Of a stretch of 64,000 bases of DNA, positions 1 to 64,000 are shown in pieces (within the stretch, counting starts at the first letter, position 1; every line of letters begins with the position of its first letter). Location of the stretch: positions 29,474,628 through 29,538,627 of the forward strand of contig NC_088305.1 of the NCBI RefSeq assembly GCF_032854445.1. Reading direction: 5' to 3'. The notes beneath the pieces were generated by a model, which saw nothing but the letters and a program-made list of their open reading frames with translations, did no database searches and was not told the origin of the DNA. Both the position numbers and the translations under genes were made by a program. This DNA is from Liolophura sinensis (Eukaryota; Mollusca; Polyplacophora; Chitonida; Chitonidae).

Positions 1-1913
1 TATAGGACAAGGCAAACTGACAGAATACTCACTGTGTAGAGGACAAGGCAAACTGACAGTATACTCACGGTGTAGAGGACAAGGCAAACTGACAGAATAC
101 TCACTGTGTAGAGGACAAGGCAAACTGACAGAATACTCACAGTGTAGAGGACAAGGCAAACTGACAGAATACTCACTGTGTAGAGGACAAGGCAAACTGA
201 CAGAATACTCACGGTGTAGAGGACAAGGCAAACTGACAGAATACTCACAGTGTAGAGGACAAGGCAAAATGACAGAATACTCACTGTGTAGAGGACAAGG
301 CAAACTGACAGCATACTCACTGTGTAGAGGACAAGGCAAACTGACAGAATACTCACAGTGTAGAGGACAAGGTAAAATGACAGAATGCTCAGTGTGTAGA
401 GGACAAGGCAAAATGACAGAATACTCACAGTGTAGAGGACAAGGCAAACTGACAGAATACTCACAGTGTAGAGGACAAGGCAAACTGACAGAATACTCAC
501 GGTGTAGAGGACAAGGCAAACTGACAGAATACTCACTGTGTAAAGGACAAGGCAAACTGACAGAATACTCACTGTGTAGAGGACAAGGCAAACTGACAGA
601 ATACTCACGGTGTAGAGGACAAGGTAAAATGACAGAATACTCACTGTGTAGAGGACAAGGCAAAATGACAGAATACTCGCGGTGTAGAGGACAAGGCAAA
701 CTGACAGAATACTCACAGTGTAGAGGACAAGGCAAACTGACAGAATACTCACGGTGTAGAGGACAAGGCAAACTGACAGAATACTCACAGTGTAGAGGAC
801 AAGGCAAAATGACAGAATACTCACGGTGTAGAGGACAAGGCAAACTGACAGAATACTCACAGTGTAGAGGACAAGGCAAACTGACAGAATACTCACTGTG
901 TAGAGGACAAGGCAAACTGACAGAATACTCACTGTGTATAGGACAAGGCAAACTGACAGAATACTCACTGTGTAGAGGACAACGCAAACTGACAGAATAC
1001 TCAGTGTGTAGAGGACAAGGCAAAATGACAGAATACTCACTGTCTAGAGGGAAAGGCAAACTGACAGAATACTCACAGTGTAGAGGACAAGGCAAACTGA
1101 CAGAATACTCACTGTGTAGAGGACAAGGCAAACTGACAGAATACTCACTGTGTAGAGGACAAGGCAAACTGACAGAATACTCATGGTGTAGAGGACAAGG
1201 CAAACTGACAGAATACTCACGGTGTAGAGGACAAGGCAAACTGACAGAATACTCACTGTGTAGAGGACAAGGCAAACTGACAGAATACTCACAGTGTAGA
1301 GGACAAGGCAAACTGACAGAATACTCACGGTGTAGAGGACAAGGCAAACTGACAGAATACTCACAGTGTAGAGGACAAGGCAAAATGACAGAATACTCAC
1401 GGTGTATAGGACAAGGCAAACTGACAGAATACTCACAGTGTAGAGGACAAGGCAAACTGACAGAATACTCACTGTGTAGAGGACAAGGCAAACTGACAGA
1501 ATACTCACTGTGTAGAGGACAAGGCAAACTGACAGAATACTCACGGTGTAGAGGACAAGGCAAACTGACAGAATACTCAGTGTGTAGAGGACAAGGCAAA
1601 ATGACAGAATACTCACTGTCTAGAGGAAAGGCAAACTGACAGAATACTCACAGTGTAGAGGACAAGGCAAACTGACAGAATACTCACTGTGTAGAGGACA
1701 AGGCAAACTGACAGAATACTCACTGTGTAGAGGACAAGGCAAACTGACAGAATACTCATGGTGTAGAGGACAAGGCAAACTGACAGAATACTCACTGTGT
1801 AGAGGACAAGGCAAACTGACAGAATACTCACTGTGTAGAGGACAAGGCAAAATGACAGAATACTCACTGTCTAGAGGACAAGGCAAACTGACAGAATACT
1901 CACTGTGTAGAGA
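1..1913. repeat. 36-bp minisatellite, about 53 copies
   Basis: Tandem array of a 36-bp unit (core TAGAGGACAAGGCAAACTGA) running from the left edge, so its true length is unknown. It lies in the VPS50 intron after the last visible exon. The unit length is a multiple of three and has no stop in several frames, so long reading frames appear on both strands (for example 269-1639 plus, a 12-residue repeat TEYSxCRGQGKL). Most variation is at one dinucleotide (CTG, CAG, CGG, GTG or TGG before TGT). A marker variant (TGTCTAGAGG) recurs at 1041, 1617 and 1868, spaced 576 bp (16 units) and 251 bp (7 units minus one base), showing block duplication. A one-base deletion near 1626 shifts the frame. I regard it as non-coding. 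Confidence 0.97.
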
Positions 1914-3182
1914 TAGTAGTCAAACAGCTGGGACATACACAAGATAACATCAAAGGCAATTGGCTTCAGGTAGGTCATCATCTGCATGTATTTACCTGGG
2001 AGACAGAATGACACCAGACTTTCCATTAATAGACATCAAACAAAGTCACCAGGTAAGATACGAGTTTGCTTATACTCTCATATCAAAATGTATAATAACA
2101 AAAATGCAAACACCATCAAAACTGCCTATCAGATTTATTTATACATCATATTTTTTATCAAATTATATCAATTTCAAAATTTTATATCAAATTTTATTAT
2201 TTCAAAACTGACGAAAAAAAACTGGATTAAAACAGTCCCTCGGTCCAACGCTGATTGGATGACTGATCAAGTGAGAATCCCGTATACTATTTTTACAGAG
2301 CAGGCCGGTGTTATAGTAAATAACAGCAGCATACAAATGATTCCTTACCAAACACTCGTACTACATTCAGGGTTGTGTTGGTTATGATTGGGGCAGGCCG
2401 GAAATTGCTTCGACTTCTTGATAACTTCTTCAGGCTCCTGGGATGAGAAGTGCAACAGATGTTAAAACGTCTGTTTGCTGTAGGCATATTGTAACTTGTA
2501 ATTAAGCATTATGCATAGGGTAAGTCCCTATGAGATTTTGACCATTATTTAAAATATTTATGGTATGAATGAATGATTATGGCTAAACATCACATCAGCA
2601 ATTTACTTCGGCCACATCAAGGAAAACGCATATTAGAACCATGAAACAATATAGTTTTTATATTAAAAAATGATAATATACATTTTAAAATAATTTACAT
2701 GTAAAAAAAAAAAAAAAAAACAACCCCCAATTTCCAACAAGTGATAACAGATATAAACATCATATCAGTGGTCTTCAACCAACGTTAGACTGCTCAAACA
2801 GAACACATGCGCATCGCCAACCATATATTGTCATAAAGGCCCCACGAGCAGGGGTCTCCCTGGTCTCTGTGTCCCAGAGCCTGTAACCACTATCAGCTCC
2901 CAGGTTAAACTGTAACTGGCCTGCCAAATTTTCACGGGTCCTAAAAGATAGGCTTTCTAATGTGAGCCCTGGTATCTAGTTAGAACAACTTGATCTCTTC
3001 AAAAAAGTCATTTTCCAGGAGGCATCTCCATAGTCCACTTTTGATTTTTTTCTGCAGAAGGTTTTAGAAAAAACCAAAAACATCCACAGAGCCCCCAGTT
3101 TTGTAAAATCTTTTGCCACAGGTTACTATCTTTTGAGTTCAGTTTTGCTGAAACGTCATTAGCTGACTTGTTTTATACTAAC
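1914..3182. other. VPS50 intron sequence, no recognised feature
   Basis: AT-rich intronic DNA between the 36-bp array and the last visible VPS50 exon. It holds an A-tract near 2703-2720. I find no VPS50-like exon here on the minus strand, so the next exon lies beyond the left edge. Confidence 0.6.
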
Positions 3183-3298
3183 CTTTTAGCAGGAGTGGTC
3201 TCCCCTGCCAGTTCATCAATAAATTCCTGCTTGAGTTCATCGGGAACGTCAGAATCTGAATCGCTGTCGTCTTTGTACCCAAAACCAGAATCATCCAT
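3183..3298 (-). CDS. VPS50 coding exon 14 (last visible)
   Basis: Contains [17 protein letters not shown], matching DSDSDVPEELKRDYVDE of vertebrate VPS50. Donor GTTAGT. It ends two bases into a codon, so translation continues in an exon left of the window. Confidence 0.93.
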
Positions 3299-6200
3299 CT
3301 GTTAAACAGGCCAGAGGCAAGACAACGTTACACCTGGAAACAGCTGTGGCTTTCAACAAGAGAATGAAATTATCCTACGTAGAACAAAAGGAAACGACAA
3401 CTTTGAAGTTAAAGGGATACAGAATTGATTCTGATTGGCTGGTGTGAGAGATTGGCAAGTCTGGGCTATGGCTCGTCTAGGCTATATTTTAGCTATGATA
3501 GATTTATTCAAGGCTGCAAGATTTAACCCAGGAAACGCTATCATTACAGTCAGCCTGTCAGTGTCAATTCTCTATCCCTTTAATTAAAACACAAAAACTG
3601 TATTACAATAATACAATATCCTATCATGTTCAAATATATCTGTCATTATTTCATTACAGAACTGTCAGGAAGTCTGAGAGTTCTATAGATCTTAGAAAGG
3701 TGTAACGTGTTTTGCTTGCGAGGTAAAAAATGTTATTCTGATTCAGACAAAATGCTTGTGTGTTCCATTCAAAGCTGTCATGAGGGGGATGCGCATAATC
3801 TTGTATCCTGCAGCTGATGTCATGTATGTCTGCATGAGTGGGATGAGTATAATATTGTATCCTGTAGCTGATGTCATGTGTTTCCGCATTAGGGGGATGC
3901 GTATAATCTTGTATCCTGCAGCTGATGTCATGTATGTCTGCATGAGGGGGATACGTATAATCTTGTGTCCTGCAGCTGATGTCATGTGTGTCTGCACGAG
4001 GGGGACACATATAATCTTGTATCCTGCAGGTGATGTCATGTGTGTCTGCATGAGGGGATGCGTATAATCTTGTGTCCTGCAGCTGATGTCATGTGTGTCT
4101 GCGCGAGGGGGATGCATATAATCTTGTATCCTGCAGGTGATGTCATGTGTGTCCGCATGAGGGAGTTGCGTATAATCCTGTATCCTGCAGCTGATGTCAT
4201 GTATGTCTGCATGAGGGGGATGCGTATAATCTTGTGTCCTGCAGCTGATGTCATGTATGTCTGTATGAGGGGCATGCATATAATCTTGTATCCTGCAGGT
4301 GATGTCATGTGTGTCTGCATGAGGGAGTTGCGTATAATCCTGTATCCTGCAGCTGATGTCATGTATGTCTGCATGAGGGGCATGCGTATAATCTTGTATC
4401 CTGCAGTTGATGTTGTGTGTCTGCATGACGGGGACGTGTACAATCTTGTATCCTGCAGCTGGTGTCATGTATGTCTGCATGAGGGGCATGAGTGGAATCT
4501 TGTATTCCGCAGCTGATGTCATGTGTGTCTGCATGAGGCGGACATGTATAATCTTGTATCCTGCAGCTGACGCCATGTGTGTCTGATGACTAGGATATCT
4601 CCTCTTGTTTGCATGTGAAACACGGACCACGATGCTGAAGCAATTTGCCTGTACATCAGTCTTCTGCGCTGAACTTATGCGTCTTTGACAGGCCAACACC
4701 CAGCCCAACAAGACGGTTAATGACATCACATATGACTGAGTAAGCATGTATTAACAAATAATATTCTATTGAAAAGTTCTGAGCAACAAAAGATATATTT
4801 TACAACCTTCATTTGGCCCTAAAATGCACTAATTAGGGCAAATACAGTACGCATTCTTACCCCATTGGTAGCCAAGACGTCCTCATGCTCTTCCTCATCT
4901 TTTTGGATATCAAAAGGATTCCCGTCACCTTTGAATTTTTGGAAGTAGCCGTTTTCAGGTTTGGACGTGGACGTAGGCATGGACATGGCGCTATCAGGTA
5001 CTGTCACGGTCGTCGTTGTAGCCATTGTGTTTGAGGACTTGGATGGCGTGCTAGCCCCGAGACCGTTGACAGTAGAGGGTTTGGAGGGATCAGACCAATT
5101 CCTCATAAAACGGAATTCCTAAGAAAACACAAGCGAAAATGTGCAACGAGGAAACTACCTTTAACACTTAATAATTTAAATAATTCTGTGACTTTTGCCA
5201 CTTATATAAAGCTACGGCCGTATGTGGGAAGATCTGCTAGCAAACCTGCGGAGGGTCATAGGTTTCACAGTGCGCTGGTCGGTTTCCACATACTATTATA
5301 CTGGCTGCCGTGGTATAAGTGAAATATTCTTGATGGTGAAAAATATCAGCCAAAGAAATAAGACTACAAAGGATATTTTTCATAAAACAGTTTCGTGTAA
5401 AAAGAAAAGAAAAAAAAAAGAGGAATTCCCCTAGACAAGTTTTGTGTCTTAAGTTAGTGTCAGAAACCTTTTCTCAGGCTAGAAATACACTGATCAAACC
5501 ACACTGATCAAACAACACTGATCATTGTGTGCTAACACAAGGCAAACCAGTACTTTGGGTGTCTCTTAATCCTCAGCACCATGCCAAGGAAGTACTAAAA
5601 TAGCCAATTTCAAAGTCTCGAGAATAACCTGACTCTTGACAGAATAGAGGCCTTCTCCAAACAAGGAGAAGGCCTATACTCAACCTCCACCTCAATTCTA
5701 CATAATGGAATACATATATTTGTAACAAAAAATTCTCTTTTGTTTTCGAAGTTATTTGTACATTTATTTTAACAATGGCACTATCAACTTATAATGGTAT
5801 TTATGTCAAATGCGGTGTTCAAGTTTTTCCTTGTGTTAAAAAAGGTAAAAATCGCTGTATTTGAACTCTTGACCTTATAGGTGAAGGCTACTGCAGGAGA
5901 TACTCACAAGAAGTTGTAGTATAGTGAAGTTGGATTTGACTGGGCAAATCTCCCAGCCTTCATTCTCCAGGAACATCCTCAGCTCCTCCATCCTCGCCCG
6001 GTGGTAATTACGGAAATAATTCAGGCTCTGTCGCTTCAGTGAGTCCTGTAGGCCTTCAGATTTACTCCCGCAAAATTCCTCACCAATCAGAATCAACCTG
6101 GTCAAAACAAGTACAGGTCAGCATTAATCAGAGAAAAAGTTGAAAAAGAGGCTTGTTACCTTGGTAACCTAGCACCAATCACAAGTGACAGTACAAAATA

Positions 6201-9200
6201 ACACAGTTCACCACCAATCAGATGAAAGCTAACTCAGGCTGGCTGGGCAGTTTTAGAGATGATCCCAAAACGAATTCTTGCCTTGAGAAAGTACACAGGT
6301 CAGTTGTGTGGGCCAAAACCTAATTTTGTCAATGTTTTTTGCCAGCAAAGCTTCATTGAACATTTAGAGAAGTTTTGGAGATATAATATTAGCCAAGCAA
6401 ACATGAATTATGATCAGAAAGTGAATAAAAGGTGAGTGAAATATTGTCAATGTTTGTTATCAATAAGCTTCAATGTCAAGTGGAGACAAACTGGTTCACC
6501 AAATTGAATAATTTAAAAAAAAAACAAACAATCAGTGCATTAATGATTTTTCCCAGAAGGATGGACAAAAGGTACAGGACTACAACTATACTCTAAGCAA
6601 AATTTGGTAAGGAGCCAAAAAACAATACTGATGGCAAATGTAAGACCTTGTGCTTTGACATTAGCAGCACATTCAATGCAGGATGTTCTCAACGCAAAAT
6701 AAGGACCAAGACAAATAAATCCGCTTAAATTTGTTTACCTGTTGACGAGATCTAACACCTGAATAAACTCGTCAAACTTGAAGCTGGAGAGGTCAGTGGC
6801 CAGGATGTAGGTCTTGACTTTCTGCTGGACATCTTGCCAGATTCGGCCTAACCCATGCTCAAGCTTCTGCTTGATGTAATGACGGTTAAATGTCGCTTCA
6901 ACATTACTGCCCAACGTCTCTGAAAGTAAATCGTAAAATTGAAGGGCTCTTCAAGAAATGTTCTTGAAGATTTGTAAGAAATTCAAGAACTTTTCAAGGC
7001 CAGTAGTTGGCCTTTTTCTTGCTTTTATTTATTTATTTATTTATTTATTTAACGCCATACGATGGACGCCAGCATTATGGTGGGAGGAAACTGGGCAGAG
7101 TCCTGGGGAAATTCATGATGATCCGCAGATTGCTGGTAGACCTTCCCATGTATGGTTTTCTTGCTATTAGGCTTTTGCCTAGAAGTGTAATCCAAATTGA
7201 ACACTTAACTATGTGCCTCACATCGATAAAATTTTGTGATGTAATGGCACAATTTCAGTCAATTTTAAGCATCTAGCTTCAAATATCTTCTTTTTGTAAA
7301 TAAGATTTCTCAATAAAGTTTTTGACTTCAAAACAGGTTTCAGGAGTAGAGAAAGGAATAAATCTACCTGTGAATCTTTATCTAACCATTTTGCGGTTGT
7401 TTACTTACCTGCCTCGCTGAGCAGCCCTTCATGCCACTCTATGGTCATGTGATAGCTCTTCATCACTTCCCATAATGCTTTGCACAACCCGATCAAGCAA
7501 GGAATGAACACTTCACCTGTGATAAACTAAATAAAAAAAAGACAGAATACATGTAACTATTAATGTCCATTAATTTACATATTTATACAATTCCCACAGG
7601 AATTCCCAGACCCTCACTGAATAACTTAAAAAAACTCTTGACTAACTAATTAACTAACTAGTTAACTAATTCATTGACTAACTTAATTTTTTCCATGTTG
7701 GGGAGGAGCATAAAACTAAAAATAAAACATGAAAATCATCTACTTTGTGGAAAACTGGGAATACTCCATCAATTTTTTCTCTCAAAGCCATATCATACAC
7801 GATCGGAGGGCCTTGAACAGCAGGGAAATCTTTAAAACATCTAGATCGGACAAAATAAAAACCTGAATTTTCAGTTTTATTTTTATTCCATATTTTTGGG
7901 GGGGGGGGGGGGTTCTTGGTTGGCTCCCCAGTAATAAAGAAATAAAAACAAATAAAACAGATATAACCTTATTTGTAAGTGAGTTAAAAGTTAATTAGAA
8001 AGGGTGGAGTAAAACTTCAGAGCTGGGCGTAAAACTTTAGAATTGGGCAAGTTATTGAATGACAAACGCAAAGACTTTCAGCAGCAGAGTGATATCAACA
8101 GGCATGCCATACTGGTGGAAGGCTAGCGGATTCCACTAAACTTCGTGTATGACCACCTGAACTGAAGTTCTGTTGATTTCGACTGACAACAAGCCTCACA
8201 GAAGAGCGAAGACTTGGATTCTTTTTCTAAAGCTGGGATTAAACCCACATCTTCTGTGTCAGAGTGTTCGGGAAACACCCATCTTAACCACGCTGCCATG
8301 ATCTGTCTCCTGCCCCCTGCCCCCCTGCCCCAAAATGAGATGTCAAGTCCCAGTTATCTCACCTTGCACAAGTCTGGATACTGTCTCTTCTGGAAGTTGG
8401 CTTGCATGTGGCCAGCGCACAACTCTACATAGCCCAGGACGATGGTGAACGCAGTGTTGTGGATAGCGCTGGCATAATGCATGTGCAGCTGGTCCATGGC
8501 AGTCTGGCAACGAAAAAAACAAGCACGCCGCAGCTACAGATGTTTAATTCAAACTGTGTTATTATTCTGACACAAAAATTCATAATTTAATTTTTTATTT
8601 GTTGTTTAACGTCATACTCAAGAATTTTCACTTATTAAATTGGGTAAAACCAATGACATTTGGCGCTGACAAATGTGACATACAGATATACATACAATAA
8701 AGTGCATTTTTAGAGGCAAATAAAATATTCATTTTGAAACTGAAACTTCTCTCAGTAGAATATAATCCGACCTTTCAACACACCTAAAAACATTTCTCTA
8801 GCATGAATCATAATAAGACAAAAGTGCACCTTAGTTATGATAGAACTTTCAGGCAATATGTTTTAGCTAATTTTAAGGTTACTTGATTTGTTTTACCCTA
8901 TTTCATTTCAAAAATTTTATTGTGTGCATATAGTGAGTAAGGTTATGTTTTGTACCTTTCACACTGTTGAATTTAACTTGTTGCATGTATGTGTGTATGT
9001 ATACTAAAGGTTTTACGTGGTTTGAGGTTTAGCATCCAGATTTATCATTTACTCATAATTAGCTTCCCGTGTATATATTGTTAAACTGAGTTTAAAAAAT
9101 ATTTAAAAAGTGTACATTAATCGGAGTACACTTAAAATCACTACATAATGAAGTGTGTTTTTTTCGTTTTTTCCGCCAACACTCGGCAGTCTCCACAGAA

Positions 9201-12200
9201 TTACGCCACACAAGTCCGACCTTTATCAGCTGTCAGAGCTTCATTATTTAGTTCAGTGTTAAAAAAAGCTACAAGAGTCAAAACAAGCATATCAAATTTC
9301 TTCCAAAATGGTTTGCTGCTCAGCATACGGTTATAAAAACAGTTCGTGGAAGACCCCTGGAGTTATTCTTTTGAAGTTGTCAGACAATTTGACTCTCAGG
9401 AAGACTTGGATTTACAGAACAAGACGGGAGCATTTTGTACTGTATCTGTTCTCTTCATTTTTCATCTGAAAGTTAAGAGACGAATACAGCTAGCTGAAGT
9501 TGAAGGATTTGGCTACTATGGGGGTCGCAGTCGACTAAAACCTCAAGCTTAAATGAACTAATAGATTTGCAAATCTCTGTACACTTAGACTGACATCCAC
9601 ATTTTTATCGTACATGACTATATGGCCATAGGCTATTTCGAGTGAGTGAGTGAGTGAGTGCTTGGGGTTTAACGTCATGCTCAACAATTTTTCAGTCATA
9701 TGACCACAAAGGAATCCTTTTTTATTTATGTAATGTGCCTCCTTGCTCCAGGACGGATTTCCACTGCTCTTTTATCTAGTGGTGCTTCACTGAGACGACT
9801 TACCGAAGGCAAGTAAGCCGCCCCAACCTGAGCCATTATACTGATACGGGTCAACCAGTCATTGCACTGTCCCCTTCATGCTGAACGCCAAGCGGGGAAG
9901 TCACAACTCCCTCTTTTAAAGTCAGTGTCATAAATCAGAACTTCAACATCGTCCAATATGGTTTCAAATTGATACAGCAGTATATTTTCTTTTGTGTGGT
10001 TCAAATACATGTCAAAAATAACACCGTTTTGATAGGAATTCTCAGGTAATTTAGGCTCAGCAGTACCAGGCAGCCAGCAGGTCAGCTACATTATAGGGCA
10101 GTAAGTCTATTGTTTTGGTAGATGTAAAGTCATTATTATGTTTTTCAGAAGCCCTTCCCGTAATATATTGTTTCAACAGGCCACTAGCTAAATCTGGACA
10201 CTAATCCTTTAACAACTTTTCATTTGAGGCCCACATGATGAGAAGTTATTGGGTGTTTGTGCATAAACTGTGTCTTCTTGTGGCAGAGCGAATCCATGCT
10301 GCCAAAGTGCTGCCGCCACTGTAATATCATGTTGAAGACACCAGACATGACACCCCACCCAGTCACCTTAATCTGACACCAGGCCAACCAGTCTTGTTTC
10401 CAAGCAAGTACCATTTATAAAGTCACTGTTTCATGTACCATCTACCATCTGTATATTACCATCTATGTAATTGGATACTAAAGACCCTGTATGTGAATAA
10501 TTTAAATAAATAAAAGTGGACATTGATACTGTAGGGACCCACCTGTGTTTTTCCCAGCATCCTGTATGCTGTTTGCACTTTGCTGTAATGCACGTGGTCA
10601 AAGTTTGTACAGGTCCGTGATAAGGCCACATCCAACTGCTCCTCTATCATCTCCAGGGTGTCCTGCAGCTTAGCATTGAGCTCACTGAAAAGAAAAAGTC
10701 ATATAAAAGAACCGACCGGTCATAATGTGCTTTGATCTCACCTAGAACAGAGGTCATAAAGTGGGCAAAGCTGACTGACAACAGAGGTCATTACGTGGGC
10801 AAAGCTGACTGACAATAGAGGTCATAATGTGAAAAAAGGCTGGATGACAACAGAGGTCATAATGTGGAAAAGGCTGACTGACAACAGACATCATAATACT
10901 GGACGACAGCAGGGGTCATAATGTGGAAAAAGCTGGATGACAACAGAGGTCATAAGCTGGAAAAAGCTGACTGACAACAGACATCATAATGTGGAAAAAG
11001 CTGACTGACAACAGAGGTCATAATGTGGAAAAAGCTGGATGACAACAGAGGTCATAAGCTGGAAAAAGCTGACTGACAACAGACATCATAATGTGGAAAA
11101 AGCTGACTGACAACAGAGGTCATAATGTGGAAAAAGCTGGATGACAACAGAGGTCATAATGTGGAAAAGCTGGATGACAACAGAGGTCATAACGTAGAAA
11201 AAGCTGGATGACAACAGAAGTCATAATGTGGAAAAAGCTGACTGACAACAGACATCATAATGTGAAAAAAGCTGGATAACAACAGAGGTCATAACATGGA
11301 AAAAGCTGACTGACAGAGGTCATAATGTGGAAAAAGCTGGATGATACACATCATAATGTGGAAAAACCTGGATAACAAAAAGACGTCATAATGTGGGAAA
11401 AGTTGGATAACAAAAAGACGTCATAATGTGGAAAAAGCTGGATAACAACAGACATCATAATGTGGAAAAAGCTGGATAACAACAGACGTCATAATGTGGA
11501 AAAAGCTGATTAACAGACGTCATAATGTGGAAAAAGCTGGATAACAACACACACCATAATGTGACATAAGTTGACAGTCTTTCAAAATTACTCCAGATTG
11601 AACAAGAACTGTTAACCTGCAGCAGTGCACATGCACGCCGTAGGCGTCACTTTTATCGCAAATTAACATCTTCATCTCGTCTGCTGCTAGGCCTAGTTTG
11701 CAAGAATGGATTCACGGTGTGCCAAATTCTGCTACAGCTTTTTATGCGGACAGCTGTCTAGTTTAAGAACGGATCTTTGACATGACACTCCCCACACGCG
11801 CAAAGGTACTGGGTAGTCACCCCTAATCTCCACAGAGTTTTTTTTCCCAAATTCCAATTTATCACGAAATAATGATAATTAAACAATCAACCTGTTGCAA
11901 AGTGCATGTACTAAAAGTATTATGATTAAAACTGAGGAAACCATGAACTGTTGGTGGTAGGATCATAGACTAACTGCTCAGTGAAGTGTGAGCTTGTTTG
12001 TTAAAATTCCTGGACTGTCAGTATAATCCCCTGGTCATCCCTGATGGTCTCCTGCAGTAAGTAATAACCACAACCAACGCAATCAATCCTGGGATACACT
12101 TTATCAGTCAGAGGGCAAAACTTTTGGTCATTTACTGTATGTGTAATGTGCCTCCTTGTTGCAGGACGGATTTCCACTGCTCTTCTATCTAGTGCTGCTT

Positions 12201-15200
12201 CACTGAGACAAATGACTGAAGGCAAGTAAGCCGCCCCGCCCGAGACATTATACTGATACGGGTCAACCAGTTGTTGCACTATCCCCTTCATGTTGAACGC
12301 CAGGTAAGGAAGCTATAAGTTCCTCATTTAAGGTCTTCGGTGCGACCCGACCTCGAAGCAGATGCTCTACGAACTGAGCCATCTGGGCAGATTACAAACA
12401 TTTTAGGTTACATGTACATGAGCATGTAATATGAGATTGTAAATGAGCTTAAATCTTATCTTTGTAGAGATGTCTGAACTGAAGTTACTATACTTCACTT
12501 TGTTTAACAGGATTTTTGTCAAGTGACACAAGTCGCTTGACTATGATCGCCACACCCACAATCTTGGCACACCCACAATATAGGGCCACTTAGGAGTTTT
12601 TATTATTTCTTACCTGCAAAAAATTTAAGGTTGGCATCAAAAGTGTTATTTAAAGCCTCGGCTTGCTCCAGAAAGTGCTTATTTACAGGCAAAAAATTTT
12701 GGTGAAAAGCAGTACTTTTACAGTGCCTGATCTTTTTCATAGCAACTTTTCAAATACATATATGTCATGCTGGCTTCCACTCTGGCTGCAAGTAGGAAGG
12801 TCTGCCAGCAACCTGCAAATGGTTGTGGGTTTCCGCCGGGCTCTGCCCGGTTTCCTCCCACCATAATGCTGGCCACCATCGTATAAGTGAAATATTTTTG
12901 AGTGCAGCCTAAAACACCGATCAAATAAATAAACAAATCATACATATATGCATTCCCCTTCTACTGTTGAGAAAGCCAAGGCAGCGTGAGTTGGATTTAA
13001 ACACACACCTCACTGGTTAAGGGCTTTTAATATTCAACAAACAGGTGCTTTATACTAACACGATATAAAATAAGAATTCTTGTCCTTTAATATGAGAGAA
13101 AATTTGAAAGATTGCATGTCTTACCTGATACATTTAAAGTGACGGAATGTGCTGGCTGCTTTCTGACACTCCAGGCATAACTGAATGGCCCCAGCATAAT
13201 CTTCCTCCTGATGGAACAGATTCAGAAGCAACCATGGTATTCCAAGATACTACATTTGGTATGTTACAATAGGTTAACAAAGTAAACTCACTATACATTC
13301 AAATAGCGGTTTATGTTGCAACAGTTCATGAAGAGGCTGATATCTTTTGCAAAAGCAAAACAAGTGCACAAATTTGACTGAAACCTTGTTCAAGCTTATT
13401 TTTTCTTTTTAGGGTCTCTTTGGCTCAGTTGGTTAGCGTGCTAGCGCAGCGTAATGACCCAGGAGCCTCTCAACAAAGCAGTCACTATAAGTCCTGCTCA
13501 TGCTGGCTTCCTCTCCGGACGCACATGGGAAGGCCTGTAAGCAATCTGCAGCTAGTCGTGGGTTTTCCCCGGCCTCTGCTCAGTTTCTTCCCACCACAAT
13601 GTAGTCCGCCGTTGTATAAGTGAAATATTCTTGAGTACGGCGTAAAGCACCAATCACATACAGAAATAAATAAAGTTCATAAATAAATAAATGGCCATCA
13701 AGGCTGTATCACTACAGATTATACCAAAAGAACTATTTTAAAACTAACCTATTTGATTTGTGTTGGCAACATTGTAATCAAAAATTCTTTATGCTTAAAC
13801 TGGCTGTCAGGTTTAGGGGTGCATGCACCAGATAGGTAAAAACCTCTGACATACAGGTAGGTACAAAAGTTCATTCCTCCCTTCTTTACAGTGTACTTAT
13901 TTCCAACATACCTCTAACATCTCCCGTAGCCTAATTTCTGTGCTTTGCTGAAAATAAAACAAAATGAATGCTATTGAAAATCTCAAGGTACACATGCACA
14001 TGTTAACTTTATACAGATAATACACTACAATTCACTGCTAGGATGTAAGGAGCAAACTGGCCCCAGTGAACATTACCTTTAGGTAATATACAATAAAGGT
14101 CAGAATAATGGCTGGAGAAAACCACAGCCGATCAGATTAATGGCTGGAGAAAAGCATATAAGGTAAAGTGAAAGGCTGGAGAAAACCAACAAAGGCCAAG
14201 TTAATGGCTGAATGAAGCCAATGAAGGCCAGTGTTTTGATCGGCTGAAACCAAAGAAGGCCAGGTGTATGGCTGGAGAAAACCAACAAAGGCCAGGTTAA
14301 AAGCTGAATGAAACCAATGAAGGTCAGGTTATTGGCTTAATGAAACCAAAGCAGGCCAGGTTAATGGCTGTAGAAACCAACAAAAGCCAGGTTAACAACT
14401 GGATGAAACCAACAAAGCCAGGTTTATGGCTGGATGAAATCAACAAAGCCAGGTTTATGGCTGGATGAAATCAACAAAGGCCAGGTCAATGGCTGAATGA
14501 AACCAATGCGGCGAGATTACTGGTTGGATGAAAGCAACAAAGGCCAGGTTATTGGCTGGTTGAAATCAACAAAGGCCAGGTTATTGGTTGGATGAAACCA
14601 ACGAAGACAAGGTTAACAGCTGAATGAAAAAAACGAAGGCCAGGGTAATGGGTGAACGAAACCAACAAAGTCAGGTTAATAACTGGATGAAACCACCGAA
14701 GGTCAGGCTGCTATCTGGATGAAAGCAACGAAGGTCAGGTCAATGGCTAGATGAAATCAATGAAGGCCAGTTTATTGGCAGGATGAAATCAATGAAGGCC
14801 AAAGTATTGGTTGGCAGAAACCAACGAAGGCCAAGTTAATGGCTGAACAAAACCAACAAATACCAGGTCATCAGATGCATGAAATCAGCGAAGACCACAT
14901 TAATGGCAAGAGAAAACTAACGAAGGCCCGAGTTAATGGCTGGATGAAACCAACAAAGCCAGGTCAATGGATGGAGAAGACCAACGCAAGCCAGATTAAT
15001 GGCTGAATGAAACCAATGAAGGCATGGTTCTTGGCTGGGTGAATCCAAAGAAGACCAGGTTAATGGCTGGAGAAAACCAAGGAACCCAGGTTAAAAGCTG
15101 AATGAAACAAATGGAGGCCAGGTAGAAGGCTGAATGAAACAAATGAAAGCCAGGTTATTGGTTGGATGAATCTAACAAAGGCCGGGTAAATGGCTGGAAA

Positions 15201-18200
15201 AACCAAAGCAGCCTGGTTTATGGCTGAACAAAAGCAACAAAGGTCAGGTAAATGGCTGGAGAAAACTAATGAAGGCCAAGTTAAAACTGAACCAAGCCAA
15301 TGAAAGCCAGGTTAGTGGCTGGATAAAACCAACAAAACCAGGTTACGAGCTTGATGAAATCAAGGAAGACCAGGTTAATGGTTGGAGAAAAACAACAAAG
15401 GCCAGGTTAATTCCTGAAGAAAAACAACAAACACCAGGTTAATGGCTGAATGAAACCAACCAGGTTAATGGCTGAATGAAACCAACCACGTTAATTGCTG
15501 GATGAAATGAACAAAGACCAGGAGAATGGCTGAATGAAACAAATGAAGGCCAGGTAAATGGCTGGAAAAAACCAACGAAGGCCAGGTTATCAGCTGAATG
15601 AAATCAACAAAGGCCATGTTAATGGTTAGAGAAAACTAACGAAGGCCCGAGTTAATGGCTGGATGAAACCAACAAAGCCAGGTCAATGGTTGGAGAAAAC
15701 CAACAATGGCCAGGTTATCACCAGAATGAAACCAGGGAAGGCCACGTTAATGGCTAGAGAAAACTAATGAAGGCCCGTGTTACTGCATGGATGAAACCAA
15801 CGAAGCCAGGTAAATGGCTGGAGAAAAACAACGAAGGTCAGGTTAATTGCTGGAGAAAAACAGCAAAGGCCAGACTGATGGCTGAATGAAACCAATGCAG
15901 GCCAGGTTATTGGCTAGATGTAACCAAAGAAGGCCAGGTTTATGGCTGGAGAAAACCAACGAAGGCCACACAGAAATTATATTCGCTTATAATGAATTCG
16001 GGCTGTTTCTTGTTTTTTTTGACGCAAAGGGCACTTTGAGGGAACGGCAGCGTCCACTAATCTGACGCTGAGAAGGGCTGGATTAGGCCCTGTGGCTGGA
16101 TGAAATCTACGAAGGCCAGATAATTGGTTGGATGAAACCAATGAAGGCCAGTTATTGGTTGGATGAAATCAACGAAGACCTGGTTATTGGTCGGATGAAA
16201 GCAACTGAGGAATTACATTTTGTCCACAAAATTTTTAACACTAATAAATTTTTAACAATATTTCTACATATTTCACGAAAATCTCACAGTGCCTTCCAGA
16301 ATAGTACATAACAACAATTACAAGCACTGTGCACTATTTACCAGTGTTTTGATGGTCCTGAGGGACTTGAGTAGACCTTGTAGTTGCTGCCTTTTTCTGT
16401 AGTTAGCCAACAATCCCAAACTGGCTGTGGTAAAACCGGTCTTAGCCCTGTCTAAATGTCTGCAAACAAGGATAATATCACAGATACTAACGCCAGGAAC
16501 CGTTTTCACGAAACTTCCTGAGTTCAGCAAATTGCTGAAGTCCATGTTGGTATTTTTTGTCCAAGTCTCCCTTGGTCTGTTTCTCCAAAAAAGTCAAACA
16601 CTACCAAAGAATACTATTATGTTTCAGCAAAACAAATTTGCTTCAGTAAAAAAAACCTGAGACGTTTCACGAAACCTGGCTTTATATTACAGTAACAGCT
16701 AAAACATAGCTGCAAAACAAAGCTAGTGTGCAGGTGTTAAAACTGTTTACTGCAACACCCGTCAGTTTTATCACTCTGTTTGTAACTATGAGTGGAATAC
16801 ACATTTAAATTACACAAAAACAAACCTCATATCTGCAACATATGGACGGAGAGGAGAAGTTACAAAAATCTCCTGTCTAAAATATGCAACTTCTGAGACA
16901 CCATGTCTAACAGAAGACACTGTCCCACATTCCTCTTTGTCCCCCACACCCCTTCACGTCTTACCTGCGCCCGTTAGCACAAATGACACTGGCACTTTGT
17001 AGAGCCTTTTGTAACTCCATCACCCTCTGAAGCTCTGTGTTATAGGCAGGATGGTTCTGTAGCACTAACTCTGACACCTTTTTAGAGACCTGGATAAAGA
17101 GTGTTCAGGAACAGTAAATTAGTATGAATTTATTCATACAATACAGCTTCATGTATCATATGTCATGTAATACAACACAGCTATTTCTATATCAAAATTT
17201 ACATTTGCTCCGGGTAGTCCAGTTTCTCCACTCATAAAGCTGACCGCTATCATTTAAAAGGTAAGACTGTTCTATTGATGAATGGAAGAAGAAAGGTACC
17301 CTGTCCAGCACAACATGTGTTAATTCATATACCATGCATGAATTTTCTCAGATCTTCAAATAATCCTAAAGCTCATTCACAAATGACGTGGTCTTCTGAG
17401 CAGTAGATGTCAACTGGAGTTTTGTGAAGTCATAGTAGTGTCAAATGGTGAGTGAGTGAGTGAGTGCTTGGGGTTAAACTTAACAGGTTTTCAGTCATAT
17501 GACGACGCAGGAGTCATTAGAGTCTATGTAATGTGCCTCCTTGTTGCAGGACGGATTTCCATCGCTCTTTCATCAAGTGCTGCTTCACTGAGGCAACTTA
17601 CCAAAGGCAAGTAACCGCCCCACCCGAGCCAATATATTGATACAGGTCAAATAGTCGTTGCACTATCTCCTTCATGCTGAATACCAAGCTAGAAAGTTAC
17701 AACTTCCTCTTTTTAAGGTTTTAGGCGTGACCCAACCCAGGATTGACCCTGGATCTAACACCTCCCAAAGCGCACGCTCTACCAACTGCGCTATCGGGGC
17801 AGGTAGTGTCGAATGGGGTGCCAGGAATTTGTACTCAAATGACCAAACATTTTGTTTTTTTTGCACTAAATTGTACTACATGGCCTTTGAATTGCCCAAG
17901 AAACTTAATATATATCTTTGTGATAACGGTTTGTACAAACTATGTACCCATGTAGCATACTAGCAATTTTCGCCAGAAATGTGTGTGCTCTGGAATGTAA
18001 GTGGAAATTTCTTGAGCATGATATTAAGCACGAATCAAATAAGCAAATTTTAAAACATTAATACACATCAGGAAATTATGCAGCCTAAAATATACAAGTA
18101 CATTTCACAGGTAATTAATTGAAAAAAAAGGTCGCAAAATAACATAATTTTCCAAGAACAAATAAAACAAAAACAAGTTAAGAAACAAAACTGGAACAAT

Positions 18201-20816
18201 GCTGACTCACCGCTTGATGTTGTCGTCGTAATCTCTCTCGATCTTTGTTAATTTCCACCATCTCCAGTGTCTCTGGCAGTTTGTTGAGCTCATACTCGCT
18301 GGCGTCAAACGTCTCGTCATTGTAGTACACAGTCTCGATACTCTCAATGACCTCTCTATCTGCCTGTGGGTCATTCGGGTACTCGTTGATATGTTCCTAC
18401 ACAAAACAGGCACAAACAACTGTGAAACACTCCTTCCAACATAACTTTTTACCAGAAAGAGTGAATGAGTGAGTGAGTGAGTGATTGGGGCTTAATGTCA
18501 TACTTAACGATTTTTCAGTCATATGACGAAGAAGGAGTCCTCAGAGAGCATTTACCAGAAAGAGAACCAGAATATATGAATCTGATTTATCCCCTTGAGG
18601 ATCAGATGTAGTCTTGTTATGTCCACTATTTGTCTATTGTACTTGATGCCATCTTTAAAAATATGTCTGCTGGGCTTAACTTGACCCACCCTAAAAAATA
18701 AAGGGCCCTAGTTTTGAACTTTATATTTGAAATTTGACAGCTTTTTTTTCTTTTGCATATTTTCTCACATTGTTAATTTCTTTAAAATCCCCATGTTTTT
18801 CAATAGCCAGAAAACCCAAAAAATTATGACCCTATGAAAAAAAAAAAATAACACCTGGTTGCATGTAACAAGATTTTTTTAAAGATGGCCTGATAGCTAC
18901 TTCAGTCAGGTGTTAATTGAGTACAAATGCCTATGTTTTGCCTCTGTTGATCTCCTGTGACCTCCAATGACCTTTGAGACCTCCTACATGTACCTCTAAT
19001 ATATGCAGTTCTTGCGAGCATATTTTTAATGTACATTTAATACATGAATTAAAAATTTTGTTACAAAAAAATGAAGAATTAAACATCATATAACATTATT
19101 TTTGGTGCTTAAGCTTACATTTTTCCAGTAGTATATCATCCTATCTTCTCTGTTCTCCTAAGTATTAGGTTACAGGTTTGCCCGTAAATCATCGTTGTAA
19201 CTTAAAATTGGTAGCAAGGCCACCAGAAAGCTCGCCTGTATGAGACACTTCAGTTTAATTCATAAAAAAGTGAAATCGTGAATTTGGTGCCGACGCTCAG
19301 GGTATGACATTTATAAGCTATGCTTGTACATTTGTGCTTCATACAGGTGAGCTAAATAGCAGGAATGAACAACAGCCAACACAGCTAGGGTCCGAATAAC
19401 CTTAGATTGGAAAGCTTCCTCACTGTGCATTGATTGTATCCACAGAGGGCTTACCAATCAGAAATTTATTTTTTCGAGTGGACAGTATGACAAAATTTTT
19501 GAGGGATTTGCACCATATTTGAGATTGTTAATTCACACAAATGTACATTTAAGACAGGTACATAACTTACTATAAATGGAGAGAGCAAGGAAACTATCAC
19601 ACCTTGCCAGGTACATGCACCTCAGAGATCTCAACAAAATCCACAGCTGAACTTTCACTGGCCAAGGGATAATGAATAATGCAAATCACCTTTTCCTTTC
19701 TTTTTCTTCTCAATTTCAGTTTGATGCAGACGTGATAATCAGTAAGTACTACAGTAGCAGTTTATTTTACATTAATTATCCACAATTCCAAAGACACAAA
19801 AAAAAAAAAACCTTCTACAAAACAACCAAAGGAGTATTCACATGTGTATGATGATGAGACAGAACTAGTGTTAAATCATGACCCATAAGACCTGTCAGCG
19901 TGCATTTTACCCACCTTGAACTTGGTCAGAGCTGGATCAGCTGACAGTTGGAGGCTGCTCACATCATCATCAACAGGAGACTTGGCTGAGTCCTGGATAG
20001 CAAAAAAAAAAACAAAAAAAACAAAGCCAACAGGTATTTAAACAAAAGAAGACTCTCAGCATGGATCACTAGGTTTTGGGAGTATTACGAGTATGTAGTT
20101 CTTCGCAGATCATTTTCCTTTCATCAATACATGAGTCTACAGTCACCCTTTGGAAAAGTAAACAAACTGCGGAGCAAGACAACATGCCCAAATGAGCTGG
20201 AAATGGGTCTGCTGAGCCCAAAGGCAAGCGCCCAAGTGATGCTGCATACTTTAGTAGATTACAATTACAAAATTGTGTGTGGCGATAAGAAATGTTACAA
20301 CGTGGATTTGACAAACTTGTGTAAATGGAGTGCTTATTCGCATACCATCTGATCTTAACCTCAACAGCAAATGGGGGGATTTCTGACTAAAGGTTGAGTA
20401 GCATAGCCCGAGATTGCTCTTAAGTTAGGTTTGGTAAAACGTTGCTCGCTCATGGATGGGCCCAAACCAACGTGCACTCCATTTAAAAACCTGCAATTGG
20501 CAAAATTTGTCGCGGCTGTCAGCAAAATCTCAGGCCTATCTAGATGGACAGGGCTGGGCGGCATGATGGTTGACAAAGTAGGATTTTGGCTTAAAACATC
20601 TTGGCTTTTTAGAAAAAAATTGTTGCTATCTTGTAATCCTTTGGAATCCACAAAGACGGTCCTTTGCAAAGTCAGCGATCAGCTCCTGTCACATACGGTT
20701 GACATGCAATGTGGACATGGGCGTTGTTGTTGTATCAACGAGTTCATTTTCCTATTTACCACAAGCTGACTTACCTGCCGACTGATGAAAGATATGAGCT
20801 TTTTCTTCAAATCCAT
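3183..20816 (-). CDS. VPS50 / syndetin (CCDC132), EARP tethering-complex subunit; 5' part, 14 coding exons
   Basis: VPS50 is the subunit that distinguishes the EARP complex (with VPS51, VPS52, VPS53) from GARP. EARP tethers vesicles at recycling endosomes and acts in dense-core vesicle sorting. Coding exons on the minus strand: 20775-20816, 19915-19992, 18211-18396, 16965-17089, 16342-16459, 13912-13947, 13125-13207, 10543-10684, 8363-8503, 7409-7526, 6739-6919, 5908-6097, 4861-5118, 3183-3298. All have AG/GT borders, and the phases join to 1814 nt (604 codons). Family-typical stretches include [80 protein letters not shown] and [12 protein letters not shown]. The N-terminal VPS54_N-like coiled-coil region is present. 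The C-terminal domain (about 360 residues in the ~960-aa human protein) lies left of the window. Start ATG is at 20816. The 12-residue exon and the low-complexity Ser/Thr-rich exon 13 are notable. Introns are loaded with minisatellites and SINEs. Confidence 0.95.
3779..4590. repeat. 54-bp minisatellite, about 15 copies
   Basis: Tandem array in VPS50 intron 13. The unit carries CCTGCAGCTGATGTCATGT and TATAATCTTGT and almost always one CTGCAG (PstI) site. Unit length is a multiple of three, so several overlapping shadow reading frames appear on both strands. Copies differ by point changes and small indels. Confidence 0.95.
4861..5118 (-). CDS. VPS50 coding exon 13
   Basis: Begins [10 protein letters not shown] and ends EDVLATNG, flanking a Ser/Thr-rich linker. 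Both ends match the vertebrate linker (HEFKFMEQSRS, ETEDVLASNG); the middle is unconserved. Acceptor TTCTTAG, donor GTAAGA. Confidence 0.93.
5223..5370 (+). mobile_element. SINE-B fragment
   Basis: Internal and 3' part of the AATA-tailed SINE-B family: GTGGGAAGATCTGC, then TGGTATAAGTGAAATATTCT. Degraded, without head. In VPS50 intron 12. Confidence 0.65.
5648..5675. other. Perfect 11-bp hairpin in VPS50 intron 12
   Basis: AGGCCTTCTCC, a 6-base A-rich loop, then the exact reverse complement GGAGAAGGCCT. No gene context suggests a function; VPS50 transcription crosses it. Confidence 0.6.
5908..6097 (-). CDS. VPS50 coding exon 12
   Basis: [38 protein letters not shown] and [12 protein letters not shown]: the most diagnostic VPS50 stretch in the window. 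Donor GTGAGT. Confidence 0.97.
6739..6919 (-). CDS. VPS50 coding exon 11
   Basis: [34 protein letters not shown] and [10 protein letters not shown], colinear with the vertebrate protein. Acceptor TTTCAG, donor GTAAAC. The ~40-residue acidic insert seen before this point in human is much shorter here. Confidence 0.95.
7018..7170 (-). mobile_element. SINE-B fragment with (TTTA)n tail
   Basis: Reverse-oriented SINE-B 3' portion: TTTA tail repeats at 7025-7050, then CAGCATTATGGTGGGAGGAA and ACCTTCCCATGTATGG. The tRNA-like head is missing. In VPS50 intron 10. Confidence 0.8.
7409..7526 (-). CDS. VPS50 coding exon 10
   Basis: [20 protein letters not shown] then TIEWHE, matching [15 protein letters not shown] in vertebrates. 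Acceptor TATTTAG, donor GTAAGT. Confidence 0.95.
7899..7913. repeat. Poly-G tract
   Basis: Fifteen consecutive G on the plus strand in VPS50 intron 9. Such tracts are prone to length change and to sequencing error. Confidence 0.85.
8215..8300 (-). mobile_element. tRNA-like SINE head fragment
   Basis: Reverse complement shows a box-A-like GTGGTTAAGATGGG and box-B-like GGGTTTAATCCC at tRNA spacing. The left flank is not clearly one of the other families. In VPS50 intron 9. Confidence 0.4.
8363..8503 (-). CDS. VPS50 coding exon 9
   Basis: [29 protein letters not shown], then [11 protein letters not shown]; 47 codons, phase 0. Donor GTGAGA. Confidence 0.96.
9308..9469 (+). pseudogene. THAP-domain remnant (53-aa reading frame)
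   Basis: Opposite strand to VPS50, inside intron 8. ATG opens [19 protein letters not shown] and continues through [16 protein letters not shown] before a stop. This resembles the start of a THAP zinc finger (family pattern MVxxCxAxxC, then KxPGV, then RKxW, then RRExF). The second zinc Cys is Tyr and the C-x2-H half is absent, so it cannot fold a normal C2CH finger. Likely a decayed transposase or THAP gene fragment. Recognition is by eye. Confidence 0.5.
9639..9930 (-). mobile_element. SINE-A, reverse orientation, head truncated
   Basis: Starts with (TGAG)n, then TGCTTGGGGTTTAACGTCAT, TTTTTCAGTCATATGAC, and the body GTGCCTCCTTGCTCCAGGA through TGCTGAACGCCAAGCGGGGA. The tRNA-like head seen in the 17446 copy is missing. 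In VPS50 intron 8. Confidence 0.85.
10210..10430 (-). mobile_element. SINE-C, reverse orientation, partial
   Basis: Shares with the copies at 34250 and 48045 the segments GTGTCTTCTTGTGGCAGAGC, GAAGACACCAGACATGACA and AAGCAAGTACCATTTATAAA. Both ends are truncated. In VPS50 intron 8, just downstream of exon 8. Confidence 0.75.
10543..10684 (-). CDS. VPS50 coding exon 8
   Basis: [20 protein letters not shown] through YRMLGKTQ, colinear with the vertebrate protein. Acceptor TTTTCAG, donor GTGGGT. Together with exon 7 it gives 75 whole codons. Confidence 0.96.
10747..11562. repeat. ~34-bp minisatellite, about 24 copies
   Basis: Tandem array of GAGGTCATAATGTGGAAAAA followed by GCTGGATGACAACA in VPS50 intron 7, starting about 60 bp from exon 8. 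Subtypes (GACTGACAACAGACATC versus GGATGACAACAGAGGTC) alternate in places, suggesting two-unit higher-order copying. Unit length varies by indels. Confidence 0.95.
11563..12126. other. VPS50 intron 7 sequence, nothing recognised
   Basis: Unremarkable intronic DNA between the 34-bp array and a SINE-A copy. I see no exon or repeat. Confidence 0.5.
12127..12392 (-). mobile_element. SINE-A with tRNA-like head, tail truncated
   Basis: Reverse orientation. On its sense strand the head reads TGGCTCAGTTCGTAGAGCAT, a good tRNA box A, at the right end. The body (GTGCCTCCTTGTTGCAGGAC, GATACGGGTCAACCAG) matches the 17446 copy. The (TGAG)n end is missing. Confidence 0.85.
12766..12950 (+). mobile_element. 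SINE-B, 5'-truncated
   Basis: Runs from ATGCTGGCTTCCACTCTGGC to the tail TAAAACACCGATCAAATAAA. Contains GGTTTCCTCCCACCATAATG and GTATAAGTGAAATATTTTTG. The tRNA-like head is absent. In VPS50 intron 7, close to exon 7. Confidence 0.85.
13125..13207 (-). CDS. VPS50 coding exon 7
   Basis: [20 protein letters not shown] then FRHFKCIS, near-identical to the vertebrate segment [20 protein letters not shown]. Donor GTAAGA. Confidence 0.96.
13413..13690 (+). mobile_element. SINE-B, full length
   Basis: tRNA-derived head GGCTCAGTTGGTTAGCGTGC (box A), body through TGCTGGCTTCCTCTCC and CACCACAATGTAGTCCGCCG, then the 3' core TTGAGTACGGCGTAAAGCAC and an AAATAAAT-type tail. The best complete plus-strand copy in the window; it defines the family here. 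In VPS50 intron 6. Confidence 0.9.
13912..13947 (-). CDS. VPS50 coding exon 6 (36-nt mini-exon)
   Basis: Only 12 residues, [12 protein letters not shown], aligned to QRTDVRLSEMLE of the vertebrate protein. Acceptor TTTTCAG, donor GTATGT. Flanked upstream by a 2.4-kb intron largely made of the 32-bp array. Confidence 0.92.
14090..15975. repeat. ~32-bp minisatellite, about 60 copies
   Basis: Imperfect tandem array of GGCTGGATGAAACCAACGAA followed by GGCCAGGTTAAT, filling most of VPS50 intron 5. Unit length drifts by small indels and copies are strongly diverged, so it is older or less homogenised than the 36-bp array. Confidence 0.95.
15976..16089. other. Non-repeat interruption of the 32-bp array
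   Basis: About 115 bp unlike the flanking units (contains GACGCAAAGGGCACTTTGAG) separates the main array from three or four further units. Looks like an inserted segment; no terminal repeats or target duplication that I can define. Confidence 0.5.
16090..16208. repeat. 32-bp minisatellite, continuation
   Basis: Three to four more units (GGTTGGATGAAACCAATGAA type) after the interruption, ending 134 bp before VPS50 exon 5. Confidence 0.9.
16342..16459 (-). CDS. VPS50 coding exon 5
   Basis: Encodes [20 protein letters not shown] followed by a basic helix and SLRTIKTL, a very conserved VPS50 segment. Acceptor TTTGCAG, donor GTAAAT. Confidence 0.96.
16965..17089 (-). CDS. VPS50 coding exon 4
   Basis: Starts [10 protein letters not shown] and ends [10 protein letters not shown], colinear with VSKKVADLIL and AAVICTNGRR in vertebrate VPS50. 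Donor GTAAGA. Ends after two bases of a codon, completed by exon 5. Confidence 0.95.
17446..17800 (-). mobile_element. SINE-A, full length
   Basis: Reverse orientation, in VPS50 intron 3. Left end (TGAG)n, then TGCTTGGGGTTAAACTTAAC and TTTTCAGTCATATGACGACG; body GTGCCTCCTTGTTGCAGGAC; right end a tRNA-like head whose sense strand reads ATAGCGCAGTTGGTAGAGCG (box A) and later GGTCAATCCTGGG (box B-like). Explains the tRNA-like look of 17735-17800; it is not a functional tRNA gene. Confidence 0.9.
18211..18396 (-). CDS. VPS50 coding exon 3 (residues 41-102)
   Basis: Contains the motif [11 protein letters not shown], matching YELEKLPPVLN of vertebrate VPS50, and ends in a charged helix ([10 protein letters not shown]). 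Acceptor TTGTGTAG, donor GTGAGT, phase 0. Confidence 0.93.
18464..18545 (-). mobile_element. SINE-A 3'-end fragment
   Basis: (TGAG)n at 18464-18484 followed by TTTTTCAGTCATATGACGAA and GAAGGAGTCCTCAGAG. Only the last ~80 bp of the element. In VPS50 intron 2. Confidence 0.8.
18546..19914. other. VPS50 intron 2 remainder
   Basis: About 1.4 kb of AT-rich intron with homopolymer runs (18839-18849, 19798-19812). No exon, RNA gene or repeat family recognised. Confidence 0.5.
19915..19992 (-). CDS. VPS50 coding exon 2 (residues 15-40)
   Basis: Encodes an acidic, poorly conserved segment beginning [10 protein letters not shown] and ending ADPALTKFK. Acceptor CTATCCAG, donor GTGGGT, phase 0 on both sides. 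Confidence 0.85.
20775..20816 (-). CDS. VPS50 coding exon 1 (residues 1-14)
   Basis: [14 protein letters not shown], then a GTAAGTC donor. Short and basic, like the start of human VPS50. The ATG is the first in frame. Phase 0 to exon 2. Confidence 0.8.
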
Positions 20817-21237
20817 TTTTAGATGTTTCACCTGACGCCTGTCATTGTAGAATTTGGAGAATGTTTAACTTTGAGCAATCAAGTCAACGATTCGAGAACC
20901 CAACAGTTGACAGGTTTCCGGATGTGATCACCGGCGCGCCCCCTCACTACTTGGTTAAGGGGAGGCAACACGGTAGGTCAAACATTCTTCAATAGTTAAG
21001 AGCCCAAACCCAGACGGGCGATTCAGTCAAAGGCTCTCTTACGAATACATTGTTCATTTAGTGACTGGACAATTCCACTAGATATAGATATCATCTTTGT
21101 GTCACCCACAAAATATTGGGAATTGCTCTTATTCAAAAGCAGATCCAAATAACATTGGCAGATGTAACAGCTCCCGTTAAAATAACATTTAATTACAGAT
21201 GGCAGCTATCAAATATATCAAAATAACATTTGATTTT
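20817..21237. promoter_or_regulatory. Likely VPS50 5'-UTR and promoter region
   Basis: Immediately upstream of the VPS50 start on the minus strand. Includes a locally GC-rich stretch (GATCACCGGCGCGCCCCCTC at 20926-20945) unlike its AT-rich surroundings. No clear TATA box. Assignment rests on position only. Confidence 0.35.
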
Positions 21238-21275
21238 TTTATTTATTGTTTTGATTGGTGTTTTACGCCCTTAAT
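21238..21275 (-). mobile_element. SINE-B tail fragment
   Basis: TTTATTTATTGTTTTGATTG then GTGTTTTACGCC, the reverse complement of the SINE-B 3' end. Very short. Confidence 0.55.
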
Positions 21276-21477
21276 TATATTTGAAGATGTACGTCTAATA
21301 ATCATCCTTCAAGTAACATTTATATGTACAAGTAGGTTTTAAGCATTTACACAAACAGTTGGAATAAAATCTAACTGGGGTAAATTGACAAGATGCCGAA
21401 TTTCAAAAAATTGAGCCACTGTCGTCCCAGCATTAGTTTTAGCCTGCTTTGCATGTGGAGCTGTCTCTTGTATTGCA

Positions 21478-21822
21478 TTCCTGCCTAGACTAGGGTTCCT
21501 GCATAGACTAGAGTTCCTGCCTAGACTTTGATTCCTGCCTAGACTAGGGTTCCTGTCTAGACTAGGGTTCCTGACTAGACTTTGATTCCTGCCTAGACTA
21601 GGGTTCCTGTCTAGACTAGGGTTCCTGCCTAGACTAAGGTTCCTGCCTAGACTAGGGTTCCTGCGCAGACTAGGATTCCTGCCTAGCCTAGGATTCCTGC
21701 GCAGACTAGGATTCCTGCCTAGCCTAGGATTCCTGCCTAGACTAGGGTTCCTGCGCAGACTAGGATTCCTGCCTAGCCTAGGATTCCTTCGCAGACTAGG
21801 GTTCCTGCATAGACTAGGAATG
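21478..21822. repeat. 18-bp minisatellite, about 19-20 copies
   Basis: Tandem array of CCTGCCTAGACTAGGGTT. Variants GCGCAGACTAGG, CCTAGCCTAGG and TGTCTAGACTAG contain short near-palindromes (CTAGxCTAG). On the minus strand it is open in one frame as a six-residue repeat (NPSLGR) inside a 214-codon reading frame at 21339-21983. I judge this a by-product of the 18-bp period. It lies ~660 bp upstream of the VPS50 start. Confidence 0.93.
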
Positions 21823-21947
21823 GTGGACTGTAAGAGCTCCTGAGGCTTTGTCCCTGTGACTGTTTTCAGGTACCGGTATATCAACACAACGCTGATGACA
21901 ACACAGGATTTTGAGTAATTCCAGACCAGTGACGTCAGATTAATTAC

Positions 21948-22116
21948 GATTACAATTAAAATCACTAGTTTTTGTTGTAACATGAGTAGTCAGATTAATT
22001 ACAATTACAATCACTAGTTTTTGTTGTAACATGAGTAGTCAGATTAATTACAATTAAAAACACTAGTTTTTTTTGTTTTGTTTTTTTTTGTTTTTTTTTT
22101 TTGTAACATGAGCAGT
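21948..22116. repeat. ~50-bp tandem triplication
   Basis: Three copies of AGATTAATTACAATTA, CACTAGTTTTTGTTGTAACA and TGAGTAGTC; the third is interrupted by a T-rich expansion at 22062-22102. Confidence 0.85.
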
Positions 22117-22480
22117 TAGAATGAAACCCTAGCTGAGGTAACTTGACAATAGGCCGTATTTCACCGGATACGTCGCTGAACTACTTTTATTCTCCATGCT
22201 GTAGTCTATTGTATTTATGAAGTGAGTTTCAACACCTTCTGCTTACAGTCGTATTCCTATGTGAAAGCTAATAGGGGAGCGCGGTAAGTACCCAGGCATT
22301 GGAATATAGTGTGGTGTTGATATATCGCGCTGTCAAATTTCACGTAGATTTTATTTATCATAAATTCTAGTTCTGACATCATAATGGGAAAATGAATAGG
22401 GTTTCGAACTAAACAGAATGTCTGGTGACATGCTCTGACATTTATGACACGAGGGCCTGTCTTTTGAAGCACTAAATCAG
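22117..22480. other. Intergenic, nothing firm
   Basis: The segment at 22114-22160 resembles 21352-21400 (both contain GTTRGAATRAAA, then GGTAA and TTGACAA), suggesting a small local duplication. Otherwise nothing recognised. Confidence 0.35.
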
Positions 22481-22483
22481 CTC

Positions 22484-22905
22484 ACTAAGGAGCCGGACAT
22501 TTAAGTTTTGATGAGGGATTACAATGTAAAGAGTAGAGAACTCCCATGTGGATGCATATCTGTTCATACTGCACTGCGCCTTTCAAATCTACTTCTTCGG
22601 GTGTGTCTATGAATCGTTTAGTATCCACATAGTATATGCACCGCGTTTTTCCCGACAACTCCATGGGCAGTATCTTTCCAAACTGGTTTAGCTTCCTGAA
22701 GAGAGCTATTCTTAACAACCTGGACACCTATAGGAGCTTCATTGAGCATTTTCTGGATTGAGCTATAAATCTCACCCTTTGTGGTGTTTTGAGCATATCG
22801 GGTATCCAGTATTTTTTGTGGCAAATCTTTATTAACGGGGAAGCACAATACAAATTTCCTTGGGAAACATTTGGTGATCTTTTTGGTGAGTTTTATCGAA
22901 GATAT
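22484..22905 (-). pseudogene. Unrecognised broken reading frame
   Basis: Two overlapping minus-strand frames look protein-like but are out of register: one includes CFPVNKDLPQKILDTRY and IYSSIQKMLNEAPIGVQVV, the other RFIDTPEEVDLKGAVQYEQI. A frameshift near 22620-22640 would join them, and stops occur upstream (~22930-22950). I do not recognise the family. It could be a decayed gene or mobile-element fragment, or chance. Confidence 0.25.
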
Positions 22906-22949
22906 GCCGTGGCGCAGGGTATGTATGCTTTGGGGCTAGAGGGGCGCTT

Positions 22950-25900
22950 ATGTTAAACTCTTCCACAAGTACTTTGTAAAAAAAAAATCGATTTTGTAGA
23001 TTACAATCCTATTATTTGGTGCTTTGTCTCACCGAGTTCGATCTGCAAAAACATATTGCACAGAAATATTTCCCAATACTTGTTTCAGCTGAGAAAGATT
23101 CTTGAGTACGGCGTAAAACACCAATCAAATAAATCAAGTGAGAAAGGGGTTTCCGTCTTATCTGGAGGTGGGTTTCTTTCAACTTTGTTTTACCAAGTTT
23201 ACCAGTGTTTTTACTAATACATTTTCGACAATAAGAATATGACCGGTTTTGTCCAGCTTTTGAGCTTTGTCCGGAATGTTTTATTTTTTCAAAACGTTTC
23301 ATCATGATGAATTGAAACTTGTTGCATAGCTACAACGTGAAAAGTTACTGGTCACGTCTGAGTTAAGGATTGTCTTGTCCTATCTTCAAGAAAAGCATTG
23401 TCATTCTTGTACTATTTTGACACTGTCCATTTTTCAGACTGTTTTTTTTTTATCAAAAGCGCTTCGTTATTCTTGGCCTGGTTCGAATGTTGCATATTGT
23501 CTATTTTCACCAAAAGCGTGACCTTGTTTGTTCTGTGTCGACTTTGATATAATGGCTCAAACAGTTACGGGACATGTATTTTTTCGCAGTACCTCCAGAA
23601 TGCTTGTTTGTTTATTTGTTTTTTTAGGTTCGGGAATAATACTTTTTATGAACAAAATCTGTAGAGTATTCTTGCGTTAGCACGTGTGTTTGCTTTCAGT
23701 ATATAGACACCAGTATATAACGAGTCACCAATTCGACGCTGAAAGATTTACTTAATTCTTTACTGCCTTTTTATTCCCTTATATCAGCTGCATAGCTCGT
23801 AATAATGATATATACAGCTTTATAAACACCAGAAAGGTTGTCCTGGTCAACGTAATCCGACACATACACACCGTTTAGCACTTACATACGTGAAAGTGTT
23901 GACAATAAAGCCTATTCGGACGACCGTTATATGTTCGATCGACCTAATTCCGACCACTATACAAAACCGATCTGTCCTCGGGAGATTTCTATAGAAAGTA
24001 TAAACACACATTCAGTCTACTAGGTCAACGGATGGCTTGATTCCTCAATGGAATACAGACACGACGCACCGGGACAATACCTAAACATTTAATAGCGGCT
24101 GCATGTATATTATAAGCTCAAGCAAGTTAGATATGGTCATTAGATATCAATGTGTTTGGTATTTTTGATAGTATGTTCTTTTTTCTTTTTTTATGTACGA
24201 GACTAATTACGGTGTATACGATATACGGAGACATAAACGCACAATGGCATCGCTATTCCTGGACAGGGTCCAGTAACGTTGAATGTGTTCTCCATGCAGG
24301 ATGTAATTTAAGCCCTTGACCAACGTTACAGCTCGCGTGCGCGAATGAAACTCGAACTTGCTCAGTAAAAACAAAGTGCACCTACTAGCACATGTTTTCT
24401 TTCCGACGATGTCAAGTTCAGGTCGAGTTAATCGCAGAGGTCTGTGTTTGTTAAATCCGTCTATTTACAGGCACTAGAACAAATCCTTGTATCAGATAAA
24501 AAAATTAAACACTGTCCACGAATTCAAAATAGATCGAATTTTTTTTCATAGTATTTTTTTCAGCCCAGTAAAATGCATCTGAAATATAATTGGATTCTGT
24601 GGTAGTTTTTTCGGATCATTGTGATGAGAGATGTCACATGTGTTCCTTAAATTAAATGTCCACCAAGACTGATAAACGTATAAGCATTCAAAATGCATAC
24701 ACACAGAACTATATGGACATATCCCTCGACTGGGAGTGGAAACGAACTATTTTCAGAAAGAAATGTTGTGTGACACAGTAAATGAGTATTATTCATTAAT
24801 AACTCGGTTGAAAAAAGTCTAAAAAGGAAGCCAAATTTCAGAGAGACTAAATGGAGACCAGAGATTGACGAAAGTTATCTTTCCAAGGTCGAGGAAAGAA
24901 AGAAACAGATGTCAGTTACGCAATTTATTTGTAAAAATCTTCATATATACCCACGGTAGTGCTTATGTATCCGTCAGTCTCTATAGGAAATAAAAACAAA
25001 TACAACGTACTCTCTCATGATGGATGCAATTAACACAGCTTCTATCCATTTCCAGAATGGAAGGACTTTAACGCTGCATATACCATGTATGCTGCCATTA
25101 TATGGGTTTCTGATTGGTCAGTTGATATAATGGTTTATATATAGATTTAATGGATTCAAAATTATTTCCTGTTAGTGGTGTATAGGAGTATATTAGATTT
25201 ACTTCTTGGTGAAGTGCTGGGGTATCTTTTCCCTCGCAACTGCCACTCGCGGATCCAGGATGACTTGACCATTCTTCCCTTGCACTGAATGGGTATCGCG
25301 TTATATGAATTTACCAACGTCATTGCAAGGACACGATTAAGCAATAGACTGCACAACTTTGATCAGAATTACTTCAGGCGGCAATTAAGGTTTCTCAATA
25401 TATTTTCTGTATCAGATATTAGCATATCACATTTTCACTACTTTTTTGTTATGTCTTACAAAATAGTCGGGCATGACGTAACATCCGGTGTAGTGGATTG
25501 CACTAATTCGATGCTCCAGTCTGGCACTCAAATCATTTATTTAATTATTCGATTCCATAATGTCTCTCGTTCTCTTGATTGTTTCTTCTAATGCTTTATT
25601 CACTATATATTTTGGTCTTATTGTGCTGTAGACTGTTTCTAGAAAGGTGCGATTGGGGCATTGCAACAATCAAGTCGCGCTCGAATCCAGGTGTCGCATT
25701 TTTGATCAGGTGGTTTTTACAGGTAAATGAAGCCAGTGGCTGTGATTTACGTCCAGAACAGATTTTATCCCCATGAAAATTTCATCGACATCGGGTAAAT
25801 GAAAATTCTTGTGTAAGACATCATATGAAAACAGCAATCGAATAGATGAATAAATAAATAAGCTGTAAATAAATAAAGACGGATGTTCCGAACGTCGTCA

Positions 25901-27135
25901 GAATGTCTTGTAGAAGGCGTCTGTCATGTAATATACACCGCCTGAGTAGTCCACTTTGGCAAGCATCACGATTTTATTGATAGACATGCATTTTCTCTGA
26001 ACACCTATACAGCCAATCAAAGAAATGAGATGAGTCGCTTTTGATCTCGGTGGCTCTTGGAGTCGCTTTTGGTCTTGATGTCAACTAAAACGTTCCATTT
26101 AGATGTAAACCCGATGCTGTTTTGTTTTGGTGATATATAAATGGTCGATTTACCACCTGTCTTGTCCTTGAGTGACCCTCCTTGTCGTGTATCTTGTCCA
26201 TAAAGAAGATCCCCTGTGTAATGCAAATGGCACTCGAGGACATTGATTTTACTTGTCTCTCTATTTTTTTACGCGGCTGTAGGGTGAGGTCGTTGTCATA
26301 GCGAGCGCATAATACAACCTGATATGACAGTTCGGCCGCTCGGCTTGTATGCATGCATTAGAATCGCTCGGTACGCGTCTATATAGATATATTTGCACGC
26401 TGTCGTGTTGCTAAGGGCTTAACGGGGGCAAAAATTCCACGGGCATGTTTGACCGCGAAGACGTTCCGCTGTTAAAGTGATATACGTATAGGAGATGTAG
26501 ACCTACCGGTCTATTACCGGTGAGATAAATACGGCAATCCGTCGGACAGTCGCTAAGACCCCGTGTCTCTGGCACACCTGAGTGACACACCTTAAGGGAT
26601 GAGTCCATAACTACCCTTGCATGGACTGGTGAAGATTAATGACTTCTATCTCACAGGTAAGCTGACTTAATTGCTAAGGAGGGTGTGAAAATGAGAAGAT
26701 ATATTCGTGTTACCAGTCAAGATTAACCGATTAATAAATATGTTTTAATTTGAATTATTTGAAAAAGCACTTGTCATGAAATATGAAAATGTTATATGCG
26801 GCAAGTTATAGAAAAAGAAATATGAAATTACGATTCCAGTCGCAATGATATGTACCTGTATTTATACATACAAAACTGTTTGTAGTGTCTGTACAGTTTG
26901 TAGGCGAATTGATCTGAAAACCTTTATAGGCAAATGCGTCAGTCGTTCATGGAAACCTCCTGTTGGATTATTAAAATCAAGGCATTAATTAAAGAACGAA
27001 AGATTGTATAAAATAAAAATGCTGGACCAAAGATTTCTACAGACATTTGGTCCGATTTTGTCCTTTTTACTGGTTTCATAATGTATATCCCTTTAATGGC
27101 ACCGGAAATAATTAGCTTGTTTACTTCATCGTTTA
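22950..27135. other. Intergenic region, gene-poor
   Basis: AT-rich DNA between divergent VPS50 and the channel gene. Contains a SINE-B tail (23090-23140). Short reading frames here (for example 25289-25591 plus, 26085-26354 minus) have no splice context or family resemblance. No RNA gene seen. Confidence 0.45.
23090..23140 (+). mobile_element. SINE-B 3'-end fragment
   Basis: GATTCTTGAGTACGGCGTAA then AACACCAATCAAATAAAT, the family's 3' core and tail only. Confidence 0.75.
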
Positions 27136-27139
27136 TTAT

Positions 27140-27232
27140 AGTGAAGAAAGTTGAAATATTCTGGAGCACGGCGTAGTTACCAGTAGTTACCAGTAGTTAC
27201 CAGTCAAATAAATAAATAAATAAATAAATTTA
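27140..27232 (+). mobile_element. SINE-B 3'-end fragment with internal triplication
   Basis: GTTGAAATATTCTGGAGCAC, GGCGTA, then three copies of GTTACCAGTA, then TCAAATAAATAAATAAATAA. The triplication sits inside the conserved 3' core. Confidence 0.65.
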
Positions 27233-27697
27233 GTCAAGAATATTTCATCAGGGTCAGTTTTGTAGATCGAGGAAACCAGGTGGAACCTTGTGAAAGGGAC
27301 CGCCCATAATTCGGTACATTACAAATCTGCTGACTTAAAGCCGCGGTCGAATCCATAATTTTAACTTCCAGCTATCGAGTATCTTGGTCCAGTGAATTCC
27401 TGATGACAAAATGTACAAGTTACCAAGGGAAGCAAAGTGTATAAAATGAATAATTAAAGACAACACAAATTACGAGTCAGTACCGAAGCTTTTCAGGATG
27501 TCTTTTTAGTACATGTATATTCATGTCGACTTCTACTTGAACAAAATTGATTAAATTTTGATATAGGACGAGAAAACACCATAAGCCTGCGTTACTCGTA
27601 ATAATTAAGCAATTCACTTGATGGAATTTTTTCCATACATTTTTCCTGGTAGGAATTTTCAAGTACTTTTATGTTGTCAAGAATTGTTGGACTGATA

Positions 27698-27699
<2 letters not shown>

Positions 27700-27793
<94 letters not shown>
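27700..27793. repeat. (TA)n microsatellite, about 94 bp
   Basis: Uninterrupted AT dinucleotide run of about 46 repeats. Likely polymorphic and able to form cruciform DNA. Assembled length may be unreliable. Confidence 0.97.
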
Positions 27794-27795
<2 letters not shown>

Positions 27796-27964
27796 TTCTA
27801 CCGTTAAGGCGACTGACTCCACAAAGATTTAATCATTGATTTGATTTTAGAATGAAAACATAAATGATTTCTCGTGAAAAACTCCAGAAGCACTTACCGC
27901 ATTTTCGGCCAAAAAACACAGATACAGTATAGGTCATTGTAAATCGGTAACTTAAAATGGACGA

Positions 27965-28100
27965 TCGAGCGGTTCACGCGAGCTCTGCCCTGTTTCCTCC
28001 CACCATAATTCTGGCCGCCGTCGCATGAGTGAAATATTCTTGAGAACGGCGCAAAAAAAAACAAAAAAAAACAATCAAATAAAAATATAAATAAATTGGA
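27965..28100 (+). mobile_element. SINE-B, 5'-truncated
   Basis: GCTCTGCCCTGTTTCCTCCC, ACCATAATTCTGGCCGCCGT, GTGAAATATTCTTGAGAACG, then an A-rich tail with AATCAAATAAAAATATAAAT. Confidence 0.8.
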
Positions 28101-28792
28101 AGGAATAATTATGTATGTTTTGGAAGCCATAACCAATGTCTTTCGTCAATGCTTAGCTTTGTACCTGTCTCTATAAGTTGATAGTATAAAATACTTAAAT
28201 AAAAAAAACAGTTTAAAAACGTGATACATTTAAAGCTTTATTGTAACTGCCATATCATTACAGCTTTGTTGTTTCTGCAACATTGTTACAACTCTGTTGT
28301 TTCTGCCTCATTATTTTTACTAATTTGTCGTTTAGGCCACACTGTTGAACCTTTACGGTTTTATTGTTACATGCATGCTGTTACAGAGATAGTGTTACGG
28401 CGAACTTCCTGCGACAGATGAACTTGAGCGTGGAGCAATCAAGTACAACCAAATTCGATAATTTGAGAACAATATTGCAGAAGATTTTAGAATGTGTTGT
28501 CTCATCGATGGGAGTTAACTCAGTTGGTGTGCCTTTACTAATGCTTACTTCGTTACCACAGGAAACAGTTCATTCGTACATAATATTGAATTACATATTT
28601 GGTGGTTTCAGCCTGGCTCATTGACGTGAAGGGGACATAGGTGTGAAAATGTTCACGTTTTTACAGTTCATGGAGGGAATTACGCAACACAGTTGAAGAG
28701 GTCATTTTTGATTCTGCCATCTGGCATTGAATCCCTACCCCTTTCTATAATCTGACGGCTTCAGCAAAGTACGTTTTGAAAATAAAAACAAT
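28101..28792. promoter_or_regulatory. Region upstream of channel gene; probable 5' UTR/promoter
   Basis: No TATA box or upstream exon can be assigned. The frame is closed by TAA at 28748-28750 upstream of the ATG, so the ATG at 28793 is the first in frame in this exon. Confidence 0.3.
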
Positions 28793-29242
28793 ATGCAAGC
28801 ACACGAGGAATCTCCGGACAGCGGTGTTATGGACGAAAAAGACTCTCCAACACACCACTCGGAGAAAGAAGGGGAGACCACCGAAGTTAAGCCGCTTACA
28901 CGTCGGAAAAAGAAGATAAAGTTAGCCCCGGAACCCAGTACGGATAAGCTGAACGAATCCCTAGGTATGAGTGGATCCTTAACAGAACCATGGTGCGGAA
29001 AATTGGAACCCGTGGAGGAACCGGGGCCATATCCCGGTCCCTTTAACACATCTCTCTTCTGGATAAGGCATGGTCACCATAACTTGGCCCCTATGCCAGG
29101 GAGAGTCAACGAAAGCCCCACGGTGGATCCAAAGAGTGTACGGCCTGCAGTTGTCAATGGGGTCTATTCTCGTAGTGGGGTCAGTCACACGACCCCGGAA
29201 GTGTTTCCGTCAACCACCATTGCGCCGTGGAAGCAAGGAAAG
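28793..29242 (+). CDS. Channel exon 1 (residues 1-150)
   Basis: Starts MQAHEESPDSGVMDEKD; acidic, then a basic cluster TRRKKKIKL, then Pro- and Gly-rich sequence (EPGPYPGPFNTSLFW) ending APWKQGK at donor GTAACA. No hydrophobic segment. I do not recognise this part outside the channel context. Confidence 0.8.
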
Positions 29243-32200
29243 GTAACACTTGACTGGTTAATACACCACATAGACTTGGGCGAGGGCGGGAGGGGTGATT
29301 CACCAAGCCTCTATGATTTCTTTTACATCCTCAAATTACAACGATAATAGTATGGTTGTATTTATTCAGTTAAGATTTATTCACATGTTCTTGTATTTGT
29401 TTATTCACGTCATTTATTCATTTAGACAAACGTGAACTCATTAATTCAAATGCGAGTCAATTCATTCTTTGCATTCAAACATAAATCATCTATGCGTTTT
29501 CGTACAGAGATGAAATAATTTACTCATAAGATCAAACCACATATAGGCCTAGTGATCAGCATTCTAGCAAAGCACAAGGGCTGTGGAGCCCAGCTGTGAG
29601 TTCAAGTCCAGCTCATGCTGGCTTTCTCTCTCACCGTACGTGGGAATGTCTTCCGGCAATATGCCGATGGTCGTATGTTTCCCTCGGGTAGTTTCCTCCT
29701 ATCATATAGATCACTTTAAGTGAAATGATCTTTAGACGGCAATAAAATAAAATAAAATAATGAATCAAAACCCATACATTGACTAACCGCACCCAAGTCT
29801 GGGAATATAGCCAAATATCCGCCTACACTGAGCGGCGTCATTAGAGGTCGATACCGGAGCAGAGTTAATGTGCTGACACACTCGTCAACGGTTCCAGTTT
29901 ACTTTTTCTAAGGTTTACGTAACTGGGATTCAGAACAGACCTGATTGATCGGTTATTGATCTACCCTTTAATTAACCTTTTGTATCAGTTTAAATGGAGT
30001 CTGGGAGCAATAAAACTCATGAAAAGCTTCCAGTTTACCTTTGCCTTTTATGAGGCCTTAATTTCTGACGCTGAATTATCGACAGCCTTATGTCGACTTG
30101 TTTTGCATGCATGAATAATTGATAAGACTCGTGGGGTTTCGTTCATACATACATGTCATTTACAACATTGCTTGTTTTTATTAGACAACATTCTGAATTT
30201 ACGCAAATAATATTGACCTTTTACCAATATTCCATATTCTAGTACCACATCTGTAATTGATGCTACCTCCCCATAAAGTCCCGGATAAGGATTTCCACGA
30301 TTTTAGACTAGGTGCTTCCGGTAAAATTTTTGAAATCCTGCATGCAGTAACCTGACACCTTTTAACTGGAAAAAATCTAAAATGGATATTACTTCTATTG
30401 TATTAGGGACATTTGGTGGAGACCACGCGCTTTTCACTAATATTGTCACAAGTGGGAAGGTCGCCAGAATATCTTACTTATGGTTGTTAGTTTACTTTGA
30501 GGTGAACTATATAGGTACTCCGATCTCTATCTCCACCGCACATAAAACAGACATCCATCGTATGTGACAAAAATTGGCGTTAAGCAACAACAACATAATA
30601 ACAACACAATAACAAGGATAATAATAATAACCGTAATAAAATTATTATAGGATAATTAATAAATAAATAAATAAATAAGGTCTTTTGCAAGAGGAATGCA
30701 ATATGAAAAAAATACTCGCACAAAATGGACATGTAAAAGGAAAACCATCAAAAGTGTTGGATTAACTTTTCCAGTATATATGTAGCTAATTTAGCTCAGA
30801 GTTTTGTGACCACATCGGCTGTCATAAAACGCACATTTCATTCGTTTGGTGACCAACGGGAGTTTTTCGAAGAAAATGTCCGCCATTTGTGAAGTCTTCG
30901 ATGACTCACTTGATCTGGTTATTTGACTCAGTTATCTGAGATGAATTTTATTATAGTTCAGCAGGAAACTCAGATTCTTGGGTCAGCTCATCCAAACATG
31001 CCGATGCAGTTCATGGAGAAATTTGGGATATAGGAAATATCTAAATTGCGTAGACAGTCATTAATATACATACAGATAAAATCCGAACGCGGATAATTGC
31101 AACCGCGGATATCGCCATTATGCAGATCCTACACTGAAAAAACAAATGTTTAACATTTAAACATCTCTTTCCAACAGATAATTAATGCGCATAATGTTTA
31201 ATTGTAACGTTTAATACTTAAATATGTTTATACAGCAACTGATAATAAGACTGCTTTATAATGTTAATCATATCCATTGAAAACTTTAAATCACTCCATT
31301 TAAGCGATGAACCCATTCAATTTACTACATAAATTATTGCATTTATACTATAAATATGGGTATTTATAAAATAAATCAATATATTTATGAAACATACGTA
31401 TGTATCTGAAAAATAAACACACCTTTAACATGTTAAAAGTAAGCATCAGTTATAGTTACCGTTCAAAATAGTTCATGAATTTCTTAAAATGTATAAAACC
31501 GATCAAATCACAGCTTTTTGAAACTTTGGAATGATTTTAACGTTCTAAATAGTAAAGACACGAGTCCGATATTTACTGAAAGGCATTAATTTGTTAAGCA
31601 CGTTTATAATATCTTGCAGAGATATGATTAAATGATAAACATTTGTTTTTGCAGTGTAGATTTAGAGCTAGGAATTCGACACATGCATACATGCAGCACA
31701 TTCAAACGATACGATAATGTAAATTACGGTAAAAACCCCGTGATATATAGTAATCATTATTTAATTATATAGTTATCACGTAACATTTCATATGGTGTTC
31801 TTTCAACACAATGTCTGCATTGCACTGGGCTAAACCGATGTGAGTGAATCGGGTATAATGCGATGCTCTGGAGGTTTAATTTGAACTGGCGTTCCATTTC
31901 GACTCACAGCCTAAGGTATTAGTTTTAATGAGTCTCGAATGACATAAGTCTGAAGCCGTTCATTATATACCCGTTTTAATGTATTTCGGTATTGCTGTCC
32001 TGAAATGCACGCACCAACATGATCTCATATTTACAACGACAATGGCGTATTATACTTAGGCCGGTCACTCGTATACATAACAACACTAACCGACTACTGT
32101 GACATTGTTTTCTATTCAGATAGTGTACATAGCTAGTAAAATATATTTTTGTACGTCAGATTTGGCTAGGCCATTCGTTACGGATGTGTAAACACCACAG

Positions 32201-33103
32201 TATTGTGTCCGGCGTATGTATAGCTTGTTGCCATTCCTTGTGTTTAGAAAGCTACAGGCCTACAGCACTGAATTTCATTACCACTTCATTGCATGTCGTT
32301 ACAAGATTGCATGGGTTATTGTCATTGTTCTTTATGTATTGCATAACATGGCATGAATATTATTTACTTGTGGTGACAGTACACTTTTTCTGAACGAAGT
32401 ATAAGCACGTTTCTGTATTGTTTCGTTCCATCCTAGGGTGGGAAAACTGTAAGTATTGATTACGTTTGCGCTGTTTGGCTATGAAATTATGTAACGCCAA
32501 CATAACCAGTCAAGGTGCTACTCTAAGCGTTGTTTTAAAGAATCCCGTCCCACACCGTGCTCTTTATCCACTTCATAATGCTTGGGACTCTTTCCCATTT
32601 CTTTAGCGAGTACCACATATGCATCTCAGTTTTATATGCAAAGCGGCCTGAAACGGCGTTTGAAAAAGAGGCAAGACACTTTCTGCTATCTTTTGAATGC
32701 CACCCCTTGTTGTTATCGTCTTTCTATATGTCTGGAAATCGTCATATAACCCACAATTCTCGGGCACGTCCCGAGCTTTCCTCTAGGGCGTATGTGATGT
32801 TCTCACGATGAAGATATACATCTGTTTTTACATTATTTTTATCGTGCCTTGGATAAGTATATACATGTAATCTAGTTAATTGCTCACCTGGCTTTCTGTA
32901 CCCTCCCCCCACCACCCCCCGCCCCATCCTGCACTTCACCACTCTTCCCCAACTGCTATCGCCACATCTACCCACATTCCCCACCCCGCCATCCAAACCT
33001 GCTGCCATACTCACTGTTACAGCGAAATCCCACTCAGTGCATTGCTACGCTTTTTTTTATTCTTTGAACAATCAGCACAGCCTTTGTTAAGTTATTTCTA
33101 TAT

Positions 33104-33152
<49 letters not shown>

Positions 33153-36100
33153 TAATTGATATAATAACCAGATGGATATTTCTAATAAAACTATGAAACA
33201 AAAATCATCCATTCACATATGTAGGCCTACAGGTCATGGTGCTCATGCTTGTAACAATCGCACTATATTGAGAGCCAGAGTACAAGAAGTGTGGAATCCC
33301 CAGGTGAACTATCAGCTTTTTATGATCCGACGATCGACTACAGTGAACATGTTTAGTCAGTTTCTGTATCCATGACAACGAAAAACTATGCGAACACTAT
33401 ATCAAACCCATCAGAAAAAAATCGTTCAGAATCATTCGTCCTTTTATCTTGGGTTAAACAGACTGCATGGTTGTAATGTATAGTATAAGCACGGTACTCT
33501 CCCCTTCTTGACCTACTTTTCCGTTTCCGTTAATAGGTTCACACGAAGGTGTTCTTACGGATGACTTTCCGTAAAGTGGGTCAGGTGGACACCGTCTCGG
33601 AAACCTTCAATGCTGACGTCATTATTCAGGCACGGTGGCTGAACGACGATAGGTTGTTCGACACCAAAACGGACGTATGTATAGTTGGAACTAGGCAAGC
33701 CAATTTTGAAGAGCTTCATGACGTTAGAAGTTGATTTTTACATAGAACAATCTAGAAGAACTCGTTAGCCCTGTTCCGTATAATATTTGCAAGAGGTTTA
33801 AGTAGAGTCTTGAAATATTGAGAACGTTTTTCTTTATATATGGCCAATAATGTATGTGCTTCAAAAAGTTAAAACCGTCAAGAGTGTCCAAATTTATTTA
33901 AAGGAAAGTTGATATCAAAGGTTGACGAGGTAGATCGAGGTAGACGAAGTATTCATACATTTCAAAAAGTTTTGTCATATAGAGCAGATCTTTCCAGTAG
34001 CTCACAATCTGGCAGACTTGCGTTTCTTATCATTTGCTCTGGAGGTGGAATAAGAATTTTTCCAAAAGCTTGGAGATTCCCACCAACAACGTCTTTGTCG
34101 TTATTTGTGCCATACAACTCCATTTTAATATACACCGTAGACCAGAGTAAGTTCTGAGACAAAACGGAATATTCTCAGTTATTAGGCCTAAGACGGTCTG
34201 CAATAAATCCGCCTGCTTATATGTTGGGGGCTGTATCTGCCAGAATGTGTGTAAGCTTGGGGTTTAACGTCGTACGTAACATGCCGCCAATGTGCATCAC
34301 CACTGAAGTAACATGCCGAAGACACAAAACAGCCAGTTTCATTATACTGAGACCAACAAGTACCATTTAAAAAGTCTTTGAGATGACCCGACATGAGTTT
34401 GATCCCGGGTCTCCCGACTTGGAGGCGGAAGCTCTAACCGTTAGGCCACCCAAGCGGTCCCTCGCTGACACAGAAAAGTAATCTAAACATGTCCTCTTCA
34501 ACAGTCTTTGGGAACGATGAGGGTGGAATGGAGTCCAATGTTGTACATAGAAAACACGGACAGTAATATTACGAAAGTACAGGGAAGGGAGCTATGGACC
34601 AGCCCGACCACTGGGGAGGATTACGTCATCGAAAGGCTAACGGCCAGGGGGACATTCACAGAAACCATGGAGCTGGACTATTTCCCCTTCGACTGCCAGG
34701 TGAGGATTTCAAGCCGTAGTACTGGTTTGTTGTATTGTTTAAATATCAGCTGTTGTTTCAGAACATGACCCAGAGGAATCATTGGCACACGAAACCGCTA
34801 TGTTGTCCGAATTCCACTTCCACATACGATTTCCACATTTCAAATTATCCCGTGGCCTCCGTGGCCGAGGTGGTTATATATAGCGCGCCAGCGCGGCGGA
34901 ATTATGATGACCCAGGGGTCTTCACCAAAGGCGGTCGCTGTGAGTTCAAGTCCAAGTTGTCTTCCTCACCGACCACACGAGGGAAAGTCAACCAGCGACC
35001 TGAGGATGGTCGCGGATTTCCCCCAGGCTCTGTCCTCTCACCATATATACGATGTAAAACACTAACCAAACAAATAAATAAATATTATTCCCTCATTTCA
35101 CAGAACTTGACGGTGACAGTGGCGTCCGAGCGGTCGTCAGAGGAGATAACTCTGTCACCTGACCCTCTGGATCCCAGTTATCTCCACCAGGGAAATTTCG
35201 TCGATAAACAGGTCTGCAGCCATTTCTAATTCGAGCTTCAACTATTTTTCTATTATTCTCACCCATGTGTCAGTGTCATATTAAAGTTCCTTTAATAATT
35301 CTTATGTAACGTTTTGTATATTGGGATTTTGGAGTAAAAAAATCATTGTGAGATAGACTCAGGGATTTCTTTTTCGGATCGATGAAATAATTATTTAGAA
35401 AGCAATGTTTGTGTCAATCTATTTATATAGGTCATTTGTGTGATTTAGTGTGGATGGTCAATTGGGCGATCCAGCATGGATGGTTAGTTGGGCGATCCAG
35501 TGCGGATTGACAGTTGAGCGACCCAGAGTGGATGGTCAATTGGATGATCCAGCCTGGTTGACAGTTGGGCGATCCAGCGTGAATGGTCAATTGGCCGATC
35601 CAGTGTGGGTGGTCAACTGGGCGATCCAGTGTGGGTGGCCAATTGGGCGACCCAGCGTGGATGGTCAACTGGGTGATCCAGCGTGGGTGGTCAATTGGGC
35701 GATCCAGCGTGGATGGTCAATTGGGCGATCCAGCGTGGATGGTCATTTGGGCGATCCAGGTTGGATGGTCATTTGGGCGATCCAGCATGGATGGTCAATT
35801 GGGTGATCAAGCATGGATGGTCAGTTGGTTGATTTAGCGTGGATGGTCAATTGGGCGATCCCGTACGGGGGTCAATTGGGCGATCCAGCATGGATGGTTA
35901 GTTGGGCGATCCAGTGCGGATTGTCAGTTGAGCGATCCAGTGTGGATGGTCAATTGGATGATCCAGTGTGGGTGGTCAACTGGGCGATCCAGCGTGGATG
36001 GTCAATTGGGCGATCCAGTGTGGGTGGGCAATTGGGTGACCCAGCGTGGATGGTCATTTGGGCGATCTAGTGTGGATGGTCAATTGGGCGATCCAGCATG

Positions 36101-39100
36101 GATGGTCAGTTGGGCGATCCAGCATGGATGGTCAATTGGGCGATCCAGCATGGATGGTCAGTTGGGTGATCCAGCGTGGATGGTCAGTTGGGCGATCCAG
36201 TGTGGATGGTCAATTGGGCGATCCAGCATGGATGGTCAGTTGGGCGATCTAGCATGGATGGTCAGTTGGGTGATCCAGTGTGGATGGTCAGTTGGGCGAT
36301 CCAGTGTGGATGGTCAATTGGACGATCCAGAAGGGATGGAAATGCCGAATAAGAATCGTTATATGACTGAAATGACACGTGGGTTTCTGGAAGCTGACTT
36401 TGCCAAATTGGGTTCATCATATTTGAAGAGCCACGTGGGTTTCCGGATCTTGACCGTGCCGAAATGGGTTTATGTTGAAAGTTCCAGATAGGTTTTCAAG
36501 CCTTGTTCTTGCAGAATGTTTCTGGAATCACTTGTTTGGATTTCATAAAATGGATTTTTCAAATGAGTTTCCAGGTGGTGGATTTTGATAACGAATATCT
36601 CTGCGCTGCTTTCCGTTATCACAAGATTCTCCCCAAAACAGATTAGCCAATTAGTTTTTATTTGGATGCATGGTAAATATAAATTAGTGTTTATAGATTA
36701 CGCTTCTTGGTGACGGATTTGCCATTTGAATTTCTGACTGGCACATTGTCCAGTATGTTTACTGGTTGTGGATTTAGAGAACAGGTTTACGCGCTGTATT
36801 AGCAACCACGATGATTATGTTTTTCATACGTTTTAGTGGTAACATAGTTATGTGTTGGCCCGTATCGGTAGATTTCTTCTGATGCAAAAAACACAAATTC
36901 ACGAAAAAGTTTTTTCACCAATATTTAGACATTTGATGAATCTCTAAATAATTAAATCTGTCTATCCATTTCTACGTCATCTAATCAACTGAAAGCCTTT
37001 CTTTTCCAATTACTATATTTCACCTAAACCTTATCATTTTTCTAGAGACATTTTGCTTGATACTGACTGATCCATTCATATTACAGAGCCACTAGAGTTT
37101 TTTTTTCAAGTTTTATTAATTTCATGTCAGAAAAACATATTATTCATAAAAGTATTATTTAAGGTCTTTATGTTCTTTTGAAAACGAATTTTTACCAAAA
37201 TTAAGCTGAAATACAGTAACTTAGATCCTGTTTTATATCGGCCTTGCCTTTTTGTTGCCAGGAGTGGCACCTCTTCGAACACGTGGACACTCACGAGCCG
37301 GAAGGGTACGAGTCTGACATTGTCACCACCTTGACTCGTAGACCCGCCCTCTCCTTCACTTGTCAGGCGGCCCGTAAGCTCGGCTACTTCACATGGAACG
37401 TGTTCCTTCTCTTGGTAAATGTAAACAGTTTTTGTGATCCAGTTAGAGGGTGATAAGAAAGATCCAGTGATGATCCAGACTGGAGCAAATAATAGGCCAA
37501 ACTGGCAGGGTCAAACTATTGATTTAGTATTTTTAATCAATATTTAGTATTGATTTAAGTATTAGTATTGATTTAAGTATTTTTAAATGAAAAAAACCCC
37601 TCATAAAGTGGACTAATCATCATATTAGATCAAAGATTTGATTCTATAAGATCGATCATACTGATAGTGTAAGGCGCTGATGACGTCAGAAGCTTCTTTT
37701 TTTTTTTTTTGCATAATACGTGCATAACCACGTATTTATGGTGATGACCCCTTTTAGCTCGTATTAGCACACAAATGCAAAGGTAGAAAGTCGAGGGCAC
37801 CCAGCAATATAAATGGAGTGCTTGAAATCCACGGCTTGGAATCCAAGGGTTCACGTGTTGCTAATTTTACGAATGAACACTTAGAAAATGACTGATTAGA
37901 TTTCGTTTCAGACATTGTTTTTCCAATATCATGCACAGAATTTAGACTTTCTCTTTCCAATATGAAATCCAGAATATGATTTTTGTGCTTTGGGATAACA
38001 GGCCAAGAATGATGGAGTTTTCGGTACCATAAGAAAAAAATGGCCTTTGTCTTTCCTCTCTGATATCCTAAACACAGACTTTACCGATTCATGTATTATG
38101 TCAAGAACACCGATGTATTTTTGGTAATGGCTTTGAAAAAAGTTATTAATGCAAATGACATCCCGTCGAGGAAGTGAAAGAAAAAAAAAGGATTAGAGAT
38201 GTTGGGTAGCCACACTGAGAACTAAAAATTTATGTAAGCTTTTTGAAAATTCTGTCCTTTTCATGCATACATGTAGACAAGTTTGCATATGACTCTTCCC
38301 AGACGAGTTTGTTTCATTGTTTGTTACAGAAGTTTTGTTTCCAGTTTCATACAGACGACTTTTTTGGTATTGTATCTTTCAGGCGATAATATTCCTTATG
38401 CACATGTGTTCCTTCTCGGTGGCGAAGACAGCCTATAACGCCAGGCTGAGCTCCTCCTTCACCATGTTCCTAACAGCCATTGCCTTCAAAGTGGCACTGA
38501 ACCAATACCTACCGAGGATATCCTATCTCACTTATATGGTATGTACCATCAGTTATCTCCGATAAAATTTCATACATTGTACTTAAATGAGGATGTCCTA
38601 TCTCGCTTACATGGTATGTACCATCAGTTATTTTCAGAGAAAAATACTTCATCATTGAACATGCTGTGGACATTCTATTTCACAATTATAGTATGTACAT
38701 GAGTTATCTCAGAAGTACTTCGAACATTATACCTAATGAAGATACCTTATCTCACCTGTATGATGTATAGGTGATAATACTTCATCAGATAATGGTCCAT
38801 CATGTCACGTATTGGGGATACCCGATCTCACATGTGAGGTGTGTAGCATCAGTTATGTCAGATAATACTTCATCAGATAATGGTCCAACATGTCACGTAT
38901 TGGGGATATCTGATCTCACATGTGTGGTGTGTACCATTAGTTATGTCAGATAATACTTCATCACATAATGGTCCATCAGGTCACGTATTGGGGATATCCG
39001 ATCTCACATGTGTGGTGTGTAGCATCAGTTATGTCAGATAATACTTCATCACATAATGGTCCATCATGTCACGTATTGGGGATATCCGATCTCACATGTG

Positions 39101-42100
39101 TGGTGTGTACCATTAATTATGTCAGATAATACTTCATCAGATAATGGTCCATCATGTCACGTATTGGGGATACCCGATCTCACATGTGTGGTGTGTACCA
39201 TTAGTTATGTCAGATAATACTTCATCAGATAATGGTCCATCAGGTCACGTATTGGGGATGGCCGATCTCATGTGTGTGGTGTGTACCATTAGTTATGTCA
39301 GATAATACTTCATCACATAATAGTCCATCATGTCACGTATTGGGGATACCCGATCTCACATGTGTGGTGTGTACCATTAGTTATGGCAGATAATACTTCA
39401 TCACATAATGGTCCATCATGTCACGTATTGGGGATACCCGATCTCACATGTGTGGTGTGTACCATTAGTTATGGCAGATAATACTTCATCACATAATAGT
39501 CCATCATGTCACGTATTGGGGATACCCGATCTCACATGTGTGGTGTGTACCATCAGTTATGTCAGATAATACTTCATCAGATAATGGTCCATCAGGTCAC
39601 GTATTGGGGATACCCGATCTCACATGTGTGGTGTGTACCATTAGTTATGTCCGATAATACTTCATCAGATAATGGTCCATCAGATCACGTATTGGGGATA
39701 CCCGATCTCACATGTGTGGTGTGTACCATCAGTTATGTCAGATAATACTTCATCACATAATGGTCCATCAGGTCACGTATTGGGGATACCCGATCTCACA
39801 TGTGTGGTGTGTACCATCAGTTATGTCAGATAATACTTCATCAGATAATGGTCCATCATGTCACGTATTGGGGATACCCGATCTCACATGTGAGGTATGT
39901 ACCATTAGTTATGTCAGATAATACTTCATCAGATAATGGTCCATCAGGTCACGTATTGGGGATGGCCGATCTCATGTGTGTGGTCTGTACCATTAGTTAT
40001 GTCCGATAATACTTCATCACATAATGGTCCATCATGTCACGTATTGGGGATACCCGATCTCACATGTGTGGTGTGTACCATTAGTTATGTCAGATAATAC
40101 TTCATCACATAATGGTCCATCATGTCACGTATTGGGGATACCCGATCTCACATGTGTGGTGTGCACCATCAGTTATGTCAGATAATACATCATCAGATAA
40201 TGGTCCATCATGTCACGTATTGGGGATACCCGATCTCACATGTGTGGTCTGTACCATTAGTTATGTCAGATAATACTTCATCAGATAATGGTCCATCATG
40301 TCACGTATTGGGGATACCCGATCTCACATGTGTGGTGTGTACCATCAGTTATGTCAGATAATACTTTATCAGATAATGGTCCATCATGTCACGTATTGGG
40401 GATACCCGATCTCACATGTGTGGTGTGTACCATTAGTTATGTCAGATAATACTTCATCAGATAATGGTCCATCATGTCACGTATTGGGGATACCCGATCT
40501 CACATGTGTGGTGTGTACCATTAGTTATGTCATATAATACTTTATCAGATAATGGTCCATCATGTCACGTATTGGGGATACCCGATCTCACGTGTGTGGT
40601 GTGTACCATCAGTTATGTCAGATAACACTTAATCATTTCACGTACTGAGAATATCTTATCTCACGCGTGTGGTATATGTACTGCAGGTTATCTCAGATAA
40701 TACGCCATTTTATGTAGGGAGGATATTATATTTCACTCATATGTTAAGTACCGCCGATTGTCTCAGACAGTACCTCGGGCATTTTACAAATGCCTAAGAT
40801 ATCCTCCAGCATCGAAATGGTGTATATGCAGAGTTAGTTGTCTAAGATAATTTTTCAGACAATACACTTATCAAGAATATCCTATCTCACCGGCATACGT
40901 TGTATACCATCAGTTATGTTAAGTAATGCGTGAAGTCATAATGACATAAATACCCTAATCTCAGTTGACTGTAATTATAATATCAGGTACCTCAATCAGT
41001 GCGTGAACCCACAAGCATTACCCGGTACATAATTACATTCCTATTTCTCTTGAGGTGACTTAGGAGATATTTTGATAGCCTACGTACATATTCATGACGA
41101 TAAAATTTATCCCCTTACGAGTAACCTGGCTATCCCATTTACACATCTGAAGTGAATCTTTATTAAATTTAGTTACTGTGATATTGCTACAGGTCTATAT
41201 TGGAACCATATAATTTAATATTGTGAGAAGCCAATCCCTGAAGAAGTTCAATCTTGCATGGAATACAAAAATTTGAATGCACAAACTTTATAAAATTTTA
41301 TTTAAGTAGTTTTGATATTTATAAATTTGATGTAAAGGCGTGTTTTAACGGTTTCATCGTGTGTTCGCTTTCCTTTACAACAATCAACTTATGCCATATG
41401 TAACCACCCAGTTGGCTACCGTACTCATTGAACAGTGAGTTCACGAGTGAAAGACGACATTCAGATATGAAATACCGGTATATATTTATTTTGTTCCATT
41501 AGCGTTTTACGTCGTACTCAAGAATATTTCACGCAGCCAGCGTTATGATGGAAGGAAACGGACTGGGAAACCCACGATCGCCCGCAGGTTGCTGAGAGAC
41601 CTTCCCACGTACGACTGGGTAGGAAGCCAGCATGAGCAAAGATGGTATAAGATTAATAGATCATGATACTATGTATGACATACGACCACGTGTTTCCTCT
41701 CCAGGACTCGTACCTGCTCATCCAGCTGGTCCTGATGGCTTTCGTGTGTGGATGGCATGCAACTGTCTCTCACCTGTCCACCTCAGAGTTGACCGAACAG
41801 ATCATGGTTATCATCGTGAGCGTCTTCTACGTCGTCTTCCAGGTCGTTTTCATCGCTGTCGTCTATTTCATCGTAAGTGGACACATATGTAATAAGAGTT
41901 GGACATGTATAGAATTCTATATCACTTGTCTATATATGTGTAATTAAAGAATAAATACCGAAATCCCAGAGTAGCTTCTGTCTCTGATTTTGTTTACAAA
42001 TAGATTCCAGTGATGTTGAGGATGACTCTAAAATTACCTGCTAAACTTGAAAAAACAAATGCGAGTTAAGATTTTACATCGCTTAAATTTATCCCGTTTT

Positions 42101-43493
42101 TCAGCCTGGTAGAAAACGACGGGAAATACACGCGAAGCATAAGGCTCACAGACAGTTTCTCCTGGTAAGTCATGCGTGGCACCAACATGATCATGAACTG
42201 CATGTACACGTAACTCGATATTTGTATCCTTTTTTTCACAACTACCTACAGTCATAAAATTAATCTGTTAAATTTAACAGAATCTATTGGTGTTGCAACA
42301 GACTTTTGCAGCAGATTATTCTTTTAAATATAACACATATATTCTATTAATTCAACATAAAGATTCTATTAGACTAATAAGATACTATGTTGAATAAGGC
42401 TCAGTATTATGTTATAATAGAAGAATACATTCTAGCATCACTCAGGCAACAGACTTTCGTCCAGTCTAGGGCTACTCATAGTCCGAGCACATTGACCTGT
42501 AGGTGTAGAAATATTTGTGTACGGCATATATGTACGACTCAACCTAGCCTACGGGTTAATGTACTAGGAATATTTGTTATACAAATGAATTAAAACGTAT
42601 TTGACCAATTATTTAATGCCGATGGTAAAAAATTGATAAATATATCGGGCAGGGGCCGAGTATTGAGGTGCTTTTCTTTTAGTCGTATATATGACACCTG
42701 GCCCCGGATGACGAAGCCTTAACCTTAACCTTAATGACAATAAGTGTTCGACGACACTTTTGTGACCGTTCGCGCAGTCAGATGTGCACTAAAGACCATT
42801 TATCTTCTACCAGTATCCACACTTCTACCACACTTTCCCATGTGTGACTTGGCTATGTACGCCATATTATTGATAGACAGGTGGTTTTCAACGAATGCTA
42901 CACTGTAGACTGCGCAAACGGCCACACAAGAATGGCTGATCGATTGTTGTCTAAAAGTCGTCACGAACAGTGGTAACGGAGGCCATCCTAACAGTGAACA
43001 ATTCTTCAGTGTGACGTTACAGAACAGTGAAATAAGTAAACCATCCCTAAAGGCGCTTGTATTTTAATCGCTAGGACACACAATGTACGGGTTCAAACCC
43101 AGTCCTGGACAGGGAATTTTTTTTTTATTCCCCAGCTCATGTTGAGTCTAACCGGTCGATGATACTCGTGTGACCGTGTGCGCCGTCCAGTGTTTGCTGA
43201 ACACCATGCATGCATTTGTCGCTCACCAGTGCGGTGTGCATATACATCCATACGTCACATGTGGGAAGTTCGTCAGTAACTTGCCGAAGGTCGATGGTTT
43301 ACTCCAGGCACTTTGTTGTCCTCCACCCATGAAAACTGACCGCCGTCGTGCATATAACAGTGGTCAGTTATAAAGTCTAGGGTATGACGTTAAACAAAAT
43401 GCAATTAAACAAATATACCACCCTAAAAATATCCACGACCTTATCGTTTTATGTTTGCAGAGGAGGGCACCCCCCGCGTCCAGTTATGCCTAA
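28793..43493 (+). CDS. Pentameric ligand-gated ion channel subunit lacking the Cys-loop cysteines
   Basis: Exons 28793-29242, 33537-33674, 34505-34699, 35104-35211, 37262-37414, 38383-38538, 41705-41872, 42105-42164, and tentatively 43461-43493. All have AG/GT borders and phase 0 joins, giving ~486 residues. Residues 1-150 are a hydrophilic N-terminal region with no signal peptide visible. From ~152 a pLGIC beta-sandwich follows: QARWLND (~182), WSPMLYIEN (~205), and the loop LDYFPFDCQ (~253-261). At the two canonical Cys-loop positions flanking the FPFD motif I find Glu249 and Leu263. M1 ~337-361, M2 ~368-390, M3 ~398-425, M4 ~430-457, then a basic tail. The M2-M3 stretch SSSFTMFLTAIAF and YLPRISYLTYMD resembles the bacterial channels ELIC and GLIC. 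There is almost no M3-M4 cytoplasmic loop, as in prokaryotic channels. Plasma-membrane cation or anion channel; ligand and ion selectivity cannot be told. Confidence 0.9.
29560..29765 (+). mobile_element. SINE-B, diverged
   Basis: GTGAGTTCAAGTCCAGCTCA, TGCTGGCTTTCTCTCTCACC, GTAGTTTCCTCCTATCATAT, AAGTGAAATGATCTTTAGAC and a tail AATAAAATAAAATAAAATAA. In channel intron 1. Confidence 0.8.
29766..31129. other. Channel intron 1 sequence, nothing firm
   Basis: AT-rich intron with short A-rich runs (AATAATAATAACC near 30620-30640, AAATAAATAAATAAATAAGG near 30660). No exon recognised. Confidence 0.45.
31130..31658. mobile_element. 529-bp MITE-like element with ~22-bp terminal inverted repeats
   Basis: Left end TACACTGAAAAAACAAATGT; right end ACATTTGTTTTTGCAGTGTA is its reverse complement with one mismatch. 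If TA is the duplicated target, the inverted repeat begins CACTG, which fits a Tc1/mariner-type non-autonomous element. Interior is AT-rich with no transposase frame. In channel intron 1. Confidence 0.65.
31659..33102. other. Channel intron 1 sequence
   Basis: No gene recognised. Holds a C-rich stretch at 32895-33010 (CCCTCCCCCCACCACCCCCC). Short reading frames here have no family resemblance. Confidence 0.45.
33103..33151. repeat. (TAA)n microsatellite
   Basis: About 15 repeats of ATA/TAA in channel intron 1, ~390 bp before exon 2. Confidence 0.95.
33537..33674 (+). CDS. Channel exon 2 (residues 151-196)
   Basis: VHTKVFLRMTFRKVGQVDTV, FNADVIIQARWLND: first strands of the ligand-binding domain. 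Acceptor GTTAATAG, donor GTATGT. Confidence 0.88.
34250..34462 (-). mobile_element. SINE-C with tRNA-like head
   Basis: Left end GGGGTTTAACGTCGTACGTA; right end, read on its sense strand, GGGTGGCCTAACGGTTAGAG (box A) and GGGATCAAACTCATGTCG (box B-like). Internally deleted relative to the 48045 copy. Ends ~40 bp before channel exon 3. Confidence 0.8.
34505..34699 (+). CDS. Channel exon 3 (residues 197-261)
   Basis: MRVEWSPMLYIENTDSNIT through FTETMELDYFPFDCQ. Contains the W-x-P motif and the FPFD loop. The Cys in FPFDCQ occupies a non-canonical position. Acceptor TTCAACAG, donor GTGAGG. Confidence 0.9.
34853..35093 (+). mobile_element. SINE-B with tRNA-like head
   Basis: Head CCTCCGTGGCCGAGGTGGTT and CGCCAGCGCGGCGGAATTAT, GTGAGTTCAAGTCCAAGTTG, then 3' end GATGTAAAACACTAACCAAA and (AAAT)n. 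Fills most of channel intron 3, ending ~10 bp before exon 4. Confidence 0.85.
35104..35211 (+). CDS. Channel exon 4 (residues 262-297)
   Basis: NLTVTVASERSSEEITLSPD through GNFVDKQ. NLT is a potential N-glycosylation site. Acceptor TTTCACAG, donor GTCTGC (a GT donor with weak context). Confidence 0.85.
35445..36335. repeat. 26-bp minisatellite, about 34 copies
   Basis: Array of GATCCAGCGTGGATGGTCAA followed by TTGGGC in channel intron 4. 26 is not a multiple of three, so three units are needed per frame repeat; all three frames stay open over long stretches, giving shadow frames with a 26-residue period (for example 35928-36491). Confidence 0.96.
36336..37261. other. Channel intron 4 remainder
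   Basis: AT-rich intron. 36340-36660 holds loosely repeated phrases (GTGGGTTTCTGGA, GTGGGTTTCCGGA, GAGTTTCCAGGT) suggesting an old degenerate repeat. No exon seen. Confidence 0.4.
37262..37414 (+). CDS. Channel exon 5 (residues 298-348, start of M1)
   Basis: EWHLFEHVDTHEPEGYESD, then TRRPALSFTCQAARKLGYFT, entering M1. The strand before M1 (RRPALSF) is typical of pLGICs. Acceptor GTTGCCAG, donor GTAAAT. Confidence 0.9.
37415..38382. other. Channel intron 5, nothing recognised
   Basis: About 970 bp of AT-rich intron with a T-tract at 37697-37710. No repeat family or exon identified. Confidence 0.5.
38383..38538 (+). CDS. Channel exon 6 (residues 349-400, end of M1 and M2)
   Basis: AIIFLMHMCSFSVAKTAY, then M2 (ARLSSSFTMFLTAIAFKVAL), then LPRISYLTYM. 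Acceptor CTTTCAG, donor GTATGT. Its last ~24 nt plus donor are the apparent source of the downstream 88-bp array. Confidence 0.92.
38539..40930. repeat. ~88-bp array derived from the exon 6 / intron 6 boundary
   Basis: Core at about 38770-40625 has ~21 copies of an 88-bp unit beginning GGGGATACCCGATCTCACAT, GTGTGGTGTGTACCATTAGT. This aligns with the end of exon 6 and its donor (38515-38560: AGGATATCCTATCTCACTTA, TATGGTATGTACCATCAGTT). Older, more exon-like copies flank it: 38588 (AGGATGTCCTATCTCGCTTA, still ATG|GTATGT), 38672, 38738 on the left; 40645, 40728, 40795 and 40870 on the right. Each unit keeps a donor-like G|GTGTGT. The unit is not a multiple of three. Confidence 0.9.
40931..41479. 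other. Channel intron 6 remainder
   Basis: AT-rich intron; no exon or repeat recognised between the 88-bp array and a SINE-B copy. Confidence 0.45.
41480..41642 (-). mobile_element. SINE-B, head truncated
   Basis: Reverse orientation: TTTATTTTGTTCCATTAGCG, TTTTACGTCGTACTCAAGAA, TATTTCACGCAGCCAGCGTT, ATGATGGAAGGAAACGGACT and GGAAGCCAGCATGAGC. Ends ~60 bp before channel exon 7. Confidence 0.85.
41705..41872 (+). CDS. Channel exon 7 (residues 401-456, M3 and M4)
   Basis: DSYLLIQLVLMAFVCGWHAT, short linker LSTSELTEQ, then M4 IMVIIVSVFYVVFQVVFIAV. The intracellular loop is only about ten residues. Acceptor TCTCCAG, donor GTAAGT. Confidence 0.9.
42105..42164 (+). CDS. Channel exon 8 (residues 457-476)
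   Basis: PGRKRREIHAKHKAHRQFLL, a basic tail after M4. Acceptor TTTTTCAG, donor GTAAGT, phase 0. Confidence 0.8.
42165..43074. other. Channel intron 8 sequence
   Basis: AT-rich with a region rich in ATTCTATTA-like motifs (42270-42390). No exon recognised; the last channel exon may be elsewhere. Confidence 0.4.
43075..43425 (+). mobile_element. SINE-D, degraded tRNA-derived repeat
   Basis: Head-like ATCGCTAGGACACACAATGT and GGGTTCAAACCCAGTCC (box B-like); body CATACGTCACATGTGGGAAG, GTAACTTGCCGAAGGTCGAT; 3' end GGTATGACGTTAAACAAAAT. The body matches 52000-52185. In channel intron 8. Confidence 0.55.
43461..43493 (+). CDS. Channel exon 9, tentative terminal exon
   Basis: After acceptor ATGTTTGCAG, phase 0 reads RRAPPASSYA then TAA. 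Alternative: acceptor two bases later (GCAGAG) gives an open EGTPRVQLCLILR up to a good donor GTAAGG at 43504, which would need another exon. No cDNA to choose. Confidence 0.4.
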   Translation, partial: RRAPPASSYA

Positions 43494-44225
43494 TTCTGCG
43501 TCAGTAAGGATCATATGTAAACTCTATACGGGATGATGTCGACAATTTTGTCCCCTGGATGCTTAGAGCGAAGTTATTCTACATACCAGTTGAATATTTG
43601 TGGATCTGCAACTGTTCCTGTTATCAATGGGACATGACACGGAAATGGGATCATCGTGACACCTTGGAAAAGAACTGCAGAAGCCATACCTCTAGTTTGG
43701 CATACGGCATACTCACATGGGATGTGAGACTCATTTCCAATAGGCAGCTGGAAAATCTTCCCGATAAGGGTAAAACTATAGCATGTATCTTGCCGTGTGC
43801 ATACATGTGCTGTTATGCGCTGGGCGTTTAGTTGTGAATAAGACCGTCAATTTTCCCAGATGGATTAATACATTACACCTGAATTATCCTTGTGTAGGAC
43901 GTTATAACATCATCATCATCCATTTGTATTTGTGTAAGACGACATCAATGTTTCCTGCAGTCAGTAATTGTTGCTATTGTACACCAATCTGAATATATTG
44001 ATATCCTACATATATATATGTTCATTGATCGCCTTGATCACATACCTACATGTATAGGGCATTAACTCATTAAGATAAAATGCGCACTTGTTTGTGTACA
44101 TCTGCCGAGTTTATTATTTTGAGTTTGTCAGAGAACAATGAAAAAACTAAAGAAACCGTATTTTGCGAAGGCATAAATACTGTCGGCATATTACTACAAA
44201 ATTAAGGCCTATTTGTCTATATCGA
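43494..44225. other. Intergenic, nothing recognised
   Basis: Downstream of the tentative channel stop. Short plus-strand frames (43559-43831, 43783-43992) have no support. A poly-A signal for the channel cannot be fixed. Confidence 0.4.
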
Positions 44226-44905
44226 ATGACAGCCCCATTGGCAGCATTGTGGCAGATAGCCTATTTAGCGTTGAAGAATGGCCAGTTACAGTTGTATTAC
44301 GATGGAAGCGCTATATTCCTGTTAAAGGACGACCAGTTGCCGTCGTATTATGATGGAAGGCCTATTTGTCTGTATGGGAGGACCCTCTCATGACCGCTAT
44401 TGCGACAGAAGGCTAGCTATGTCTATAACGTTGAAAGGTAGCCCCATTACGGGAGAAGGCCTATGTCTGTAGCGTTGAAAGACGGTCAGTTACCCTCATA
44501 TTAAGGCGAAAAGCTTAGTTTCCTGTTGAAGGGCCACCAGTTACCGTCGTATTACGATGGAAGGTCTATTTTTCTATATTGAAGGGCAGTCTCATTGCTG
44601 TCATTACTGCAGAACGCCTACCTTCCTGTTGAAGGACGGCCAATTGCCGTTGTATTACGATGGAAGGTCTATCTCTCTGTTGAAGCATGGTCCCTTTTCC
44701 GTCATATTACGATTGAAGACATATCTCCCTGTTGAAGGATGGCCCCATTACCGCTACATTACGATGGAAGGCCTATATCTCTGTTGAAGCATGGTTCCTT
44801 TTCCGTCATATTACGATTGAAGACATATCTCCCTGTTGAAGGATGGCCCCATTTTCGCCACATTACGATGGAAGGTCTATCTCTCTGATGAAGCACGGTC
44901 CCATT
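44226..44905. repeat. ~52-bp minisatellite, about 12-13 copies
   Basis: Imperfect array containing ATTACGATGGAAGGCCTAT, CTCTGTTGAAG and GATGGCCCCATTACCG; some units carry GACGGCCAGTTGCCGTCGTA instead. Diverged, with indels. Intergenic, downstream of the channel. Confidence 0.9.
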
Positions 44906-45753
44906 CCCATGGAAAGGCATATCTTCGTGTTCATTGCCTAACCGCTATTTGCATATTGCTGCCTCACTCAAACAGTGTATACACGATATAGCCCAAATGA
45001 TGACCCCAGTCATTCATGTAGTCATCCATACCAACCAAGAGGAGATGTTTCTCAAAGCTATTGTAAAGTGTCTGTGGTCGTAAGTACTAAGGCGGCCTAT
45101 ATGCGACGTCTTGGTGATAAGGTCGGTGTAACGTTTCGATCTTCCTGGGCCGTTGATCCGTAGTTTTCATTTTGGTGTACAAGGTATGATGTTTAACATT
45201 CTTTCCAATTTGGCTGTTTCGACTTCAGAGGACTTAATAAAGTTACATGGTACAGTACATGATAAATATTATATCGCTTTTTCGCATTATATGACCAATG
45301 GCGTTGTCTGCCTTCTATGGTAATAAATGTATATATATAAAAATGTAAGATGTGCCTATAAGAATTTTTAGATTCAGTGCTTAGATTCGTCTCCTGCTAA
45401 CGCTTTGTGCCAAACTTGTTGTTGTTGTTGTTGACAATCGTTTATCATCTTTTAGTGCTCCGGGCTGTTCAGGTACATGTACATCATGCATATATTTATT
45501 GGCCAGCTTATCAATGAGAATATTCATGTAACCAAGGTTACAAAAGTTAGCCAATAACATGATCGGGATTTGATTTGATCGTCTCTTCTGATTGGCTAAA
45601 ATATATGGCATATTCAAAAGGCACTTATGGGTGTGATCGCTCAACATTTCCGCCTTCATATAAGCCTGTTTCAAGTTGTGTAAAAAGATATCATTCTCTG
45701 CTGCCATGTACTGAATGATTGTTTACTTACTTGCTTTAACAACACAACTACAG
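44906..45753. other. Intergenic, nothing firm
   Basis: Includes a (GTT)n run at 45416-45436 and a minus-strand frame at 45381-45707 without recognisable homology. Confidence 0.4.
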
Positions 45754-45920
45754 AAACAAGGGTGAATTACACATATGAAGAGTACACCGTATGGACCGAT
45801 AGACTTCCTTTACACAACAGTGTTTCCCATTCCCATACGGACCACGTGTTTGACATCAACAAGAGTGCTTTTGTCAAAGACGTAACTCCACATGCTAAAC
45901 CTCTCATTGACACTTACTAA
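45754..45920 (+). CDS. Orphan exon-like segment, possible terminal exon
   Basis: Preceded by a good acceptor (AACACAACTACAG). One frame is open for 55 codons, including VNYTYEEYTVWTDRLPLHN and FDINKSAFVKDVTPHAKPL, to a TAA at 45918-45920; AATAAA follows at 45952. It would need two bases of a preceding codon, which channel exon 8 (phase 0) does not supply; in phase 0 it reads KQG then stop. I do not recognise the protein. May be the 3' exon of an unseen gene, or chance. Confidence 0.25.
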
Positions 45921-46726
45921 AATATTGCTGTTAAATAGGATTTTGTCTAATGAATAAACTTTCAATACAGACCTTTTTTATGTGGTCAGTGATTTTTGAT
46001 GTTAATTCAGTCAAAGACAATGTAGTTTACCTCCCCTTCCTCTCTTCTCTAATACATAGGGCATTTGTCTGCCTGTCAGTAAACTCACGGGATAAGTTAC
46101 ACAGACTCTTCGATGAAATGGTGTCCACCGGTTGACCTGGGTGTGAAGACCAACCCATTAAAGTTTGGTGCAAATCCAAATCGGGATGCAAATTCAGGAA
46201 ATCTGAAAAAAAAAAACGATTTCTACGATTCTTCACTCTTGAGAGAATGGACACAAGCGCGAACTATTGTACTTTTAGGAAATTGGACATTATGCAGTGG
46301 TGGAAGACTGCGCTCCCACAATATCTTAAATGTCTTGGAAGTTTGTCTTCCCATTACTGATCATTAACGTCCGTTATGATTGACGATTGGTATGCAGATC
46401 TTAACATCGACAAGTTGGAAAGTTGGATGTATACTTCAATGTTGAATCATGAGACTGGCTTTCGCTTGTCAAATTTAAAATTCACCACTCCACCCTTAAG
46501 CAAACAATTACTTGAAGCACAGATTGAATAAATGACTCCAAGATTAGTTGTCAGCTACCATGAACACCATCTTCCTGCAAATGTCAACATTGCCATTCAA
46601 AAATATACGTATGCCTATTTGGAAAAAACAAAAAAACAATCACTCCTGAACATTCGGTTCGATTGTCGTTATTTTTTTCCGAAAACCCTCTGTCTGGACT
46701 CGACCTCTTCTTAGTTTGTGAGAAGC
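45921..46726. other. Intergenic, nothing firm
   Basis: 46050-46250 has protein-like stretches in two frames (for example RDKLHRLFDEMVSTG) interrupted by stops; possibly an old repeat. Not annotated as a gene. Confidence 0.35.
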
Positions 46727-47050
46727 AGTACGTGAGGTATGTGTGATATTTGTGTTATCTGAAGTATGTGTGATATTTGTCACGTACGGTATGTGTGATA
46801 TTTGTGTCGCATGAGTTATGTGTGATATTTGTGCTGCGTGAGGTATGTGTGATGGTTGTGTTATGTGAGGTATGTGTAATATTTGTGTTACGTGAGGTAT
46901 GTGTGATATTTGTGTTGCATGAGGTTTGTGATATTTATGTTACGTAAGATATGTGTGATAATTGTGTTGCATGAGGTATGTTTGGTATTTGTGTTACGTG
47001 AGGTGTGATATTTGTGTTACGTGAGATATGTGTGATATTTGTGTTAAACT
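46727..47050. repeat. 27-bp minisatellite, about 12 copies
   Basis: Array of GTGAGGTATGTGTGATATTT then GTGTTAC, with point variants and deleted units. Intergenic between the channel and the UPF0047 gene. Confidence 0.95.
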
Positions 47051-47114
47051 TAGATTCATGATAATATTATGGGTACCTCGTCTCATATGCTTCGTCCTTG
47101 ATTAATTTTGGCCG

Positions 47115-47300
47115 GTTTATTCCATTTATTTATTTGATTGGTGTTTTACGCTGTACTCTAGAATATTTCACTTATACCACGGCGGCCAGTATTATGGTGG
47201 GTGGAAACCGGGCACAGCCCAGGGGAAACCCACGACCATCCGCCGGAGAGGAAGCCAGCATGACCTGGACTTGAACTGACGGCGACCGCATTGGTGAGAT
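47115..47300 (-). mobile_element. SINE-B, reverse orientation
   Basis: TTTATTTATTTGATTGGTGT, TTTACGCTGTACTCTAGAAT, ATTTCACTTATACCACGGCG, GTATTATGGTGGGTGGAAAC and GAGGAAGCCAGCATGACC, then the start of the head-proximal region (GACGGCGACCGCATTGGTGA). Confidence 0.88.
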
Positions 47301-48044
47301 ATTCCATTTAACGCCGTACAGAAAAAAGTATTTCAAATACAACAAGGCTCAAGTTTATGAGTGAATGAAAAGCGGCGCCCTTCGCCAGGCACCTGAAAAC
47401 CTCCAAACGTCAAGCTGCAGCCAAGCAGACAGAATGGTTGAGACAACAGCGCCGTTTTGGTTTACGTATGCCAATATACAAAGCTGTTGTTGGTTATGTT
47501 GATTCATCAACCAACCCATTCTTTTCAAATGTTCCATATTTCAATTAACCAGCGGCATTTCTTTAAGTCGTAAACATGAGACACTCCCACATTTGACCTG
47601 GCAAAAGAGAGTAAAACCGGAGCAGTTAAGACAGTGTGGTAATTGGCAAATGGTCAAATGTAACCCGCGAAATACCGTCTGTTACCAATTTTCCTGAATT
47701 AGGGGTTTTATTGAAACTGTTCGACGTGTCCCAACACTGTTTTATCAATGACTCTCTGGAAAAATGCTGATAAGAGTAGGAGTTAATTACGAGACGAACA
47801 CAATCAGTGACCCTAGTTTTCTGATCGGAAAATCAATAGGTCTAATGGCTTTACCAATCAAGATCTGGAAGTATTTACTTTGTACAGTTCCCCGTCTTTC
47901 AGTGCTCTCAAGAACCATTCATCCAATCGATTCCATACTTGCTAGGTGTATTGTTGATGACCCAAGAAAGTGCAGGATAGATTACCGAAACACTGAATAG
48001 AAATTGAGCTGATAATGCACTGCCTTCCGTACCCATGCATGTAT
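47301..48044. other. Intergenic, nothing recognised
   Basis: Unique-looking DNA; short frames at 47355-47537 minus and 47764-48000 plus lack support. Confidence 0.4.
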
Positions 48045-48360
48045 GCTTTTGGTTTAACGTCGTACTTAGCAATTTTTAAGTCATGTGACGGTGAGGAGTC
48101 ATTAGGTGTTTGCACATATACTATATCTTTTTGTGGAACGGTGAGTCCATGCCACCAAATTGCTGCTGCCATTGAAGTATCATGCCCGAAGACACCAGAT
48201 ATGACAGGCCACCCAGTTACATTGTACTGACACTGCGCCAGTCAGTCCTGTTTCCTTGCTCTAACCTCTCAGTGCTAGGCTCCAAGCAAGGCAGCAACAA
48301 GTACCATTTTTAAAGTCCTTGGTATCACTCGACCAAGGTTCGATCCCAAGTATCCCGACT
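48045..48360 (-). mobile_element. SINE-C, near full length
   Basis: Left GGTTTAACGTCGTACTTAGC, TTTTTAAGTCATGTGACGGT; middle GAAGACACCAGATATGACAG; right AAGTACCATTTTTAAAGTCC, CTCGACCAAGGTTCGATCCC, with box-B-like GGTTCGATCCC. The tRNA-like box A end is cut by an adjoining SINE-B fragment. Confidence 0.85.
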
Positions 48361-48430
48361 TCTATTTATTTGCTTATTTCATTGGTGTTTTCCTCTGTAC
48401 TCCAGAATATTTTACTTAGACGACGACCGG
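48361..48430 (-). mobile_element. SINE-B tail fragment inserted next to SINE-C
   Basis: TCTATTTATTTGCTTATTTC, ATTGGTGTTTTCCTCTGTAC, TCCAGAATATTTTACTTAGA. Directly abuts the SINE-C copy, suggesting insertion into it. Confidence 0.7.
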
Positions 48431-49009
48431 TACCGATATCTGAGTTGACAAAGAGATCCAGGGTAAATTCTGGGTCGGGTCACACCTAATTTCTTCGAAG
48501 AGGAAGTTCTAGCCTCCTCGCTTCGCGTTCACCATTAGGCCTCAGACCCCCATTAATTTTCCATAAGCGACAAAGTTAACGTCTAGCGCTGTAGCTCAGT
48601 CCGAAACATTCCGTGGCCAATAAGCTTTGGTGCATACCTGGCCCAGCCTGTGAGAAAGAAGCCATAAAAATCTTGACATAGGTTGGCCGTCAAAATCGAG
48701 ACCTTTCCATGCCGGCAGCTGGGAGGAACGCCAGCCTAGCAACGCCAAGGGGACGTCACTCGCAGCCTCATCCCTACCGCACACCTTGTGCCCTCTCGCC
48801 CAGAATTTCAAACTTTCATCAATAAAGCTCATACCTCCTCAAAGTTTAGACAGTTTTTACATTTAATATATTTTAATACCAAGCATGCACCTGTACACCA
48901 AAAATAGGCGCCTGGGAGCAAAAATAAAAAAGACTTTATACCCTAAAATACACAGAATTACAATCGTCCCTACTGAAAAGCGGTAGTTGTAATGGGGGTC
49001 TGTGTTCAT
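48431..49009. other. Intergenic, nothing firm
   Basis: 48430-48545 resembles a degraded SINE head region (GGGTAAATTCTGGGTCGGGT). The rest is unrecognised. Confidence 0.35.
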
Positions 49010-49240
49010 TAAGGCGAAGTGTAACGAATGGTTGACCCGCATCAGTATAATGACTCGGGTGGGGCTTCTTACATGGCTTCGGTAAGTCATCTCAATGAAA
49101 CAGCACTAGACAAAAGAGCCCCGGAAATTCGTCATGCAACAAGAGGCAGATTATATACACTCTAATGACTCCTTCGTCGTCATATGCCTGAAAAATTCTT
49201 AAGAATGACGTTAAACCCCAAGCACTCACTCACCCACTTA
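49010..49240 (+). mobile_element. SINE-A, plus orientation, head truncated
   Basis: GACCCGCATCAGTATAATGA, GCAACAAGAGGCAGATTATA, GACTCCTTCGTCGTCATATG, GAATGACGTTAAACCCCAAG and CACTCACTCACCCACTTA. The mirror of the 17446 copy. Confidence 0.85.
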
Positions 49241-49315
49241 GATGACGCGGCTGGCATTATGGTGGGAGGTAACAGAGCAGAGCCCGGGGAAACCCATGAC
49301 CATCCGCAGGTTGTC
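49241..49315 (-). mobile_element. SINE-B internal fragment
   Basis: GGCTGGCATTATGGTGGGAG, AGAGCAGAGCCCGGGGAAAC and CCATGACCATCCGCAGGTTG, flush against the SINE-A tail. Confidence 0.75.
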
Positions 49316-49740
49316 CCGATTTTGATAAGGATGTTCTAACGATTAGGCAAACGACACAGTCGGTTTGTACAAGCTGCATTCTTAAGATCTCTAAAACGGC
49401 TCTCAGCGACTGTCCCATAGCTTGGAACCAATACTATACGAAAAAGAGACATACCAGAGACAAACGGCTAGAAATACAACACATGATACATACTCCTTAC
49501 AGCGCATGTGACACTCTCTAAACTCCACTGCCATCACCAGACACGCTTGACCTGTCGAGCTTGTGCCAAGCATGCAGGCTTGTTTAGGCTTAGCCTCAAA
49601 TGAAACATAGGAGAAATGAAACATAATTGAAAATATTTCTCGAGATATGTATAGTTTTATTTTGTACATGTACATGTATGTATACATATATTAAAACAGA
49701 GACAAATGAGTATATCAAATACAACAAAGTTGGGTAAACT

Positions 49741-49787
49741 TCATGAGATAGGAGCTCCCTGTATTGTCACAACTATTTTCCTTGAGC
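49741..49787 (-). CDS. UPF0047 terminal coding exon
   Basis: Completes Gly136, then SRKIVVTIQGAPIS and TGA. Acceptor TGTTTCAG. A poly-A signal candidate (AATAAA on the minus strand) lies near 49654-49660. Confidence 0.93.
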
Positions 49788-52700
49788 CTGAAACAAGACA
49801 AATAAAATGTCAAATTGATCTAAAACAGGACTGACCTGAAAAGACAGTTCAGAGTGGGAAGGTCAGCTAACAGCCTGTGGATGGTCGTGGGTTTCCCCAG
49901 GGCTCTGCCTGGTTTCCTCCCACCGTCATGCTGGCCACCGTCGTGACATATTATTGAGTACGACGTAAAACACCAATCAAATAAATAAATAAATAAATAA
50001 ATATACAGTTCAGACACAAATGCAGATAAAAGCCGTTCAAGACAATGAGAAAATTGAATTTATGAAATTTCTGACTTTTTCAATAAATTTGCATTTTCTC
50101 ATTTAACTCTGTGATAATGAACTTTTTTTATACCTACATGTACCTTTATATGCCTTCATTCCTTATCAGGAGGTAAATACAAAATATAACTTAATTAAAA
50201 AAAAAAAAACTGAAATGGAAGTGTCTGCCTTTGTGCTCGATCTTTTCATATATATTTTGATAAAATATGAATGTTTAGACACATTTAGACGCATTCGTCT
50301 TAAGATAACATTGGTGAGGGGGGCAAAACTTCAATTCGCAAAGCCCAAAAATAAGTTTCAAGATGGTACTTCAAATTTCGGCCTAAATGAAAATAACACA
50401 TTTATGCAGACTATACCTTAAATGAAAGAGCTATACTTAAGGTTAAATAAAATATCTCAATTTTCTGCCAGCAGTGCTTGTTATTGGACTATTTAATAGT
50501 TAAACATCAAAGGCTTAGCAGTGTCCTTTAGGACACCATTATAACAGATTACACACGACATTGCGCTTAGCTTTGCCCAGTCACTAGCTCTTCAGGGCAT
50601 GGCATTCCAGACACATTTTGGCAGCCTACAGCCACAAATGTAGACATGATGTGGCCCTCCGGCACATCCCAAACTCTTCCTTCTCGAGTTGGCATTTACC
50701 TTAAAAGCCACAATTATCATGGCATATGAACAGATTCAGCTGAGACTGGAAATGCATATTAATCCCACAGTCGGAGTAAAAGTTCAAGCACAGTGACATC
50801 ACAATGAATACTCAAGAGAAGGAAAGGAGGCTTTTCATTGTACTAGTCTAAACCATGATAGGACCTTTAATGTGTCTCCAATCTGTGGATTTTACAGAAA
50901 ATAACAATGTTTAAATCTATTTTTCTCTCTCACCAAAAACATTAAAGAATTGAAAAAAACAAAAAAAACAACAACAGAATTTCACACAGTTTGTATAGCA
51001 TTTTCAATTAAGGTATAGTTTGTGTTAATGTATTTTCTTTGAAGACAGAAATAGTTTCAGGAATCAGCCCCTGGCTGTAAAACAGCTAGCAAGGACTGTA
51101 ATATCAGGATTAACAAGAAAGATCAGCAACTCTGATCATTGTGGCATTAGTATAGAGTGAGCAGATTTTATTTCTCCTTTTTTTCCCAACCCTTTGTTAT
51201 TAGGTGAATTATCAAAGAGTTACCAGAGTTGTCTGCCCTTACCTCCTCTATCTCTGTGCTCGCACAGCCAGAGACCTTGCCATGTGCCTAGATTGGCTTT
51301 ACCGTCTGTTATAGGTATCGTAACACTGCTGCCAAAAAATAGGGCCTTCAGGTGTGCAGGCTGTAATGAAAGTCAAGGAAAGACTTGTATCCACAAGAGA
51401 TTACAACCACAAAGATTGCTATATTTACAAGTAATTATTCTGAAATAGAACGTCTTAATGACTTTCAATACGTTGTGATTTGCAGTTGTGGTGGTTGATG
51501 TTGTGTCAAGAGCTACTCTGGTAAAACATCCAGATATCTTCCCAACATAGGCTTGTTTGCTTTGGATTTAATACACATATTCAACATTATTTATTAAGGC
51601 GGAGCCTCCTTGTAGCAAGCTGGTCTCCATGCTGACACATGTATAGTGCTGCCTCACTAGAATACCATGCCAAAGACACCAGACACGATGCCCCAGGCAG
51701 TCACATTTCCAGATTAACACAAGGAGACGACCAGTACTTTACCTATCCTGATATGGTGAAAACTGAAGGTGTATCAACTACATAAGACATAACAGTACTG
51801 CCAGCGGAAACCGCAACACGGCCAATGTAAATCAAAACACAGCCTAAGGAAACCATACTACAGCCAAAGGAGACCATATTACAGCCCAGGAAACCACAAA
51901 ACAGCCCAAGGAAACCACAACACAGCCCCAGGAAACCACATTCATAACAGTAAACTCAAGGAACCGCTATCACAGCCAAAGTAAACCACAACACCGTCTT
52001 ATGTTTGTTACTGGTCTCCCACCAATATGGTGTGTACGTCTGTATGTCACATGTGGGGAGGTTGTGAGAAACTTGCCATTTGTCAAGGTTTTTGGGTTAA
52101 TTAAGGCATTCCTGACATGAAACTGACTGCCATTCCATCAGCGAAAATCTCTTACAGCATTTAAGAAATGTCAAATAAAATAGATAAACATGAGACACTG
52201 CCAAGATATGACATGGACAGAAATAAATATGGTAACTAAATATCTGTATAAAATTAAATCATCTTACCATATCATCTGGTCCCTCACAGGAATGTTTAAA
52301 TGGAGTAGACTGAAAGAGATGAGAACATCAATGAACCAGATGGTGACTGTTGTGGAGGAATATTTGAAATGGTCAGAGAGAGCAGGTTCTGATACTCAAC
52401 ATAAACAAAGCATGCAAGTGCCCTGATGCCCTTTCAACACTCTCACTTAAGGTGACTTTAATATCATACAAGGCAAAGGCTTCCCGTATTTAATTTTTAG
52501 AGGGTAAAATGATATCTAGTACTTTAAATGAAATGTTCAATAAGCTATTTACCTCTGGTACAAGTTTATTCATGAACATCTCAGTATCGTCTCTGAAAAG
52601 AAAATGATTAGATTTATTTAAAGTCACCCAGTTCAATCTTCAGTCAAGCTTGAAAACAGGTGTCACATGTTTTCTTGACATACTGTTTTGGAGAATTAAG

Positions 52701-55226
52701 TTATACTTGTATTATCCATGTTATATGATACTGGACCATGGTTACTTGTATAAGGTTTCAGGGTCCCGTTTTACGAAGCACTCACAATTTACGCCTGGAG
52801 TAATACATCACCATGGTAACTCTGCTTCATGTTGTGACACCTATAGGTTTCAATAGGACAACAGGCAGACAAATGGTCTGCCAACAGACAAACATTTCAT
52901 TACCAGCTGGGAAATAAAGAGCAGTGCTCACGTGAAGTCATACAGAAATGGGTAGGCTTTATGAAGTCGACATCTAGAGAAAAAACTCAACTCACCTCAC
53001 AGAAGGATCCCAGTTCTGGGGGGATAAAAACAAAAAAATTTTAAAGTTTGACCATAAAGACATATTGAGTGAATTCTCAGTTATTATATCTTCACACTGA
53101 CCTGGGAGCTTGGCCATCATACTGTTCTTTTCTCAGTATAGACGAATCCAAAGCATAACATGGGAATAAGACAGGTGTGAGGCTCAGACTGATTTGGCTG
53201 TTCCATCTAACTGGGGGACCTGGCTCCTGGGCCTCAGTATTTGTTTTTATATGCATCTGATTGGTGTTTAGGGTCATACATGAAAATTTATCACTTTCAA
53301 AACTGAAGTCAGGCTGAGGGGTGAAGGAAAACTGCAGAGTCCGGAATGAATCAGAGAATGGCTAGGAAACTATTGCCTGGTAGCTAACAAGCCATCTGAC
53401 AGAAACAATGTATTTAAGGTACTAAATTTTATTTAGAGTGAATACTGTACTCAAACATTTTTCTTTTGTATAATCAGCCGCACAATTTAAGGAGAATGGT
53501 TACATGTGCAAAGACCCCTCCCCCCCAGATGTACAAAGATCCCCTGAATGTACAAAGATCCCTTGGATGTACAAAGATCCCCCTGACGTACAATGATTCC
53601 CCTGACGTACAATGATCCCCCGGATGTACAATGATACTCCAGATGTACAAAGATCCTGTGGATGTACAAAGATCCCCCAGATGTACAAAGATCCCCTTAA
53701 TATACAAAGATCTCCCGGATGTACAAAGATCCCCTGGATGTACAAAGATCCCAGGATGTACAAATCTCCACGGATGTACAAAGATCTCCCAGATGTACAA
53801 AAATCCCCTGAATATACAAAGATCTCCTGGATGTACAAAGACCCCCTTGATGTACAAAGATCCCCTGGATATACAAGATCCCAGGATGTACAAAACGGTA
53901 GGTCCACAGAAAATAATCTACATACACTAAACTTATCACCTGAAGTAATGTTAAGAAAAGTCTTTCCATGTACTATTTATTTATTTATTTGATTGGTGTA
54001 TTTCACTTATACGTAAACACAACTACTTAAAACTGATAAAATGCTTGGAATAATTGTACATGAGTATGAGCTTGAGATTTCCTACAAGCACAGACAATTA
54101 ACTGGAAGCACTCTTGCATGGAAGCATCACTAAATAATAACCCTTGCTGGTGGAGAAAAACCTCTGACCTCACAGATCAAGGTAAGTATGACGTTAAACC
54201 CCAAGCACTCACTCACTCAAAGATCAAGGTAAGTATGACGTTAAACCCCAAGCACTCACTCACTCAAAGATCAAGAACCAAATGGCTGCAAGAACCCAGG
54301 GGCCTATTCCACACAGCCAGTCGCAATTTGAGTCAAAATTTAAACCCTCAAAACACGGATTAGTTTTTTGTACTAGAAGGTGAAATTTCCCACATTTGTC
54401 TTAAGGTGAGGTTAAGGAAGTCAAAATTTTAATTTCTAGTGACCTAAAAAGAATACTGGCTTTATGGAATAGGCTCATGTGCCTTTATATTGACTGAAAG
54501 TGAAACTGTTAGGGGAGGTAATCACTTACCTCATTCAGGGCTATGCTGGCAGATGTATGTTTAACTGGAAAAAAAGGAATGAAGAAAACAAACATGAACA
54601 ATTGTATCAAATTAATCAAAACATTTAGTGTATGTTATAAATATGAGATAATATATCACTTAATCAATACACCATAACTGTACTGGCAACTGACAAGAAA
54701 ACGTATGTACATCTGTTCACTTCGTTGGTCGTTGGATCACAAGCAGTTACACCGTCTTAGGCCAACCTTAAAAATTCATTTATGTTGTCTGGATCAAAAT
54801 AGAACCTGGATGTCCGAAACACCCTCTTTCCCTCTGCAAACCCATTATTGCACAAAGTACCTGAACAGGAGTAATTATGAAAAAAATTACCAGATTTAAA
54901 TGAAACTTAAGCATGTTCAAGTTCAGATAATAGGAAAAATGCAAGGTAAGTTTGATCAAAATCGCTGTAACTGCGGGTGCACTGGAGGGTGGGGGGTGGT
55001 ATAAAACTAGGGTCAGTGGGTAAAAAACATGTATTAATACATGTTATATTAAAAGAACATGCATGGAATACTTACTAAGAACATGCATCAGTCCCACTTT
55101 GATATTCTTCATCTCTGGTGTATTTCTGTGAACCTCTTCACCTATGAGATGACATCCTCGTTTTTTGGGTGACAGCTGGATCTCTTTCTGATACCATACC
55201 GACCCCGTGTAAGCCTTACTGGCCAT
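49741..55226 (-). CDS. UPF0047 / YjbQ-family protein, complete, 150 aa
   Basis: Minus-strand exons 55076-55226, 54530-54564, 52996-53015, 52553-52592, 52268-52309, 51243-51360, 49741-49787; all AG/GT, phases join to 453 nt ending in TGA. Family hallmarks in order: SVWYQKEIQLSPKKRGCHLI (residues 9-28), IKVGLMHVLIKHTSASIALN (42-61), NWDPSVRDDTEMFMNKLVPE (63-82), KHSCEGPDDMPAHLKALFFG (87-106), VTIPITDGKANLGTWQGLWL (109-128), SRKIVVTIQG (137-146). Length equals the usual ~140 aa single-domain family. Conserved polar residues His53, His88, Glu91 and His99 likely form the pocket. Bacterial YjbQ has been linked to weak thiamine-phosphate synthase activity; the role in animals is not known to me. Start at ATG 55226 by homology, but the frame is open upstream to the acceptor, so an extended N-terminus is possible. 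Confidence 0.94.
49850..50005 (+). mobile_element. SINE-B, head truncated
   Basis: GTGGGAAGGTCAGCTAACAG, GGTCGTGGGTTTCCCCAGGG, CTCCCACCGTCATGCTGGCC, GAGTACGACGTAAAACACCA and (AAAT)n. In the last UPF0047 intron. Confidence 0.88.
50006..51242. other. Last UPF0047 intron, remainder
   Basis: AT-rich intron without recognised repeats or exons beyond the SINE-B copy at its left end. Confidence 0.45.
51243..51360 (-). CDS. UPF0047 coding exon 6 (118 nt)
   Basis: PAHLKALFFGSSVTIPITDG, then ANLGTWQGLWLCEHRDRG. Acceptor ATTACAG, donor GTAAGG. Confidence 0.95.
51590..51750 (-). mobile_element. SINE-C-like fragment
   Basis: CCATGCTGACACATGTATAG, TACCATGCCAAAGACACCAG, ACACGATGCCCCAGGCAGTC. A diverged internal piece of SINE-C. 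In UPF0047 intron 5. Confidence 0.5.
51805..51995. repeat. ~22-bp minisatellite, about 9 copies
   Basis: Array of AAGGAAACCACAACACAGCC with variants (CATACTACAGCCAAAGGAGA). In UPF0047 intron 5. Confidence 0.85.
52000..52185 (+). mobile_element. SINE-D fragment
   Basis: TATGTCACATGTGGGGAGGT, GAGAAACTTGCCATTTGTCA, GAAACTGACTGCCATTCCAT, then an A-rich tail. Matches the body of 43240-43420. In UPF0047 intron 5. Confidence 0.6.
52268..52309 (-). CDS. UPF0047 coding exon 5 (42 nt)
   Basis: STPFKHSCEGPDDM, containing the family's H-x(2)-EGPDDM motif. Acceptor CTTTCAG, donor GTAAGA. Confidence 0.94.
52553..52592 (-). CDS. UPF0047 coding exon 4 (40 nt)
   Basis: Completes Arg69, then DDTEMFMNKLVPE. 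Acceptor TTTTCAG, donor GTAAAT. Confidence 0.93.
52996..53015 (-). CDS. UPF0047 coding exon 3 (20-nt micro-exon)
   Basis: NWDPSV plus two bases of Arg69. Acceptor CCCCCCAG, donor GTGAGT. Essential: without it the conserved ExxxPxVR motif and the phase are both lost. Confidence 0.92.
53525..53895. repeat. 19-bp minisatellite, about 19-20 copies
   Basis: Array of GATGTACAAAGATCCCCTG with variants (GACGTACAATGATTCCCCT, AATATACAAAGATCTCC). In UPF0047 intron 2-3 next to the micro-exon. Produces overlapping shadow frames on both strands with a 19-residue period. Confidence 0.95.
53973..54012 (-). mobile_element. SINE-B tail fragment
   Basis: CTATTTATTTATTTATTTGA then TTGGTGTATTTCACTTATAC; the rest of the element is missing. 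Confidence 0.6.
54181..54270 (+). mobile_element. Tandemly duplicated SINE-A tail
   Basis: Two copies of a ~49-bp unit ending GTATGACGTTAAACCCCAAG, CACTCACTCACTCAAAGATC; AAGATCAAGG is also repeated. Looks like a SINE-A 3' end duplicated together with its flank. Confidence 0.8.
54298..54478. mobile_element. ~180-bp MITE-like element
   Basis: Ends are inverted: GGGGCCTATTCCACACA at the left, TTTATGGAATAGGCTC at the right. No reading frame inside. In the UPF0047 intron upstream of the micro-exon. Confidence 0.5.
54530..54564 (-). CDS. UPF0047 coding exon 2 (35 nt)
   Basis: Completes Ile51, then KHTSASIALNE, the most conserved motif of the family. Acceptor TTTTCCAG, donor GTAAGT. Confidence 0.93.
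55076..55226 (-). CDS. UPF0047 coding exon 1 (residues 1-50)
   Basis: MASKAYTGSVWYQKEIQLSP through IKVGLMHVL; donor GTAAGT. The exon itself extends to 55262 (acceptor TTCCAACAG) with twelve further in-frame codons (GRTSSLLTKNIV), either 5' UTR or coding. Confidence 0.92.
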
Positions 55227-55299
55227 CACAATGTTCTTTGTCAACAAAGATGATGTACGACCCTGTTGGAATTTGATTCATTTAATTGGGGCTCAGTAA

Positions 55300-55350
55300 G
55301 AATGTTTATATTTATTTATTTGATTGTTGTTTAACTCACGAATTTTTCAC
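55300..55350 (-). mobile_element. SINE-B tail fragment
   Basis: TATTTATTTATTTGATTGTT then GTTTAACTCACGAATTTTTC, a diverged 3' end, just upstream of UPF0047 exon 1. Confidence 0.5.
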
Positions 55351-56661
55351 ATATATGGTAACAGTCAGTTTCATGGGTGTAACTCAAACCACCTGACATA
55401 AACCACTGAAAATTGGCAACTCACTGGTGAACTTACTCACATGTGACATACCACAATATGCAATGTATTGGTGAAAGACAAGTGGTCTTTAGCAAACATT
55501 AACAATACTGCATGTGCAAAAAGTATTATTCTGGGCCGTATCTAGAGTCACTTTGCTTCTGGAAAACATTTGGGCTCCCAAACTGTTGGCTGCCCAAACT
55601 AAACAAGCTGTATTAAAACTGACTAAAGTAAATGTAACAAACAAATGATGGTTTACTAATAAAAAATTAAGTTTTCAGATAAATGTCTTTCATTCACAGA
55701 CTCAAAAGCTCTTAGAAAGCATGATTTTGTATTGAATTTATAAAATTTCTTTATGCACAGTTACGATGTCACCATTACAGTTTGGGATCAGAACCTTACA
55801 TGTTTTCCTAGATAAGGCCCTGTGTCATCGGCTACTTACTATCACCAAGGCACCTTAGGCTGTAAGGTGCACGAATCTACAAATTACTCGTCCAAAGCTA
55901 GGTTTGAACCAACACTTAATCTGTGCTAACAACTGACAGATAAGTACCATTAACCATTAGAGCGACATTTGTTAGATATGCTGAGTCTGGCAGTACAACA
56001 GGCAGTACAAACAAACTCAAGCCCTTGCAGCCCAGAAAATAGCCAATCGATGTTGCACTTGAGAAAAATCGACAGACGAAAATGTTAACAGTACAAGGTG
56101 TATTATTGTAGCCCAGACTCCTTTTCCTCCACTGATCTAGTGTGACTTTTATTTGCACGAGACTTGGTGGATAACATAGACAATTGTTCTTGACCTTCGT
56201 TGAGTACCACTGTTAGCATCTGAGACCCCATCAACGCTAAGCCGGTATAAGAAAAGGAACTGGAGACTTTTGGGGCTAGTAAGCGTAGTATTACTGCAAC
56301 CTTAAGGACGTGTGAATGAAGATTTACATAACAGGTAATATTTGTCTCAAAGAAGATCCCAAATCAAAGTATACATTCAACATACAATTTATAAACTACA
56401 CATGAATTATGTTTCAATGTTCATCATCATAATCAGTTCATCACGTGAACCGATCCACTGCTCGGATCCACTGCCATAGGCCGGCAGTTAGCCCAGACGC
56501 TTAACCGCCGGCAGTGTACCTAATATCTGCTACTAACATAACAGTTATATTAGTCCTAGCTAATGTCATCTGCTAAATTCACAGTTTATCCAGCCTTCGA
56601 GTTGGAGTTCCATATCTTATTATGAACAATGACAACTGCTCACCACACATCTGTCACCTAC
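55351..56661. other. UPF0047 upstream region or first intron
   Basis: No gene recognised. 55800-55975 reads on the minus strand like a tRNA-derived SINE head (TCTAATGGTTAATGGTACTT, then GGTTCAAACC). Depending on the true 5' end of the UPF0047 gene this is its first intron or its upstream flank. Confidence 0.4.
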
Positions 56662-56763
56662 CAGTAATTCTTTCACGCAGACTAGCGGCCCTGCCTCTTG
56701 CCCTCCACAGACGGAATCAGTAAACAAACTTTTAGCAAAGAAACCAAGAAACAGTCTAACCAT
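56662..56763 (-). CDS. Candidate 5' coding exon of the UPF0047 gene
   Basis: ATG in a good context (G at -3, G at +4) opens 34 codons, MVRLFLGFFAKSLFTDSVCG through VKELL, ending at donor GTAGGT. The phase matches the extended frame of the next exon (55227-55262), which would add a 46-residue N-terminus. The first ~15 residues are hydrophobic and basic, like a targeting peptide. Could equally be chance or an untranslated leader. Confidence 0.35.
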
Positions 56764-58019
56764 GTCCCAGTGCCCGCCGCAACAACAACATGCATAACGT
56801 CAAACTCACTAGTCTCTCACGGGTGTTAGATACCTCGCGCTTACCAAGATCATGGACATGTATGAGCCGCCATTTAATCAGAGTTAAGGCGCACCAGGCT
56901 AAGTTTATTCGCTGCCTTTGCATAAAAAGCAAATTAAAACGAGCAACTATTTTAATAACGTTGAGAACTATTTGGATTTTCAACCCAACTGCCCACTTTA
57001 ACCAGGGCTTGTTGACAAATTTACCTCTACGATTGCCGTTATACTGAGAAACATTTTGGTTGGGCTCTAACAATTTCCATACGCACGGAATGCCATGTAG
57101 GCTATATCAGTATAGAACCTCCATTGATAGGCCAATTATGCCAAATTCAAACTCGGATAAACCTGAAATACCGAATTTAAAATTCGCCATGATGAATTTC
57201 CAAAGTAGCTGTAAAATGAATTTTTCCTAATCACGATCGTGTACATAACATCACATGCATGTGCAGAAAATCCAAAAATAGGCCTATGCAACGGGCAACT
57301 GAGGATAATTGATATTCATGGTTTTGCAGCGATGTCATATCTCTGAACCAATCAGCACACTCTATGGCCACGTGACAAGAGTACTGCAGGTGGTAACATA
57401 GCGAATTTAACCTAGACACAGAAGAAGATTTTGGAATTTGAAAAAAAAGAAGAAGAAAAATATAGCTTTTAGGTAGGAAATTCTGTCCGGAAAAGTAATT
57501 TGGGTGCATCTAGCCTTCAAATATGATAGTTTCAGTGCCCTGTGGCACTTTTGAAAAACTCAGGGTGTCGCCCATTTAGCCCCATGTCATTTATCATCTC
57601 CTCCTCTTTGTCAATAACCGGGTGCTCAAAGCTATGAATACGTGCTTCTGTGGAACGGAATGTTTCTTGAACTAATGAAGTGCAGTCCGATTACTGGTAC
57701 ATTGACTGTTGGTTGAGAAATATTTGGATACGCCATGTTCATGGCTGCTCATGAATATGGCGAATCCAAACATTTCTGAACCAATGGTCAGTGTACTCGG
57801 ACTAACTGAAGTGACACTATATGAAAGGCTTGATTAGTTCCTGACGATTTTCACACACGCGCACGGCGGGGCATATACTTAGGCTACGTTCCGCTCTTCG
57901 GCGCAGAAGGTGTGTAGTGAGTGTCAAGGCAAATTTGAAAGCTCTGCTAAGGAGAGTAACTTACCTTTTCCACCATCTGTGACGGTGCACTCATGCTTGG
58001 TGCGTTCCTGAAGGGGTAG
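56764..58019. promoter_or_regulatory. Probable promoter region between UPF0047 and CCDC47
   Basis: Head-to-head interval. 57845-57900 is relatively CpG-rich (CACACGCGCACGGCGGGGCA). A plausible CCDC47 non-coding first exon ends at 58019 with donor GTAAAA. No TATA box assigned. Position-based inference. Confidence 0.35.
57685..57802. other. Long imperfect palindrome, ~118 bp
   Basis: Left arm GTCCGATTACTGGTACATTG, then GGTTGAGAAATATTTGGATA; right arm TATGGCGAATCCAAACATTT, then TCAGTGTACTCGGAC. The arms (~55 bp each) are reverse complements with scattered mismatches around a ~6-base loop. Between the UPF0047 and CCDC47 genes. Confidence 0.75.
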
Positions 58020-59052
58020 GTAAAATATTTTCTTGTTTTATTTGTTGTAGCTCTCATCCAAGGAATTCGATATGTGCATTGCGACGAAGGGAATGTAAAT
58101 TGCTAAGGGGGTTGTAGCCTTTGGCTCGAGTGATCTTGAAAAACGTTGCTTTGGTTGGTAACATTTTTCTGTTGACCGATGTTGTTGTTGTTGTAACGTG
58201 ACTGACCCAATGGAGTTCCGGCAAACTCCGACTCGAACAGATAAGTCGATACTTTGGGGCAATAAAAATTTTATACGTCTGCGTTAAGCAAAAGAAAATT
58301 GTAGGTACACTGACCACATGATCAAGATGTTTCAATACGTTAATTTAAAAGAAAGAGAAAAAAAAAATGTTTGATAGCCTGGTATTTGGCTTAATCTGTG
58401 AGAATTGTTGTAATTAATTTGGCGCATGGTAATTTGGATTAAGCTCTACAGATGACGGGTGTGGTCATGGTTTCTGGTGATCCAGTGGCCAAGTTACATG
58501 TAATTTGTAATACAGACCATTGGAAAATCAGCCCACCAATGTGAACGCTGGTGAATGTACTTCAGAAATTTATCTCAAATAATTTAAAAATTATTAATGA
58601 CCAAAAAAACATTGCCTGACTTCATTTTATTATCTGTCAAAATCGGAGTCTTCTCATCAGTTCAAAACTGAAACCATATAAAAACCATAACCCAAGCTGG
58701 ACAAACCTGTGCATTTATAAAAACCACAGAGATTTGAGTCAGAAGTCTTTTATATGTGGTTTACTGTTGTAGAGTGACTAAAACAGTCACACTGAGATTC
58801 GTACAAGATTTAGTGCGGCTTATTGACCTGGACCATATCATTAAGCAGCGTCAGGTATATTTGATATTTTAGGTACACCATGTCGTTTTTTAAAAACCAT
58901 AGAGCTATGTCTATTAACATGAAGTGAAATAGCCGAACTCAGCTCTTGGCAATTCTGCTGTGCTCAATGGCGCCCCGAAGCTTTGAGTTTATTATACCCC
59001 TGTCATATAGATGAATTTTTTCTGCTTGGTTTTCATTAATAGGTGAACTAAG
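58020..59052. other. Possible CCDC47 first intron
   Basis: Between the putative 5'-UTR donor (58020) and the acceptor at 59042 (CATTAATAG). AT-rich; no recognised feature. Confidence 0.35.
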
Positions 59053-59179
59053 ATGAAGTGGGTGTGGTTTGTTGCCTTGGTGTTGGCCTTGACATGTGTG
59101 TCCCTCTCCCACCAAGGTCAGCATCCTGATGCTGATATTGAGGACAATGAGTTTGCGGAATTTGAGGAGTTTGATGAAG
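59053..59179 (+). CDS. CCDC47 coding exon 1 (residues 1-42)
   Basis: Signal peptide and start of the acidic luminal region. The exon begins at 59043 after acceptor TTAATAG, so ten bases are 5' UTR. Donor GTAATG. Confidence 0.92.
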
Positions 59180-62100
59180 GTAATGATTGTTGATAGCAAC
59201 CCATTTATGGGAAACAAGGGGATGACAACAGAGTGATTTATTATTCAAAATAGTAATATATAGGCTACTTGTTGAAAATGCAGTCTTCATAACATAAATA
59301 TACTTAAGTCAGATCATTTTTGGAAATAACAACTCTGTGTACACGTATCAGCAATGTGTACAGTGTAGACAGTCAAGCCTTGGTTGATGTCTTTTTTTCC
59401 TTGTCTTTTTAATATTGTCCCAGATTTCATTCTTCTGATCTTCTTGCCATGATATGGCTGAAATATTGCCGATGTGGCGTTAAGCCATTATCATTCATTC
59501 ATTCTGATCTTCATTTCTTCAATTCTAGCTGTCTATTTCCTGTTTGGAGTCTGTGACCTTTGGCCTAACTCATTTGATTTACAGGAAGCATTACTTTCAG
59601 ATTGTCCGAAATTAAGTAGGTTTTACTGATGCAGTCTGAATTGTGCATAGTTTATAACACACATTTATCTCCCTTTGTTTAGATGAGCCAGATGACACTG
59701 TAACTGATGACAGAACTGAACACACACTACCTGACGGCGCTGCTTCCATGGACACAGATGTTGATGAAGACGATGCTACAGTGGAGGTGAGTTATGATAA
59801 AGCTTTCTTTTTCACATGTATTTGATCAACACTACCCTGTTGTTAAAGTTTTCTATGCAGGGTGAGCGGGCCGCCATGGCTCAGGTGGTTAGCTCAGTGC
59901 GGTGCAATGCCACTAACCAGTAAGGTTACTTTGAGCTCAGAAGGCTTCCAGTCGTTCAGCTTTTTGAGTTAAAGTTTATTCATGTCAGCAGTACACAGTT
60001 TTAATATTTATAACATCTTTGGACTTGAAGCTGTGAAAAGGCTGTTTCAGATGCTATTGCATAAATGCTAATTTTTATTCCTCTTCATATTGTTTAGATT
60101 TTAGGAGGCATGAATCAGAATGTGTCATTGCTGGCTCAGTAATCTCAGGTTTTGCTCTCAAGGCAAACAAGAGGCCTGATCATTGAGGAAGCCTGTTTAA
60201 ATGTCACATAAACACATCTACCCTTTTGTGATCATGTGATGGAACTTTGGCATTTGTACGCCAACCTCATTTCTTTCTCACAAGCTTTGAAAAATGATAG
60301 GAACTGATGTCAGCCTTTTGATACTCAAGAAACAAATCTGCCAGCTAGTGCTTTAGAATTATAGACTTCTGTGGAACTGAAAGTTAAGCTTAACTTCTGT
60401 TTGTAATCTATTCACATGCTATTTTTCTTTATTTCGGAAAAAGTATCGCTGCTTTCACAAGCAATGTACATGTACTTCTTGCTTTGAGCAGTCACAATAA
60501 TAGCTCTCTCTCATAAGAGAACATAAAAATGACAATGATTTTGTTGCAAATGGACAAAATTACCCAATGGCGAAGGAAACGTGTACCAAGTTTCAGTTCA
60601 GTACGATCAACAGTTTTGAAGAAAAGTCTGGGTAAAGAGTTTTTCATGATGGAATGACCGAGGAGGTGCAAACTTATAATTCTCCAGAGCTGTGCGATAT
60701 TTACTAAGAAGGATATGTGAGAGAACAAAAAATTTTCAGGTTTCTACTAAAACCTTTGGTTTTTTTAACATAGAAATATTTGTTGGGAATTAGATTATAG
60801 TTTGCAACTTGTTGTTGTCAGGATGAAGATGATGAATTTGATCATTTCACGGATGATGAGGAATTTGAAGGCTTTGACAAGGAGCGTCCAGGAAAAGGAC
60901 AGTCCAAGGAGAAACCTCCAGATCTGAAAATTACCAAGGTAAGATTTCCGGAGTGTTTTAAAGTGCTTCACATCATGTACATGTAGTCCCTGGTGGATAG
61001 AGCATTTGCCTCGAAGTCAGAAAACCTGGGATCAAACCCGTGTAGCGCGAAAATGGTAATCATTGCTGCCTTGGCTGGCGCTTAGAACTGAGAGGTTTTT
61101 CAGTTTGACTGGGTGGGTTGTCTTATCTGGTATCTTCAGCATTTTGGCAGCATGGACTCGCCCTGCTACAAGATGACAAAGTACATGTATCTATTGACGT
61201 CTTCTCGTCATATCATATGACTGAAATATTGTCAAAAATGATGTAAAAACCCAAGCATACATATGTCCATATATATGTTTGTCTGCCAGACGTCTTTGAA
61301 ACACTCCTTCAGAGAAAGTGGTACGGCCTATAATGCCCTGTTGCCAGTTGTTCAAAAGTGTATTCTGACTTAAGCTCGGTTTTAACTTAAGTTGAGATGA
61401 AAGTGCCATTCGGTTCTCATTACAGTGAGATTGGTATGATTTAAACCTGGATTAACTGTTAATACACTTTTGAACAACCGGCCCCAGGGGCCCATTTTAC
61501 ATTGCTGTCGCAGCGTTAAGCGCCGTTGATGAAGGTGTACATGCAAGTCAGTTAGTTGGAGGATGGCAATGGTTTACTCTAGGCATTCCAGCTTCCTCAA
61601 CCTACGCACTTTACTGTCATGATAGAAGTACAAAATTCTATAGTGTTTTAAACTCAGGTTTTGTAAGGGGCCTTGAAATAACAGGAATTTGAAACAGATT
61701 TCCCAGACCTTGGACGCTTTACAGCCTCAGTTTTTTTTTTCTTTTGTTTTAGTTTTTTTTTTCAAAAAGCTTTGAAATTGAGACTTCAGAGCCAACCTGA
61801 ACTCCTGTTTATAGTTTGCTGACAGTTTCTTGGAGAAATGTTTTTTCCGGCTTTGCTAAATGGTTAATATGCTGCTGTGTGTATTGAAGTTCGGCTAATT
61901 ACGATGAATTTACATAACTCTTTATGAATATGGAATATTCATTGAAATAACTTGGATAAAGCCTGGAAATTTGAAATTTTTAAAAGTGTACTACTCTAAT
62001 TCCGCAACCTTTTCACATATGAAACAGCAACTTTCAGTGCAATTTATGCACATTTTTGGATTTCATTTTGGACACAAAGCTACATTGGTTGTATTGGCCA

Positions 62101-62981
62101 GTTTCAGGTCTTCATAAAAAGTATAATTTTAATCAGTCCACACAGAAAATTGCCTTCGGTATATGCTTGAATAAACACCTTTCAAACATGCAAAATGGTT
62201 GAAGAATTACCGTAACTCTGCTAATAATCAATTCCTATCAAAATCTTTGTTCTCTTTCTCCAGATCCCGTTACATTTGCGGACGAACTGGGACAGTTTTC
62301 TGATGGAGATGCTTATGTTGGCTGGACTGGGGGTGTACTTCCTCAACTTCCTGGCTGGGAAGAGCAAGAATCACAAGTTAGCACAAGCCTGGCTGACCTC
62401 ACACAGAGAGCTGCTGGACAGCAACTTCTCACTGGTTGGTAAGTATGCCAAAACATCGGAAATCTTGAGATATTGGAAATTAAACTTGAAGAAGAATTCC
62501 TGCTGTTAAATGGTGAAAGGCTTATCTACGTAAATTGGTGCATAGCATCTATTGTATGCTTGATATCTAGATTTAAAGTTGAGTAAAACACTAAAATAAA
62601 TTATATATCAGATGAAAGGCGTGATTTAAATAGTCGTGTCAAGATGCTGTAACAGAAACCACTGTCACTACTGATGTCAAGTGATGACAGTGTGCTAATG
62701 TCGGATAGAACGATATGACAGTGGCCTCAAACTCCGGTAGTTGTCATAGAAGTCTGCATGAAATGCACATGTAATGTCAGTTGCTTTTCTTGGCAGGCGA
62801 TGACGGTACCTCTACAGAGGCACAGCCCGGCGTCCTCATGAAGGAGTCTGACAACGTGTACGCACTATGGTGTAGTGGTCGCACCTGCGTGGAGGGAATG
62901 CTGGTTGAACTCAAACTGCTCAAGCGACAAGATCTCGTCAACACCATTTCTCGGATATTCAAACCAGCCTCCGATCAAATT
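59053..62981 (+). CDS. CCDC47 / calumin, ER membrane protein; 5' part, 5 coding exons
   Basis: Exons 59053-59179, 59683-59786, 60822-60938, 62264-62438, 62797-62981; all AG/GT and phase-consistent, 236 codons. CCDC47 is a single-pass ER protein of the PAT chaperone complex at the multipass translocon and also affects ER calcium. Residues 1-20 (MKWVWFVALVLALTCVSLSH) are a signal peptide. Residues ~25-115 form an extremely Asp/Glu-rich luminal region (EFAEFEEFDE, DDEEFEGFDKE). A transmembrane segment is at ~128-148 (EMLMLAGLGVYFLNFLAGK). The cytosolic part starts with AQAWLTSHRELLDSNFSLVG, GDDGTSTEA, YALWCSGRTCVEGMLVELK and LLKRQDLVNTISRI, matching vertebrate CCDC47 closely. The rest (~250 of ~480 residues, including the C-terminal basic coiled coil) is right of the window. 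Confidence 0.96.
59420..59515. mobile_element. Degraded SINE 3'-end fragment
   Basis: CTGAAATATTGCCGATGTGG, CGTTAAGCCATTATCATTCA, TTCATTC. Resembles the shared SINE 3' core (GGCGTTAA) with an (ATTC)n tail. In CCDC47 intron 1. Confidence 0.4.
59683..59786 (+). CDS. CCDC47 coding exon 2 (residues 43-77)
   Basis: DEPDDTVTDDRTEHTLPDGA, then MDTDVDEDDATVE: acidic and unconserved, as in other CCDC47 proteins. Acceptor TTGTTTAG, donor GTGAGT. Confidence 0.9.
59866..59965 (+). mobile_element. SINE-B head fragment
   Basis: GGCCGCCATGGCTCAGGTGG, TTAGCTCAGTGCGGTGCAAT and TTTGAGCTCAGAAGGC: the tRNA-like head only. In CCDC47 intron 2. Confidence 0.6.
59966..60821. other. CCDC47 intron 2 remainder
   Basis: AT-rich intronic DNA; no exon or repeat recognised. 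Confidence 0.45.
60822..60938 (+). CDS. CCDC47 coding exon 3 (residues 78-116)
   Basis: DEDDEFDHFTDDEEFEGFDK, then a Lys/Pro-rich linker ending PPDLKITK. DDEEFEGF is shared with vertebrate CCDC47. Donor GTAAGA. Confidence 0.93.
60985..61265 (+). mobile_element. SINE-C, plus orientation, with tRNA-like head
   Basis: Head CTGGTGGATAGAGCATTTGC (box A) and TGGGATCAAACCCGTGTAG (box B); body TGGCGCTTAGAACTGAGAGG, GGCAGCATGGACTCGCCCTG; 3' end GTCATATCATATGACTGAAA and GATGTAAAAACCCAAGCAT. In CCDC47 intron 3. Confidence 0.85.
61336..61494. mobile_element. ~160-bp MITE-like inverted-repeat element
   Basis: Left TTGCCAGTTGTTCAAAAGTG, TATT; right AATACACTTTTGAACAACCG, GCC: near-perfect inverted ends of ~20 bp, with weaker complementarity extending inward (CTTAAGCTCGG). 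Transcript could fold into a hairpin. In CCDC47 intron 3. Confidence 0.7.
61495..62263. other. CCDC47 intron 3 remainder
   Basis: 61540-61640 faintly resembles SINE-D (GGCAATGGTTTACTCTAGGC). A T-rich run lies at 61730-61765. Otherwise nothing. Confidence 0.4.
62264..62438 (+). CDS. CCDC47 coding exon 4 (transmembrane segment)
   Basis: IPLHLRTNWDSFLMEMLMLA, GLGVYFLNFLAGKSKNHKLA and QAWLTSHRELLDSNFSLVG. Acceptor TTTCTCCAG, donor GTAAGT. Ends one base into a codon. Confidence 0.97.
62797..62981 (+). CDS. CCDC47 coding exon 5 (last visible)
   Basis: GDDGTSTEAQPGVL, NVYALWCSGRTCVEGMLVEL, RQDLVNTISRIFKPASDQI; donor GTGAGT, phase 0. No further exon is seen before 64000. Confidence 0.97.
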
Positions 62982-63474
62982 GTGAGTACAGATACAACTG
63001 GGCCAATCCCAGGTCATTTTTCACGTTAGATTTTTATGTATAAATTGAGGATTTTGCTACTTCACCATCTTGGCTCTTTGTCAGTACATGCATTTATAAT
63101 ATATGTTGCCTGGGTGTGGGCTCACGTATGGTGTCTTTGACATGAAATTTCAGTTCAACAGCACTGTAAATATTTTGGCATTGGTACAAGAAGACACCCC
63201 TGTGATTTTTTTCCCCAAAATAACTGACCAAAAGGACTTGTTGCTCTATCTGTGGCCAGGAATTGAGGGGTAATATTATGGGAAAATTTTTAGCTGCTGA
63301 CCTGTGTTTTCGCTTGGTTTTATGTTGCATTGGCTACTTTTGTATTTCTGTCTGAAAGTATCTGTAACGATGTGTGGTGGTTTCTACCACAGTTTTCTAT
63401 TTAAATTCCTTCAAACAGTTCAAATTCCTTACCTTATGTATTAGTTTCATAAAGTGCAGTTGTTTGCAACCCAT
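62982..63474. other. CCDC47 intron 5 sequence
   Basis: No exon or repeat recognised. Confidence 0.45.
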
Positions 63475-63605
63475 GCCAGAGCCTCGACTCTAAAACCTGG
63501 CTTGTATGTAGGAAGGTCTGCCAACAGCGTGTGGATGGCTGTAGGTTTCACCCGGGCTTTGCCTGGTTTCCTCCCAGCATAGTGCTGGCTGCTGTTGTAT
63601 TTGTA
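63475..63605 (+). mobile_element. SINE-B, internal part
   Basis: TAGGAAGGTCTGCCAACAGC, GGTTTCACCCGGGCTTTGCC, TGGTTTCCTCCCAGCATAGT. Faces the next copy head-on, forming an inverted pair. Confidence 0.8.
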
Positions 63606-63609
63606 TTTT

Positions 63610-63858
63610 AAAATCATTATTTTTTGATTGGTGTTTTACACCATACCCAACAATATTTCACTTATACGATGGTGGCCAGCGTTGTGGTGGGAGGAAACCC
63701 CCAACCATCCGCAGGTTGCTTTCAGACCTTCCCACTTATGACCGGAAAGGAAGCCAGCATAAACTGGACTTGAACTCACAGAGACCGCATTGGTGAGAGG
63801 CTCCTGGGTCATTACGTTGCGGGCTAACCAACTGAGCCACAGAGGCCTCGGCTGCCAT
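63610..63858 (-). mobile_element. SINE-B, full length, reverse orientation
   Basis: Left TTTTTGATTGGTGTTTTACA; right end on its sense strand GTGGCTCAGTTGGTTAGCCC (box A) followed by AATGACCCAGGAGCCTCTCA. The best reverse-strand copy in the window. Confidence 0.9.
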
Positions 63859-64000
63859 TGTAGAACTGAAGTGACATATCCTTGAGTATGGCAAAACGTC
63901 AGTGAAACCAAAGAAATAATAAACTAGTCTGGTAGTCCCATAGTACAATAATTTGGAATGTTGTCAAATTTTTGATTACAATCATTAAATTTCTAGGACA
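63859..64000. other. CCDC47 intron 5, right edge
   Basis: AT-rich; 63870-63915 (AGTATGGCAAAACGTCAGTG, AAACCAAAGAAATAATAAAC) looks like a further degraded SINE-B 3' end in plus orientation. Confidence 0.35.

Follow-up and report, generated by a model that had tools for sequence, protein, structure and literature searches.

Host gene and position of the array

The window, i.e. the whole analyzed stretch of 64,000 nucleotides (64 kb) from Liolophura sinensis, harbors a gene that, judged by its sequence, is a pentameric ligand-gated ion channel of the Cys-loop type. Exon numbers are those of a preliminary description of the window and joins of the upstream exons were taken provisionally. The ten exon boundaries of the gene were placed by us, those at 33537 and 33675 being uncertain. 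Exon 6 (38383..38538, + strand) follows the acceptor TTTCAG and encodes M2 and the M2-M3 linker. It ends with the codons for ...LPRISYLTYM, and its 3′ end (TATATG|GTATGT) places the GT of the real donor ATG|GTATGT at 38539. Intron 6 (38539..41704, + strand) terminates in the acceptor CTCTCCAG|GACTCG. Exon 7 (41705..41872, + strand) begins with GACTCG, codes for M3, a short M3-M4 loop and M4, as assigned by eye, and is followed by the donor-like sequence ATC|GTAAGT. Across the join of both exons the protein reads SYLTYM-DSYLL without a gap.

A phmmer search of the joined exons against PDB sequences matched the channel ELIC with E=1.3e-8, and inspection of the alignment revealed a gapless pairing of the exon 6 end with the bacterial protein (LPRISYLTYMD in the channel, LPRLPYTTYID in ELIC). 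Chains of GABA receptors were matched as well, as seen from the table rows of the search, and the Pfam ligand-binding-domain model gave a match below its cut-off (E=0.005). Viral contigs contained neither relatives of the channel protein nor a match to the unit pattern of the array described below.

Layout of the tandem array

Except for 25 exonic bases of its first unit, the array lies entirely within intron 6. It consists of about 29 units arranged head to tail, the source unit included, and is continuous from 38514 to ~40948. Units start at 38514, 38589, 38666, 38738 and 38814, then in 88-bp steps up to 40574, and finally at 40647, 40719, ~40796 and ~40873. The source unit, termed unit 0 (38514..38588, + strand), is composed of 25 nt of exon 6 and 50 nt of intron 6 and spans the real 5′ splice site. 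It is followed by three diverged 5′ edge units of 77, 72 and 76 bp (38589..38813, + strand), which were recognized by nhmmer and alignment; donor-like sites are present at 38614 and 38691, and the third unit is devoid of a donor core. The homogenized center (38814..40646, + strand) comprises 20 full 88-bp units and a shortened one, in all of which a GT occupies the donor register. On the 3′ side, four diverged and fading units of ~72-79 bp each (40647..40948, + strand) were delimited by alignment and by nhmmer matches at 40632, 40707 and 40865, and a further trace up to ~41010 is doubtful.

The 20 full central units share a mean pairwise identity of 94.8% (minimum 87.5%), and Tandem Repeats Finder (TRF) reported the interval 38773-40635 with a period of 88, 21.2 copies and 95% matches. 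While the central period is 88 bp, it is ~75 bp at both edges. The 88-bp unit contains an internal near-duplication, CAGATAATACTTCAT and CAGATAATGGTCCAT, which agree in 12 of 15 positions; only 2 of 2000 shuffles gave an equally good result. Open frames listed within the array are repeats interrupted by stops. Units diverged in spacing and sequence at both edges, around a homogeneous center, had already been noted in the preliminary description, and the periods and identities given here bear this out.

Relationship of the units to the exon 6/intron 6 junction

An nhmmer profile, for which only the 21 central units were used, was run over the whole 64 kb. It matched the exon 6/intron 6 junction (38509-38573) with E=1.3e-10. 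Edge units were found with E values of 3e-10 (40632), 4e-8 (38588), 4e-6 (38730), 4e-5 (40865), 0.014 (38651) and 0.27 (40707), so that the junction fits the profile better than any of the decayed edge units. Outside the array and its edges, all matches in the window had an E value of 1.9 or worse. Local alignment of the junction with the central consensus scored 61, compared to 25 for the best of 6124 other windows on both strands. The junction and the first copy (38589-38631) agreed in 40 of 43 ungapped positions (93%; BLAST E=2.7e-13), and over the whole unit 63 of 73 aligned bases were identical between unit 0 and the first copy. Among the ten placed exon boundaries of the gene, only that of exon 6 and intron 6 had tandem relatives in a BLAST comparison. 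In a comparison with shuffled sequence, as suggested in the preliminary description, all eight unit pairings compared scored higher than each of their 500 mononucleotide shuffles.

The exonic part of the homology begins at GAGGAT (38514), and nothing convincing could be aligned further upstream in exon 6. A copy of the exon 6 end with its 5′ splice site had been postulated from the sequence before, with ~24 exonic nucleotides; the alignment confirms it and extends the exonic portion to 25. Taken by themselves, the exon-side bases scored a non-significant 22 against the central consensus (the best of 3062 40-nt windows elsewhere on the + strand reached 25), whereas the intron-side bases scored 40. 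The case for the exon side is made by the first copy, which bridges both, and by the common register; for the junction as a whole it rests on the intron side together with this bridging copy. At 28 columns the exon differs from the central consensus. The base found in the exon is present at 6-14 of these columns in the eight edge units and at 0-2 in the central units. As about 7 of 28 would be expected of unrelated sequence, these counts lend weak support to an intermediate position of the edge units between exon and center. Overall, the units share homology with a real exon-intron boundary, its splice site and exonic bases among them, and they form head-to-tail copies directly beside it.

Mobile elements carrying tandem repeats exist, and SINE-like copies are frequent within the 64-kb window. 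A dispersed repeat or a transposon-borne satellite might thus have been inserted into intron 6 and resemble the exon by convergence. We regard the probability of such an insertion as practically negligible, because the similarity runs across the exon-intron junction without a change of register and extends into the edge units, and no second copy of the unit was found elsewhere in the 64 kb.

Origin and growth of the array

Shared descent of units and junction, an edge period of ~75 bp, an 88-bp central variant and diverged ends are all shown by the sequence comparisons. The direction of descent follows from the protein: the exon end belongs to a conserved channel segment aligning to ELIC without a gap, which identifies the exon as source and the array as derivative. 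The opposite order was considered, in which the array came first and the donor shifted into its first unit, so that the last codons of exon 6 would be satellite-derived. The alignment, in which unit 0 can be read simply as the first unit of the array with the exon end inside it, is compatible with this order. However, the exon end codes for the M2-M3 linker with its gapless counterpart in ELIC and is presumably far older than any minisatellite could remain recognizable. The array-before-exon order was rejected on the basis of the conserved protein, and we consider it very improbable. Rather, the array is very probably a minisatellite of the type known from lancelets as mirage, seeded by duplication of a segment of ~75 bp comprising the 3′ end of exon 6 together with the adjoining 5′ splice site.

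A maximum-likelihood tree was calculated from 29 rows after removal of a faint row at 40936. All central units formed one clade with a support of 92/91, unstarred, and several edge units were placed on long branches, indicating concerted evolution inside the array from which the edges are excluded. Twenty-one of the 25 inner branches remained open and none was starred, the bootstrap being not settled, and the order of the edge units is not resolved by the tree. Two central units lying eight units apart (c5 and c13) grouped together with 94/98; a variant common to both is as expected from unequal exchange or duplication of several units at once. In the first copy, the head (40 of 43) is closer to the exon than the tail (23 of 30). 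This contrast is not simply explained by a single duplication and may reflect local gene conversion or a constraint acting on the head.

The comparisons support an ancestral period of ~75 bp and later amplification of one 88-bp variant, and the data fit a course of early duplications followed by the spread of that variant. This is the sequence of events proposed in the preliminary description, which had also called for a phylogeny of the units; the central clade agrees with it. Replication slippage or unequal exchange may have produced the first copies, and later unequal exchange or gene conversion may have homogenized the center. The array itself would be a functionless mutational by-product. 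The seed of the minisatellite remains attached to the array under coding constraint and thereby supplies an outgroup from within, so that the growth of the array is largely readable from a 75-bp start through an internal duplication to the amplified 88-bp form.

Donor-like sites in intron 6

Donor strength was scored with a consensus table taken from the literature. According to this table, the real donor and the donor of the first copy both scored 7.08 and the commonest decoy 7.26. Twenty sites with at least 7.26, 18 of them in register, are located in the ~2.5 kb of the array, compared to 1.38 per kb outside. The preliminary description had predicted some twenty decoy 5′ splice sites, and in terms of consensus strength donor-like sites comparable to the real one exist in about that number. 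It had also stated that each unit keeps G|GTGTGT. This holds for 17 of the 21 central units but not for the other four, and by eye on the alignment the in-register donor is lost in at least three edge units (at 38738, near 40719 and near 40873). Counted over 23 register positions, one in each of the 21 central units and in 5′ edge units one and two, GT was retained throughout; the other edge units, namely the last on the 5′ side and those on the 3′ side, did not enter the count.

The donor in use would be the exon-proximal one at 38539, since only this site joins exon 7 in an open frame. Reading beyond it adds eight codons (VCTISYLR) before a stop, so that use of a decoy would truncate the protein between M2 and M3. 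If decoys are used at all, non-functional transcripts with a stop in front of M3 may result. The density of strong sites, the complete retention of GT at the counted positions and the in-frame stop are what one would expect if the sites were kept to titrate U1 or to divert splicing into stop-bearing transcripts, providing a copy-number-dependent control of the channel. We give very little credence to such a function. The 9-mer of the decoys and the remainder of the unit vary to the same degree (6/180 compared to 48/1580), with no hint of selection either favoring or opposing this 9-mer in these sequences, and donor loss in edge units likewise speaks against maintenance. Pairing with U1 is predicted to be somewhat weaker for the commonest decoy (-4.2) than for the real donor (-4.8). 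Moreover, a weak prediction of accessibility from local structure assigns a lower median to the central decoys (1.3e-4) than to the real donor (9.8e-4). The latter itself is predicted to be less accessible than most GT sites (background median 1.2e-2), 15% of 3319 background sites being equally low. Finally, splicing reportedly proceeds undisturbed in the lancelet genes that carry mirages (PMC3087553, PMC3902484). A related scenario, in which copy number determines a low rate of decoy use outside lancelets and the length-variable array thereby tunes the amount of functional channel via transcripts with a stop before M3, has only a slim chance of being correct. The array also offers a natural setting in which to see how the spliceosome chooses one donor among some twenty that look alike.

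The real donor is part of a short inverted repeat, ATGGT-ATGT-ACCAT (38536-38549), which reads GTGGT-GTGT-ACCAT in most central units. Predicted folding energies are -3.4 kcal/mol at the donor and -3.7 kcal/mol for the central form. We do not claim a function for this element, since by eye the edge units have not retained the repeat and the real donor itself is predicted to be of low accessibility.

Comparison with known systems

The preliminary description had considered a documented conversion of an exon into a satellite to be unusual. In this respect it has to be corrected, as boundary-seeded minisatellites are already known and the channel array is a further, large case with a readable history. 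Tandem repeats of exon-intron boundaries named mirages occur in the amphioxus genes Adh3 and the globins BflGb6 and BflGb9 (PMC3087553) as well as TnC and PGBD5 (PMC3902484). The BflGb6 mirage is described as having a homogenized interior and cluster edges that are excluded from homogenization (PMC3087553). Mirages are also reported to be unstable in length; the present analysis covered a single haplotype. The Liolophura array shares those defining features of mirages that sequence can address. It differs in its number of units (~29 including the source, compared to 3-6 in BflGb6), in the 88-bp variant amplified on an ancestral period of ~75 bp and in its location in a ligand-gated channel gene. 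Should the host lie outside the lancelets, arrays seeded by exon-intron boundaries would appear to be a general product of the way minisatellites are seeded.

The minisatellite of the human gene IFI6 (6-16), for which Turri et al. 1995 is cited, supplies multiple splice donors from its units, and isoforms are reported to arise through the use of two of the downstream units as donors (PMC4526556). Similarly, units of the channel array carry donor-like sites with consensus scores close to that of the real donor. Unlike the IFI6 isoforms, transcripts using a decoy of the channel gene would acquire a stop codon. In the model of Rogers, introns are gained by tandem duplication of segments bearing splice sites whose signals can be recruited later (PMC3087553; see also PMC2891723). 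In contrast to this model, neither an additional intron nor an additional exon can be seen at the channel array. Passages of PMC2915984 and PMC3045353 contained no additional precedent. An earlier report of the channel array itself was not found in the literature searched, which carries little weight.

Other repeats and neighboring genes in the window

Eleven large arrays with units of 18-104 bp were chosen from the TRF list. They are distributed between positions 4 and 53894 and cover 9519 of 64000 bases, ~15% of the window. Each was searched by its consensus at E<=0.01, a procedure that may miss short units. Only the channel array matched a known exon boundary. The arrays at 14174-15968 and 44625-44905 have related units in their flanks beyond the TRF limits, and the remaining eight gave no matches by consensus at E<=0.01. 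By a rough hand estimate, in which the periods add up to ~480 bp and ten boundaries are present in 64000 bp, ~0.08 boundary-seeded arrays are expected per window. A neutral origin therefore suffices and no special mechanism is required.

A dispersed SINE-like repeat yielded 13 blastn rows including the query copy, among them 41505-41653, 63693-63760, 13495-13646 and 49853-49970; one of the copies lies in intron 6 directly before exon 7. Searches against Rfam gave 0 matches at gathering scores. Downstream of the channel gene, two open frames at 62228-63029 on the + strand match CCDC47, a subunit of the PAT complex (PF07946; E=7e-15 and 1e-13), and a third piece of this gene at 60801 had no Pfam match. 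Donor-like sequences are also found in two smaller repeats. Units of a 27/52-bp array at 46729-47046 contain AGGTATGT, five of them exactly, and a 47-bp unit present in 2.3 copies at 54169-54275 contains the donor-like CAAG|GTAAGTATG together with a CACTCACTCA tail.
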